A stretch of 64,000 nt of DNA, from positions 1 to 64,000 of the forward strand of contig MU832212.1 of assembly GCA_029204225.1 (NCBI GenBank). The letters run 5' to 3'. Shown here piece after piece: positions 1 to 64,000 of this stretch. The notes under the pieces are model-generated. The model had not been told where the DNA came from and did no database searches. It saw only the letters and a list, made by a program, of their open reading frames with translations. The position numbers and the translations under genes were made by a program. This stretch comes from Diphasiastrum complanatum (lineage: Eukaryota; Streptophyta; Lycopodiopsida; Lycopodiales; Lycopodiaceae). How positions within the stretch are numbered: position 1 is the stretch's first letter; each line of letters opens with the position of its first letter.

Positions 1-493
1 CAACTTCCTTTGGGTTTTTTTTAAATCGATTTTTGACGAAAGATGCTCGTTCCATTCTCAAGAGAAGTTAGCTTTTCTGAACAATATTTCTGAACCACAC
101 GCATTTCACAATAAGTAATAGTGTTTGGTTCTTATAACTTTATAAAACCCTTCAAGCTTACTTCTATTATATAGTAGGTCTTGTAATATGTCTTTTTATA
201 AATTAGGCTGAATGCTATTTACGCCAGTCTTTGTATATGTACAAAGTAGGTAACCGCCCTAGCTGTCCAACTGTTTTTAGGGTTAATGATAAGTTGGCCA
301 CGTCGGTCTGCCACTGTTGCAAAAAACCCGAAGGTAGGCCTGAAATGGATTTCAAGGCATTCTGGTCACTTTGTCGCATTTTTCCAAAGGTGCAAAAAAT
401 GCGAAGAAGGCGAAAAGGCGAAGGTGCCTTAACGCTATTTTCAGAATGCTCATTACTTGAACGATTGTTAAGGCTGAGTATTAAAATCTAACA
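1..493 (-). repeat. Ty1/copia 3' LTR, partial (copia-1)
   Basis: On the minus strand a purine-rich tract (AAGGGGGAG) is followed directly by TGTTAGATTTTAA, the expected polypurine tract to LTR junction, placing the LTR start at 493. The LTR runs off the left edge of the window, so its other end and target duplication are not visible. TATA-like AT-rich stretches occur around 165-180. The pol remnant just to the right is in the matching orientation. Confidence 0.65.
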
Positions 494-496
494 CTC

Positions 497-1560
497 CCCC
501 TTAATGATCCGAAAAGCTTTGATCTTTAGATTTAACATATCTTGAAATCTGAGATGATGCTCTTTTGATAGAGCCTTTGTAAAGTAATCTACTGCCATGT
601 TTTTTGTCTTGCAGAAAACCAATGCTACTTCCTTGCTATGCACTTTGTCTCTTAGGTAATGATACCTGATTTCAACTTCGAGAGTGAAATCTCGGATTGA
701 GAGATAGCACTAATTGTGCCGTGATTGTCACATAAGTTGTTGTAGGAAGTGTTTGTGCAAGGTTGAAGTCTGCAAGCAGTTGCCTTAGACAGATCGTCTC
801 TTTGGTTGCATTTGTGAGCATCTCTGTATTTGGATTCCGTTGATGATAATGCAACTGAGGTCTGCTTCGGCTGTTGCCCATTCCATACTTTTCCAACACG
901 TTGAGATATCGTTGCTGACTGATAAAATTCAGCTTGTTGGATCGAGCTCGTTGGATTTGGATTCTGAGACAGTAGTGGGCTGGACCCATGTTAGTCATCT
1001 TGTATTCTTGGGCCAGCATGTATTTCGTTTCCTTCATCAGATTCATATTGTTACTGAATAGGAGTGTATCATCTACATAGAGAGTGATGATGATGAAGTA
1101 ATCTGATACAGACTTGAAGTAAACATTCGAGTCTGACAAGTTTGGAATAAAACCATTCTCAATCAGAAATGTGTTGATTTTCTGGAACCAGACTCTGGGT
1201 GACTGTTTCAGCCCATAGAGTGCCTTGTGAATTTTGCATACGAGGTGTTGTTGCTTGTCGAGTTTGTATCCCTCTGGCTGCATCATATAGATTTCCTTTT
1301 CGATGGTTCCATTGAGGAAAGCGGTCTGGACATCCATCTGGTGGACTTCAAGATCTGCTGCGACTGCAAAGGAGAGAAGTAGGTGGATCGAAGCATGTTT
1401 GACAACTGGGCTGAAGGTTTTAGAATAGTCCAGATCTTGAATTTGGGGAGTAGCCTTTGGCGACTAGCCTGGCCTTGTAGCAATTGAGCCTTCCTTCAGC
1501 ATCATACTTCACCTTGAATATCCATTTACATGGAATCGAATTTTGGTCCTTTTTGTAGCG
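497..1560 (-). pseudogene. Ty1/copia reverse transcriptase and RNase H remnant (copia-1)
   Basis: Read on the minus strand this holds the C-terminal part of a copia polyprotein. The RT shows MDVQTAFLNG, ALYGLKQSPRVW and the catalytic YVDD box (YVDDTLLFS) in one open segment (672-1337), and the upstream part of RT continues in another frame near 1283-1510. Below 720 the RNase H end is recognisable in a third frame (LCDNHGT, then a DYFTKAL tail near 570-590), finishing next to the polypurine tract. Several frameshifts make it non-functional. It was a cytoplasmic reverse-transcription enzyme of a copia element; the family is certain, the exact lineage is not. Confidence 0.85.
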
Positions 1561-2430
1561 CCGTGACTGTCCATGTTTGATTTTCTATCAGAGAATCGAA
1601 TTCTAGGTCTGCTTTCTTCTTGTCAGCATCAGGAGTAGACATAGCCTCAAAAACGATGGTCGGTTCCTGCACAAAGTAGCAGACCGGATCATCCATATCG
1701 GTCCTTTGATGTGGGTTGACTCGTTGAGGTTTTGACTCATTGTCTGAGTCAGTGTCGCTATTCTGCAGTTGAATCCTTGGATCGAAATTTGGGTGCTCGA
1801 TCCTTGCGTCGGATTTGTCAGCAGGTTTTCCCTTGTGGTTGATGAATTGGTCTTCCACAAAAATGACATCTCTGCTGGTGAATGCCTTCTCAGTATCTAG
1901 ATTGTAGAGCTTGTATGCCTTGTGGTATGGGAAATAGCTGATGAAAATCGTTTTCCTGCTTTTGTCATCAAGCTTTCTTCTTAGATCTTCAAGGATCTGA
2001 GTGAAAGCAACGCATCCAAACACTCAATTTGAGTAATGGTTTCGATCCTATCCACACCTCATGCGGTGTCTTGCCATTCAGGGCTTTGGTGATGGATCGA
2101 CTCTGGAAATAGGCAGCTGTAGTAACAGCTTCTGCCCATAATTTCTTTGGAAGAGAGACATGGGCTAGCATGCTCTTGGCACTTTCGATGAGTGTCTGAT
2201 TCTTCCATTCAGCTACACCATTGGACTGAGGTGAGTAGTTGGATGTAAATTGTTGATGTATCACGTTGGCCTTGCAAAACTCCTTGAATTCTAGAGAGCT
2301 CCCTCTGTGGAAATAGTCTGCATCGGGCCACAAATGTTGATGTGTACAAGATCAAGCAAGCCTTTGGAAGTATGAAATAAAAAGGCTTCTTGCATGCTTG
2401 CTGATAATATAGCTTTCGCATGGAGAAGTT
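1526..2430 (-). pseudogene. Ty1/copia integrase remnant (copia-1)
   Basis: Two overlapping minus-strand frames carry the integrase. The piece at 1989-2333 contains QSNGVAEWKNQTL, which includes the third acidic residue of the DDE triad, followed by LPKKLWAEA, typical of copia integrases. The piece at 1526-2023 carries the downstream CVAFTQI...DDKSRKTIFISY linker leading into RT. The zinc-binding N-terminus and first catalytic Asp lie in a different frame around 2340-2500. The frame switches show this is a decayed copy. It is continuous with the RT remnant to the left and the protease region to the right. Confidence 0.8.
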
Positions 2431-2519
2431 GGCTTGTTGACAGAAGGCAGATCTTGTACTAGTCTCTAAGCAGACATTTGCTGAATATTATTGAAATTGA
2501 GGTGGCCAAGTCTGAAATG

Positions 2520-3189
2520 TCACCTATGATTCGATTCAGAAGTGGCTGTGTGAAAAGTTTGACTGTTAAAAGAGTAGCAATGGCTGAGTTTGTAAAGATA
2601 GCTGCTTCTTCTTTCAAAGGCTAGAACCTTCTGGGATTTGTCAAGAATTGTGCAACCTTCTGTATCGAATTCGACCCTTCGACCTAAATCGGTGATTCTG
2701 CTAACTGAGAGCAGTTTCTTGTTCAGATTTGGAATGTGGAGAATGTTGGACAACAATTTGACTTCACCTCTTTGGAATTCAACTCTGACTGTTCCTTCAC
2801 CTTCGATTAAATGTGATGAGTTGTCTCCAAGTTGCACAACTCGAGAGTGGGTAAATGACTTACAGTCTTTGAACCAGTCATGTGTTGAGTTGCTAATGAA
2901 TCTAGATACCAGGAATTGATATCATGTTGTTCTCCAACTTTGGTCATGAACGCTACTTCATCTTCATCTTGTAGTTGGATTGAGTGACTAGTTGTTGCAC
3001 TGTGTGCTTGTTGTTGGAATTGCTTTTTCTTTTCGTTGTTGTACTTCAAAGTTCGGCAATTTTTGATTTCATGGCCAGTCCTCTTATAGCAGAATAGTTT
3101 TTGCACTGGTTCGAACAATGAAGAGGTCGAACTCGATCCTAAACCAGAATTTGGTCCATTCTGCACGTTGCTCTTTTTGTCAATATAAC
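2520..3189 (-). pseudogene. Ty1/copia nucleocapsid-protease-pre-integrase remnant (copia-1)
   Basis: Minus-strand translation gives a zinc-knuckle-like segment (FCYKRTGHEIKNC, with one Cys of the CX2CX4HX4C pattern lost). A protease active-site region follows (WYLDSLATQHM, where the family usually has DSGAT), then a GAG-pre-integrase domain at 2520-2837. The knuckle closely resembles that of the plus-strand copia at 16.58 kb (CKYCKRTNHDIKDC), so the two are probably the same lineage. The reading frame runs into element A at 3190 and resumes in the same frame at 8447-8490 on the far side, showing that A inserted into this gag gene. Confidence 0.8.
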
Positions 3190-4390
3190 TGTAGCGCAGG
3201 CATCCCAAAGGGAGCCGGGAACCACGACTTAGCTTCCTAGCCTTCAACTCTTGCCATCCAAACCCACTTGACATACAAGCAGCCAACTCGCCAACAACGA
3301 TCAGACTTAACCAACTTGAAGTTCCGAAAACCAACATTGAGATCCAACCAGGCGCCATGCCAGATCGGGGGTCCCGATGTGGGTGACTTCCCTCCAAGCA
3401 AGCCGCCCAACATACATCAAACTTAACCAACTCGAAGCTTCGTTAAAACGAGTAACATCCATTCCAAGCAACTGGTCTGACTTACATCAGACTTAACCAA
3501 CTGAAAGCTTCGTCACGAGCGCTGGAAGCCAACCTGGCGCCACGCCAGACTGGACAGCCATAAACAGGTAACATCCACCCAAGCAAGCCATCCAACTCAG
3601 CCGACAGGTTAGAGCCCGTTCCCCAAGAGCTTAACCCATTCACGTTCATGCAAGGAACACTCAGAACCACAAGCCGCGACAGATATGGAAACAACCAGTT
3701 CCTGGACCAAATGGTCCCAACAGCATACCGCTGGCGCCACGGACCGAATGGTCCCGACGGCATACCGCTGGCGTCCCGGGATACGACCCTCAGCTATGTG
3801 CCAAGTTAAAAATTTTGAAAGCGGCCTTACAATTGGCGCTTTTACTGAACACTGAAACCCAGAAGGTAATCAGAGTCAGTTTGAGAAAAATCCCACTTTA
3901 TTGATAAATCTGAGAAGGTTACATTTCAAGTGTGTGACCGACCCTAGTCTCCGGGGCGCTAGCATGCCAAGGCGAGAGCCATGACAACATTCTAGCAAGG
4001 GAGGCTGAGACTTGGTTGGAGCTCGCCCTGAGTCGCAACCCGCATTCCCCTATAGTATTGGTGTGATTCGGCACCCCCCCCTCATACCAAGCACTCTACC
4101 CAAGCTGGTAAAGCACATTTTTCTCTCTCTAGGATTTTCTCTTTCTAGAAAGTCATTTTCTCTCTCTAGATTTTATTGATCCTCAGGCTTCCTTTAATCA
4201 TGCCTAGATCGTGTGAGGTGATTGCACATCGATCTGAGCTCTCTGGACTCCGCTAGAACCGATCAAAGATTTTCAGCCATAGAAACTTGGCGCCGTTGGC
4301 GCCGGGAGCAGCAGGGGCGCTGCTGGCGCCGGGGACATAGCTGGCGCCGATGGCGCCGGAAGTAAAGCTTGTAAAGGTAGCTTTACAACA
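3190..4390 (-). repeat. Element A 3' LTR
   Basis: Begins TGTAGCGCAGG and ends CTTTACAACA on the plus strand. It is repeated at 7228-8442, 36735-37980 and 52088-53334, and partly and inverted at 53348-54290. Read in element orientation it contains GGCGCC-rich U3 sequence near its start and an AATAAA signal near 3900. Confidence 0.93.
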
Positions 4391-4401
4391 TCCACCCCAC
4401 C
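4391..4401 (-). other. Element A polypurine tract
   Basis: On the minus strand GGTGGGGTGGA sits immediately before the TGTTGTAAAG start of the 3' LTR, the position expected for the plus-strand DNA synthesis primer. The same sequence is at 37981-37991 in element B. Confidence 0.8.
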
Positions 4402-6240
4402 TTTATAAAATCTGATGTCCTCATCAGATGTCAGATTAAAGTAAAGGTGTCTCCCAATTAAAATGACTATACATTTAAGCTACTTGGCACCACACTCAAT
4501 TTACTGGCCACTTTTTATTAACATTGAAGCTGGCACTCCACAAGTCGGAGGCTCAACTCTTTGTACTGAAAAATTACATAACTTGAAAAAAATATCTTTG
4601 TCTGAGAAAAGCGTAGATTTGATATCGCTTCGTAAAACCCGATAACCTTATTAACTGGTGACAGAGGCCTTTCTTTGAAATGTACGCCCCTGTCGCTTCT
4701 GACTTTTGACTTTGGAACTAATTTGAGCTCCTGATTTGTCCTTGATGCACTTTGTGTTGAGCTCCCTGAGCTCCAGATTTGTTCAGTTCTGCACAGGTAT
4801 CAAGGCTCCCTGAGCCGAAGGATTTATCGTTTGATTGCCCACTTTATGGTCCACTCTGTGCCTTGTTGCTTCTGCACCTTGATTTCTCTCCTTGTCCCAG
4901 CCTGATCTTGATACTTTTCCATCTTGGCTCTTTAAGGTAGGCAAAGATTGAGTACTCCGCAATGCACCTCTCACTTAGCTTGAAGTAGCTCTTTGAATCA
5001 GCCCAAATGTAACCATTGACCTCGTGGAAAGCCAAAGGGTCGCACCAGTTTGATCCGCATCGGAACTATCTCTTCGCGTTTGTTTGAAGCACCATGTCCG
5101 TCGCGCAAAACTTGACTTTCACAATTCCATCACTGGTCAGTTGCCTCACAGTCAAAACAAGAAGTGTACATCGAGCTTGGCTTCAAGTAGCTCTTTTTGA
5201 ATCAGACACATGCACCCAGAGTTTGCACTAGTCCGATCTCAATGCGAACTGTCCCTTAGCGTCCGTTCGAAATACCAAGTCTCTCATGCAAGACTCAACT
5301 TTCACAGTTCCTTCATTGATCAGCTGCCTTACACGTAACACAAGCCAGCGTACTCATATGTTTCCTCATCATTGCTGGTCCAGAGAAAGCCTATAACAAA
5401 CTTTCCTTTCCACAACAAAAACTTGTCAACTTATTAGGTCCAAAGTTCGCCAGTCTCCTCGTGTGAGTATGGCTAGGTCACCTTGAATTTGCTCCCATTT
5501 TGATCAACTTTCATTCAAAATTTTCCCCAAGAGAGAGGTGTGTGTGATAGTTCCCCTCCACTTATAAAATCAGCTGATCGGACTTAGAGTAGAGTTCTTC
5601 GGACAAAAAGCCTTTCCAACACTTTGCTTCCCATCTGCTAGGATTATGGCTCGATCCAACTTGTCGCCAATCTCTGAAGAGGATCCTAGTCTTTTCCCCT
5701 TTGAGGAAAAACCCAACTGATACTGGATATCACCCATGCTCAGTGAGTTTCAATTCCGAAGGTGGCCGTCCCAAAATGAAGACCAACTGCTCCATAGAAG
5801 ATCTCCCCTGAAATTGCCCTTTCCAACTTTTGACTTCCTGCTTGCGTCTGGTGGGCGTTGTCGCAAATAAAACTAACCCAAGAAACAGGCTAGCCATCCA
5901 TCCTTTGCAAACATTGAGTCGTTTCGTTGTCGTTCACGTGTGAGTACTTGAACTGCAAATCCGTCCCACAGATTCTGTAGTCCTCTTTGTTTGATGGTAT
6001 CAGCCTTCAAAAGAAAAGGTTCCTTCTCGAGCCATCAGCTCCTTGTATCACAAGCAATCATGCAAACCAGACAAAGCACGAGTACTAAGACTCACCACGA
6101 ATACATACAAGTAAGACACTCAGGCAAGTTTACTAACAAGTAACAAAGACAAGGTGCCCTTTTGAGATGGTCCTGCCAACGGACCTTTGCTTGGCCGCGC
6201 CCATACAAATCGATCACAGAATCAGCCCACATAGGACACC
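4402..6240 (-). other. Element A non-coding interior
   Basis: No retroelement domain is readable in either strand; only short uninterrupted frames are seen. The sequence is closely matched by the interior of element B (37992-38849, 44083-44598 and 50874-51560), which confirms it as the shared body of a non-autonomous family and not degraded pol. Confidence 0.8.
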
Positions 6241-6249
6241 CCTCCAACC

Positions 6250-6905
6250 ATCCGTGCTTTCACCATTAAGCAGCACATTGCCTCAGTCACGCCCCACCAC
6301 TTTTTGGTCGATAGCCCTTATAGCTAAACGATCGGCAGCTATCCGTGAATATACCACCCCCGTGGATGCACCCGTGCTTTCACCGTCAGACAGCACATTG
6401 CCTTAGTAACGCCCTCACCAAATCTAGTCGATAGCCCTTATAGCTAAACGATCGGCAGCGTACCCCCCAATCGTGGACGCACCCGTGCTTTCACTGTTAG
6501 GCAGCACATTGCCTCAGTAACGCCCCCACCAAATTTGGTCGATAGCCCTTTTAGCTAAACGAATGGCAGCTATCCTTGAATATACCACCCCCGTGGACGC
6601 ACCCGTGCTTTCACCGTTAGGCAGCACATTGCCTCAGTAACGCCCCCACCAAATTTAGTCGATAGCCCTTATAGCTACACGATCGACAGCATACCACCCA
6701 AATCGTGGACGCACCCGTGCTTTCATCGTTAGGCAGCACATTGCCTCAGTAACGCCCCCACCAAATTTAGTCGATAGACCTTATAGCTACACGATCGACA
6801 ACATACCACCCAAATCGTGGACGCACCCATGCTTTCACCGTTAGGCAGCACATTGCCTCAGTAACGCCCCCACCAAATTTGGTCGATAGCCCTTATAGCT
6901 AAACG
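6250..6905 (-). repeat. Tandem leader repeats of element A, six units of ~111-120 bp
   Basis: Six head-to-tail copies are marked by CGTGCTTTCACCGTTAGGCAGCAC or close variants, at about 6253, 6373, 6484, 6604, 6716 and 6830 (one reads CATGCTTT). Each includes AGTAACGCCC and a GATAGCCCTTATAGCTA block. Two unit types alternate (CGATCGGCAG- and CGATCGACAG-type). In element orientation each unit holds a GTGCT...AGCAC stem. Element B and elements C/D have only one unit of this type at the equivalent place, so A has expanded it. Confidence 0.9.
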
Positions 6906-7212
6906 AACGGTGGCCATCGCGAATATGTCACCCCGCACCCCACAAGGCACAGACCATGCTTACACCATCCTAATGGCAGCAGATTGTCTCATATGTCCTA
7001 CGTGCAGACGACGCCAGGCCTGAACCGCAGAAACTGACCGTGCTTACACCTCAAGGGTAGCACTTTGAATCATCAAGCCCCCGTCCTGCCAACCACCCCG
7101 ACCGTGGATGCACCCGTGCTTACACTGTGGGCAACACCTTGCACAACAGTTGTCTTGATGAACCCCAAACCGTGGCCATTTCCGTGAGATCCGCATAGCT
7201 GACCAGCCAGTC

Positions 7213-7225
7213 GGCTTTGATACCA
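7213..7225 (-). other. Element A primer-binding site (initiator-Met tRNA)
   Basis: Minus strand TGGTATCAAAGCC, two bases from the 5' LTR end. It differs by one base from the plant initiator-Met site TGGTATCAGAGCC seen intact in elements B, C and D. Confidence 0.85.
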
Positions 7226-7227
7226 CA

Positions 7228-8442
7228 TGTAGCACAGGCATCCCAAAGGGAGCCGGGAACCACGACTTAGCTTCCCAGCCTTCAACTCTTGCCATCCAAA
7301 CCCACTTGACATACAAGCAGCCAACTCGCCAACAACGATCAGACTTAACCAACTTGAAGTTCCGAAAACCAACATTGAGATCCAACCTGGCGCCATGCCA
7401 GATCGGGGGTCTCGATGTGTGTGACTTCCCTCCAAGCAAGCCGCCCGACATACATCAAACTTAACCAACTCCAAGCTTCGTTACAAATGAGTAACATCTA
7501 TTCCAAGCAAGCGGTCTGACTTACATCAGACTTAACCAACTGAAAGCTTCGTCACGAGCGCTGGAAGCCAACCTGGCGCCACGCCAGACTGGACAGCTAT
7601 AAACAGGTAACATCCACCCAAGCAAGCCATCCAACTCAGCTGACAAGTTAGAGCCCGTTCCCCAAGAGCTTAACCCATTCACGTTCATGCAAGGAACACT
7701 CAGAACCACAAGCCGCAACAGATATGGAAACAACCAGTTCCTGGACCAAATGGTCCCGACAGCATACCGCTGGCGCCACGGACCGAATGGTCCCGACGGC
7801 ATACCGCTGGCATCCCGGGATACGACCCTCAACTATGTGCCAAGTTAAAAATTTTGAAAGCGGCCTTACAACTGGCGCTTTTAACGAACACTGAAACCCA
7901 GAAGGTAATCAGAGTCAGTTTGAGAAAAATCCCACTTTATTGATAAATTTGAGAAGGTTACATTTCAAGTGTGTGACCGACCCTAGTCTCCGGGGCGCTA
8001 GCATGCCAAGGCGAGAGCCATGACAACATTCCAGCAAGAGAGGCTGAGACTTGGTTGGAGCTCGTCCTGAGTCGCAACCCGCACTCCCCTATAGTATTGG
8101 TGTGATTCGGCACCCCTCCCTCATACCAAGCACTCTACCCAAGCTGGTAAAGCACGTTTTTCTCTTTCTAGAAAGTCATTTTCTCTCTCTAGATTTTATT
8201 GATCCCCAGGCTTCCTTTAATCATGCCTAGATCGTGTGAGGTGATTGCACATCGATCTGAGCTCTCTGGACTCCGCTAGAACCGATCAAAGATTTTTAGC
8301 CATAGAAACTTGGCGCTGGCTGGATTCTGGTCACAGTGGCGCCGGGAGCGGCGCCGGGAGAAGCAGGGGCGCTGCTGGCGTCGGGGACATAGCTGGCGCC
8401 GATGGCGCCGGAAGTAAAGCTTGTAAAGGTAGCTTTACAACA
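7228..8442 (-). repeat. Element A 5' LTR
   Basis: Direct repeat of 3190-4390, bounded by TG...CA, adjoining the primer-binding site on its left and the ATAAC target duplication (8443-8447) on its right. It keeps a GGCGCC-rich segment (about 8310-8410) that is shortened in the partner LTR. Confidence 0.93.
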
Positions 8443-8660
8443 ATAACCTGACTTTGTAGATGGAAAATATAGTGCGAAATTACAGAACAAGGAACAATTA
8501 TCCTATTGGCTAGTAGGATCAGGTTCTGTGGGAGGCTTATCAGACTATAGAAATATCTCTAACATAAAACTGCTTAAGAAATCAGATGAATTCTGCATCA
8601 AAGGGAAGTCAAGTGAAAAAGATACTTTGGATCTATTTTTGTAGATTATTGAAGACTCAA
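8443..8660 (-). pseudogene. Ty1/copia gag fragment (copia-1, upstream part) and adjoining open frame
   Basis: Immediately right of element A the minus-strand frame reads PSTKSGYI and joins in frame with DKKSNVQNG at 3181, restoring the interrupted gag across the target duplication. An in-frame stop occurs just upstream, near 8503-8505, so only a short piece is readable. The plus strand of 8455-8644 is open for 63 codons (SYWLVGSGSVGGLSDYRN, ending TAG). I do not recognise that reading, and it may be chance. Confidence 0.5.
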
Positions 8661-9018
8661 GTAAGGTCAAGGGAGCAGCAAGAAAGTGTTGTTCAGTTTA
8701 CTTTACTTGTTCTATCCCATGTTTGAGCTATTTCATGTGAATGTGTGCAAATTGTCAAGATATGGTGAAACTAGCTACATTGCCTTGCAAAATCTTGTTG
8801 TTGGAATTGTATTAGCATTCTTGGCTGGTTTTAATAATGGAAATGAATCTATTGTAGGCTCATTATATCACTCATTCATGATCAAGTCATCAAGTGTTGA
8901 TAATATCTTATGACAAGATGGAGTTGGAGGCTCATTCATTGATTTTCATGGTGAAGACATATCAAGGAAGGACAAAAATGGAGGAGACATGCAAGCATTG
9001 GATGATAACTATCATTAA
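8661..9018 (+). other. Unassigned stretch between copia fragments
   Basis: A 75-codon open frame (8686-8913) has no ATG at its start and a hydrophobic composition. I recognise no domain. It probably belongs to the decayed copia whose 3' end follows. Confidence 0.3.
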
Positions 9019-9289
9019 TTGTTTGGTTACTATTATTTTCTAGAGTGTTCAAAGTTTGAAGCATGGAGAAATCATTACATTTACATTCTATTTGGTTCTT
9101 CATGTTCTAGTTACATCTTGATGTGTAAAATTGATGTAAGAAATAGTCAAACATCCAATTGGGACACTATTCTCTATATCAATTATGGAAGTTACTATAA
9201 AACCATAGAAAAAATGAGGTCTATACTTAGGATGGAGATCATTCTTAATATGGATCAAAGTTGTGTGGTAAAACTAGTTGAAGAGGGAG
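9019..9289 (+). pseudogene. Ty1/copia pol C-terminus and polypurine tract
   Basis: The frame ends VVKLVEEGV followed by TGA, with GAAGAGGGAG as polypurine tract and TGTGAAAAATTG as LTR start. The minus-strand copia at 11.1 kb ends its pol with the same LKLVEEGV, polypurine tract and LTR start, so this is a plus-strand remnant of the same family. In both copies the pol stop codon is formed inside the first bases of the LTR. The rest of RT and integrase is missing here. Confidence 0.6.
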
Positions 9290-9640
9290 TGTGAAAAATT
9301 GTCAACTAGTTTTGTTGGTTTATTGGCATTTTTGGAAGCCAACTTGAAATCTCAATTTAGAGATAGGTTCATATTTGTCAATAAGGGCCTAAATAGTGGT
9401 TTTACTTTTGGAAAGTAGATAAGTGGATGAGGTCAAATTTGGACCTGATTTGGACCCATTCTAATTGGCGAGGCAATGTGTGTCGTATCAGTGAAAAACG
9501 AGCAGAATCCTTAGTACATGTAACTATGTCTATCGTATTTAGACCATATTTGAACCAATCGAAATTTGTCTGTCTTGATCACAACTTCGAAGTCATTGGA
9601 TCAAAAGACTCGATTCCATAGCCATGCACGAATTCACTGA
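9290..9640 (+). repeat. Copia 3' LTR, truncated or diverged
   Basis: Starts TGTGAAAAATTGTCAACTAG straight after the polypurine tract and matches the start of the complete LTR at 10479-11082 (inverted). Its right boundary is not clear. Confidence 0.45.
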
Positions 9641-10478
9641 GTTATAGATTTAGATTTTGTGTGCGGAAGCGTGAAGCATCTAGGAATAGTTATTAGAACA
9701 ACAAATTCGGGTTATTCTATCAGTCACACGAATAGATTAATCTAAGAATAATTGTAGGAGGGTTTGCAGATCCCAAGACAACCCTAACCCTAGTTAATAA
9801 GTGAGAGGGATTTGACACCCTGCGTGAGTAAGTCCAACCCGATGATCACATAGAGATTTGATTAATTAGAAAGTCAATAAAAGGACTTTAGGCCTTTTTG
9901 CGGGACTTTTAATATCGTAGGGCCTAAATGTCAAGTTAGTGAATAAAGTTGGGTTTCCCTCCAATTTTGGATGGTTCTCACCCTTTTTTTTAAATTTGAA
10001 TAATTAAGGAGGCAGAAATGGACCAATAGGATTCAGAGGCCAGGGTCCTCCTCTCTACTATAAAAAGGGACCAACTCGAGTTTCCTACACATGTACAAAT
10101 ATTTATTTCAATAAAGCAAATTGGTTCTCTTGTGAAATGGATTTATGAATGTCCTTGCTCTCTATCACTTTACCTCCATCTCTCATGCTTTTATTGTGTT
10201 TGTTAATTGTTGGATTTAATTGTTATTGGGATTGCATGTTTTTATACTTTTTATGAGAGATAAAGGGAGAGAGAGAAAGAGTAAGCTATCTTCATTGTGG
10301 ATCTGGGTGTTAATGATTGTAGTGTTAATGCTTAGGGTTAATGGATGTTAGAGCTAGATGTGGATCTTCCATTCATGATGAAATCTGAAATATGCTATTG
10401 CACTCATGGGAACGAACCTACGCATGACAACTAACTTCATCTCCTTGATGCTAGATTGATTAGATCTTGGGTTGAGGA
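9641..10478. other. Unassigned stretch with an LTR-like promoter and polyA signal
   Basis: Contains a TATA-like CTATAAAAAGGG near 10058 and an AATAAAGC near 10110, the spacing expected of an LTR R region, but no paired LTR or coding frame was found. It is probably an orphan LTR or LTR fragment. Confidence 0.35.
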
Positions 10479-11082
10479 TGTGAAAGATTTTAGATCCTTA
10501 AGATCCAATCTACTTGAATGATCTTTGGTTAGAAAGAGAAATACACTACCAATCTCACCAATGTAGAAAAATCAGCATCTACACACAAATTGAGATGCAA
10601 ACACCAATAGAACTTGATCAAACTTGAATGCAAGCTACTGTATTTCACACGTGTGGATCCAAAAATAGCAAATATAGATCATTCTACACAAAGAATTGCA
10701 AGCAGTCACCAAGATAGTGCACCAATGGATAGTAGAACCCAAGAGAACCATGTATAAGCATGAAATGAGATAGAGAAGAGAAAAGATTGCTCTCTCCATC
10801 AGTTACATCCTTTTATAACAGGTCCAAATCCTATTTGGCCACTTGGCTTTCCACCAAAATGCTAACCCTACTAGTTTTGGGTCTGATTCAATGTACCCAA
10901 CTATTCAGACTACTCAAACACGCATTCTAACTTTCCCACACTTTCAAAAAGTGTTTATTTAAATGAAATTTAGACTAATGAACTTTGAAAAGTCAAGCTC
11001 TAAGTCAAAAACAAGTTTTGGCCTCAATATGCCAAATATGAAAATATTGCAAAATGTGATGAAACTAGTTGAATCTTTCACA
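10479..11082 (-). repeat. Ty1/copia 3' LTR (copia-2), complete
   Basis: Bounded by a perfect 10-bp terminal inverted repeat, TGTGAAAGAT...ATCTTTCACA. Read on the minus strand it has a TATA box (TTATAAAAGG near 10812-10821). It adjoins the polypurine tract GAAGAGGGAG (11083-11092). GAGGA (10474-10478) is the flank; a matching target duplication at the other end was not found. Confidence 0.8.
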
Positions 11083-12430
11083 CTCCCTCTTCAACTAGTT
11101 TTAGCATAGACTTTGATAATACTCCAAGTGAGGTCCTATGCTTCATAAACAAGTCTTTTCCTAATGTTTTTGTGAAGATATCAGCTACACATTCCCTTTA
11201 AGACACGTGTTGAAGCTTTACCTCTTTTGCAATGACTTGCTCCCTCACAAAATGATATTGTATCTCAATATGCTTGCTCCTAGAATGAAAGATAGGATTG
11301 GATGCCATTCTTTGGGCTGATTGATTGTCACAAAAAATGATTGGGCTCTCTGAAAAATCCAGCAAGTGAAGATCCTTATGATCCTCTTGATCCATACCAT
11401 CTCCTTTTTGCAATGTCTAAGAGCTTTGCACTCGGCCTCACTAGATGACAATGAGATAGTGGCTTGTTTCTTTGACAACCATGATATAGATCCATCACTT
11501 ATTAAAATACAGTAAGCACTAATGGATTTCCTATCCATTACATCTCCAACATAGTCTGAATCTGAAAATCCAAAAAGATTAGGTGATGATCCCTCATACA
11601 ATATGCCAAAATCTCGAGTTCCAATGATGTACCTCAAAACTGGCTTTCCTAGCTTCCAATGCTCCTCACTAGGATCTTGCATGAATTGACTCAATCTTCC
11701 AACACAATAGATTAGATCATGTCTAGTGATTGTTAGATAGATGAGTGAACCAACTAGCTTCCTACAGAGAGTAATGTCCTCGAAGGATCTTTCATTACCT
11801 CTTATAGTTAGCTTTACATGAGACTCCGTAGGTGTATCAATAACTTTTGCGTCTACCATATGAAATCTTTCTAGAATAGAATTAGCATACTTCTCTTTAC
11901 AAATGAAAGTAGATTGAGAGGATCTAATGACTTCTATTCCTAAAATGTAATGCAAATTACCAAGATCATGCACCTCAAACTCTTTCTTAAGAGCATTCTT
12001 GATATCCTCCACATCTTGATATCCTCCACATCTTGATATCATCCACATAGATTAGCAAGATGGTAACATCATTTCCAGCAAACCTATAATAAAGTGAATG
12101 ATTCTACTCACTCATAACAGAGAGAGTAAAAAAGTCTTAAGCTTAGCATACCAACTCCTTGGTGCTTGCTTAAGGCCATACAAACTCTTTTGTAGAAGAC
12201 ATACATGATTTGGCTTTGTTGATGAAATGTAGCTCTCAGGTTGCTCCATGTACACTTCCTCCTCAAGATCACCATTCAAGAATGCATTTGAAATGTCCAT
12301 TTTCCATAGATCCCATCCATAAAGTGTAGCAAGTGAAATGATGACTCGAATGCTTACCATCTTTGCCACGAGTGCAAAGGTTTCATCATAGTCAATTCCT
12401 TGTTGTTGAGCATATCCTTTTGCCACTAAC
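11078..12430 (-). pseudogene. Ty1/copia reverse transcriptase and RNase H (copia-2)
   Basis: Minus-strand RT begins with [17 protein letters not shown] and contains [12 protein letters not shown] and [13 protein letters not shown] (12112-12426). After a frame break it continues with FEVHDLGNLHYILGIEVI, a complete-looking RNase H (KKQATISLSSSEAE) and the tail DIFTKTLGKDLF...KLVEEGV, whose stop lies in the LTR. The YVDD region near 12050 is disturbed: an 18-bp unit is triplicated at 12003-12045 and a frameshift separates the halves. Protease and integrase are absent, and RT follows gag directly. This copy closely matches the plus-strand copia at 25.2-26.4 kb. Confidence 0.85.
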
Positions 12431-13320
12431 CTTGCCTTGTACTTGTTGATAGATCCGATGAGAAGACACTTGTCTCATCGTCTTCTCCATCATCTTCGGC
12501 AATTTTTCTTGTTGAGTCACTTTTCCCGCCTTTATGTCTGCTTTCTTCTTGTAACATTCGTGTGCCCAATGACCTGGTTTGTGGCAATAGTAACATTTGT
12601 CTTTCTTCTTCTTTTTCTCTTCTCTCCCTCGTCATCATCATCCTTGGATTTTTTGGGAACCCTTTTCCAGCCTTTCTGCTTGCCTTTAGCAAGCAAGGCT
12701 TGATCCTCCTGTGGGGTTTGTCTTGACTTCACCACTTCGCGACGTTGCTCTTCCTGCAACATGATTCCGTGGAAGTCTTCAAAAGTAGGCAATCTTTTCC
12801 TCGAAGCAATGCCGCTCACAAACATCTGTAGCCCTTCTGAGACACCGCTCATTCTGGTTTGTACCAATTCAACATCCCTAATTGGTTCTCCAATCGCCAC
12901 AAGTTGATCTCTCAGCTCCTTTATCCTTGTGAAGAAAGATCCCACTGATTCACTTTCTTCCATCCTTATTGTGTTCAATCTTGACTTCAAGAACATGGCC
13001 CGAGCTGGATTGCAAGTTTGAAATTGCATTCTAAGAGCTTCCCAAGCTCCCCTAGCCGTCGTGGCATCACTTATATGAGTGATTACATGGTCTTTCACTG
13101 AAAGATTGATTAAGGACAATGCTCTCTGCGCCTTTTTATCAAAGGCCCTCATATCACCTGGAGTGGTATTTGGTCGGATCTCAATACCTGCCACGATCTC
13201 CCATAACTCTTTCTCCATCAAAATGTTCTTCATTTTGAATTTCCAAGTGTTGTAGTTAGAAGCCCCATCAAGTTTGCTTGCATCGCCCAAAATTGCCTCA
13301 TTGATGTTTGCCATCTCCAA
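12431..13320 (-). pseudogene. Ty1/copia gag (UBN2-type) with frameshifted zinc knuckle
   Basis: Starts at ATG 13320 (MEMANINEAILGDASKLDG) and shows the plant copia gag core (NYNTWKFKMKNIL, GAWEALRMQFQ, SRLNTIRMEE, FTRIKELRDQL) over about 230 residues, ending in a Lys/Arg-rich stretch. The zinc knuckle CYYCHKPGHWAHEC is intact but lies in a different frame (12426-12692), so one frameshift separates capsid from nucleocapsid. Gag forms the virus-like particle and binds RNA. At about 12430-12470 the sequence passes straight into RT, with protease and integrase deleted. Confidence 0.82.
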
Positions 13321-14559
13321 ACTACTTGAAACTCCACCTGTAGGCTATAAAACGTATGCCGAAGCCAATCGTGATGTTAGAAATCACAAATAATGACCTG
13401 CAATTTTTGGTTTACCAGGCCACCCGCCGCTCGCCAAATTGAAAGCCAAACTGGCGTCGCTTTCCAAAATGCTTCTCGTCACCAACTACCAACTACCTGC
13501 CCAGTGGAATGGTGAAATCACTTCTGGCGCACTTTGAACACTTTCTCCATGACAATCACTCTGTTTTGGTGTACCTACTTGCAGGTACAATCAAACTGCC
13601 CTTCGTTTGGAGGCTATAGCCTTTCGTTTGGCCAAAATAGGCTACAGGAGGTGAAAATAAGAGCAATTTGGGCTTTTGAACTGTTTCTTCAGTGTGAAGA
13701 AACTTTACCCTTCAAAAAACTTGGGACCCAACAATTTTTTTTCAGATTGAAAATTTTTAATGAAGCTGCAATGCACTTTGCACTTCAGACCCCTTTAGGC
13801 TTTTTCACATGCATTCCAACGGTGGCCCTTGATCTTGCGGCCGATATTCCTCCATTTTCCATCATAGATCTTCAATAGACATGATCCGATGGTCGAGGTT
13901 CCTTCAACATGCTGAAATGGATTCCTTGCAAGTGCTAGACCCCTCCAAACGCTATGGTAGTTGCACGACTGGGTGCACGCGAGGTCTGCCTGCCTCCTTC
14001 GCTCTCCAAGCTCCCCTGGCTATGGCCTCCTCACGGGTTTTCTGGCTGCTCATCGCGATCCAGATCTCTATCTGATCTACGGCCTTCCACAGCCTCTTAC
14101 AGGCTAATTCTCCTTACTAGGGCGCCCTTCCTTCAGCAACTTACAGCTCTGAAAAAGTCCTCCTACAAGGAGATATCCACGATTTTGCACTTTGAAACCC
14201 TAGCAGCTTTGAAAAGAAGGATATAATGGCCTTTACTCAGGCTTCCCTTGAGCTTTCACTAGCTGCTCCTATCTGGCTGAGGTCGCCCTACAACAAGCAA
14301 TGTTTTGCTCCAAACCGCTCTTCAAACGGTGTTCGATTGGATTCAAACCAATCACACATGCCAAGCAACCCTTCAGAAGATTTTCAGCTTCACTTTTTGC
14401 TTGCCCTCTGATTCAGCTGACAATCCCTTGCCTCTGAATCTTCTTACAGTTTTGAGCTATTCCACGAATCTCCATAGACTCGGTTTTGTGCTTCCTAGCT
14501 AACAAACCGTCGTGAATTCGTAGCTCTCTGTTCTTGTCCGATAATTCAAGCCACCAAGA
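13321..14559 (-). other. Copia-2 leader between primer site and gag
   Basis: No recognised domain. Plus-strand ORFs here have no family features. On the minus strand a short open frame follows the primer site (ELSDKNRELRIHDG). At 1.2 kb it is long for a copia leader, so it may include inserted DNA. Confidence 0.4.
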
Positions 14560-14572
14560 GGCTCTGATACCA
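14560..14572 (-). other. Primer-binding site (initiator-Met tRNA) of a minus-strand copia
   Basis: Minus-strand TGGTATCAGAGCC exactly, followed by TCTTGGTGGC. The sequence upstream (GTTTTCTTATC) does not match the ATCTTTCACA end expected if the LTR at 10479-11082 were its partner, so the two ends of this element come from different families. Confidence 0.7.
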
Positions 14573-15000
14573 AGATAAGAAAACACAGTTAAAACACCCG
14601 ACCAGATCAATCACCATAGCACAACGTCAAGTGCAACAAGACAAGACAACAGAATTGCTCTCAATAGACTGTATATTCAACTGAAGTACAAAGATCAGTT
14701 GCTTAAAAGCACTCAAAGGGCTCGTAAAAGAAAGATGGCCTGATAACTCTAGAACTAAGCACACGTGGTGCCGTCGAAATAAGAAAGCATTGTATAAGTC
14801 GATCATTGCTATTTTAACTGTGATGTATTCTCGTACTATCATATGTAGAGGGTGTGGGCATCTAGTAAATGTTTATGCTCATTTTAAATAAAATCTATTT
14901 AGATTCTAATCTTTTTGTGAAGAATGTAAAACTTTTTGCTCTTTTAAGCAAAATCATGCTGCCCCTGTTAACAAGATTACGCCACAAATGTTGCTGATTT
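14573..15000 (-). repeat. Probable 5' LTR (R-U5 part) next to the primer-binding site
   Basis: By position this must be the 3' portion of a 5' LTR. Its outer boundary is not recognisable and no direct repeat of it was found in the window. Confidence 0.4.
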
Positions 15001-15889
15001 TTTTGCCTTAGTGTAGACATCTGTCCCAAAAAAATGTCTGCTGAATTTATATACATTTCCTTGAAAAGCGGTTTATCAAAAGTATTTCTTGTGACAAAAC
15101 AACCACTTTAATAAAAAACTTTCTCAGAATATTAGACATTGCTTTCACAACAGCTAAAAGAGACTTCTTCTAGTTATAAGCCTTTGGGAAATCCCTCTTA
15201 TTAGCCTTTGGGTCAATAGTATCCTCGAAGTAACTCCATCTAGGCTTAGTTTCTTTATCTAATTTGTCATTATTAATCGCCATTTGCTAAACCAGATAAA
15301 AAACAAAATTAATGTTCTCAGTATTGAACTGGAATTTTAAATCTGTGTCACAAATCTGATGAATGTTCAAACCTTATTATGTTGTACCTTTAAAAATAGA
15401 GTCATAGACTGCTAAGGGAATTGTAAAAATTCAGCTTCTGGGACAGAGTTTGAGCTGTGATTAGTTTTGTTTTTGCTAAATAAACCCGGATTGCATTGTT
15501 CCTAAGAGCTCAAACTACTGAGAGAATAAAGGAAATTGTGACAAAAACTCTGTCAGTTGGTATATATACAATAGATCAAAATAAGACAAATATATTGAAA
15601 TTGATCATCATCGAAATAAATAATCATACATCAGAATTCGAATAAAAATTTGATTATATTAGACTATTTGAGTCCTTAGAGTTAGATATTTCAAGAGAGT
15701 GAGAGTAATTCAAGACGATAGAGAGATTATTCTATCTATCGATCATTTTGACAACTGTCTAAGCTAAATAGGATCATGCTTAGCCCACAAGTAATGTGAA
15801 CCATTTATCAGGTACAAGATTACTATTTGTGATCTGATCATTGTATTACAATAGCTTAATTTATAGATTCTCTATTGTCTTTACATGTA
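15001..15889. other. AT-rich stretch, nothing recognised
   Basis: No coding domain, RNA gene or clear repeat boundary. It probably contains the decayed 5' LTR and leader of the plus-strand copia that starts at about 15.9 kb. Confidence 0.35.
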
Positions 15890-16700
15890 TTACTCATCCG
15901 ATTGATCAACAAGTTCAACGGAGATGATTTTCACATGTGGAGATTTAAAATGAGAACGACACTGATCAAGAAAGAACTATGAGAATATGTTAATGGTTTG
16001 ATAGCCAAACCATCCAACCAGAATTGTTGACTACTTGGGAAGCAAATTGTATCCCTGAATCTAAAATATTCACAAATAGCTCATGTAGCTAATTGTTCAA
16101 CTTCCAAAGAAGCATGGGACATTCTGACTAGTTTATATGAAACGACAGATGTCTCGACTTGTCTCTTTATGAGAAAGATATTCCTATCGCTCAAGGTGAG
16201 AGAAGGAACTTCAGTCAACGATCATCTCAATGATTTCAAATAGCTACTTAATCAGCTAGCCGCAGTAGGTTCGCCAGTATCGGATGAATATGAGAACCTG
16301 TCACTTCTATCTAGTCTTCTTCTCTCTTACGATAATTTGGTATCGCTCAATACTCCTAACCTATCTCTCCAAAAGTTGACAGCAAGTTTATTATAGGTAG
16401 AAGTAAGTAGGAAGAGATTATCATCTTCGAACAACAAGACAATCACCTTACATACGAATAATCAACAATCCAAGAAAAAAAATATCAAAGGACAAAAAGA
16501 CAAATACTGTGCAATCTGATTCAAATGAGCATCAACAACACGACCGAGAACAACACCAATCCAAGATCAAACTGTTTTGCAAATATTGCAAGAGAACCAA
16601 TCACGACATCAAAGATTGTCAAATTCTTAAACACAATTAAGCAAAGAAGAAGATGCAGCAGCAAGATGGAGGTTCAGATTCTGTCTGAACTCCCATGAAG
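15890..16700 (+). pseudogene. Ty1/copia gag remnant (copia-3)
   Basis: Plus-strand reading with several stops gives FNGDDFHMWRFKMRTTLIKK, a UBN2-type gag start. Further gag motifs follow, then an intact zinc knuckle CKYCKRTNHDIKDC at about 16575-16620. The knuckle matches the degraded one of copia-1, suggesting the same lineage. Confidence 0.75.
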
Positions 16701-16737
16701 ACCTGACACTATTGATGGTACAAGACGTGCAAAGTAG

Positions 16738-17210
16738 AGATGCTCACTAATGGTATCTTGATTCAAGATCTTCTCAACACATGAATCCATGCAAGAGCCT
16801 ATTTGAAGGCCTCACTATTTTCTATTTGAAGTACATATTCTTTAAAAACTTAAGTTCGTACAAGATCGAAGGCCAAGAGTCTATTCGTCTTCAATTTCCA
16901 GATGGTATTTCACAATTAATTTTTGGTGTATTTTATGTATCCAAATTAATAAAGAATGGATTGTCTATTAATGAGATCATAGATCAAAGCTATAGAACTT
17001 TGTCTAATTCTAAACAATGTACCATCTTAGATGAAGAATCTAATGCAATCCTCTCTACAAATAGAGAAGGAAATTTATATATCTTGAGTCACGAACATGC
17101 ACTTACAACAAATGTGAGCAATTCTAATGTCCGTTCGTGACATCAATGACTAGGACACTTGAATATGAGAGCTATCTTGTACATGCATCATAATCGAATG
17201 GTCAAGGATA
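16738..17210 (+). pseudogene. Ty1/copia protease and GAG-pre-integrase remnant (copia-3)
   Basis: WYLDSRSSQHM replaces the usual WxxDSGAxxHM protease site, so the catalytic triad is lost. The 119-codon frame at 16781-17140 then holds the pre-integrase region (LQFPDGISQLIFGVFYVSKL, GNLYILSHE), followed by LGHLNMRA, the start of the integrase zinc-binding domain. Confidence 0.75.
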
Positions 17211-18000
17211 TGGGCTTAAATGTTGTCTCCACAGACACTTGAAATGTCTATGAGATTTTCTTACTAGCCTAAACAACCTAGATCAAGATTTCTCAAATGA
17301 CAAGCCACTAGAGCTAAGTCCATTTTAGAATTGATACGTAGTGATTTGTGTAGCCCTATGAGCATACCCTCTTTGGGTTTTGTACTTTATTTTATCACTT
17401 TTATTGACGATTGTCCTAGATTTACTAGGACAATGTTCAATTGTTTCAAAAAATTCAAGCAGTTTGTTGAGACATAGACTGGTCGAAAGATCAAGACCCT
17501 ATGTACCGATTGTGGGAGAGAATATATGTCAGACTATCTATCTTTGTGCAGCATGCATCATCAGTTCATGGCAAGCTACACCCCACATTAGAATGGAGTA
17601 GCCGAAAGGAAGAATTGAACATTACTTGATGCAACACGAACAATGCTATCAAATGCTCAACTACCCAAGAAATTTTGGGCTGAAGTTATATCTATCGCCT
17701 GCTATCTGCAAAATTATTCGAGCACCAAAGTTGTCAACCCGAATTTTCTCTTACAAGCCTACTGAGTCTGAAGCAACTTTGAATGTTCGGATGTCTATGC
17801 TACGTGCAAATTCCTTTTGATCTGAGAAAGAAGCTTGATTTCGTCAACTATAAGAATATATTCATCAGATATTCAACTTTACACAAAGCTTATCTATGCT
17901 GTCGAATCAGGACGAATCATGACGTAGAATTCTTGGAAGACAAATTCTGTTATTTCAAGCATAAGCAACCAATGTAGGAGTTTGTTCCAACAACTCCATT
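17211..18000 (+). pseudogene. Ty1/copia integrase remnant (copia-3)
   Basis: With frame changes the plus strand reads LELIRSDLCSPM (first Asp), FITFIDDCPRFTR, LCTDCGREYMSDYL (second Asp), NGVAERKN (Glu) and LPKKFWAEVISIACYL. All three DDE positions are visible but stops interrupt the frame. The downstream piece (17783-17977) corresponds to the post-integrase linker of copia-1. Confidence 0.78.
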
Positions 18001-18199
18001 TACCATCGACAGGCCTCGACTTATGAATGTTTGTACACCAATTGAAGATAATCCAGTTATGCAACAAGGAGAGACATCTACTCAACAATCAACAAGTTCA
18101 AAGATACACTCAAATTTGACAAGAGCCTGATCGATACGTCCCTTAGGCATTCCTTAGTCATGATGAACCTACCTCAGTTGTAGAAGCCTTGTTGAAGTC

Positions 18200-18616
18200 G
18201 GATGCAAACAACAAGTGTATAGCCATGAATGTTGTGTATAATTCTGTTATGAAGAACAAGATTTGGAGTATTAATGACATTCTCCGAATGCGAAGATCAT
18301 CGACACTAAGTGGATCTTCAATTTGATCCTTGATCCAGATTGATCTATATCCAAATGAAAAAATCGACTAGTGGTGAAAGGATACAAACAAACATATGGG
18401 ATAGATTACAATAAGACCTTCAGTCCAGTGGTAAAGCATCAATCTATTGAAACATTACTGGCTATTATAGCTACAAAAGATCTGGACATTCATCGGATGG
18501 ATGCTCAGACAACATTCGTTAATGAATACATCCAAGAAGACATCTATATCTATCAACTAGAAGGTTACATCCTTCAAGGCTCTTGCAAGAGCACAAGGTT
18601 TGTAAATTTTGCATGA
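18200..18616 (+). pseudogene. Ty1/copia reverse transcriptase, 5' part only (copia-3)
   Basis: VKGYKQTYGIDYNKTFSPVV and HRMDAQTTFVNEYIQEDIYI mark the N-terminal RT. The element is truncated at about 18616, before the YVDD box, and is followed by unrelated DNA. Confidence 0.75.
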
Positions 18617-18699
18617 CGTAGAAATCTACCTAAATGGTTTTGTTTGTTACAGTAATTGGCATGCTCTTAAGTTCTCTCTCTGGCTTGATCACCCAGTTG

Positions 18700-19230
18700 T
18701 TGGCCAAGTCATGGTGGCTGGTTCCAGTGTGAATACTAGCTAGTCAGCTAGTTCTAGACTGATGATATTCACAGCTGATCCTCCGTTGACTTTGGCCCCT
18801 GGTACAACCAGACCATCTATTAGAACATCTACTATAGGAAAATAGTGATCCCATATTCTTGCATCTACATGCCCAATCATAGGGGGTTCCAATAGTTTGG
18901 GTGATTTGGTCATGTGCCCGATTGTGCATTTGATGGTGGGTGATAGTTGGACCAACTGCCACAACCTCACCTCTAGTTTCATGTTCTCTAGCGCTTGTTG
19001 TAGATCAATGTTTTCTACTTTTAGGTTCAAGTCCATATCCTTACAAAATTTGCATGTCTGTTTGTGGCTATTTTGGCCCTTGTGCCAATTTTTCCCTTGT
19101 TGGTATTTTTCTGATTCGGGAGCCTAGGCTGTCTTGTCCGTTCTAAGGTGCTCACCTTTTCCCATTCCCTAAGGACTGAAGTTTCAAACTCTGATTCGGT
19201 CATCACATTAGAGATCAAACTTAGAGTCTG
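18700..19230 (-). pseudogene. Gypsy-type aspartic protease fragment
   Basis: The 98-codon minus-strand frame (18740-19036) ends VDVLIDGLVVPGAKVNGGSAVNIIS, the layout of a plant gypsy retropepsin, with NGGS where DGGS or DSGS is expected, so the catalytic Asp is lost. An upstream frame (19027-19218) probably belongs to the same gag-pol. No RT or LTR accompanies it. Confidence 0.5.
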
Positions 19231-20040
19231 AAGAGGGCCTCTGAAAAAGATGCCTTTTTTTTTTTCTCATTTTCGTAGCCATGTGGACCAATAGAAATCT
19301 TGATATCAAGCTTCTACGTAACGTAGTCTTTTTTTTATATAAATAAAATAAAAACTTTCTAAATATATAAATGTTTCGTTGGGCAGCATGTGAAAATACT
19401 ATTGGATGTTGAGGCCTGCCCTTCCAGCTCATCCCTGTCCGAAGAGACTCAAAAATATTGAAAATGAATATAACAGATGGTTGGATTGAGAAAATCGATG
19501 TAGCATTAATGTAATTGCATTATCAAATCATGGTTTACAGTGTTAACTAGAGTTCAATGATTCAAATTTTTGCCTACACATATTTTCAGATTCATGACTT
19601 TTTGTCTACACATATTCTCAGATTCATAGTTCAGTGTTTCAAATTTTGGCCAACACATAATGAATGGCGCCATCAAGGAAACTGTGCTCCTCAATCGACT
19701 TTGTGCTTCTCTTCAATGAGAAAGATGACAATGGATTATGGGTGCCATAAAAATATTCAAAAAACTCTTGGATTCTGATGCAGTCAAAAAAAAAAATTTC
19801 GAAAAAGCAAAAGGACAAAACTATCATTTTGATCTTATTGGAAGGCCAAAATTTAAAATTTCAGAATATCATCAGGAGGAAAATCTATTTTTGAAATTTT
19901 AGTCCAACATGTATATATGCATTCAGAGATAAATGTGCACGGATTCAACTGTCAAGATCACACAAAAAAAATTTGTGAGTATTGATATATTACAATACTT
20001 TGATTTTTTGTCAACTATTATCATATATTACTAAACTTGC
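19231..20040. other. AT-rich stretch, nothing recognised
   Basis: Short homopolymer runs and a small direct repeat (CTACACATATTYTCAGATTCA at about 19573 and 19608), but no gene or mobile-element signature. Confidence 0.35.
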
Positions 20041-20061
20041 CAATCTGATCATTTTTCTTTT

Positions 20062-20370
20062 GCAGATTTATATCCATCCAATATAAATGAATGGGGGCCA
20101 AGTGGAATTTTTGCAGGTGTGTTAGATGTAGTAGTACACACTAATATTGGACATCTGCAATATAGAAGTAGAACTGCAAAAGATTTTGTTGATTGTGGAT
20201 TCATCTTTTTTTATGAATCAATGTACATTTCTGATATAAAAAAAAAAATTGAGCAAATAGTCCCAATTCCATAACCTAGTTTTGAAAGTGATAAATGGAT
20301 TGCTCTAGATGCTACAATATCAGAATCATTTCGCTACAAGCTATATAATGATATAAAAATTCAATAAAGA
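20062..20370 (+). pseudogene. Unrecognised protein-coding remnant
   Basis: A plus-strand reading beginning DLYPSNINEWGPSGIFAG is open for about 67 codons, preceded by a T-rich CAG that could be a splice acceptor (TTTTTCTTTTGCAG). After one stop it continues as SDKWIALDATISESFRYKLYN. The composition looks like real protein, not retroelement. I cannot name the family. It may be an exon of a decayed host gene related to the minus-strand exons to the right. Confidence 0.35.
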
Positions 20371-21240
20371 TAAGCACGGGTTCAAAAACAGTTTGAATAA
20401 GTAGGTTTATTTCTTTGAATATATTTGTAAATTTCTATTTAAGTGTCAATGTACACAAAACTCTAACAATGTTTGTATGCAAAAATTTATCAGATTGTTT
20501 ATTATCAGAACTTATGGATGAAGGCTGGGACAAAAAATCAGATGGAGAAATAGAATATAGAATTAAATGTCTTCCATGTGCTTTCACTATCAAATAGAAA
20601 AACAAATGTTGAGCTTATGCTTCCATTATCAAAGACGAAAAAAAAACAAGAGTAAATGGGTGCCACTCGATCAAGACTTGGAAGCCAGTGGACATTCTAA
20701 GCGAAAAAATATTGAAATTATATACAGTGATGCACTTTTGACATGTGTTGAGGTGGAAGAAGATTGGAGTCTAAATTACACAAGCAGAATTGTTGCTCTT
20801 ACAAGATGATATATTTTCAAACTTCATATTCATTTCAAATGGTAAGCTTGTAAGTAATTGTAAACACTCTATTCGTTATGTATAATTTCTTTCAAAAATT
20901 GCTCGTATAATCTTTAAAATAAATGTAACATACTTTGTGTTAAATTTATGCATGTACGTAAAAGACATGAGCTCGAGACCAAATACAGAGATATTGGCGA
21001 AACTATCCAACTAATGGAAGAACACTGAGATTTACTATCAGAAAATACATGTCCATCATCGTTACTCAAGAAGAAAACAAGAATCTTGTTTTTTATCAAT
21101 CTAGTAAAATTGCAATCCAGTCTTGTACTATAGACACAACTTGATTGTAAGAATCTATATTGATGTTAAAAAAAAATGCTATAAATGGGTTGTTTATATG
21201 TAAGATTGTATCTCCTTTTTTGGATGGTAATATATACAAG
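20371..21240. other. AT-rich stretch, nothing firm
   Basis: Frames at 20415-20597 and 20567-20809 are short and contain no motif that I recognise. Confidence 0.3.
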
Positions 21241-21255
21241 TTTACAATTGAAATC

Positions 21256-21560
21256 CTATTCCACAATTTTATCATTATTTTTTATATCAGTATTAGGAGC
21301 TATGAAGACAACAATCTCATGTCTTGTAATTTTGCCTTCCTCTGTATCAAGAAGGACTTCTATGCCTCTTTGATCGTATAACATAAGATCTGCATCCTGA
21401 GCAACCTGAAAGGCTATTAGGACAAGAGCACCATTCGTTACAGCGCCCTCAAGCTTAGGCACAAAACTTACGCCATTTTGTACAAACATTTTGATCAACT
21501 CTTGTCGCAATCTATACACATCGTCGGGATTGTACGACTCAAAAGTGAACTGTCATCACA
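21256..21560 (-). pseudogene. Possible exon of an unrecognised host gene (minus)
   Basis: Minus-strand reading FESYNPDDVYRLRQELIKMF continues for about 95 codons (NGVSFVPKLEG, DADLMLYDQRGIEVLLDTEE) with no retroelement motif and a soluble-protein composition. It could follow the exon ending at 21842. Function unknown; a host-gene fragment is more likely than chance because of the length and composition. Confidence 0.35.
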
Positions 21561-21841
21561 ACCAGGTGAATGAGTAAATAACTAACAATCACACTAACGA
21601 AATAAGAATTAAAATAAAAAGAACAAAAAATGAACAAAATATCTACATCGACTAATAGATTGTACCACTCAAAAAGAGCTTTGTATTGTACAAGACGAAC
21701 CAAACACAACTAAAAATATCTTTCTGTTATACAGATCGTAGATACTGAACAAAAATTATTAATATTATGACATATAGTTTATTCATGCTACGACAATGGA
21801 TTTTAAAAAAAAAAAAAAGATGCATAAAGTATATACCTTGA

Positions 21842-22300
21842 GAGAATTAATAGTTATCTCCCCAATAGAAGTTGCCATTGTCAGTATTTCACGAATGGCA
21901 TCATGAAGTAGAGAATCAAATTCTCTATGTGTATTTTCAGCTGAGTTTATTTTTATACATAGAAAATTTGATACTCCCTCCTTATTTATTTTTACAGAAA
22001 GAATATTCAGGCTCCAATGCCGACTACACCAATCAAAATGAAATTTAGATTCAATTTTGACATGAGTATAATCATAAAAATAAAAGACATCAACAACATA
22101 TAGCAAATCTTACTTATTCTCATATGGAATTAAGTAGAATTTGGCTACATGACTACAATCGATGAAATTTACATCCCTTTCAAAAGTGGCCTCTTTTGCC
22201 TTGGACTGACCACAAAAACAATTCCCTTGGAATCCATACTAATACTATGCTGCAAAAAATTTTGGCCGCCTCTAACAATCATATCTATAACAAAATTAGT
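21842..22300 (-). pseudogene. Possible exons of an unrecognised host gene (minus)
   Basis: Minus strand: a segment after a T-rich region reads MIVRGGQNFLQHSISMDSKG (about 22180-22290). A longer segment ends GEITINSLK followed by a consensus-like donor GTATAT at 21841. Stops lie between the two. No family was recognised. Confidence 0.3.
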
Positions 22301-22322
22301 GATTATGAATGAATCAAAAAGT

Positions 22323-22982
22323 TCAAGCAATATTCAATACCAAATAAGCTATAACTTGCTTGAATGCACAGATTCGTCTTTTTTGACCTCCTCTGGATGA
22401 TAGATCACATATATCCTTGTTTACCAGTCTTTTCCTCTTGTTGCTTCGGACCTTTCTGTTAAGCACAATTATATCTTTAACAAGAGACAAATATGAGATA
22501 CACATGGATTGAAATGCAATTTTTATCTCATCATTACTAGTTCTATAATGATGCAAAGAAGATTTCAACCTTTGGATCTCCTCCTTGAGCATCTCATTTT
22601 CATCCAAACAAGTTTTCATCTTTGTAGATTTTTCTTCGCATTCCTTTGATATTTTCCTTGATTCCTCTTCCAAATAATGCATTCTTTGCATTGAATGTGC
22701 ATTCCCATAGAGCGTCAAATTCTCACAGTAACCCAAAAGGCCATTTTTACCATGACACATATAGATTATAAACTGACTCACCAAATGAAAATCTGGATGT
22801 TGCAATGAACATGGATCAATAGGATACAATGTTCCTGATGACCATAAATCTACATGTTTTAGCTTTTCCTCTCTATATCGGACCATATCAGAAGTTGACA
22901 ATCTGGGTTGCCTTGAATTTCTCGTCCTGAGCGGAGCATATTCTGGTGACAGATCCACATGAAGAAAATAAAGCTTTGTCAT
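22323..22982 (-). CDS. Hypothetical coiled-coil protein fragment
   Basis: A 219-codon uninterrupted minus-strand frame. Residues ~125-190 have heptad-like charged/Leu spacing (EEESRKISKECEEKSTKMK, ENEMLKEEIQRLKSSL) and predict a coiled coil. A basic KRKR cluster follows near residue 180-185, which could be a nuclear-targeting patch. The C-terminal CAFKQ is followed by a possible splice donor, so this may be one exon of the gene continuing at 22.3-21.2 kb. I do not recognise the protein, and nothing ties it to the transposons around it. Confidence 0.45.
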   Translation of the reverse strand: MTKLYFLHVDLSPEYAPLRTRNSRQPRLSTSDMVRYREEKLKHVDLWSSGTLYPIDPCSLQHPDFHLVSQFIIYMCHGKNGLLGYCENLTLYGNAHSMQRMHYLEEESRKISKECEEKSTKMKTCLDENEMLKEEIQRLKSSLHHYRTSNDEIKIAFQSMCISYLSLVKDIIVLNRKVRSNKRKRLVNKDICDLSSRGGQKRRICAFKQVIAYLVLNIA

Positions 22983-24040
22983 CAGTACAATAGTATAGTA
23001 ACAAACAACACAATGACAATAACAAAGCTAGAGATGGTGCTAACGACTCTGCTGGAGATAGAGATGGCATAGGCTTTTTTCAAAAATGTCACTCCTAATT
23101 CAAATTTTTTAGTGTTCCCAACTATTGGGAGGGAATATTTCAGCATTTTGAAAAATTATATTTTAACTGTGGCTAAACACCAGTGAAGTTTGATGTGACT
23201 AAACTAAGGTGCATTCATTTACATGGAAAGTAGTGCGGACAGATGCGTAAAGAAGTTAGAAAATGATATTATAATTACTTTATAGTTATTTTTCTCTCTC
23301 CTACATGACATTTCTTATAGGGCCCTCTTTGGGCCCATATTTTCTCTAATGTGACATCAACAGATACACTCCAGGTCATGGCTGATCTGCCACTCTTGTA
23401 ATAGCCTGATTAGTTGTAGATGTTTAGTTACTCTAATCTAGAAGTTACACAGAGCGACTATATACTCTCTGGATGATACTTGATAGATATATAGTGATGA
23501 AGTAGTCTGATGCCAGCAAGCAATCAAGACAAAAATACAGACAACAAGTCCGCCTGCGTGCGAGACAAGTTCTGTAAGCAGGATCCATAGAGATCCACAA
23601 GTCAGCTAGTAAGCGAGACATTGCTCGTGAGAGAACTGTATTTTCTCTCATGCCAACACACTGCGTGGATCTGCATGCAGTGCTTGAAGAATCACAAGAA
23701 AATCAATAGATGATCTTGTAGCTGTTTGTGCACATGTCATTTTTCCATGTCTGATCTTGGATTCAGAATGTGTCTGCTGTTATTCGTGTGTCTGATTCTC
23801 TCATTCACTTAATTCCGCACATTGGTTGAAACTTTGTTGAATGCTACATTAATTTCTAAAACATAGATCAGTAGTGCCTGACTACATTCTGGAGGACTGT
23901 AGGAGTGATTCAACTGGCAGTGACCAGCGATCACATTCCGAATTGCATTGCATTGTTTGCTTCGCTTTCACGATTCCTTCAATTCTTTTCGCATCAGGTT
24001 ATTCAAACTAGATGCTTGTGTTATTGCTAAGCAAGTTGGA
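22983..24040. other. Unassigned stretch upstream of copia-4
   Basis: No coding domain. The 23400-23830 part, with direct and inverted short motifs and ending near TTCCGCAC, resembles an LTR R-U5 region of a copia element but has no primer-binding site behind it. Confidence 0.3.
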
Positions 24041-24860
24041 TGTGTGGCAAGTGAGCAAATATCCATGCAAGAGGTCTAGCATAAGAGGATGGAGCATCTC
24101 AATTTCAAAGCATTGGAGATAATGGCTAGAAAGCAAGTTGTGATTGGCCTTCCAAGCTCCTTAACTAGCATCAATCATGTTTGTGATTCTTGTGCTTTGT
24201 AAAAGTCACATAGACTACCTTATACTAGATCTAAATCTAGATCTACAAAGCCTCTTCAAGTTGTACATTCCGATATTCATGGAATATTTACAATTAGCAA
24301 TAGTGGAGCTAAGATGTATGTAACTTTCAAGGATAATTTTATTAGATATTGTTGGGTATATCTATTAAAGAAGTTCGAGATTGCAAGGGAGAACCAATTT
24401 TTCATAAGGATCAAGTGCTTGAGGAGTGACAATGGTGGTGAGTATATCTCAACCAAGTTCAAAGCCATTTGTGATGATCATGGGATCAAGAGGTAGTGCA
24501 CAACTCCAAGGACACCTCAACAAAATGGAGTGGTCGAGAGGAAGAATAGGACCTTATGTGAAGGTTCCAAATCTATGAGGTTAAGTGCAAATGTTCCTAA
24601 ACCATTTTGGGATCAAGCCTTGTTGTGTGCTAACTTTCTATGCAATAGGTGGTCAAGTGATATATTGGATGGAAGAACACATTTTGAGATGCTATTCAAG
24701 AGGATACCGAGTGTCAAGTTTTTCAGAACTTTTGGATGCACTTGCTATGTCAATATAACTCTTGATGATAGGACAAAGGAAAATCCATCTTCAAGAAAAA
24801 GTATGTTTGTTGGATATAGTGAGGTGAGTAAACTTCTAAAAGGTTTATAATTCTACTACT
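24041..24860 (+). pseudogene. Ty1/copia integrase remnant (copia-4)
   Basis: Plus strand: RMEHLNFKAL (zinc-binding His), CDSCAL with a stop after it, VVHSDIHG (first Asp), CLRSDNGGEY (second Asp), TPQQNGVVERKNRTL (Glu) and FWDQALLCANFLCNR. The DDE set is present, but stops and frameshifts (for example HGIKR-stop near 24496) inactivate it. Gag and protease are missing upstream. Confidence 0.82.
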
Positions 24861-25169
24861 AATAAGGTGATTATTGGTAGAGATGTTATTTTTTATAAGA
24901 AAAACATTCCAAAACTGTCTTCAAGCTGTAATGATGGTGTGGATGGATCTAACAATCTTGATGTTGATGTTATGGATCCCACAACTAGAAAACTTTGTGT
25001 TTATCCACGTAGAGTATCCACATGACATCCTACTTTAGATGGTGATGATGAAGGACCTTCATCAAGTCAAACGCCAAGGATAACATCAAGGGAAAGACAA
25101 ACACCTTCAAGGCTCACATATGATGAGAAAGGTAAGCAAGTTTTCAATGGAACAAACTATGTACATGTG

Positions 25170-26405
25170 TAGATGAAGCAAGGAACAAAGAGGAGTGGAT
25201 CCAAGCAATGGATCTTGAGTATCAAGCTCTCATGAAGAACAATACATGGAGATTGGTGGAGTTACCTAAGGACAATAAAGCTATTGGATGCAAATGGATC
25301 TTCAAGATGAAGACTAGCCAATATGGATCTATCAATAAGCATAAGTCAAGGTTGGTGGCCAAGGGATATGCACAAGAACATGTTCTACAAACGAGTTTGT
25401 ATGGTCTTAAGCAAGCACCAAGGAGGTGATATGCTAAGCTTAACACATTTTTACTCTCTTTTGTTTCGAGTGAGTATGATCATTCATTATATTTTGGATT
25501 TGCTGGAAATGATGTTACTATCTTGATAATCTATGTGGATGATATCATCTTGAGTGGAGGAAACAACCAAGATGTTGGTGATATCAAGAGTGCTCTAATA
25601 AAGGAGTTTGAGGTGCATGATCTTGGTCATTTGCATTACATTTTAGGAATAGAAGTGATTAGATCTTCCCAATCTACTTTCATTTGTCAAGAGAAGCATG
25701 CTAATTCTATTCTAAAAAGATTTCATATGGTAGATGAAAAGTCTTGTGATACACCTATGGAGTCAAATGTAAAGCTAATTATAAGAGGTAATGAAAGATC
25801 TTCAAGGACATTACTCTCTATAGGAAGCTAGTTGGTTCACTTATATATCTAACCATCACAAGACCATATCTAAGCTATTGTGTTAGTATATTAAGCCAAT
25901 TTATACAAGATCCTAGTGAGGAGCATTAGAAGCTAGGAAAACGAGTTTTGAGATACATCGAGATTTTGGCATATTGTATGAGGGATCATCACCTAACTTG
26001 TTTGGAATTTTAGATTCGCACTCTGCTGGAGATCAAATGGATAGTAAATCCATAAGTACATATTGAATTTTCATAGGTGATGGAGCTATATCGTGGATGT
26101 CGAAGAAACAAGCTAGTATCTCATTGTCATCTAGTGAGGCCGAGTACAAAGCCCTTACTCATTGCACAAAAGAGATGGTATGGATCAAGAGGATGATCAA
26201 AGATCTTCACTTGCTAGATTTTTCAGAGAGCCCAATCATCTTTTGTGACAACCTTTCAGCCCAAAAGTTGGCAAGTAATCCTATATCTCATGCTAGGAGC
26301 AAGCATATTGAGGTGGCATATCACTTTGTGAGGGAGCAAGTCATGGCAAAGGAGGTGAAGCTTCAACATAAACCTTTGCATCCATTGGATATATCTAACA
26401 AAAAA
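25170..26405 (+). pseudogene. Ty1/copia reverse transcriptase and RNase H (copia-4)
   Basis: RT starts with CKWIFKMKT and [10 protein letters not shown], then jumps to [11 protein letters not shown], deleting the block with MDVxNAFLNG. YVDDIILSGG is intact at about 25529-25558. The RNase H (SKKQASISLSSSEAE) is followed by HARSKHIEVAYHFVREQV and a truncated end at about 26405. Close similarity to copia-2 (11.2-12.4 kb, opposite strand) shows one family; both copies carry different internal deletions. Confidence 0.85.
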
Positions 26406-26424
26406 TAGAATAATATCTCGGTGG

Positions 26425-26625
26425 AAAATTGGAGAAGTTTTTTGGAAACTATGGATAAACAATTTTAATTGTTGAATTCTATTCATGCAAATTAGGGAGC
26501 ATCTACATGTAAGGAGTTTTTTTTGTTAGGGGAGAAAAATTATTGGAAACTATGGTAAACAATTTTAATTCTTATATTTTATTCATGCAAATTAGGGGGC
26601 GTCTACATGTTGTAAAGACTTTTTT
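26425..26625 (+). repeat. Imperfect tandem duplication (~110 bp)
   Basis: Two copies share GGAAACTATGGWTAAACAAT, then ATTCATGCAAATTAGGG and a CATCTACATGT-like end, at about 26450-26515 and 26548-26610. This is the decayed 3' flank of copia-4. Confidence 0.55.
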
Positions 26626-26629
26626 TTTG

Positions 26630-28920
26630 TTGTTTAAACTAAATGCTTCCTACTTTGCAAGAGGAGGCTTGAATATGAGATCAGAACTGAGCATGAGGGA
26701 GGTCGAAATATTAACAGTCGTTGTTGTTGTTTGAGTTGATACTGTGAAAGTTGTGGAGAGCCTCCAGAGACGTCCTGTAGCCATACTGAGTATCGTTGTC
26801 ATGATCCAGAAGTCGCTATCGCTCTGAGGAAGTATGATACTGTTGAGCATTAATGATTTACACTCGGAAAGCCTGATAAGTAATCGTTGAAGAAGAAGAC
26901 CAATCAGTATGCAGCCAGTATGTGGCCGCCCATCCATGGAGAGTTGATACATGCAGCTGTTGACAGAGTATCGTGCAACCACCGCCTATTATGGAGAGCC
27001 CTTACAAACAGTCCGTAGATGGAATTCGGGAGTGGAGAGCGTGAGTATGGAGCTGAGAAGATGATTGTTGACAATCAGACCTACAGATATGCGACCAGTG
27101 AACAGACGGTGGGTGCTACCTAGGAGGCAGGCAACGCCTCTCCTGCGTGAAGATAGTCCTCATCCACCCGAGATAGCAATCGCTGAGACACATCTTGATA
27201 AAAATCGCTGAGACCACCAGTGAACAAACGGTGGGTACTACTAGCCCCTTTAGAAAAAGAGCATTTGCATGCACACATTCTGAGATGACCAGCAGTAAGC
27301 AGCGATGGTGATCCAATGAGCATTCCGCCACCTCTCTACATAACGTGTGTTGTCAGTCGCTGATCCACTCGTCATCCCATGAAGGCATCGATCTGTATGA
27401 GGTCGTTATTGAAGAAAAGAAGAGCGCAACTACCTGCTTGCAACCATCATGTGACCAGTAGTGAGCAGTAGCGCGACCCGGATGAAAGCGTGGCAAACCC
27501 GTGTGAGTGCCTGAGCCAGCTATTCTACTATAATAAAGACTGAGAACGTTTTTGCAGACAGTAGGCGGCCATGTGCAACCATTAACCCATTGAGAGTGGA
27601 GTATATGCGATCCAACAACCGTTGGCATATCCGTGAATCCAAAGGAAGAGGGCGCAGTCAGTCTATACAGACCTGTACGTATGCAAATGGAGGAAGCCAT
27701 TGAATTGGAATGGAAGAGCAGACGCTACACGTGATAACTCAATACTTGCAGGCCGTAGCCAGAAGTAAACAATGCAACTGTGTGGCACTGATACCTAAAG
27801 TCTATCCAGTTTATCCATGAACTACACGCAGTTAGTAACTCATGATATTCAAACTTCTATGCTCAGACACTTCTTCACACTTCATTCACATGGTAGATTG
27901 CTGAAGGTTCTGGTATCCATTTGATGGTTTGCACTCATTGATAATATCACAGTGAGTCAGAAAAATACTCAGTCAGAACGACTCACTCATCATGTGTAGG
28001 TAGATCATTAGCTAAGTAACTCGCTGCCTCACGTTGATAGGTCATAGAACCTGAAAAGACCTTTGCAAAGCTACAAAGTGTATAAGTTCAGACTGATGGA
28101 AGAACGAGCCAACATGTAATCGGAACCGGCAGAAGCCAAACAAGTAAGGAGCTGAGGTGCAGATATCAGAGGCCAGCGGACTTGCAGAACTGACAGACTA
28201 AGAGCCATTTTGGAAAAGAGATCGACCGTTCCCAGTCAACATAGAGAGGTATTGTCCTTTTAACACTTTGAGTAATGATTGTCTAACAACTACTGTGGAA
28301 TGGACTCCATATGCACTTTGTTGATGATGCACAGATTATGTTCCATAGTTAAAGTTGCATGGACTGATACTCTTGACGTGCATGGATAGTATAACTGAGA
28401 GTGATGTTAGTTAAGCTGTCTATTGAATCGCTCTAGAATACAAGGAAGGTTTTTGCAAAATGTAGTAGATATTACTGTCTGAGATGTTTGGTTGATTATT
28501 GCCTGTATGTCAATGCAGTCTGCAGTAGTATTATTGTTACCATAACCTTTGCATGGTAAAGGTAAAGTTGGATCGCTGCATGCAATTGCTAAATGGACTG
28601 TGTGCTATTTGGATAGGGAGTATGGTTGAAGTGGTTGCCGCTAGCAAGTTGAGTGAGTGCTAAGTAGAATGATAATGATTTCTTAGATGCTGTTGGTACA
28701 CAGTAGCAAACTGCCTGGCGTTTATTTTATCATGGCTGTATATGCCGAATTCTGCGTTTGAGATCTAAATTCTGGTTTGACATAGGCCATTGACCTGTGG
28801 GAGAGAGACTTTTAACGCATGTGTATGACTTGATATTTCTAGTGATGATGTTGACTCGCTAAATTACCGTGCTATGTGAATGATCATTCTCTCTTGTATG
28901 TGAAATATTGCATTGTTATT
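26630..28920. other. Non-coding stretch, nothing recognised
   Basis: Short ORFs only. A ~25-bp motif beginning CCAGTGAACARACGGTGGGT occurs twice (about 27097 and 27220). No LTR, primer site or domain found. Confidence 0.35.
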
Positions 28921-30130
28921 AAAAGAAAGAAAAAAAATGGGCCAACCCTCTTTAAACACAGAGACAGTATTAATACCAGGCGAGGATGAAACACACCTCC
29001 CGAGCTAGGAAAGAACGCATTGTTACACTGAAAAATTCGCATCTAGAACACCCCGCTCAGGTCACCCATTGAAATATACGGGCCTTGGGAGGCGAGCACT
29101 CGAACGCCTAATTCCCAAGGTGTGTCGATCCCGTGAGCACAGAACGGACGGTAGAAAATTGCAAAACCGCAAATATCCAAAAAAGCGCAAAGTAAATGGT
29201 CTGAATACTGCATGAATCATATACTGACATTACCATTAGCAGTACTAGGATTCACCCTCGATGAAATTTATATGGAATGAACTGGAAGCCATAACAAACT
29301 TGTTATTTTGACCATGATATGTTGGGCCTAGCAAACATTACTCATAATGCCAAAGCAAATAAGAAAAATATATTCGGAATCACATGTGTATGAAAACTTT
29401 ACTAAAAACCTTATTTTTTGGGGCCCACTCTAAAAATAAACATCAAAATCTTAATGTTGGCTCCCCCATGCAATAATGTGATGTAGGCTATGACTCAAGC
29501 CATGTACGAAATTATAACCGACAAGACTGTGACGATTACACCGTGAGTTTCAAACCCCCTCCCACCTTTGATACTAAACAAGATGTCTTGGCTAGCACAA
29601 TAAAGGTTGAACAAGGTTATGAATAATGTTGGGTCGGGACATTATAACATGAATGGGATAAAAGTTGAAAGTATTGTCCAAATGTGAGGAATAGGAAAAA
29701 TTACTCGTACGAAATTCGGGCGACGTGTGCCAACTAGTTAGATGAGGAATTCCAAGCTATCATTTCTACACCCCAGAGTTTCACCACAACTTACAACCTT
29801 GGGATACCTTATTCAGAGTACGACATCACGAACATTATAGTTATTTAGAAGTATATGAGTTCAGGCCAGATGGGTCATGGATTTGCAGAAGCATCATAAT
29901 CACCCTCTTACATTGACTCGTCTGAACAAATGCCTGGAATCGCTAATAGTACAAATGTAAATCTAGAAAATAGACCAAGGTATAGGAATCAAAGAGCATT
30001 ACATCGATATCCTGGACCGGTCGCCAACATTTCAAGCGATGGACTATCCGATGACCCTGTTGATAATCCCAGCCTAGAAGTAAGGACCATTTAAGTCGTT
30101 CGAGTTGGATCTAAGTTGAATCTCACGAAG
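28921..30130. other. Unassigned stretch with a short open frame
   Basis: The plus-strand frame around 29890-30095 reads ENRPRYRNQRALHRYPGP without any motif that I recognise. No other feature. Confidence 0.25.
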
Positions 30131-35640
<5,510 letters not shown>

Positions 35641-35659
35641 GAAAGGAGGGTCGTTCAGT

Positions 35660-36260
35660 TAGAATTAGTAAGCTCAACTGTGATTGGGTTGTTAGTGTAG
35701 TTAACAATTGTTATGTACTAATTTTGTTAGTAGGCTTTAGTCAAGAAGCCTGCCCAGGGGCTTGTCTCGGGCCGACGATGGGAGTTTACTTGTATATAGG
35801 CTAAAATGCCACGTAGAGGCCAACAATGAAATTCATGCATTTATTAGGTCTATGCCACGTGGAATCACCATGCAAAGGGGACCTAGAGAAAAGCTCTTTG
35901 TAAGAAAGATAAACTAGGGCTTAAGGGAGAGTGTTAGAATAAGTAAGCCCGAGTTTCTCTCACAGTTCATGACTTTCCGTATTCAACAGTGATTTCGAGT
36001 TTTTTATTGTCTTTGTGATAGTATGCATGTGTGCCAGTTTGACGGTACACGTAGTGTAAGTTGGGACACGCGTCCCGTAACGGGGACCGAACTGCCATGC
36101 AACGGTACCCCACAAAAAATAGACTGTGTATATATATCTTTCAGTCTCTTTTGTAAATATAGTTTTGAAGTGTTCTCTTGGGTTTGTGTGTGATCTCTCT
36201 TTACTGTTAATCAGATTGATGTCAGATTGCTTGCAAATTAGCTAACTATACTGCCAGTAA
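35660..36260 (+). repeat. LTR-like sequence (copia type), boundaries uncertain
   Basis: A purine tract (TTAAGGGAGAG) precedes TGTTAGAATAAGTAAGCC at 35932, as at a copia polypurine tract to LTR junction. A related start (GTTAGAATTAGTAAGC) lies at 35656. No partner LTR was found. Confidence 0.35.
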
Positions 36261-36289
36261 GATCCTTGACAGATCTACCATATCAAGAC

Positions 36290-36560
36290 TACTCCAAATC
36301 CTCTGAGCTAGATATGGCCATAACATATGTAAGCAATCCAATTGTCTTTGTAACCCCTCTCTAGTTGGGGAGACTAGTACCACATCATCGACATAAAGAA
36401 GAATGACAATTAGAGAGTCGCCAAGTCTATAATCAGATCCATCGCATTGAGAGAGAGAACCAAGTTCTTTTCCAAGTCATTCCATGTGAAAGCCCCTTTT
36501 GATTTGGAGGACAAAACATTTATTGTCTAAATTCAAATTAGATAAGGTATTTATGGTTTT
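36290..36560 (-). pseudogene. LINE-like reverse transcriptase scrap
   Basis: Minus-strand reading GDSLIVILLYVDDVVLVSPT followed by REGLQRQLDCL matches the catalytic motif region of plant LINE-type RTs, whose usual core is YADDVVL...GLQ. It is about 45 codons in frame, with degraded sequence upstream (LGSLSQCDGSDYR). The rest of the element is missing. Confidence 0.6.
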
Positions 36561-36608
36561 TATTGTAGGAGAGAGAGAAGCGCCCACCACTTACCGCCCA
36601 ATACTTCA

Positions 36609-36729
36609 AGAGGTCCAAGATACTCCCCTGTATCTTGACTTACCAAACATGGCACCTTTCAATGCCACCTAGGGGCAACTCTCACTCTTTGTGAAATGGG
36701 AGGAGGCCTCTTTAATTGGAGGAGAGAGA
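36609..36729 (+). repeat. Flanking repeat, left copy
   Basis: Begins AAGAGGTCCAAGATACTCCC and includes TTCAATGCCACCTAGGGGCA. A ~110-120 bp diverged copy is at 54291-54410, on the other side of elements B/C/D and the inverted LTR. Confidence 0.75.
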
Positions 36730-36734
36730 GAAAT

Positions 36735-37980
36735 TGTAGCGCAGGCATCCCAAAGGGAGCCGGGAACCACGACTTAGCTTCCCAGCCTTCAACTCTTGCC
36801 ATCCGAACCCACTTGACATACAAGCAGCCAACTCGCCAACAACGATCAGACTTAACCAACTTGAAGTTCCGAGGACCAACATTGAGATCCAACCTGGCGC
36901 CATGCCAGATCGGGGGTCCCGATGTGGGTGACTTCCCTCCAAGCAAGCCGCCCGACATACATCAAACTTAACCAACTCGAAGCTTCGTTACAAACGAGTA
37001 ACATCCATTCCAAGCAAGCGGTCTGACTTACATCAGACTTAACCAACTGAAAGCTTCGTCACGAGCGCTGGAAGCCAACCTGGCGCCACGCCAGACTGGA
37101 CAGCCATAAACAGGTAACTTCCACCCAAGCAAGCCATCCAACTCAGCCGACATGTTAGAGCCCGTTCCCCAAGAGCTTAACCCATTCACGTTCATGCAAG
37201 GAACACTCGGAACCACAAGCCGCGACAGATATGGAGACAACCAGTTCCTGAACCAAATGGTCCCGACAGCATGCCGCTGGCGCCACGGACCGAATGGTCC
37301 CGACGGCATACCGCTGGCGTCCCGGGATACGACCCTCAGCTATGTGCCAAGTTAAAAATTTTGAAAGCGGCCTTACAACTGGCGCTTTTACCGAACACTG
37401 AAACCCAGAAGGTAATCAGAGTCAGTTTGAGGAAAATCCCACTTTATTGATAAATCTGAGAAGGTTACATTTCAAGTGTGTGACCGACCCTAGTCTCCGG
37501 GGCGCTAGCATGCCAAGGCGAGAGCCATGACAACATTCCAGCAAGGGAGGCTGAGACTTGGTTGGAGCTCGCCCTGAGTCGCAACCCGCACTCCCCTATA
37601 GTATTGGTGTGATTCGGCACCCCCCCCTCATACCAAGCACTCTACCCAAGCTGGTAAAGCACGTTTTTCTCTCTCTAGGATTTTCTCTTTCTAGAAAGTC
37701 ATTTTCTCTCTCTAGATTTTATTGATCCCCAGGCTTCCTTTAATCATGCCTAGATCGTGTGAGGTGATTGCACATCGATCTGAGCTCTCTGGACTTCGCT
37801 AGAACCGATCAAAGATTTTCAGCCATAGGAACTTGGCGCCGGCTGGATTCTGGTCACAGTGGCGCCGGGAGCGGCGCCGGCACCATTGGCGCCGGGAGCA
37901 GCAGGGGCGCTGCTGGCGCCGGGGACATAGCTGGTGCCGATGGCGCCGGAAGTAAAGCTTGTAAAGGTAGCTTTACAACA
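36735..37980 (-). repeat. Element B 3' LTR
   Basis: TGTAGCGCAGG...TTTACAACA, direct repeat of 52088-53334. A GGCGCC-rich block lies at about 37830-37950 and an AATAAA signal, in element orientation, near 37450. Confidence 0.93.
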
Positions 37981-37991
37981 TCCACCCCACC
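37981..37991 (-). other. Element B polypurine tract
   Basis: Minus-strand GGTGGGGTGGA directly before the LTR start, identical to that of element A. Confidence 0.8.
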
Positions 37992-38849
37992 TTTATAAAA
38001 TTTGATGTCCTCATCAGATGTCAGATTAAAGTAAAGGTGTCTCCCAATTAAAATAACTATACATTTAAGCTACTTGGCACAGTACTCAATTTACTGGCCA
38101 CTTTTTATTAACATTGAAGCTGGCACACCACAAGTCGGAGGCTCAGCTCTTTGTACTGAAAAATTACATAACTTGAAAATATATCTTTGTCTGGGAAAAG
38201 CGTAGATTTGATATCGCTTTCGTAAAACCCGAGAACCTTATTAACTGGTGACAGAGGCCTTTCTTTGAAATGTTCGCCCCTGTCGCTTCTGACTTTCGAC
38301 TTTGGAACTCCTTTGAGATCCTGATTTGTCCTTGATGCACTTTATGTTGAGCTCCCTGAGCTCCAGATTTGTTCAGTTCCGCACAGGTATCAAGGCTCCC
38401 TGAGCCGAAGGATTCATCGTTTGATTGCCCACTTTATGGTCCACTCCGTGCCTTGTTGCTTCTGCACCTTGATTTCTCTCCTTGTCCAAGCCTGATCTTG
38501 ATACTTTTCCATCTTGGCTCTTTAAGGTAGGCAAAGATTGAGTACTCCACAATGCACCTCTCACTTAGCTTGAAGTAGCTCTTTGAATCAGCCCAAATGT
38601 AACCATTGACCTCGTGGAAAGCCAAAGGGTCGCACCAGTTTGATCCGCATCCGAACTATCTCTTCGCGTTTGTTTGAAGCACCATGTCCGTCGCGCAAAA
38701 CTTGACTTTCACAATTCCATCACTGGTTAGTTGCCTCACAGTCAAAACAAGAAGTGTACATCGAGCTTGGCTTCAAGTAGCTCTCTTTGAATCAGAAACA
38801 TGCACCCAGAGTTTGCACTAATCCGATCTCAACGCGAACTGTCCCTTAG

Positions 38850-39769
38850 TGTTGTAAAGCTGACTTGGGTTCACCCAGCGTGCCCTGTAAGACTCAAAGG
38901 GGTGACACTCCCTAAGGTCCCAGAGCAAGTTAGAATGTCAAGGACTGAGCCTCCGACCTGTGGTGAGCCAGTCAAGTAGTCACAAAGTCATGAGCTAGCT
39001 CTGGAGCTCGAGTCATGGCCTAGTCAGGAAAGCAGGTTGATTCGGCCGCCGGGACGGCTCCCGGGACCCATGTCCGGGAGCCAGACTGATTCTGCCTGGC
39101 TTGCCAGGCTTAATCAGCAAAATAAAAACTAAGTCCTAAAAAGCGTGCTTTACCAGAAAGCACTATGTTTCAAACCAGAGGGGGTGCGCCGAATCACAGC
39201 AGAACTATAGGGGGAGTCCGGCAGACAGAAACTTGGGCACCTCAACCAGCGCCAGGAATCCAGTCGCCAGGTCTCAGCTCCCTCTACCAGCACGAGCCAG
39301 GCACAATGCCCAGCACGTGTTGGTGGCCCCGAGACCGGTCAGTCTATGTATGAATGTAACCTCTTCCAAATCTAATAAAGTTGATCCTTGGGGATGATTA
39401 CCATTTCGGTTTCGCCTCCGGGACTGGTCCAAGTGGAAGGACCCTTACTACAACCTTTTTGCGTCGCTGGCGCCTAAGGGTCCCTGTCATCGACATGGGG
39501 CTTGCCGCTATGCCAATTGGTCAGTTTGGCGACCACTATGCCTTGGGTTTCATGTGTGGCTTGTCTTTGCCTTTGGTTACCTTTTGGGGACGGATTCTGA
39601 GTTGGCTTTCGGGTTGGTTGGGATTCCAGTTTTCTTAAGTCTGAATGGTTAAGCTTGTTACGATTCTGAGTTGGCTTTTACGTAAGTGCATGATGGATGA
39701 ATGTTAGACTTAAGCGCGTGTTGGGGAAACCGCTCAAGTCCCAGCGCCCTTTGAGGCGCCGGCGCAACA
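38850..39769 (+). repeat. Element C 5' LTR
   Basis: Starts TGTTGTAAAGCTGACTTGGG and ends GGCGCAACA. Contains AATAAAGTTGATCC (polyA signal region near 39375) and a donor-like ACGTAAGT near 39680. The last ~400 bp is nearly identical in all four C/D LTRs. Confidence 0.93.
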
Positions 39770-39771
39770 TG

Positions 39772-39784
39772 TGGTATCAGAGCC
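39772..39784 (+). other. Element C primer-binding site (initiator-Met tRNA)
   Basis: TGGTATCAGAGCC, two bases after the 5' LTR end, an exact match to the plant initiator-Met site. Confidence 0.9.
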
Positions 39785-40602
39785 GACTAGCCGGTCAGCT
39801 ACGCAAGTCTCACAGGGATGGCCACGTTTTTGGGATTTGTCAGGACAACCGTTGCGCAAGGTGCTGCCCACAGTGTAAGCACAGGTGCGTCCACGGTCGG
39901 GGTGGTCGGCAGAACGGGGGACTTGATGAGTCAAAGTGCTGCCCTCGAGGTGTAAGCACGGTCAGTTCTCACGGTTCGGGCCTGGCGCTGTCTGCACGTA
40001 GGACGGATGAGGCAAAGTGCTGCCTAGGTAGGTGAAAGCACGGTCTGTACCTTGTGGGGTGCGGGGCGACATATTCGAACTGTACGGGTTAACCATTGAT
40101 ACAGAGATGCTGCTCGAATTCGGGTGTAAAGCACGGGTGGTTAGCTGCCGGTGCGGGATAGCTGCCGATCGTTTAGCTATAAGGGCTATCGACCAAAAAG
40201 TGGTGGGGCGTGACTGAGGCAATGTGCTGCTTAATGGTGAAAGCACGGATGGTTGGATGGATGTTTTCCCGTGGGCTAATTCTGTGATAGATTTGTGTGG
40301 GCGCAGCTAGGCAAAGGTCCTACGTCCGGTCTCAGGGGGGGTTTGTGGCTTGAGAGGGATCCTCTATGTTTGCTTTGGTTGGTATGTTCCGTTTGTCGTG
40401 TGCTTGCTTGGACACAAATGACCTGGTTCCTACTTGGCTCTCAGGTGATGTGGGCGTGCTAAGTTTGAGGAAGGTATATTTTCATTGAAGCTGATTTAAT
40501 AAAGAAGAAAAGAGAGCTGTGGGGCCCGGCTGACAGAAGGGAGAGCTTCAAATATAAAAAGGATTGAGGCGATAATCTGTTGGAAGTACACCTCTGACTA
40601 TA
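39785..40602 (+). other. Element C leader with repeated GTGCT/AGCAC hairpins
   Basis: Five units of the form GTGCTGCY...GTGWAAGCACGG lie between about 39859 and 40246, each able to pair GTGCT with AGCAC. This part is almost identical to the leader of element D and is matched by the leader of element B. A pyrimidine-rich CTCAG at 40440-40444 before GTGATG looks like a splice acceptor. Confidence 0.75.
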
Positions 40603-41751
40603 ATGGAGGACCATCTTGAAGAGTTACGAGCACTGACGGACGGAGAAGAGCTGACTCGAGAATACAGCTCTCGCATGCATCGAGATGGCACCAGATCCAA
40701 GTTGAGAAAGAAAGAGCGTATGCACTCCACAGTGGCGCCCCTCCATGAAGAGATGGGTGGCCCTTCTGAACCTACACCAAGAGATGAACCCTTGCCAGAG
40801 GCACAACATGACCTCTTTGAAGTGAAGATGCGGCAATACTTATCAAGCGCAATGACGGCTATGCTTAGCGAGGTGAAGAAGGATAGAGAAACCGAAAGGA
40901 AAGAATGGCAAACATCCTTGCGAGCCATGAATCTTACCCAAATTAACCTTGCTAGAGAAATGAGAGACGGGCTAACACAGCTCGAAGCCAGGTTTAAAGA
41001 GTTGGAAGCAACTAAGGAGAATGCAGTGGCGCCTCCTCCACAGATACCAAGAGAACCACGAGCGCGAACCACGGAGGGCCCAAGAAAGACTGCCAAAGTG
41101 AAAGCACCACCTACTTTCAAAGGAGAGCGTGATATTCGAGTTGTGGAAGATTGGTTGTTTCACATGGACCATTACTTCCGTCTAATGAACACTCCTGAGG
41201 AAGAAAGAACTGACTTGGCATTAGCATATTTTGAGGGCTACACTACAAATTGGTACCGGATGGCAGGAATGCATTTTCAAACATGGGACGCATTCAAAGC
41301 CGCGTTACGAGAGGAGTTCATACCGAAGGATTCACACATGAGATTGAGGACAGAATTATCGGGGCTCAAACAGAAAGGGTCATTGCGAGAGTACCTCAAT
41401 AGATTCAGACAGAGTGTATGGGTTATTGAAGATATGTCCGAGGCGGACAAAACTCATTACCTATTGTCTGGAATGCAATCCTGGACCCGACGTGCGATAG
41501 ACAGCTACATGCCCCATGATTTCAATTCAACTATTCGAGCGGCTGAAATGGTTTGTGATTATGAGAGCACATTGGCACCAGCTGCTCCCGCAACCTCAAC
41601 AAGAGTATTTAGTGGATCCAGACCGAGTCCGAGCTTCTTTTCAAGAGGGGACTCAGCTCCAAATGGCAACCAAGCCTCGAGTAGCGTGAATAAATTCCCA
41701 ACAAAAACAGGGTTTGGCAACCAAGGCAACAATGGAGGGAACATGTTCTAG
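40603..41751 (+). CDS. gag: Gag (capsid) of element C, ended by an amber codon
   Basis: Start ATG 40603 (MEDHLEELRALTDGEELTRE) is the first ATG after the leader. Residues ~75-145 look helical and coiled-coil-like (MRQYLSSAMTAML, REMRDGLTQLEARFKELEA). Residues ~171-320 are the retrotransposon gag domain (FKGERDIRVVEDWLFHMDHY, FEGYTTNWYRM, LREEFIPKD, GSLREYLNRFRQ). A Ser/Asn/Gly-rich linker follows. The frame ends at TAG 41749-41751, yet the same frame is open on both sides and continues into the zinc knuckle, so the full gag was longer. Gag would assemble the particle that packages element RNA. Either readthrough or a single inactivating mutation explains the stop. Confidence 0.85.
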   Translation: MEDHLEELRALTDGEELTREYSSRMHRDGTRSKLRKKERMHSTVAPLHEEMGGPSEPTPRDEPLPEAQHDLFEVKMRQYLSSAMTAMLSEVKKDRETERKEWQTSLRAMNLTQINLAREMRDGLTQLEARFKELEATKENAVAPPPQIPREPRARTTEGPRKTAKVKAPPTFKGERDIRVVEDWLFHMDHYFRLMNTPEEERTDLALAYFEGYTTNWYRMAGMHFQTWDAFKAALREEFIPKDSHMRLRTELSGLKQKGSLREYLNRFRQSVWVIEDMSEADKTHYLLSGMQSWTRRAIDSYMPHDFNSTIRAAEMVCDYESTLAPAAPATSTRVFSGSRPSPSFFSRGDSAPNGNQASSSVNKFPTKTGFGNQGNNGGNMF

Positions 41752-42816
41752 AGAAGAAACAATGTTGGACCTTCGACTAGTCACAGCAACAGCTCACCAA
41801 CAGTGGGCAGTTCCATGCGTTGCTTCAACTGTCATCAGCAAGGTCACTCTTGGAGATCATGCCCCAAACCATTGAATAAGCAAATCATGGCTGCCATTGA
41901 AGGATTTGATAGGATGGAGAGAGAGGCATTTGATCAAGAAGATGGTGAACAAGATGATGAAGAGGACCCAGAAACGGATTTGACGGAGTCTGACCTGAAT
42001 GCCTTGCAACAGATAGGGGCACTTGCGGCTTATCGTGAACATCTTATGGCGACTCCTGCGAGAGGATCCAAGTTATTGTACCTGAAAGGCTGTATTCAAG
42101 GCAGGATCATTTACTTCATGGTAGACCTGGGGGCGTCTCATAACTACTTGTCAGAAAAACTGACAGGAGAATTGGACATCCAATGTGAAGAAAATGTGAC
42201 TCCTATTTGTGTGGAGACCGCGAAAGGTACAATGACCACTTGTAGATTGGCAACCAACTTACCAATCTCTCTGGGAGCCTGGAAGAATCGACTAACGTTC
42301 ACAATCTTGAAGATGGATGCCTTCGACGCTATTTTGGGATTAAGTTGGTTTAACGAACATGTGGTGGCCTTCTTGGCAAAAGGGGTTAACCTTGTGTTAT
42401 TATATAATGGCAGGAGACCTTGTGTCGTCAGAGCTGTGCCAGGGGACCAACTAGAAAAGAACGACACAAATGAACCTGAGCCAACCATTCCTCCCAATCT
42501 CATTCACCTATTTAACGAAGGACAACCAACAGTGACAGACCAGCTGGCACGGGAACAAATGGAGCCAAAATTGCCTATAGTCTCTACATCAAAGGTGAAT
42601 TCAAGTGCCGATGCAGAGCTCAAGGAGCTCACCTTGTGTGACCAAGCGAAAACTCACCTTTTTAATGAAAGACATCCAACAGTGACAAACCAGTTGACGC
42701 GAGGTCAAATGGAGCCAACATTGCCTGCAGTTTCTACGTCAAAGGTGAATCTAAGTGCCGATGCAGAGCTCAAGGAGCTCAACCTGGACGACCAAACGAA
42801 ATATCTAGAGTCCTAG
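41752..42816 (+). CDS. Nucleocapsid zinc knuckle and protease of element C (same frame as gag)
   Basis: In frame with gag after the amber codon, this begins with an Asn/Ser-rich linker, then zinc knuckle CFNCHQQGHSWRSC, an acidic stretch (EDGEQDDEEDPETD) and a gypsy retropepsin domain (about residues 488-610 counted from the gag ATG). The active site reads FMVDLGASHNYLS, with Leu in place of the Ser/Thr of DSG/DTG, so activity is doubtful; the second motif AILGLSWF is normal. The tail has two 50-codon tandem repeats (42505-42654, 42655-42804; HLFNE...PTVT...QMEP). It stops at 42816 where RT would begin in related elements. Confidence 0.8.
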   Translation, partial: RRNNVGPSTSHSNSSPTVGSSMRCFNCHQQGHSWRSCPKPLNKQIMAAIEGFDRMEREAFDQEDGEQDDEEDPETDLTESDLNALQQIGALAAYREHLMATPARGSKLLYLKGCIQGRIIYFMVDLGASHNYLSEKLTGELDIQCEENVTPICVETAKGTMTTCRLATNLPISLGAWKNRLTFTILKMDAFDAILGLSWFNEHVVAFLAKGVNLVLLYNGRRPCVVRAVPGDQLEKNDTNEPEPTIPPNLIHLFNEGQPTVTDQLAREQMEPKLPIVSTSKVNSSADAELKELTLCDQAKTHLFNERHPTVTNQLTRGQMEPTLPAVSTSKVNLSADAELKELNLDDQTKYLES

Positions 42817-43170
42817 GGGACTCATCCAGATGTGCGACGACAATGACATATCTGAGGCTTAAGGGAGCCGTGAGTACCTTTTTCTTTCATGCTAATAAAG
42901 TAAGCCGCATTTCTCATTGAGGAGTGAGCTTCAGTTTGATGTCTAAGTACAGCAGCTTCACACAGGTTTTACGTAAGTGAACTAGATCCACACTTTTCCT
43001 GTGCTGGGTGTAAAACACAATATCATTACTCTGCTTTACAATTGGTTTCCTTTGGCCGGTGAATCAAGCCCGTGCCCTTGTATATGTGACTAAAGTCTGG
43101 CCGGTGAATTAAGCCCGTGCCATGAGTCTTAGGTTCTAGTTTGGCCCTGATGAGGACATCAGCTTTCTCA
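42817..43170 (+). other. Element C 3' UTR
   Basis: Non-coding. From GCAGCTTCACACAGG on it matches the 3' UTR of element D, except that the block beginning GGCCGGTGAAT is present twice (43054, 43099) where D has it once (49872). Includes TTTTACGTAAGTG, also found in the LTR. Confidence 0.75.
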
Positions 43171-43183
43171 AACGAGGGGAGGA
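43171..43183 (+). other. Element C polypurine tract
   Basis: AACGAGGGGAGGA directly before the 3' LTR (TGTTGTAAAG). The same tract precedes the 3' LTR of D. Confidence 0.85.
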
Positions 43184-44082
43184 TGTTGTAAAGCTGACTT
43201 GGGTGCACCCAGCGTGCCTTGTAAGACTCAAAGGGGTGACACTCCCTAAGGTCCCAGAGCAAGTTAGAATGTCAAGGACTGAGCCTCCGACCTGTGGTGA
43301 GCCAGTCAAGTAGTCACAAAGTCATGAGCTAGCTCTGGAGCTCGAGTCATGGCCTAGTCAGGAAAGCAGGTTGATTCGGCCGCCGGGACGGCTCCCGGGA
43401 CCCATGTCCGGGAGCCAGACTGATTCTGCCAGGCTTGCCAGGCTTAATCAGCAAAATAAAAACTAAGTCCTAAAAAGCGTGCTTTACCAGAAAGCACTAT
43501 GTTTCAAACCAGAGGGGGTGCGCCGAATCACAGCAGAACTATAGGGGGAGTCCGGCAGACAGAAACTTGGGCACCTCAACCAGCGCCAGGTCTCAGCTCC
43601 CTCTACCAGCACGAGCCAGGCACAATGCCCAGCACGTGGCCCCGAGACCGGTCAATCTATGTATGAATGTAACCTCTTCCAAATCTAATAAAGTTGATCC
43701 TTGGGGATGATTACCATTTCGGTTTCGCCTCCGGGACTGGTCCAAGTGGAAGGACCCTTACTACAACCTTTTTGCGTCGCTGGCGCCTAAGGGTCCCTGT
43801 CATCGACATGGGGCTTGCCGCTATGCCAATTGGTCAGTTTGGCGACCACTATGCCTTGGGTTTCATGTGTGGCTTGTCTTTGCCTTTGGTTACCTTTTGG
43901 GGACGGATTCTGAGTTGGCTTTCGGGTTGGTTGGGATTCCAGTTTTCTTAAGTCTGAATGGTTAAGCTTGTTACGATTCTGAGTTGGCTTTTACGTAAGT
44001 GCATGATGGATGAATGTTAGACTTAAGCGCGTGATGGGGAAACCGCTCAAGTCCCAGCGCCCTTTGAGGCGCCGGCGCAACA
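43184..44082 (+). repeat. Element C 3' LTR
   Basis: Direct repeat of 38850-39769 with small deletions (for example a ~14-bp loss before TCTCAGCTCCC and an 8-bp loss near GCACGTG). Confidence 0.93.
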
Positions 44083-44598
44083 CTTAGCGTCCGTTCGAAA
44101 TACCAAGTCTCTCATGCAAGACTCAACTTTCTCAGTTCCTTCATTGATCAGCTGCCTTACGCGTAACACAAGCCAGCGTACTCATATGTTTCCTCATCAT
44201 TGCTGGTCCAGAGAAAGCCTATAACAAACTTTCCTTTCCACAACAAAAACTTGTCAACTTATTAGGTCCAAAGTTCGCCAGTCTCCTCGTGTGAGTATGG
44301 CTAGGTCACCTTGAATTTGCCCCCATTTTGATCAACTTTAATTCAAAATTTGCCCCAAGAGAGAGGTGTGTGTGATAGTTCCCCTCCACTTAATAAATCA
44401 GCTGATCGGACTTTAGAGTAGAGTTCTTCGGACAAAAGCCTTTCCAACACTTTGCTTCCCATCTGCTAGGATTATGGCTCGATCCAACTTGTTGCCAATC
44501 TCTGAAGAGGATCCTAGTCTTTTCCCCTTTGAGGAAAAACCCAACTGATACTGGATATCACCCATGCTCAGTGAGTTTCAGTTCCGAAGGTGGCCGTC

Positions 44599-45516
44599 TG
44601 TTGTAAAGCTGACTCAGGTGCACCCAACGTGCCCTGTAAGACTCTAAGGGGTGACACTCCCTAAAGTCCCAGAGCAAGTTAGAACGTCAAGGACTGAGCC
44701 TCCGACCTGTGGTGAGCCGGTCAAGTAGTCACAAGTCATGAGCTAGCTCTGGAGCTCGAGTCATGGCCTAGTCAGGAAGCAAGTTGATTCTGCCACCGGA
44801 ACGGCTCCCGGGACCCATGTTCGGGAGCCAGACTGATTCTGCCAGGCTTGCCAGGCTTAATCAGCAAAATAAAAACTAAGTCCCAAAAAGCGTGCTTTAC
44901 CAGAAAGCACTATGTTTCAGAACAGAGGGGGTGCGCCGAATCACAGCAGAACTATAGGGGGAGTCCGGCAGACAGAAACTTGGGCAGCTCAACCAGCGCC
45001 AGGAATCCAGTCGCCAGGTCTCAGCTCCCTCTACCAGCACGAGCCAGGCACAATGCCCAGCACGTGTTGGTGGCCCCGAGACCGGTCAGTCTATGTATGA
45101 ATGTAACCTCTTCCAAATCTAATAAAGTTGATCCTTGGGGATGATTACCATTTCGGTTTCGCCTCCGGGACTGGTCCAAGTGGAAGGACCCTTACTACAA
45201 CCTTTTTGCGTCGCTGGCGCCTAAGGGTCCCTGTCATCGACATGGGGCTTGCCGCTATGCCAATTGGTCAGTTTGGCGACCACTATGCCTTGGGTTTCAT
45301 GTGTGGCTTGTCTTTGCCTTTGGTTACCTTTTGGGGACGGATTCTGAGTTGGCTTTCGGGTTGGTTGGGATTCCAGTTTTCTTAAGTCTGAATGGTTAAG
45401 CTTGTTACGATTCTGAGTTGGCTTTTACGTAAGTGCATGATGGATGAATGTTAGACTTAAGCGCGTGTTGGGGAAACCGCTCAAGTCCCAGCGCCCTTTG
45501 AGGCGCCGGCGCAACA
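44599..45516 (+). repeat. Element D 5' LTR
   Basis: TGTTGTAAAGCTGACTCAGG...GGCGCAACA, same length and apparent sequence as 49956-50873. polyA signal region AATAAAGTTGATCC near 45121; donor-like ACGTAAGT at about 45427-45434. Confidence 0.95.
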
Positions 45517-45518
45517 TG

Positions 45519-45531
45519 TGGTATCAGAGCC
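45519..45531 (+). other. Element D primer-binding site (initiator-Met tRNA)
   Basis: TGGTATCAGAGCC, two bases after the LTR. Confidence 0.92.
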
Positions 45532-46231
45532 GACTAGCCGGTCAGCTACGCAAGTCTCACAGGGATGGCCACGTTTTTGGGATTTGTCAGGACAACCGTT
45601 GCGCAAGGTGCTGCCCACAGTGTAAGCACGGGTGCGTCCACGGTCGGGGTGGTCGGCAGAACGGGGGACTTGATGAGTCAAAGTGCTGCCCTCGAGGTGT
45701 AAGCACGGTCAGTTCTCGCGGTTCGGGCCTGGCGCTGTCTGCACGTAGGACGGATGAGGCAAAGTGCTGCCTAGGTAGGTGAAAGCACGGTCTGTACCTT
45801 GTGGGGTGCGGGGCGACATATTCGAACTGTACGGGTTAACCATTGATACAGAGATGCTGCTCGAATTCGGGTGTAAAGCACGGGTGGTTAGCTGCCGGTG
45901 CGGGATAGCTGCCGATCGTTTAGCTATAAGGGCTATCGACCAAAAAGTGGTGGGGCGTGACTGAGGCAATGTGCTGCTTAATGGTGAAAGCACGGATGGT
46001 TGGATGGATGTTTCCCCGTGGGCTAATTCCGTGATAGATTTGTGTGGGCGCGGCTAGGCAAAGATCCTACGTCCGGTCTCAAGGGGAATGTGACTTGAGA
46101 GGGATCCTCTGTTTAGCTTTGGTTGGTATGTTCGTTTGTGGTGTGCTTGCCTGGACCTGAATTATCCCTGACTACTTCTTTTGATCCAGGTGATCTGATC
46201 TAGTTGGGAGTTGTGAGAGGAGCTTACATTT
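45532..46231 (+). other. Element D leader with five repeated hairpins
   Basis: Stem pairs GTGCT/AGCAC lie at 45608/45625, 45683/45702, 45764/45784, 45854/45877 (ATGCT variant) and 45971/45989. Each has GCC or GCT after the 5' arm and GTGWA before the 3' arm. Position next to the primer site and conservation across elements B, C and D suggest an RNA function such as packaging or dimerisation; that is inference. TTTGATCCAG at 46180-46189 before GTGATC resembles a splice acceptor. Confidence 0.75.
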
Positions 46232-49200
46232 ATGAGTGGACGACGCACAAGTATGGAAAGGAACTTCCATGGGGCAACCCCCAAGATTGGTTCAAGATTG
46301 TTATTCTTATCAGGAAAGATCGCGGGGAGGAAGTCAGATTTCATGATCGACTCCGGAGCTTCACATAACTATATCTCAAGGAGCGTAGTGGAACAATTCA
46401 GCTTGCCGACCAGGAATGTTACATCTACTCTCAAGGTAGAAACAGCGAAGGGAGCACTAGATGCAGACAAAGCGACATTGAACATCCCGGTGCAGATTGG
46501 AAGATGGAAGGCTAAACTTAGCTTTGTGATTTTAGAGATGGATGCCTTTGATGTGATTTTGGGCCTCCCTTGGTTAAATGAACACTGTATCGCAGTTTTG
46601 GGTAGGAGCTCAAACTTGGTCCTCTTGGATTATAAGGGACAAATCTGCGTGACAAAAGCCCTGCCCGGAGGAAATGCTAAGGATACCGATATTGAACAAA
46701 ATCTGGTTGCAGCATTAGTGATGAAAAGAATGGCGAAAGGGAAAAGGTCAAAGTGCTTTCTTTGCATCTGTCGAGAAGTCCCAGAAGGGAAAAGCGTGCG
46801 ACAAGAAAACTTGCCAAAAGAAGTGGCAGATCTGTTAGAAGAATTTAGCGATGTGTTCCCGGAGGAACTCCCAGCTAAGCTACCTCCTCGAAGACCAGTG
46901 GACCATAAAATTGAGTTGGTACCAGGAACAGAGCCAACTTCACGAGCACCCTACAGAATGTCACAAGAAGAGTTGGCGGAACTGAAACGACAACTTGGTG
47001 AATTGATAGACAAAGGTTTTATTAGACCTAGCGCTTCACCTTTTGGAGCCCCAGTGTTGTTCGTGGAAAAGGCAGACAAAACTCTTCGAATGTGTGTGGA
47101 TTATCGCATGCTTAACAAGAGTACCATCAAGAACAAGTACCCCATGCCTAGAATTGATGACCTATTCGACCAACTCAAACATGCCAAATACTTTAGCCGA
47201 ATAGATCTCAGATCTGGATATCATCAAATTCGAATAGCTAAAGGTGATGAGCACAAAACGGCGTTTCGAACGCGGTACGGAAGTCACGAGTTCCTAGTGA
47301 TGCCATTCGGTCTAACAAACGCACCAGCCACTTTTTGCACGTTGATGAACAATATATTTCAAGACTGCCTGGATGAATTTGTCATTGTGTACATTGATGA
47401 CATATTAGTATTTAGCCGAAACCTTAAAGATCACATTCAACATTTAAGGACAGTTCTCCAACGACTGAGGAGGAACTGCTTGTTCGCGAAAAGAGAGAAA
47501 TGTGAGTTTGTGGTGGAGGAAGTTGACTTCCTTGGACATGTTATAGGCCACGGACGGATTCGAATGGATCCTAAGAAGATCAAGGCTATCTTGGATTGGC
47601 TAGCACCTAAAACTGTTCATGGCATCAAATCCTTTGTGGGCTTATGTAACTTTTACAGGAGATTCATTGAGGCATTTAGCAAAATTGTGGCACCACTGTT
47701 GGAGCAGACCAAGACTCATCTGAAGATGACATGGACACCGGAATGTGAAGCAGCGTTCCAGGAACTAAAACGACGGATCACTCAAGAACCCATCCTTGCC
47801 TTACCGGACTTTAGCAAACCTTTTGAAATACATACAGATGCGTCGAACTTTGCTATTGGGGCCGTGCTGATGCAAGACGGAAAACCTGTTGCATATTTTT
47901 CAAAGAAATTGAGTGACGTAGAGCGACGATGGCCAACTCATGAAAAAGAAATGGTCGCAGTAGTCCAAGCAGTGGAGCATTGGAGACATTATGTGGCAGG
48001 AAAACCCTTTAAGGCGTTCACTGATAATGTATCACTCAAGTACTTCTCATCCCAAGGTATGCTCACGCCAAAGCAAATGCGATGGCAAAACTTTCTCTCA
48101 AAATTCAATATAGACATTTTACACACGGCGGGAAAGAACAATGTGGTGGCGGACGCACTAAGTAGACAAGAACACTTGATGGCAACAGTGACAACTCAGG
48201 TGACTGACCTACTCCAAGAAATCAGAGAGAATTATGGTGTGGATGCGTTGGCGAAGGACTTAATGATCGAATTCCAGCTGGGAAAACCTCATAAACATTT
48301 CACTTGGAAAGATCAAATGGTTGTTTATAAACAACGCAGAGTATATGTCCCAGACAGCATCAACCTGAGGAAGAAAGTCTTGCGAGAACATCATGACGTA
48401 CTAGCCGCCGGGCATCCAGGGGTGAATCGCATGTATGAACTTCTCAAAAGAGGCTTCTATTGGCCAAGTATGTGGGCAGACGTTGAATCTTATGTACAAA
48501 CATGCCCGACATGTCAACAAGTGAAGGTGGAACCGCTAGCTCCGGCTGGACTACTCCAACCATTACCGGTACCAGCATACCCATGGGATTCGGTGAGCAT
48601 GGATTTTATTGTTCAACTACCACGGTGCCAAGGATTCGACTCAATTTATGTGGTGGTTGACCGCTTTTCAAAGCAAGTTCATCTAGTACCAACTAAAAGT
48701 TCAGTGACAGCTGAAGAAGTGGCAAGGTTATTTTTCAAATGTGTTTTCAAATACCACGGCCTGCCTAGAACGATTATTTCTGACCGAGACACCAAGTTCG
48801 TCGGGAAGTTTTGGACTTGTCTATTTCGCCTCGTGGGAACCGGATTGAATTTCAGTACTGCATATCATCCTCAGACAGATGGGCAAACGGAGCGAGTCAA
48901 TCGACAGATTGAACAATATTTACGAAATTATGTCGCTTGGGACCAATCCGATTGGGTCAACTACTTGGATATTCTCGAGTTTGCACATAACAACCAAGTG
49001 AACAGATCTACTGGAAGGGCACCCTTCGAGATAAGCAATGGTCGGCTACCGATTGTTCCAAGCTCTTTTCTTACAGGCGTGCAGGAAACACCAGTACCCA
49101 CTGTGGAGGAATTCATCAATGAGTGGCACACAAAGTTGACCGAGGTGAAGGCGTTTTTAGAGCAGTCACAAAGGAGTATGGCAGCTGACGTAAACCCACA

Positions 49201-49714
49201 TCGACGAGAACTGGAATTTGAGGAAGGTGATCAAGTATGGCTGAACACAAAGAACATTGCGCTACCAAAAGGTTTTTCTCATAAGTTTGCTCGACCTTAT
49301 GCGGGACCATATTATGTCACCAAGAAGATCAACCCAGTGGCTTATCGATTAGCGTTGCCATCCAGCTTGGATATACACAATGTGTTCCATATCTCATTAC
49401 TCAAACGGTACAAACCAGATGAGCGATTTGATCGGCAACACGAACTCCGTCACCCACCAACGACACTTGATGATACGAAGAGGCAGCTTGTACCAGAACA
49501 AATATTGACACATAGAAAGCGAACTGGCGTTCAACGTGAATATCTAGTGAAGTGGCTACGAGCTCCACTTATTGAGGCTTCTTGGGAGTACGAAGACAAA
49601 CTTAAGGAGGGAGCCCCTGAAGTACTAGCAGATTATCTGCAGAAGAACCAACGCAATAGCCGTTTTCCCAGATCGGCACACAAAGCACTACCTGGCGGCA
49701 TGCCTCTTACATAA
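46232..49714 (+). CDS. pol: Gypsy chromovirus Pol: protease-RT-RNase H-integrase-chromodomain, 1160 aa
   Basis: One intact frame. Protease: [13 protein letters not shown] (Asp40). [22 protein letters not shown] and catalytic [10 protein letters not shown] (Asp389-Asp390). RNase [14 protein letters not shown] (Asp536), [14 protein letters not shown] and VVADALSR. Integrase: zinc-binding [11 protein letters not shown] (His720) to CPTCQQ (Cys758), then the catalytic set SMDFIV Asp791, ISDRDTKF Asp851 and DGQTERVN Glu887, with the usual 35-residue second spacing. The C-terminus holds the GPY-like segment ([11 protein letters not shown]) and a chromodomain at ~1088-1140 ([18 protein letters not shown]), which targets chromovirus integration to particular chromatin. 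The start ATG gives a short leader peptide before protease; there is no gag. All visible catalytic residues are present, so the protein is plausibly active but needs gag in trans. Confidence 0.95.
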
Positions 49715-49942
49715 ACATTCATGGCCATTCTGAAGTTCAAGGAACTTTCCGGTATTTTTCTTAAGTTTGCCAATAAATCACTTGCAGCTTTACACAGGTT
49801 TTACGTAAGTGAACTTTATCTACACTTTTCCTGTGCTACTGCCAATGTATTTTGTCATTCAAAGTTGCTAAGGCCGGTGAATTAAGCCCGTGCCATACGT
49901 CCTAGGTCTAGTTTGGCCCTGATGAGGACATCAGCTTTTTCA
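49715..49942 (+). other. Element D 3' UTR
   Basis: Non-coding, sharing its latter part with the element C 3' UTR, including TTTTACGTAAGTG (about 49799) and a single GGCCGGTGAATTAAGCCCG block. Confidence 0.75.
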
Positions 49943-49955
49943 AACGAGGGGAGGA
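49943..49955 (+). other. Element D polypurine tract
   Basis: AACGAGGGGAGGA directly before the 3' LTR. Confidence 0.85.
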
Positions 49956-50873
49956 TGTTGTAAAGCTGACTCAGGTGCACCCAACGTGCCCTGTAAGACT
50001 CTAAGGGGTGACACTCCCTAAAGTCCCAGAGCAAGTTAGAACGTCAAGGACTGAGCCTCCGACCTGTGGTGAGCCGGTCAAGTAGTCACAAGTCATGAGC
50101 TAGCTCTGGAGCTCGAGTCATGGCCTAGTCAGGAAGCAAGTTGATTCTGCCACCGGAACGGCTCCCGGGACCCATGTTCGGGAGCCAGACTGATTCTGCC
50201 AGGCTTGCCAGGCTTAATCAGCAAAATAAAAACTAAGTCCCAAAAAGCGTGCTTTACCAGAAAGCACTATGTTTCAGAACAGAGGGGGTGCGCCGAATCA
50301 CAGCAGAACTATAGGGGGAGTCCGGCAGACAGAAACTTGGGCAGCTCAACCAGCGCCAGGAATCCAGTCGCCAGGTCTCAGCTCCCTCTACCAGCACGAG
50401 CCAGGCACAATGCCCAGCACGTGTTGGTGGCCCCGAGACCGGTCAGTCTATGTATGAATGTAACCTCTTCCAAATCTAATAAAGTTGATCCTTGGGGATG
50501 ATTACCATTTCGGTTTCGCCTCCGGGACTGGTCCAAGTGGAAGGACCCTTACTACAACCTTTTTGCGTCGCTGGCGCCTAAGGGTCCCTGTCATCGACAT
50601 GGGGCTTGCCGCTATGCCAATTGGTCAGTTTGGCGACCACTATGCCTTGGGTTTCATGTGTGGCTTGTCTTTGCCTTTGGTTACCTTTTGGGGACGGATT
50701 CTGAGTTGGCTTTCGGGTTGGTTGGGATTCCAGTTTTCTTAAGTCTGAATGGTTAAGCTTGTTACGATTCTGAGTTGGCTTTTACGTAAGTGCATGATGG
50801 ATGAATGTTAGACTTAAGCGCGTGTTGGGGAAACCGCTCAAGTCCCAGCGCCCTTTGAGGCGCCGGCGCAACA
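49956..50873 (+). repeat. Element D 3' LTR
   Basis: Direct repeat of 44599-45516; the short frames they contain translate identically. Confidence 0.95.
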
Positions 50874-50878
50874 CCGTC

Positions 50879-51334
50879 CCAAAATGAAGACCAACTGCTA
50901 TAGAAGATCTCCCCTGAAATGGCCCTTTCCAACTTTTGACTTCCTGCTTGCGTCTGGTGGGCGTTGTCGCAAATGAAACTAACCCAAGAAACAGGCTAGT
51001 CATCCATCCTTTGCAAACATTGAGTCATTTCGTTGTCGTTCACGTGCGAGTACTTGAACTGCAAATCCGCCGCACAGATTCTGGATATCGCCCATGCTCA
51101 GTGAGTTTCAGTTCCGAAGGTGGCCGTCCCAAAATGAAGACCAACTGCTCCATAGAAGATCTCCCCTGAAATGGCCCTTTCCAACTTTTGACTTCCTGCT
51201 TGCGTCTGGTGGGCGTTGTCGCAAATGAAACTAACCCAAGAAACAGGCTAGCCATCCATCCTTTGCAAACATTGAGTCGTTTCGTTGTCGTTCACGTGTG
51301 AGTACTTGAACTGCAAATCCGCCCCACAGATTCT
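50879..51334 (-). repeat. 250-bp tandem duplication inside element B
   Basis: The segment starting GGATATC.CCCATGCTCAGT and ending CACAGATTCTG is present twice in B but once in A (5736-5972). Unit 1 is 44551-44598 plus 50879-51083, split by element D; unit 2 is 51084-51334. The duplication therefore predates D. Confidence 0.85.
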
Positions 51335-51519
51335 GTAGTCCTCTTTGTTTGATGGTATCAGCCTTCAAAAGAAAAGGTTCTTTCTCGAGCCATCAGCTCC
51401 TTGTATCACAAGCAATCATGCAAACCAGGCAAAGCACGAGTACTAAGACTCACCACGAATACGTACAAGTAAGACACTCAGGCAGGTTTACTAACAAGTA
51501 ACAAAGACAAGGTCCCCCT

Positions 51520-52072
51520 TTGAGATGGTCCTGCCAACGGACCTTTGCCTAGCCGCGCCCATACAAATCAATCACGGAATCAGCCCACATAGGACACCCC
51601 TCCAACCATCCGTGCTTTCATCATTAAGCAGCACATTGCCTCAGTCACGCCCCACCACTTTTTGGTCGATAGCCCTTATAGCTAAACGATCGGCAGCTAT
51701 CCCGCACCGGCAGCTAACCACCCGTGCTTTACACCCGAATTCGAGCAGCATCTCTGTATCAATGGTTAACCCGTACAGTTCGAATATGTCGCCCCACACC
51801 CCACAAGGTACGGACCGTGCTTTCACCTCCCTAGGCAGCACTTTGCCTCATCCGTCCTACGTGCAGACAACGCCAGGCCCGAACCGCGAGAACTGACCGT
51901 GCTTACACCTCAAGGGCAGCACCTTGACTCATCAAGTCCCCCGTTCTGCCGACGACCCCGACCGTGGACGCACCCGTGCTTACACTGTGGGCAGCACCTT
52001 GCACAACAGTTGTCTTGATGAACCCCAAACCGTGGCCATTTCCGTGAGATCCGCATAGCTGACCGGCCAGTC
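51520..52072 (-). other. Element B leader with hairpin units
   Basis: On the minus strand the same series of GTGCTGCC...GTGWAAGCACGG units as in C and D lies between 51610 and 51990, in the same order. It has none of the six-fold expansion seen in element A. Confidence 0.75.
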
Positions 52073-52085
52073 GGCTCTGATACCA
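52073..52085 (-). other. Element B primer-binding site (initiator-Met tRNA)
   Basis: Minus-strand TGGTATCAGAGCC next to the 5' LTR (52088). Confidence 0.9.
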
Positions 52086-52087
52086 CA

Positions 52088-53334
52088 TGTAGCGCAGGCA
52101 TCCCAAAGGGAGCCGGGAACCACGACTTAGCTTCCCAGCCTTCAACTCTTGCCATCCGAACCCACTTGACATACAAGCAGCCAACTCGCCAACAACGATC
52201 AGACTTAACCAACTTGAAGTTCCGAGGACCAACATTGAGATCCAACCTGGCGCCATGCCAGATCGGGGGTCCCGATGTGGGTGACTTCCCTCCAAGCAAG
52301 CCGCCCGACATACATCAAACTTAACCAACTCGAAGCTTCGTTACAAACGAGTAACATCCATTCCAAGCAAGCGGTCTGACTTACATCAGACTTAACCAAC
52401 TGAAAGCTTCGTCACGAGCGCTGGAAGCCAACCTGGCGCCACGCCAGACTGGACAGCCATAAACAGGTAACTTCCACCCAAGCAAACCATCCAACTCAGC
52501 CGACATGTTAGAGCCCGTTCCCCAAGAGCTTAACCCATTCACGTTCATGCAAGGAACACTCGGAACCACAAGCCGCGACAGATATGGAGACAACCAGTTC
52601 CTGGACCAAATGGTCCCGACAGCATGCCGCTGGCGCCACGGACCGAATGGTCCCGACGGCATACCGCTGGCGTCCCGGGATACGACCCTCAGCTATGTGC
52701 CAAGTTAAAAATTTTGAAAGCGGCCTTACAACTGGCGCTTTTACCGAACACTGAAACCCAGAAGGTAATCAGAGTCAGTTTGAGGAAAATCCCACTTTAT
52801 TGATAAATCTGAGAAGGTTACATTTCAAGTGTGTGACCGACCCTAGTCTCCGGGGCGCTAGCATGCCAAGGCGAGAGCCATGACAACATTCCAGCAAGGG
52901 AGGCTGAGACTTGGTTGGAGCTCGCCCTGAGTCGCAACCCGCACTCCCCTATAGTATTGGTGTGATTCGGCACCCCCCCCCTCATACCAAGCACTCTACC
53001 CAAGCTGGTAAAGCACGTTTTTCTCTCTCTAGGATTTTCTCTTTCTAGAAAGTCATTTTCTCTCTCTAGATTTTATTGATCCCCAGGCTTCCTTTAATCA
53101 TGCCTAGATCGTGTGAGGTGATTGCACATCGATCTGAGCTCTCTGGACTTCGCTAGAACCGATCAAAGATTTTCGGCCATAGGAACTTGGCGCCGGCTGG
53201 ATTCTGGTCACAGTGGCGCCGGGAGCGGCGCCGGCGCCATTGGCGCCGGGAGCAGCAGGGGCGCTGCTGGCGCCGGGGACATAGCTGGCGCCGATGGCGC
53301 CGGAAGTAAAGCTTGTAAAGGTAGCTTTACAACA
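52088..53334 (-). repeat. Element B 5' LTR
   Basis: Direct repeat of 36735-37980 with few differences (for example a longer C run near 52972-52981). Confidence 0.93.
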
Positions 53335-53347
53335 GAAATGCCCACAT

Positions 53348-54290
53348 GTTGTAAAGCTACCTTTACAAGCTTTACTTCCGGTGCCACTGGCGCCAGCATT
53401 TTCCCCGACGCCAGCAGCGCCACTGCTGCTCCTGGTGCCACCGGCGTCGGCGCCGCTCCAGGTGCCACTCCCGGCGCCACTGTGACCAGAATCCAGCTGG
53501 TGCCAAGTTCCTATGGCTGAAAATCTTTGATCGGTTCTAGCGAAGTCCAGAAAGCTCGAATCGATGTGCAATCACCTCACACGATCTAGGCATGTTAAAG
53601 GAAGCTTGGGGATCAATAAATTTTAGAGAGAGAAAAGGATTTCCTAGAGAGAGAAAATTCTAGAGAGAGAAAACATGCTCTACCAGCCTGGGCAGAGCAC
53701 TTGGTATGAGGGGAGGTGGCGAATCCCACCAATACTATAGGGGAATGCGGGTTGCGACTCAGGGCGACAAGTCTCAGCTTCCCTTGCTGGAATGTTGTCT
53801 TGGCGTCCCGCCTTGGCATGCCAGCGCCCCGGAGACTAGGGTCGCTCACACACTTGAAATGTAACCTTCTCAGGTTTATTAATAAAATGGGATTTTCCTC
53901 AAACTGACTCTAATTACCTTTTGGGTTTCAGTGTTTGGTAAAAGCGCCAGTTGTAAGGCCGCTTCAAATCTTTTTGATCTACCACATAGCTGAGGGTTGT
54001 ATCCCGGGATGCCATCAATATGCCGTCGGGACCATTCGGTCTTGGACGCCAGCGGTATGCTGTCAGGACCATTCGGTCCATGAACTGGTTGTCTTCATAT
54101 CTGTTGCGGCTTGTGGTTCTGAGTGTTCCTTGCGTGAACGTGAACGGATTAAGCTTTTGGGGAACGGCTCTAACCTGTCGGCTGAGTTGAATGGCTTGCT
54201 TGGGTGGAAGTTACTTGTTTGTGGCTGTCCAGTCTGGCGTGGTGCTAGGTTGGCTTCCAACGCTTGTGACGAAGCTTTGAGTTGGTTAAG
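53348..54290 (+). repeat. Inverted, truncated A/B-family LTR
   Basis: Starts TGTTGTAAAGCTACCTTTAC and follows the A/B LTR in the opposite orientation to about TTGGTTAAGTC, where the last ~300 bp are missing and the flanking repeat AAGAGGTCC begins. It is more diverged than the A/B LTRs. Only 13 bp separate it from the 5' LTR of B, so the two form a head-to-head inverted repeat with arms of over 900 bp. Confidence 0.88.
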
Positions 54291-54410
54291 TCAAGAGGTC
54301 CAAGACACTCCCCTCGTATCTTGAATTACCCTATGATGGCAGTTTTCAATGCCACCTGGGGGCAACTCTCACTCCTTGTAAAATGGGAGAGAGTACTCTT
54401 TAATTGGCTC
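54291..54410 (+). repeat. Flanking repeat, right copy
   Basis: AAGAGGTCCAAGACACTCCC..., diverged copy of 36609-36729. Confidence 0.75.
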
Positions 54411-55354
54411 CACCAATCATAGTAAAGTATTTGGGCCTTTTGGTCTTAACTCTCACTCCATGTTGCATTCACTTATTTTCAGCACGGTGCTTAGATTAAG
54501 CAAAGCCATTGGTGGACATCCCATTCTCAAGGGAGGCAAGATGGAAGGCAAGATGGAGTAGGTTGTATTCACATACGCCTTACCGACAGGTGTAGGGGGC
54601 TCTTGTCTTATCCGCCTTGCAAGCAGGTACAAATTAGCGTGACAACTTACAAGCTTCGCCGTCGCTCTTCTGCTTTTTTCTCTCTTTCATTTCTGTTCCA
54701 TAAGAAGAAGTGGGAAGAAAGCGAGGCCCAGAAGACACGGAGCTGCTGCTTCTGCCTCTTCTTATTGTTATTATCGCGGAGGAGGAGCTTTGCTGCCACA
54801 TGCGATGTATTGCTCGATCCTCCCTTACGTGTCATTTGTGCAGGATTTGAATTTTTGTGGTTTGATCGGCAGTTGCAGAGAAGATCGCCATTTCTCACAA
54901 TCATCATCTTTTGATTTGATGGCCAACTCGAGCAGTTTGGGATTCTCTCGCTGCAATTAGTTTTTGTTTCGGGCTTCGAAATGGTTTTGGATATGGATGG
55001 CATCAGAGTTTTTTGGAACGCACTTACACTTTCGTTGGCTTAAGTTTTGCTCTGTTGAAGCAGCAGAGCTTATGATTTACGATAATGAGGTGCCCATTTG
55101 CATGCTTTTGCCAGATTAGGGCTTAATTTTCATCTGTATTTTGATATTGTGCTGCCTAGCGAACGCCGCAGCAGCGGAAAATCAGATAGTTAAGTTGGTA
55201 ATGTTTCAGCAGGGTTTGGCAGGCTGAGGCCTTATTGCGTGTTGACTTTACCCGTCACGTATAATCCCCTACTTCCGACTTCATCAATTTGGAGCACTAT
55301 CATATTTTCGCCCTGACGTATTTTCTCCAACTTCCGATTTCATCAGTTTGGAGC
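54411..55354 (+). promoter_or_regulatory. Probable upstream and 5' UTR region of the KMS1-like gene
   Basis: No ORF with family features. GC content rises and pyrimidine-rich tracts appear from about 54600, consistent with a plant promoter or 5' UTR. A ~24-bp direct repeat (CTTCCGAYTTCATCARTTTGG) occurs at 55272 and 55330, just before the start codon. No clear TATA box was assigned. Confidence 0.35.
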
Positions 55355-58300
55355 ATGCAAGACGAAGCAGGCATGGACGGTGCGCATCCATCTTCCCCTA
55401 CTTCTAGTTCCATCGTCAGGGAACCCCGTTCATCTAGCGATCCCCTAGGTACATCTTTCCTCATTTTATGCTTTATGATTCGTAAATTTTTTTTTCGGTT
55501 CAACTCGATTTTTGAATGCTACTGAATGCACAGACTGGAAAGGAAGTTAAACATCACTATTGCTGAAGGTGTATTTACAATTAACAAGCTAATGCTAAGG
55601 TTTTTTTTTTCACGTTTGGCACTTACAAATGTTCTTCAATTTAGTGAGCCTTGTAGCTATTAGAGCTGAACTGGATGAAGCCCTTGCTGCATTGAGAAGT
55701 TAGTTAGCATGCAATAGACAAATGTGGATAGTTAGGCAAGTGCAGCTGAAAGAATCTACAATTAATTTGGAATAGTGTGACGATGCCACTTTTTGCCTTA
55801 TAGTTTGTTGTACTTTACATTTGAGTTTATCAATGTTGTCAAAGTGATGCTGACAAGAGGAAATTCTGCACTGTGGTTGTCTTGCCATGTAATAATCTTC
55901 TTTCACAAACTTTTAAACAAGGTTTAAGAAAATCATGAGAAAAGTTCCAACTGTTTTAGACTCTTTTAGTTTTATCTTTGGTATTTCAGCTTATGGTATG
56001 TTTACGATGATTAATAATAGAGTCCAAAAAAGTGGGGTGCCCGCTTTGTTTCTAGTATTTTGTCTTTGTTTCAGTAACTCGTATACATATTATGATCCTT
56101 GTTCTTAATTTTGATTTCTTTCTATTTGAATTATTATCATTATTGTTATTTTTTCTTTTTGCTTAACTGGTTGTCTTTTGCTTCTTACTACTTAGTCAAC
56201 ACTGGGTCTACCCAAGAGAATCCAGATTCTTTTGAAACCCCGTTAGCAACTTATGCTTGGGTTTTGATGAGACATAAGCAATGTTGTTTGGCTAAGATTT
56301 TTTGTTTATTGAATTTTATATTATTGTTTTGACTTAGATCCTTTGACTTTTTGAGTTGCTCGTATATTGTTTCTAAGCTTTACCGTATGACATCACTGAC
56401 TTCTCTATATAAATTTGTGAAATTGGATATATTCTAATTTCATGAATAGATATATATAAGGTTATGGATGTCGCTTTTCTGAGAAAAGCATCTACAACTA
56501 GATTTGCAACATGTGATTAGTACAAGCCTTCAACAAAAATTGTTTGGCTATGTTACTTTTTTCAAGTAGTGTGAGAATTAAGTTATCTTCTCAGGGTCTC
56601 TTCTGGTGAAGTTATGTTCAAATCAAAAGCCTGATATAAATGCATGATGAGGTTGTAATTTAAACTTTAAAGTAATAAGATCAAAAAGTCTCTTCTACCT
56701 ACATTTTCCAACAAAAACCTTGATAGAAGTAGCCAAGAAAAGCTGCTTATCTATGGTGTTATTTTCTATTTTTATTATTAGATTTTAGATCTTCATGCAT
56801 AGATGCATAGCTTCCCCAAACACTGCGTTCCAGAAATTTGGAGTGTTTCGGAGCAAAATGTCGTGCCTTTTAAATTTTTTTTCCTTTCCCTAGTTCTTGT
56901 TTCATGTATGTGTTAGGGTGGAAAAAAAAACACATATAGGTTATTCAAAACATTGTGAACTATGAATTGGACTATCTAGTATCAGTGTTGAGTGATCATT
57001 GATGCATGTTGTTTGGTTTTCTTATAGTTTAGACTCCAATTTATTGTTTACAATCATACATGGTAGCGAGTTATGAAGGAGGTCGTTTACCAACCTTCTG
57101 TCACTATCACAATTATTGTGGGATTCAAATCTATAGTTTGATTGAGTGAGTGGCAAGAGCAATAGTGTCTCGGGTGGATTTACCCACCCCACCCCACCAT
57201 GTGACTAGCAAAAACTCGTCTTACTCACCTTGAGATTCAATGAAATATCCCTGTTTGCGCTCAAAATCCAACACCTGTCTCTCGATCTTGCGCAACAAGG
57301 GGCCATGACCTGCACAAAGACAAAGGACGTTGTTAGATTTTAGGAAACATCAGAGTCAAAAGCACACAAAAAGTGTTGATGATTACACGAGTGATGAAAA
57401 CAAGATGGGTTAAATAGCCCTATTGGGGGACAGCCCTAACTTGGATACACATTTTGAGTGTTGTCCTCTAGTTGTCGACACTCCGCATCTGTCGTATGGC
57501 TTTAGTAGCCCACATAGGGTGAAGCAAATGACCAATTGCGTGTATGGGCTTGTGGAAGAAATTCCCCAAACTGACTCCTTTGATGGAAATGCCTCTCTTG
57601 TAGATGATGGTGTCAGAAATAAATGACTATGCTAAAGTTAATCCATAGTTTACTTTGACCCAAAAGGTCGAGATTTGTGTAACCACGGGTATTTAGTTAT
57701 TTAGGCCATGTTAAGTTTGTCTTAACTTCAGTTTGACCCAATTTTGGTCATGTGTGACTCGTGGGTCCTTAGGGGTCTAATTTTGTTTAAGGGCCCTATC
57801 TTGACTAGCATTATTGTAGTTCATTGAAGGACACGGTTTCAGTACAAGCGTTTTGGTTGTTGACAAGTCACAATGTGAAGTCGGTCTTGCCAAAGCTACT
57901 GTTCTGTTCATTTGAGGAAATTATGCTACGTTACGATTCAAGACTAGAATTGTAATAGCTAGGATCAAAACTGCTTGGAGATGAAAGTGACTGACATAGC
58001 AAGCCTTGTTTAGTATTGAGCTTACTTTTGAAGACTAAAACTGTGCTATGTTTTCAACCTGGCTAATCACAGAGCAACTAAAGAAGACACACATAAGAGA
58101 AAGGGAGCAGCTTGTCTTGACCAAGTCTCCAGTTACAACTATGAAGTTCTTCACACTCGCAATACTAAAATACTTAGCACGCTTTTGGGCCTATGCTGCT
58201 ACTCACAACGTGGCACTTGGTTTGGTTGCTCTCTTATGTCCTATTTCTTGGCTAACCCTTTTTTCGCTTGATGGACCTCATGAGAAGGTACTTATATGTT

Positions 58301-59697
58301 TACTTTGTATGCAACACCTGAATTTACTATTTACTTTTGTTTAATGAGCTTATTCCTTATATTTATTGTAGATGTATGCATGTGCACTTTGAGGTTGAGA
58401 TTATCATGACTGACAACCTTCCAGTTTTTAAAGACGAGTTACTGTTTAGTGGTTAGGACAGGACAGTTAGTTACTTATACACTTTTAATTTGGCAGTTCT
58501 TGGAAGAATGTCTAGCTTATTTCCGATTCGCACTGTGGTGGGTTGGGCTTGGCGTTGCTTCCTCCATAGGACTTGGTACATTTCTTTGTGTGTAGTTGCT
58601 ATGATGTCTTTCATCACTACAAGTTTGATAGTTTAGTATCCTGACACATACCTTTTATATTTCCAACTTAAGTTGAGGAGCATTGTTATTCTTATCCTTA
58701 TAGAATCCTAACAAAATTGTTTCTGCTTTCAGGTTCTGGATTACATACGTTTGTTCTTTATTTAGGCCCTCACATTGCAATGTTCACATTAAAAGCTACA
58801 TTATGTGGAAGAGAGGATCTAAAAAAGGCACCATATGATACTCCTCAATATGGTATTAGCTCTACATGGGCTGATAGAGATTGCGCAGACATAGGCTCAC
58901 CCAAGTATCCCCGTTTAGCCACTGACTATGATTGTTACATGGTTCCCCTGCACAGAATTTTGGTGCAAGTGCAACCAGAGGCAATATTATGGGGTATTGG
59001 AACGGCACTTGGGGAGCTCCCTCCATACTTTATATCAAGAGCAGGTATGGAGAATTCGAACCTTACGAATGCTGTCAACTGTAGACAGCTCAGTGAGAGT
59101 CATCACACCCTGAACTGTCTATGGTTACCTTATCTGGTACCAGTACCTGCCATTTTTTCATATTAAGATTCTTATATATGTACTATTATCTATGCTTGTA
59201 AAGTACAAGCTCGACATTATTTAGGCTCTCAAAGTGCAGATGAATTTTTGAGTGTTTTGTGTACTTATGTTGCTTTGAGGTTTCTACATCAAGCTCCATG
59301 AAAGTTGTGTGTCAACTGCTATAAGCGACTGTGCTGTCTAAAGAAGTTGCATATCTTTCAGAAAGTTGTTTGTGTGACTGTCTCACCGACTTAAAGCAGG
59401 CCAGTTGTTTGTTGCATATTGAGTTTAAGGCATTCTTGTTTGTGGAATTGTAAGAAACAAAGTGTTTTTTATGTACAAATTTGGAAATTAGAACTTTTAC
59501 AATCCAAAATCTTACTTGGTGGTTTAAATTTTGATTCAGCAAGACAGTCTGGAGAAAGGCTGAAAGAATTGGAGGATAATACCAATGAAGAAGGTCCTTC
59601 TCACAGCAATAGCTCTGATTACCTGAAAAAGTTAAAGCGCTGGATGTTTGCGCACAGTCAACAACTTGGGTTCTTTACCGTTCTTATTTTTGCATCT
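55355..59697 (+). CDS. KMS1: KMS1/VMP1-like ER membrane protein, six 5' exons
   Basis: Exons joined by GT-AG introns with consistent phase: 55355-55448, 55645-55698, 58073-58287, 58497-58575, 58733-59044, 59540-59697 (912 bp, 304 codons). Start ATG 55355 is the first in the open stretch before exon 1's donor. The product has a short acidic/Ser-rich N-terminus, a basic helical segment (RKQLKKTHIREREQL), a membrane segment (ALGLVALLCPISWLTLF), DGPHEK, then the family's hallmark block WWVGLGVASSIGLGSG, LHTFVLYLGPHIAMFTLK, RILVQVQPEAILWGIGTALG and ELPPYFISRA. The last exon ends at FAS, just before the expected PNP motif. VMP1 homologues are ER proteins of the DedA/VTT type acting in lipid handling, autophagy and secretion; Arabidopsis KMS1/KMS2 are the plant forms. 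The C-terminal ~110 residues are not found in this window: either distant exons or a truncated gene. Confidence 0.88.
55699..58072 (+). other. Intron 2 of the KMS1-like gene (2.4 kb)
   Basis: AT-rich with T-runs, bounded by GTTAGT and CACAG. A short uninterrupted frame (57423-57626) has no recognised motif. No transposon boundary was seen. Confidence 0.65.
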
Positions 59698-60056
59698 GTA
59701 AGTTAACCATCAATGGTATAACATTCTCTGTTAGTACATCTTGTGATGTGTGAGGGAAAGTGGAGGATGGGGTGTTGCTAAATTATTCAGCAATTTACTG
59801 GTTTCAGTGTGATGAGAAGGTGAAACCAAAAGAATAATCATCAAGAAGATATTTTTTCAACAACTTGGGTTCTTTACCGTTCTTATTTTTGCATCTGTAA
59901 GTTAACCATCAATGGTAGAACATTCTCTGTTAGTACATCTTGTGATGTGTGAGGGAAAGCGGAGGATGGGGTGTTGCTGAATTATTCAGCAATTTACTGG
60001 TTTCAGTGTGATGAGAAGGTGAAACCAAAAGAATAATCATCAAGAAGATATTTTAT
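59659..60056 (+). repeat. 199-bp tandem duplication covering the end of KMS1 exon 6
   Basis: Copy 1 (59659-59857) and copy 2 (59858-60056) both start CAACAACTTGGGTTCTTTACC and include the exon end, its donor GTAAGT and following intron. They differ at only a few bases seen by eye (for example GTATAAC/GTAGAAC, AAAGTGG/AAAGCGG), so the event is recent. A short AT repeat follows at 60053-60068. Confidence 0.93.
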
Positions 60057-60068
60057 ATATATATATAT

Positions 60069-60606
60069 TTTTCAAGAGGACACTATTCCAAACCCATTTG
60101 CGTCTTTGTAGTTAGACTTCTATTGAGCAACAACACCTTTGCAATCAACCTCTGGAGGTTGGAACTGTATCCACCTTAGATATACTTTTTTCTGTATTTT
60201 AAAGTGCTTTCGGTTGCTTCGACAATTTTTGAATAAAGAATACTTCTGAACTGAAATTCTAATGAACTCTTGTATCAGATTTCATTGCATTGAATTGTGA
60301 AATATCACTTCAGGGTCTAAGAGCTGGAAAAGAGTTTGATTTCATGAATAGTTTGAGATCCTAGTGTATGCAGTGACTCCCCTGAGCTAGGGTCCATTGT
60401 GGATTTATCCACATTTAACATGAGTCTTCTGATTCATTTGAACCTAAGTCTTTTTACTTAATCAAACAAGTCACACTCTCCAATGATCAACCATACAATG
60501 TGGAAGTAGGTAGCATTATAACATTAACACCCAAGTGAGCCTAATAACCATGCCTATCATGTGGGTAAGTGCACTAGAAGCCATCAAAAACACATATGAC
60601 CACCAA
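60069..60606 (+). other. Stretch after the KMS1 duplication, no exon identified
   Basis: ATTCCAAACCCATTTGCG near 60083 recalls the expected PNP exon start but stops after a few codons and lacks a good acceptor. An AATAAAG at about 60232 could be a polyA signal. Otherwise nothing. Confidence 0.3.
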
Positions 60607-61440
60607 TCAAATAAACATCAAGCTATTTGAAGGGACAATGAATTGAGAGAGAGAGAGAGAGAGAGCTTTATTAATGTCTTTTCCATGCCAAAGGCATAAA
60701 AGACTAATGAAGTACATGTCAAGTGTGTGGTAACCATGGGCCCGAAGAAGAATTGAAGAGAAGGTCAATAAGACGTCTCCCTTCAGCATCATCGTAAGAA
60801 CGCTTCTTACGACGGAGAACACGGTGGTAGGAGCGTCAGGAAGATCGAAGCAGATGTGGAGCGTGGATACGTGAATAAGTAATTGACTGGTGAAGGGAAC
60901 GACACTCGGCATCATACCAAGGAGGGTGTACGTCGAGTCTTTTGGGAATGGGGTTTTGTGGGAAGAGTTAGTGATGCAGAGAGGTGGTGAGAAAAGCAGC
61001 CTCGACTGGACCGTCATGAGGAAAGGAGTGTAAAAGTGAAGCCAAGGATTGCCGGTATAGTGGCATGTAAATGGGATCAAATGTGTACATGGGTGCTCGG
61101 GTAATTATGGGTAGTGTAGATGAATGAGTGGGTGGGGGGTGGCCGATATCGAAGGAGAGAAATGAGTGATCAGAAAGGGTTGTGGGAGAAACGCGGAAGT
61201 CAGAGACTATGGGTACAAAGGATGGTGACCCCATGAGATAGTCAACGACACTATACTCCACTGTGAGGATGGCATGTATAGTTGTCTGAATGTGGCCAGC
61301 AGGGTAAGCTGTAATCTCTTGGATTCCGCCTCTGAGCTCACTGTAGACTGAAGTATGGTGCCATAGAGCTTCGCAAGAACATGCCCAATCATGATAGTGT
61401 GGTAGTTATTGTTAGGAACAACATAACAATATGAAGGCAA
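60607..61440 (-). pseudogene. Rearranged LINE (non-LTR) fragment: RT piece then endonuclease piece
   Basis: Minus strand. 61320-61440 reads NNNYHTIMIGHVLAKLYGTI, matching the palm entry of plant LINE RTs. 60968-61261 reads SVVDYLMGSPSFVPIVSDF...LSDHSFLSFDI, the C-terminal SDH motif region of an endonuclease/exonuclease/phosphatase domain. Further on, in another frame, PPWYDAECRSLH and VLRRKKRSYDDAEG form the linker that normally follows the endonuclease. RT lies upstream of endonuclease, the reverse of the normal order, so pieces have been joined. Frameshifts and a (GA)n run (about 60642-60665) show decay. Confidence 0.6.
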
Positions 61441-61766
61441 AGCTAGTCTGATCCACCCTGCCGATGCACTCTCTTATAGAATGCCCCTCCTAGCCCAATG
61501 TGAGTTTGCACGGGAACGATAGGTGGGAGTTACTGCCAACACCCAGTGTTCATGCTGCATGGACTAGATTACTGTTGCATGTGTGGTCCCAGTCCATCAC
61601 TGATGGATTACATGGCGCCAGACTGTCATGCATGCGTCTGCATGTGTCCGCATGGTCATTACTGGCCCTCATACCAACTGCATGGTATGCCTGACTCACA
61701 CTGTCCTCTGCCCTCTGGTGGTTAGCTGTTTCCAGATGTTGGGTCGGTACTATTACGGTCTTGTAA
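61441..61766 (-). repeat. Probable gypsy 3' LTR start
   Basis: On the minus strand a polypurine tract AAGGGGGAGGGAG is followed by TATTACAAGACCG, likely a TGTTACA-type LTR start with one substitution. A TATA-like TTCTATAAGAGAG lies near 61475. The LTR end is obscured by the LINE fragment. Confidence 0.5.
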
Positions 61767-61779
61767 TACTCCCTCCCCC

Positions 61780-62003
61780 TTAAGAACAGTCTTCGTCCTC
61801 TAAGACAAAATCTGGATTAGTGCCTCTTTCTCAAGTGGCATTCTCAACTGGCTGATCCTTCCACTTGATCAAATATTCTTGATATAGTGTATGACGAGTC
61901 TGTGTCTCCCTAACAGTGAGAATACTTTCTGGCTCATGTGGAAGTTGCTGAGAATCTTTGAGGGGAACTAGAACACTGTCCTTGACTAGATTATCTGATC
62001 TAG
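61780..62003 (-). pseudogene. Gypsy chromodomain remnant
   Basis: Minus-strand reading ESILTVRETQTRHTLYQEYL continues to IKWKDQPVENAT, then a stop where Trp is expected (ATWE in relatives). This is the C-terminal chromodomain of a chromovirus Pol, directly before the polypurine tract. Confidence 0.7.
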
Positions 62004-62770
62004 TTAAAGCCCTTCGTAACCGACTGACATGGAAAACTGGATGGACTTTAGCTCATAGGAAACTTTGTCTATTCTCCTAATAATGGTAAACGAACCACAA
62101 TACCTAGGAGACAACTTAGCACACACTCCTGTTTTGAGCGTTTTAGTGTCATCTGAGACTCGAAGAAAGATTTTCTCACTAGGAGAGAATTGTACATCCC
62201 GTCTGTGTGGATCTGCACACTGCTTAGCTCGATCTTGGGCTTGCCTAATGCTACGCTTAGCATGTTTTACCATCTGGTTTAGGTTTTCTAAAAAGTTTTT
62301 GTTGCTTCAACTTTTTCCTGTTTAAACTCCACTGTTGTGGCTGAGCGTGGCTGAAAACCATACATCAGCATGAAGGGGCTGTATACCGTAGCTAAATGTT
62401 TGGTATTCTTATAAGCAAACTCTAATATTGAGAGATACTCCTCCCAATTTGTCTGCTTTTTCCTGACGTATGCACGAAGCATATCCTCCAGCACATGATT
62501 TGCTCTTTCTGTTTGACCGTCCGTTTGTGGATGGTATGTAGTACTCATGTTTAGTTTAGTATGGAGATGATGGAATACTGCCCTCCAAAAATTTCCATTA
62601 AACTTACTGTCCTGGTCACTGACTATGCCGGAAGGGAGACCATATAATTTAATAGTCCGTCTATAAACAACCTTGCTAATTCTGGAGCTCTAACGGTTGT
62701 TTTGGTCGGAATAAAGTGAGCCATTTTGGTCAAACGGTCAACTGCAACCCATATCGCATCATGACCCTTC
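62004..62770 (-). pseudogene. Gypsy integrase remnant
   Basis: Minus strand in several frames: WVAVDRLTKMAHFIPTKTT (first Asp, about 62700-62755), VSDQDSKF-like second Asp region after a stop, [20 protein letters not shown] (Glu, 62288-62548), and the C-terminal region HRRDVQFSPSEKIFLRVSD and KLSPRYCGSFTI (62004-62273). Frameshifts inactivate it. The order agrees with the flanking RNase H and chromodomain. Confidence 0.82.
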
Positions 62771-63051
62771 TAGGTCGTATACTTGGATGAATCTTTCCCA
62801 GGCCTAGGAACTGGTTCAGAAGTATGCACGTCTCTGTTCTGGACTGTCTTCCAGATTATGGAGAAATACGAATCACTTTTACATTTACCCCTCAAGGACA
62901 AGAGTAACTCATTACGAAACTGGGTAAAACTCAACTCGTTTATCATTGGCATTCTGCTAAGAGCATCTCCCACTATATTGAACTTTCCTTGTTTATATCT
63001 GAAATACAAGTCAAATTCATGCATTAGCTCAGCCCATCGAGCTTTCTGACC
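62771..63051 (-). pseudogene. Gypsy RNase H, C-terminal part
   Basis: Minus-strand KARWAELMHEFDLYFRYKQG and KFNIVGDALSRMP, including the last RNase H Asp, then the start of the integrase connector. It is separated from the N-terminal RNase H part by the 63052-63406 insert. Confidence 0.8.
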
Positions 63052-63406
63052 TCCTCAATATGAAATGGAGTTTCAGTGATCTTATGCATACCTATGTTTA
63101 ATGTATCTCTCTCTTTCTTCAAGTGATATGTCCTAGGGATTGGGACTTTTCTAATTTGAACTTGCTTAAAAGCTTCTCTAATTAGTTTAAATGTTGTTGC
63201 ATATGCTTCTCTGCTAATACCCACAAAATCACAAGCACCCTGAACTATAGTCTTATCTAAATTTTTTTGAATGTCCACCATCAAAGACTCTGCTATTTTA
63301 CACTTTACATTTGAAATCATATTGTTCATCACGATACGCTCAGTGGATTTGCAAGTCAATATTGTGCCCAATGACATTCCTAGTGAAGCATTGTCTTTAA
63401 TATTCC
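63052..63406 (-). other. ~355-bp insert with an open reading frame inside gypsy RNase H
   Basis: The RNase H sequence breaks after NQPELS and resumes at GQKARWAEL with nothing lost. Between lie about 355 bp that are open for ~118 codons on the minus strand (SLGTILTCKSTERIVMNNMI, GACDFVGISREAYATTFKLI, PIPRTYHLKKERDTL). It is not a retroelement motif that I know. No terminal inverted repeats or clear target duplication were seen, and boundaries are good to a few bases. The frame may be a captured exon or part of another mobile element. Confidence 0.55.
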
Positions 63407-63741
63407 GAGAGCTCAGGCTGGTTACACAAATATCTAAGGCTTTCATGGTCAGTCAGGACCTCAAAGCTAGCACCATACAAATAATGCCGCCAAGTCTTAA
63501 GGTCATGAATAATAGAAAAAAATTCCTTCTCATAAGCACTATATCTGGTTTGAGTGGGTTCAAGCTTCTTACTTTCGAACGCTATTGGTCGTCCGTTTTG
63601 GTTCAACACCGCACCTACTGCAAAGTCGCTAGCATTTGTTTCAACCACAAAAGGCTGATTGGGTCTACGACTTTCGGTATTGGTGCTGTAACCAAGGCTG
63701 ACTTGAGAGCATGAAAACTCTCTTGTTGCTTTGGCCCCCAA
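63407..63741 (-). pseudogene. Gypsy RNase H, N-terminal part
   Basis: Minus-strand FVVETNASDFAVGAVLNQNG, where the catalytic TDAS is changed to TNAS, then IAFESKKL, AYEKEFFSII and LTDHESLRYLCNQPELS, where the insert begins. The Asp-to-Asn change alone would disable RNase H. Confidence 0.85.
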
Positions 63742-64000
63742 ACAAACTCTTTTCCCTTCCTTTTAAGAAGATTTGTCATGGGAATTGCTATCTGAGCATA
63801 ATCCTTGACAAATCGTCTGTAATATCCTGAAATTCCAAGAAAGATTTGAAGATCTGTTATACTGTTTGGTCTAGGCCATTTGAATATGGCTTTGACTGTA
63901 TTTGGATTTATTTTAATCCCATCTTTGGAAATAATATGGCCCAAATATGCTATTTCTTCGGTAAAAAACTCACATTTAGGTCTCTTTGCGAATAGCTTAT
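63615..64000 (-). pseudogene. Gypsy reverse transcriptase, thumb and connection part, runs off the window
   Basis: Minus-strand YLGHIIS-like start (GHIISKDGIKINPNTVKAIF), LGISGYYRRFVKDYAQIAIP and FVWGPKQQESFHALK. The YIDD box and palm lie beyond the right edge. A frameshift near 63690 separates it from RNase H. Confidence 0.85.

Follow-up and report, generated by a model that had tools for sequence, protein, structure and literature searches.

Two LTR retrotransposon families of Diphasiastrum complanatum, one carrying gag (element C) and one carrying pol (element D), are probably reciprocal, mutually dependent non-autonomous families that act jointly as one LTR retrotransposon, with two non-coding elements (A and B) as passengers. 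Elements lacking gag or pol are usually regarded as parasitic on a complete one. The DNA analysed here (the window) is a 64-kb stretch, positions 1 to 64,000 of the forward strand of contig MU832212.1 (assembly GCA_029204225.1). The observations behind our reading are the structures of the elements, the many near-identical copies, their youth, an excess of synonymous changes in D pol and mosaic tracts. An initial annotation had suggested that the autonomous partner might itself be split into a gag genome and a pol genome, and the copies scored, the divergence of the proteases and the synonymous excess in D pol support this suggestion.

Element B (36735–53334, minus strand; LTRs 36735–37980 and 52088–53334; TSD GAAAT) is a non-coding, LARD-like host element that holds C (38850–44082, plus strand; LTRs 38850–39769 and 43184–44082) and D (44599–50873, plus strand; LTRs 44599–45516 and 49956–50873). 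C and D are separate insertions in B with different TSDs (CTTAG and CCGTC, respectively). The non-coding sister of B, element A, lies at 3190–8442 on the minus strand (LTRs 3190–4390 and 7228–8442; TSD ATAAC). Both A and B have the organization of LARDs, with the PBS and PPT kept and, as judged against C gag and D pol, a long non-coding interior between the LTRs; neither C gag nor D pol matched anything in the own interior of B. As had been claimed, the primer site, the hairpins and the LTR core blocks are common to A and B, both on the minus strand. The LTRs of D in the window are identical over 918 bases, and those of C are five substitutions and two indels apart. The idea that C is older than its host B was rejected, the apparent 2.8% divergence of the C LTRs being mostly the two indels.

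Element C contains Retrotrans_gag/Ty3_capsid and aspartyl protease domains and, compared with D pol, shows no match except in the protease, which bears out the description of C as gag plus protease without RT or integrase. The capsid part of gag (40603–41751, plus strand) is closed in the window copy by a single in-frame stop, beyond which lie the zinc knuckle, the protease with D-L-G in place of D-S/T-G and a C-terminal tail (41752–42816, plus strand); the tail includes two in-frame 148-base repeats (42504–42801, plus strand; dN 0.139, dS 0.383). Since the gag frame is open past this stop position in most of the other listed copies of C, a designed readthrough stop was rejected. Nothing else in the 64-kb window matches C gag, and a search of protein collections with it returned no match at E 1e-3. 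Polymorphism among three copies, one of them frameshifted, comprises 23 nonsynonymous changes, 15 synonymous changes and two stops, with no clear selection.

The pol of D (46232–49714, plus strand; first ATG at 46232) is a stop-free frame of 1165 codons encoding a protease (D-S-G), RT, RNase H, integrase, an SH3 domain and a chromodomain, in agreement with the initial description of an intact pol frame without gag. The order RT–RNase H–integrase and the C-terminal chromodomain are those of a chromovirus (Ty3/gypsy). All 14 paired D copies have perfect 5-bp TSDs, and their LTRs differ at only 0–3 of 918 positions each (12 differences in total), so that D is, by its LTRs, young and its gag-less copies have transposed recently and often. 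Pol is free of indels and stops in 11 of the 14 pairs. In 15 of the 23 D copies, the remainder being cut, broken, interrupted or added later, 25 of 48 changes are synonymous against an expected fraction of 0.299 (30%; p = 0.001). This excess could have originated before the loss of gag. Values of dN/dS below 1 had been anticipated for both forms; D pol conforms, but C does not clearly do so. As to near relatives, none is close: the 120 protein-collection matches listed for D pol are 36–50% identical, and the viral contigs searched gave no match.

The protease is the only coding region in which the two elements overlap. Both carry one, as initially noted, but the two are only 44% identical; they group together (SH-aLRT 87), a grouping without strong support. 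A simple deletion of one gag–pol parent giving both C and D was rejected because the overlapping proteases differ at 56% of residues, and with it falls the objection, raised at the outset, that the two forms might be random deletions of a single gag–pol element. The catalytic site reads D-S-G in 22/22 D copies. Among the 23 C copies read it is D-L-G in 21 and D-M-G in two, the Ser/Thr being missing from every one; a Leu or Met at this position of D-x-G suggests that the C protease is inactive.

The initial annotation had proposed that many copies of both types be collected and a copy with gag and RT be sought among them. The C-type DNA search gave 969 first-look candidates, of which the best 40 were scored, and the gag protein search 12216, of which the best 106 were scored; the D-type searches gave 1297 (RT) and 1898 (LTR), the best 40 being scored in each; of the RT loci listed, 34 out of 40 were examined. 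Many near-identical copies of both types were obtained. None of the 106 scored gag frames exceeds 746 amino acids, the length in C, and 77 are exactly this long (one with a TAG inside the match). In all 40 listed DNA hits gag is followed by the PPT and 3′ LTR at the spacing of C, within 13 bases, which leaves no room for RT before the 3′ LTR in any of them. The frame test covers gag and pol in one frame, while gag and pol in different frames are caught by the spacing test, in the 40 copies alone. On the D side, the leader is joined to the protease without gag in 22/22 loci from the LTR search (one via an internal deletion) and directly in 16 of 20 additional RT loci; the remaining four have A/B sequence there (two), a truncated D (one) or an assembly gap (one). 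Thus, among the best-scoring C-type and D-type copies examined, none has both gag and RT, and neither C nor D nor any of these copies unites gag and pol in one element as an autonomous LTR retrotransposon does. Zero of 40 allows up to 7% gag–pol copies and zero of 106 up to 3%, in each case among the copies most like the query.

C and D have in common the LTR, the PBS (TGGTATCAGAGCC after TG, presumably a tRNA-Met primer site), a hairpin leader and the PPT region. The leader of D (45517–46156, plus strand) consists of the PBS and five hairpins with GUGCU/AGCAC stems, at leader positions 93, 168, 249, 339 and 456; the homologous leader of C (39770–40413, plus strand) has the PBS and then a row of hairpins, of which a motif scan detects four, the first hairpin being one base off the motif. 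The sharing of all these parts had been recognized, but the likeness is uneven. Between C and D of the window there are 18 substitutions in 391 bases of U3 and none in 529 bases of R-U5; the leader has three in positions 1–499 and 11 in the 145 positions from 500 to 644 (R-U5 and leader 1–499 versus U3, p = 3.5e-8). An exchange between C and D thus seems to have taken in R-U5 and the first 500 bases of the leader. In another C copy leader positions 1–500 are those of D (0/500), and position 501 onwards and the coding region differ. In the third C copy even U3 is closer to that of D (8/389) than to that of C in the window (17/387), and U3/R is therefore not in every case the limit of the exchange. 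Conversely, one D-type locus (L089) has a C-type leader end. The B leader is also a mosaic (p = 6e-5): positions 101–385 (51703–51987, minus strand) are nearer to C/D than to A, apparently a recombinant segment, and positions 386–450 are common to A, B and D. This C/D-like tract backs the earlier view of A and B as passengers. The A leader has an extra hairpin array. Palindromic kissing loops were considered, as some D loops look palindromic, and given up because those of B are not all kept so.

In the proposed cycle, C RNA would be translated into a Gag with capsid, zinc knuckle and an inactive-looking protease domain, which would form the particle, and D RNA would supply the active protease, RT, RNase H and chromodomain integrase. 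As the two RNAs have R-U5, the primer site and the hairpin leader in common, one Gag would package both, and a single RT and integrase would copy and insert both, each element providing in trans what the other lacks. The D protease would mature the proteins of both, making C dependent on it, and the RNAs of A and B, in which leader and primer site are preserved and no gag or pol is recognized, would ride along. Since C and D have both multiplied recently, have the start of their RNA in common and show no copy with both halves among those examined, neither may be able to move without the other. On the shared particle and the mutual need for proteins of such a two-component (multipartite) retroelement, the mosaic tracts would bear indirectly. 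The stronger version, an LTR retrotransposon obligately split over two genomes with no autonomous master, we regard as an even proposition. In it, a gag family whose protease is catalytically dead and a pol family whose protease is active would be linked through recombination in the packaging leader, selection would maintain both, and RNA-only elements would travel as passengers.

The main competitor, which we consider unlikely, is a hidden autonomous gag–pol chromovirus with the same or a related leader that supplies Gag and Pol, C being a TR-GAG and D a BARE2-like gag-less parasite. Such elements are classed as non-autonomous in the excerpted text of PMC6022998, and BARE2 has been shown to use the Gag of a complete relative (PMC3735527, in part). 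Because only the best-scoring copies were scored, a rare or diverged helper below the cut could be missed. Against it stand the gag frames, none longer than that of C in 106, the lack of RT room in 40 of 40 gag copies and the absence of gag at 22 plus 16 D junctions; moreover, a passive parasite depending on a full helper would not be expected to show a synonymous excess in its gag-less copies. Far less probable is an origin of C and D as unrelated defective derivatives, moved only by several unrelated chromoviruses and alike in LTR and leader through conserved function. The hairpins and PBS may plausibly be required in cis, and A and B keep them too, but recombination better fits an unchanged R-U5 (0/529) and nearly unchanged leader (3/499) beside a U3 with 18/391 substitutions, and different C copies have different identical tracts, to which the recombinant D-type locus and the mosaic B leader are added. 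Nested repeats are hard to assemble and one RT locus adjoins an N gap, yet with tens of copies listed for each form, spread over many contigs, and perfect TSDs in all 14 D pairs tested, an assembly artefact or single chance deletions are scarcely credible.

Known systems resemble the C/D pair in part. HeT-A is a gag-only element that uses RT supplied in trans, as C would; HeT-A and TART are non-LTR elements and TART also has gag, whereas C and D are LTR elements and D has none. TR-GAG elements are usually supposed to depend on an autonomous gag–pol partner; they are reportedly the subject of Chaparro et al. 2015. LTR swapping reportedly joins autonomous and non-autonomous soybean partners (Du et al. 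2010) through exchanged control sequence, as in C/D, but there, judging by its title, an autonomous partner exists and none was found here. C fits the TR-GAG definition excerpted from PMC6022998, two LTRs enclosing GAG alone or GAG with an aspartic protease, but pol would apparently come to it from a gag-less family and not from a complete element. In the part of PMC3735527 available, barley BARE2 is a gag-less member packaged in the particles of its relative BARE1, with conserved packaging signals, and D likewise keeps pol, its own LTRs and the putative packaging region and makes no gag; BARE1 has its own Gag and Pol, whereas the putative gag donor C itself lacks RT and integrase, and D is not Copia with a complete Gag donor but Ty3/gypsy with a chromodomain. 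There is a further likeness to ePVCVL and ePVCVL2 of grasses, complementary non-autonomous pararetroviruses (PMC5491270, in excerpt): two complementary defective genomes for which no autonomous partner was found, with non-coding control regions homogenized by recombination and a mutualism proposed. Those are endogenous pararetroviruses, whereas C and D form an LTR retrotransposon pair with integrase, have nearly identical copies and include a gag partner whose protease has a catalytic-site change. Sunflower TR-RT, TR-RT-RH and TR-INT-RT transcripts (PMC9784723, in excerpt) are also LTR elements with single enzymatic ORFs, but without a gag partnership via a shared leader, and D has the full PR-RT-RH-IN-CHD. 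For ONSEN in Arabidopsis (PMC5668417, in excerpt), two RNAs that share a particle are described as giving rise to recombinant copies, but there the elements are members of one family. A published account of such a split organization was not met with in the open-licence papers searched, a weak negative, and the excerpt of PMC12786077 has nothing on split elements.

If true, the stronger version would place a multipartite genome in a transposable element. A mutual-helper pair would show such a genome arising and persisting in one host nucleus, its parts co-inherited, and the C/D pair offers a test of whether a transposon protein that has to be shared can be under selection. In the natural recombinants it is the 5′ end of the RNA that stands out as the sequence common to the partners. 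Scanning the 64-kb window with Rfam and for tRNAs gave no match. Separately, a copia fragment was noted, the named plant matches of which are all at most 50% identical.

The window contains a non-coding LTR element, B (36735–53334, minus strand; target-site duplication, TSD, GAAAT), into which two plus-strand elements have inserted independently, each with its own TSD: C (38850–44082; CTTAG) and D (44599–50873; CCGTC). The coding part of C comprises Gag, zinc-knuckle and protease domains, and D holds an intact pol frame of 1165 stop-free codons comprising protease, RT, RNase H, integrase and a chromodomain; the initial annotation had likewise read gag plus protease in C and an intact pol frame in D. 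A, a sister of B, lies at 3190–8442 on the minus strand (TSD ATAAC). No second match to the C gag was found within the window.

Searches of the 1.74-Gb assembly, in which the window is C694:1–64000, addressed the proposal that gag and pol reside in separate elements. With the U3 of D as query there were 1898 first-look candidates and 41 matches, and every match was inspected. Outside the window they include 14 LTR pairs, each with a perfect TSD (14/14) and with 0–3 differences in 918 between the LTRs; the pol frame is indel-free in 12 of them, 11 of these being stop-free, and of the remaining two one has a large internal deletion and the other a one-base gap. Gag is absent from all 22 D loci from this query (the 14 pairs and eight more, including L031, where a deletion runs from the leader into the protease); a further match, L032, is a solo LTR. 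Among the best 40 of 1297 first-look candidates for RT, 14 had already been found (the window copy among them) and 20 new loci were examined: the leader–protease junction is D-type in 16, two have A/B sequence at the junction, one is a truncated D and one adjoins an assembly gap.

The main alternative is that a gag-pol helper exists below the scoring cut. The best 40 of 969 first-look candidates for gag DNA, each 100% identical over 401 bases, all have the PPT and 3′ LTR downstream at the spacing of C, at most 13 bases off (the L041 copy breaks off 12 bases after the LTR begins, and L105 has a rearrangement inside the LTR). Of the 106 copies scored, the best of 12216 first-look candidates for the gag protein, 77 have an open frame of exactly 746 amino acids (in one of these 77 the match contains a TAG) and none has a longer one (0/106); 29 are shorter, the C of the window among them, and open copies do exist. 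In L035, another C copy, an A/B LTR cuts the coding part after 777 bases. The reading that C and D are random deletions of one parent, part of what the initial annotation had named as refuting a split system, is rejected, since both possess the protease and the two are only 44% identical over 142 residues, with synonymous sites saturated. Among the 84 proteins with both protease and RT domains found, out of 120 listed D matches, the median RT identity is 0.73 across the 227 pairs whose protease identity is 0.40–0.45. The C and D proteases cluster together with modest support (SH-aLRT 87; 86 rows, 144 columns). The coding parts thus split long ago, probably within one clade. The LTRs and leader of C and D are 95–98% alike (BLAST).

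Aspartic proteases use D-S/T-G as their catalytic triplet. The D protease has D-S-G in 22/22 fetched loci, whereas all 23 C copies read (the window copy, L023, L033, L038, L039 and 18 short pieces) have D-L-G (21) or D-M-G (2), so that C probably depends on a protease supplied in trans. D, for its part, probably requires a Gag from elsewhere. Selection on D, a check proposed earlier, was assessed in 15 pol frames of the 23 D copies collected, the others being cut, broken, interrupted or fetched later. Their 48 changes comprise 25 synonymous, 22 non-synonymous and one stop, against an expected synonymous share of 30% under random changes of the same spectrum (p = 0.001); gag-less D thus seems to be maintained for its pol. 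Three C copies give no clear signal of selection (23 non-synonymous and 15 synonymous changes and two stops); the in-frame tail repeat of C has dN 0.139 and dS 0.383 (p = 0.03, raw counts).

The 5′ ends of the elements are mosaic. The window copies of C and D differ at 18/391 positions in U3, 0/529 in R-U5, 3/499 in leader positions 1–499 and 11/145 in positions 500–644 (U3 versus R-U5 plus leader 1–499, p = 3.5e-8). A C copy on contig C885 is identical to D over leader 1–500 (0/500) and differs from it at 5/529 positions in R-U5. Another, on C4114, differs from D at 7/500 leader positions; its U3 has fewer differences from D (8/389) than from the window copy of C (17/387), and its available sequence covers part of R-U5. 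Leader 501–640 has 10–11 differences from D in each of these three C copies. L089 (C13:18137259–18137659), a D-type locus with a C-type leader end (97.9% identical to C, 91.0% to D), is by its sequence a natural C/D recombinant. The B leader tracks A over positions 1–100 (3 differences versus 15) and D over 101–300 (7 versus 25), and equals D exactly over 301–450, the part from 386 onwards being common to A also (switching, p = 6e-5). Mosaic tracts of this kind are known to arise by template switching when two RNAs share a particle, as for ONSEN (PMC5668417); by analogy, such switching may be the source of the C, D and B tracts.

Five hairpins with GUGCU/AGCAC stems occupy corresponding places in the D and B leaders; a motif scan finds four of them in C, the first being one base off the motif. 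The A leader (5800–7227) has seven, including an extra array of ~112-base units that stands in place of the C/D-like middle leader. The hairpins are a likely, putative packaging signal. Under the split arrangement, C Gag would build the particle and recognize the leader common to the partners, D would provide the enzymes, the RNAs of C, D and A/B would be packaged into the same particles and recombination among their 5′ ends would keep the partners compatible. We infer that C and D are mutually dependent. The accessible literature offers TR-GAG as a precedent for C, LARD for A/B and BARE2 for D. For the whole system, the nearest precedent in the accessible text comes from grasses, where two defective pararetroviruses with homogenized control regions have been proposed to form a mutualistic pair (PMC5491270); we found no LTR retrotransposon described as such a pair in the open-licence literature.

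Two D copies at different chromosomal places, L010 (C82) and L020 (C3), lie at the identical position, 746–750, of an A/B-type LTR, and five of the 14 paired copies (L009, L010, L013, L016 and L020) have A/B LTR on both flanks, which suggests an integration preference of D for such LTRs. C and D also insert into each other: C lies within a D copy on C885 (L023/L024), and D in the 3′ LTR of a C copy on C4114 (L025/L033). In the window, a truncated A/B-type LTR in opposite orientation (53346–54292) lies a few bases past the end duplication of B. Fragments of a different gypsy pol, 32–48% identical to that of D, lie at 62348–63995 (minus strand), and copia fragments (RVT_2, SH3 and gag) lie on the minus strand at 672–2023 and 11245–13344, the best-scoring public relative of the former being 49% identical.
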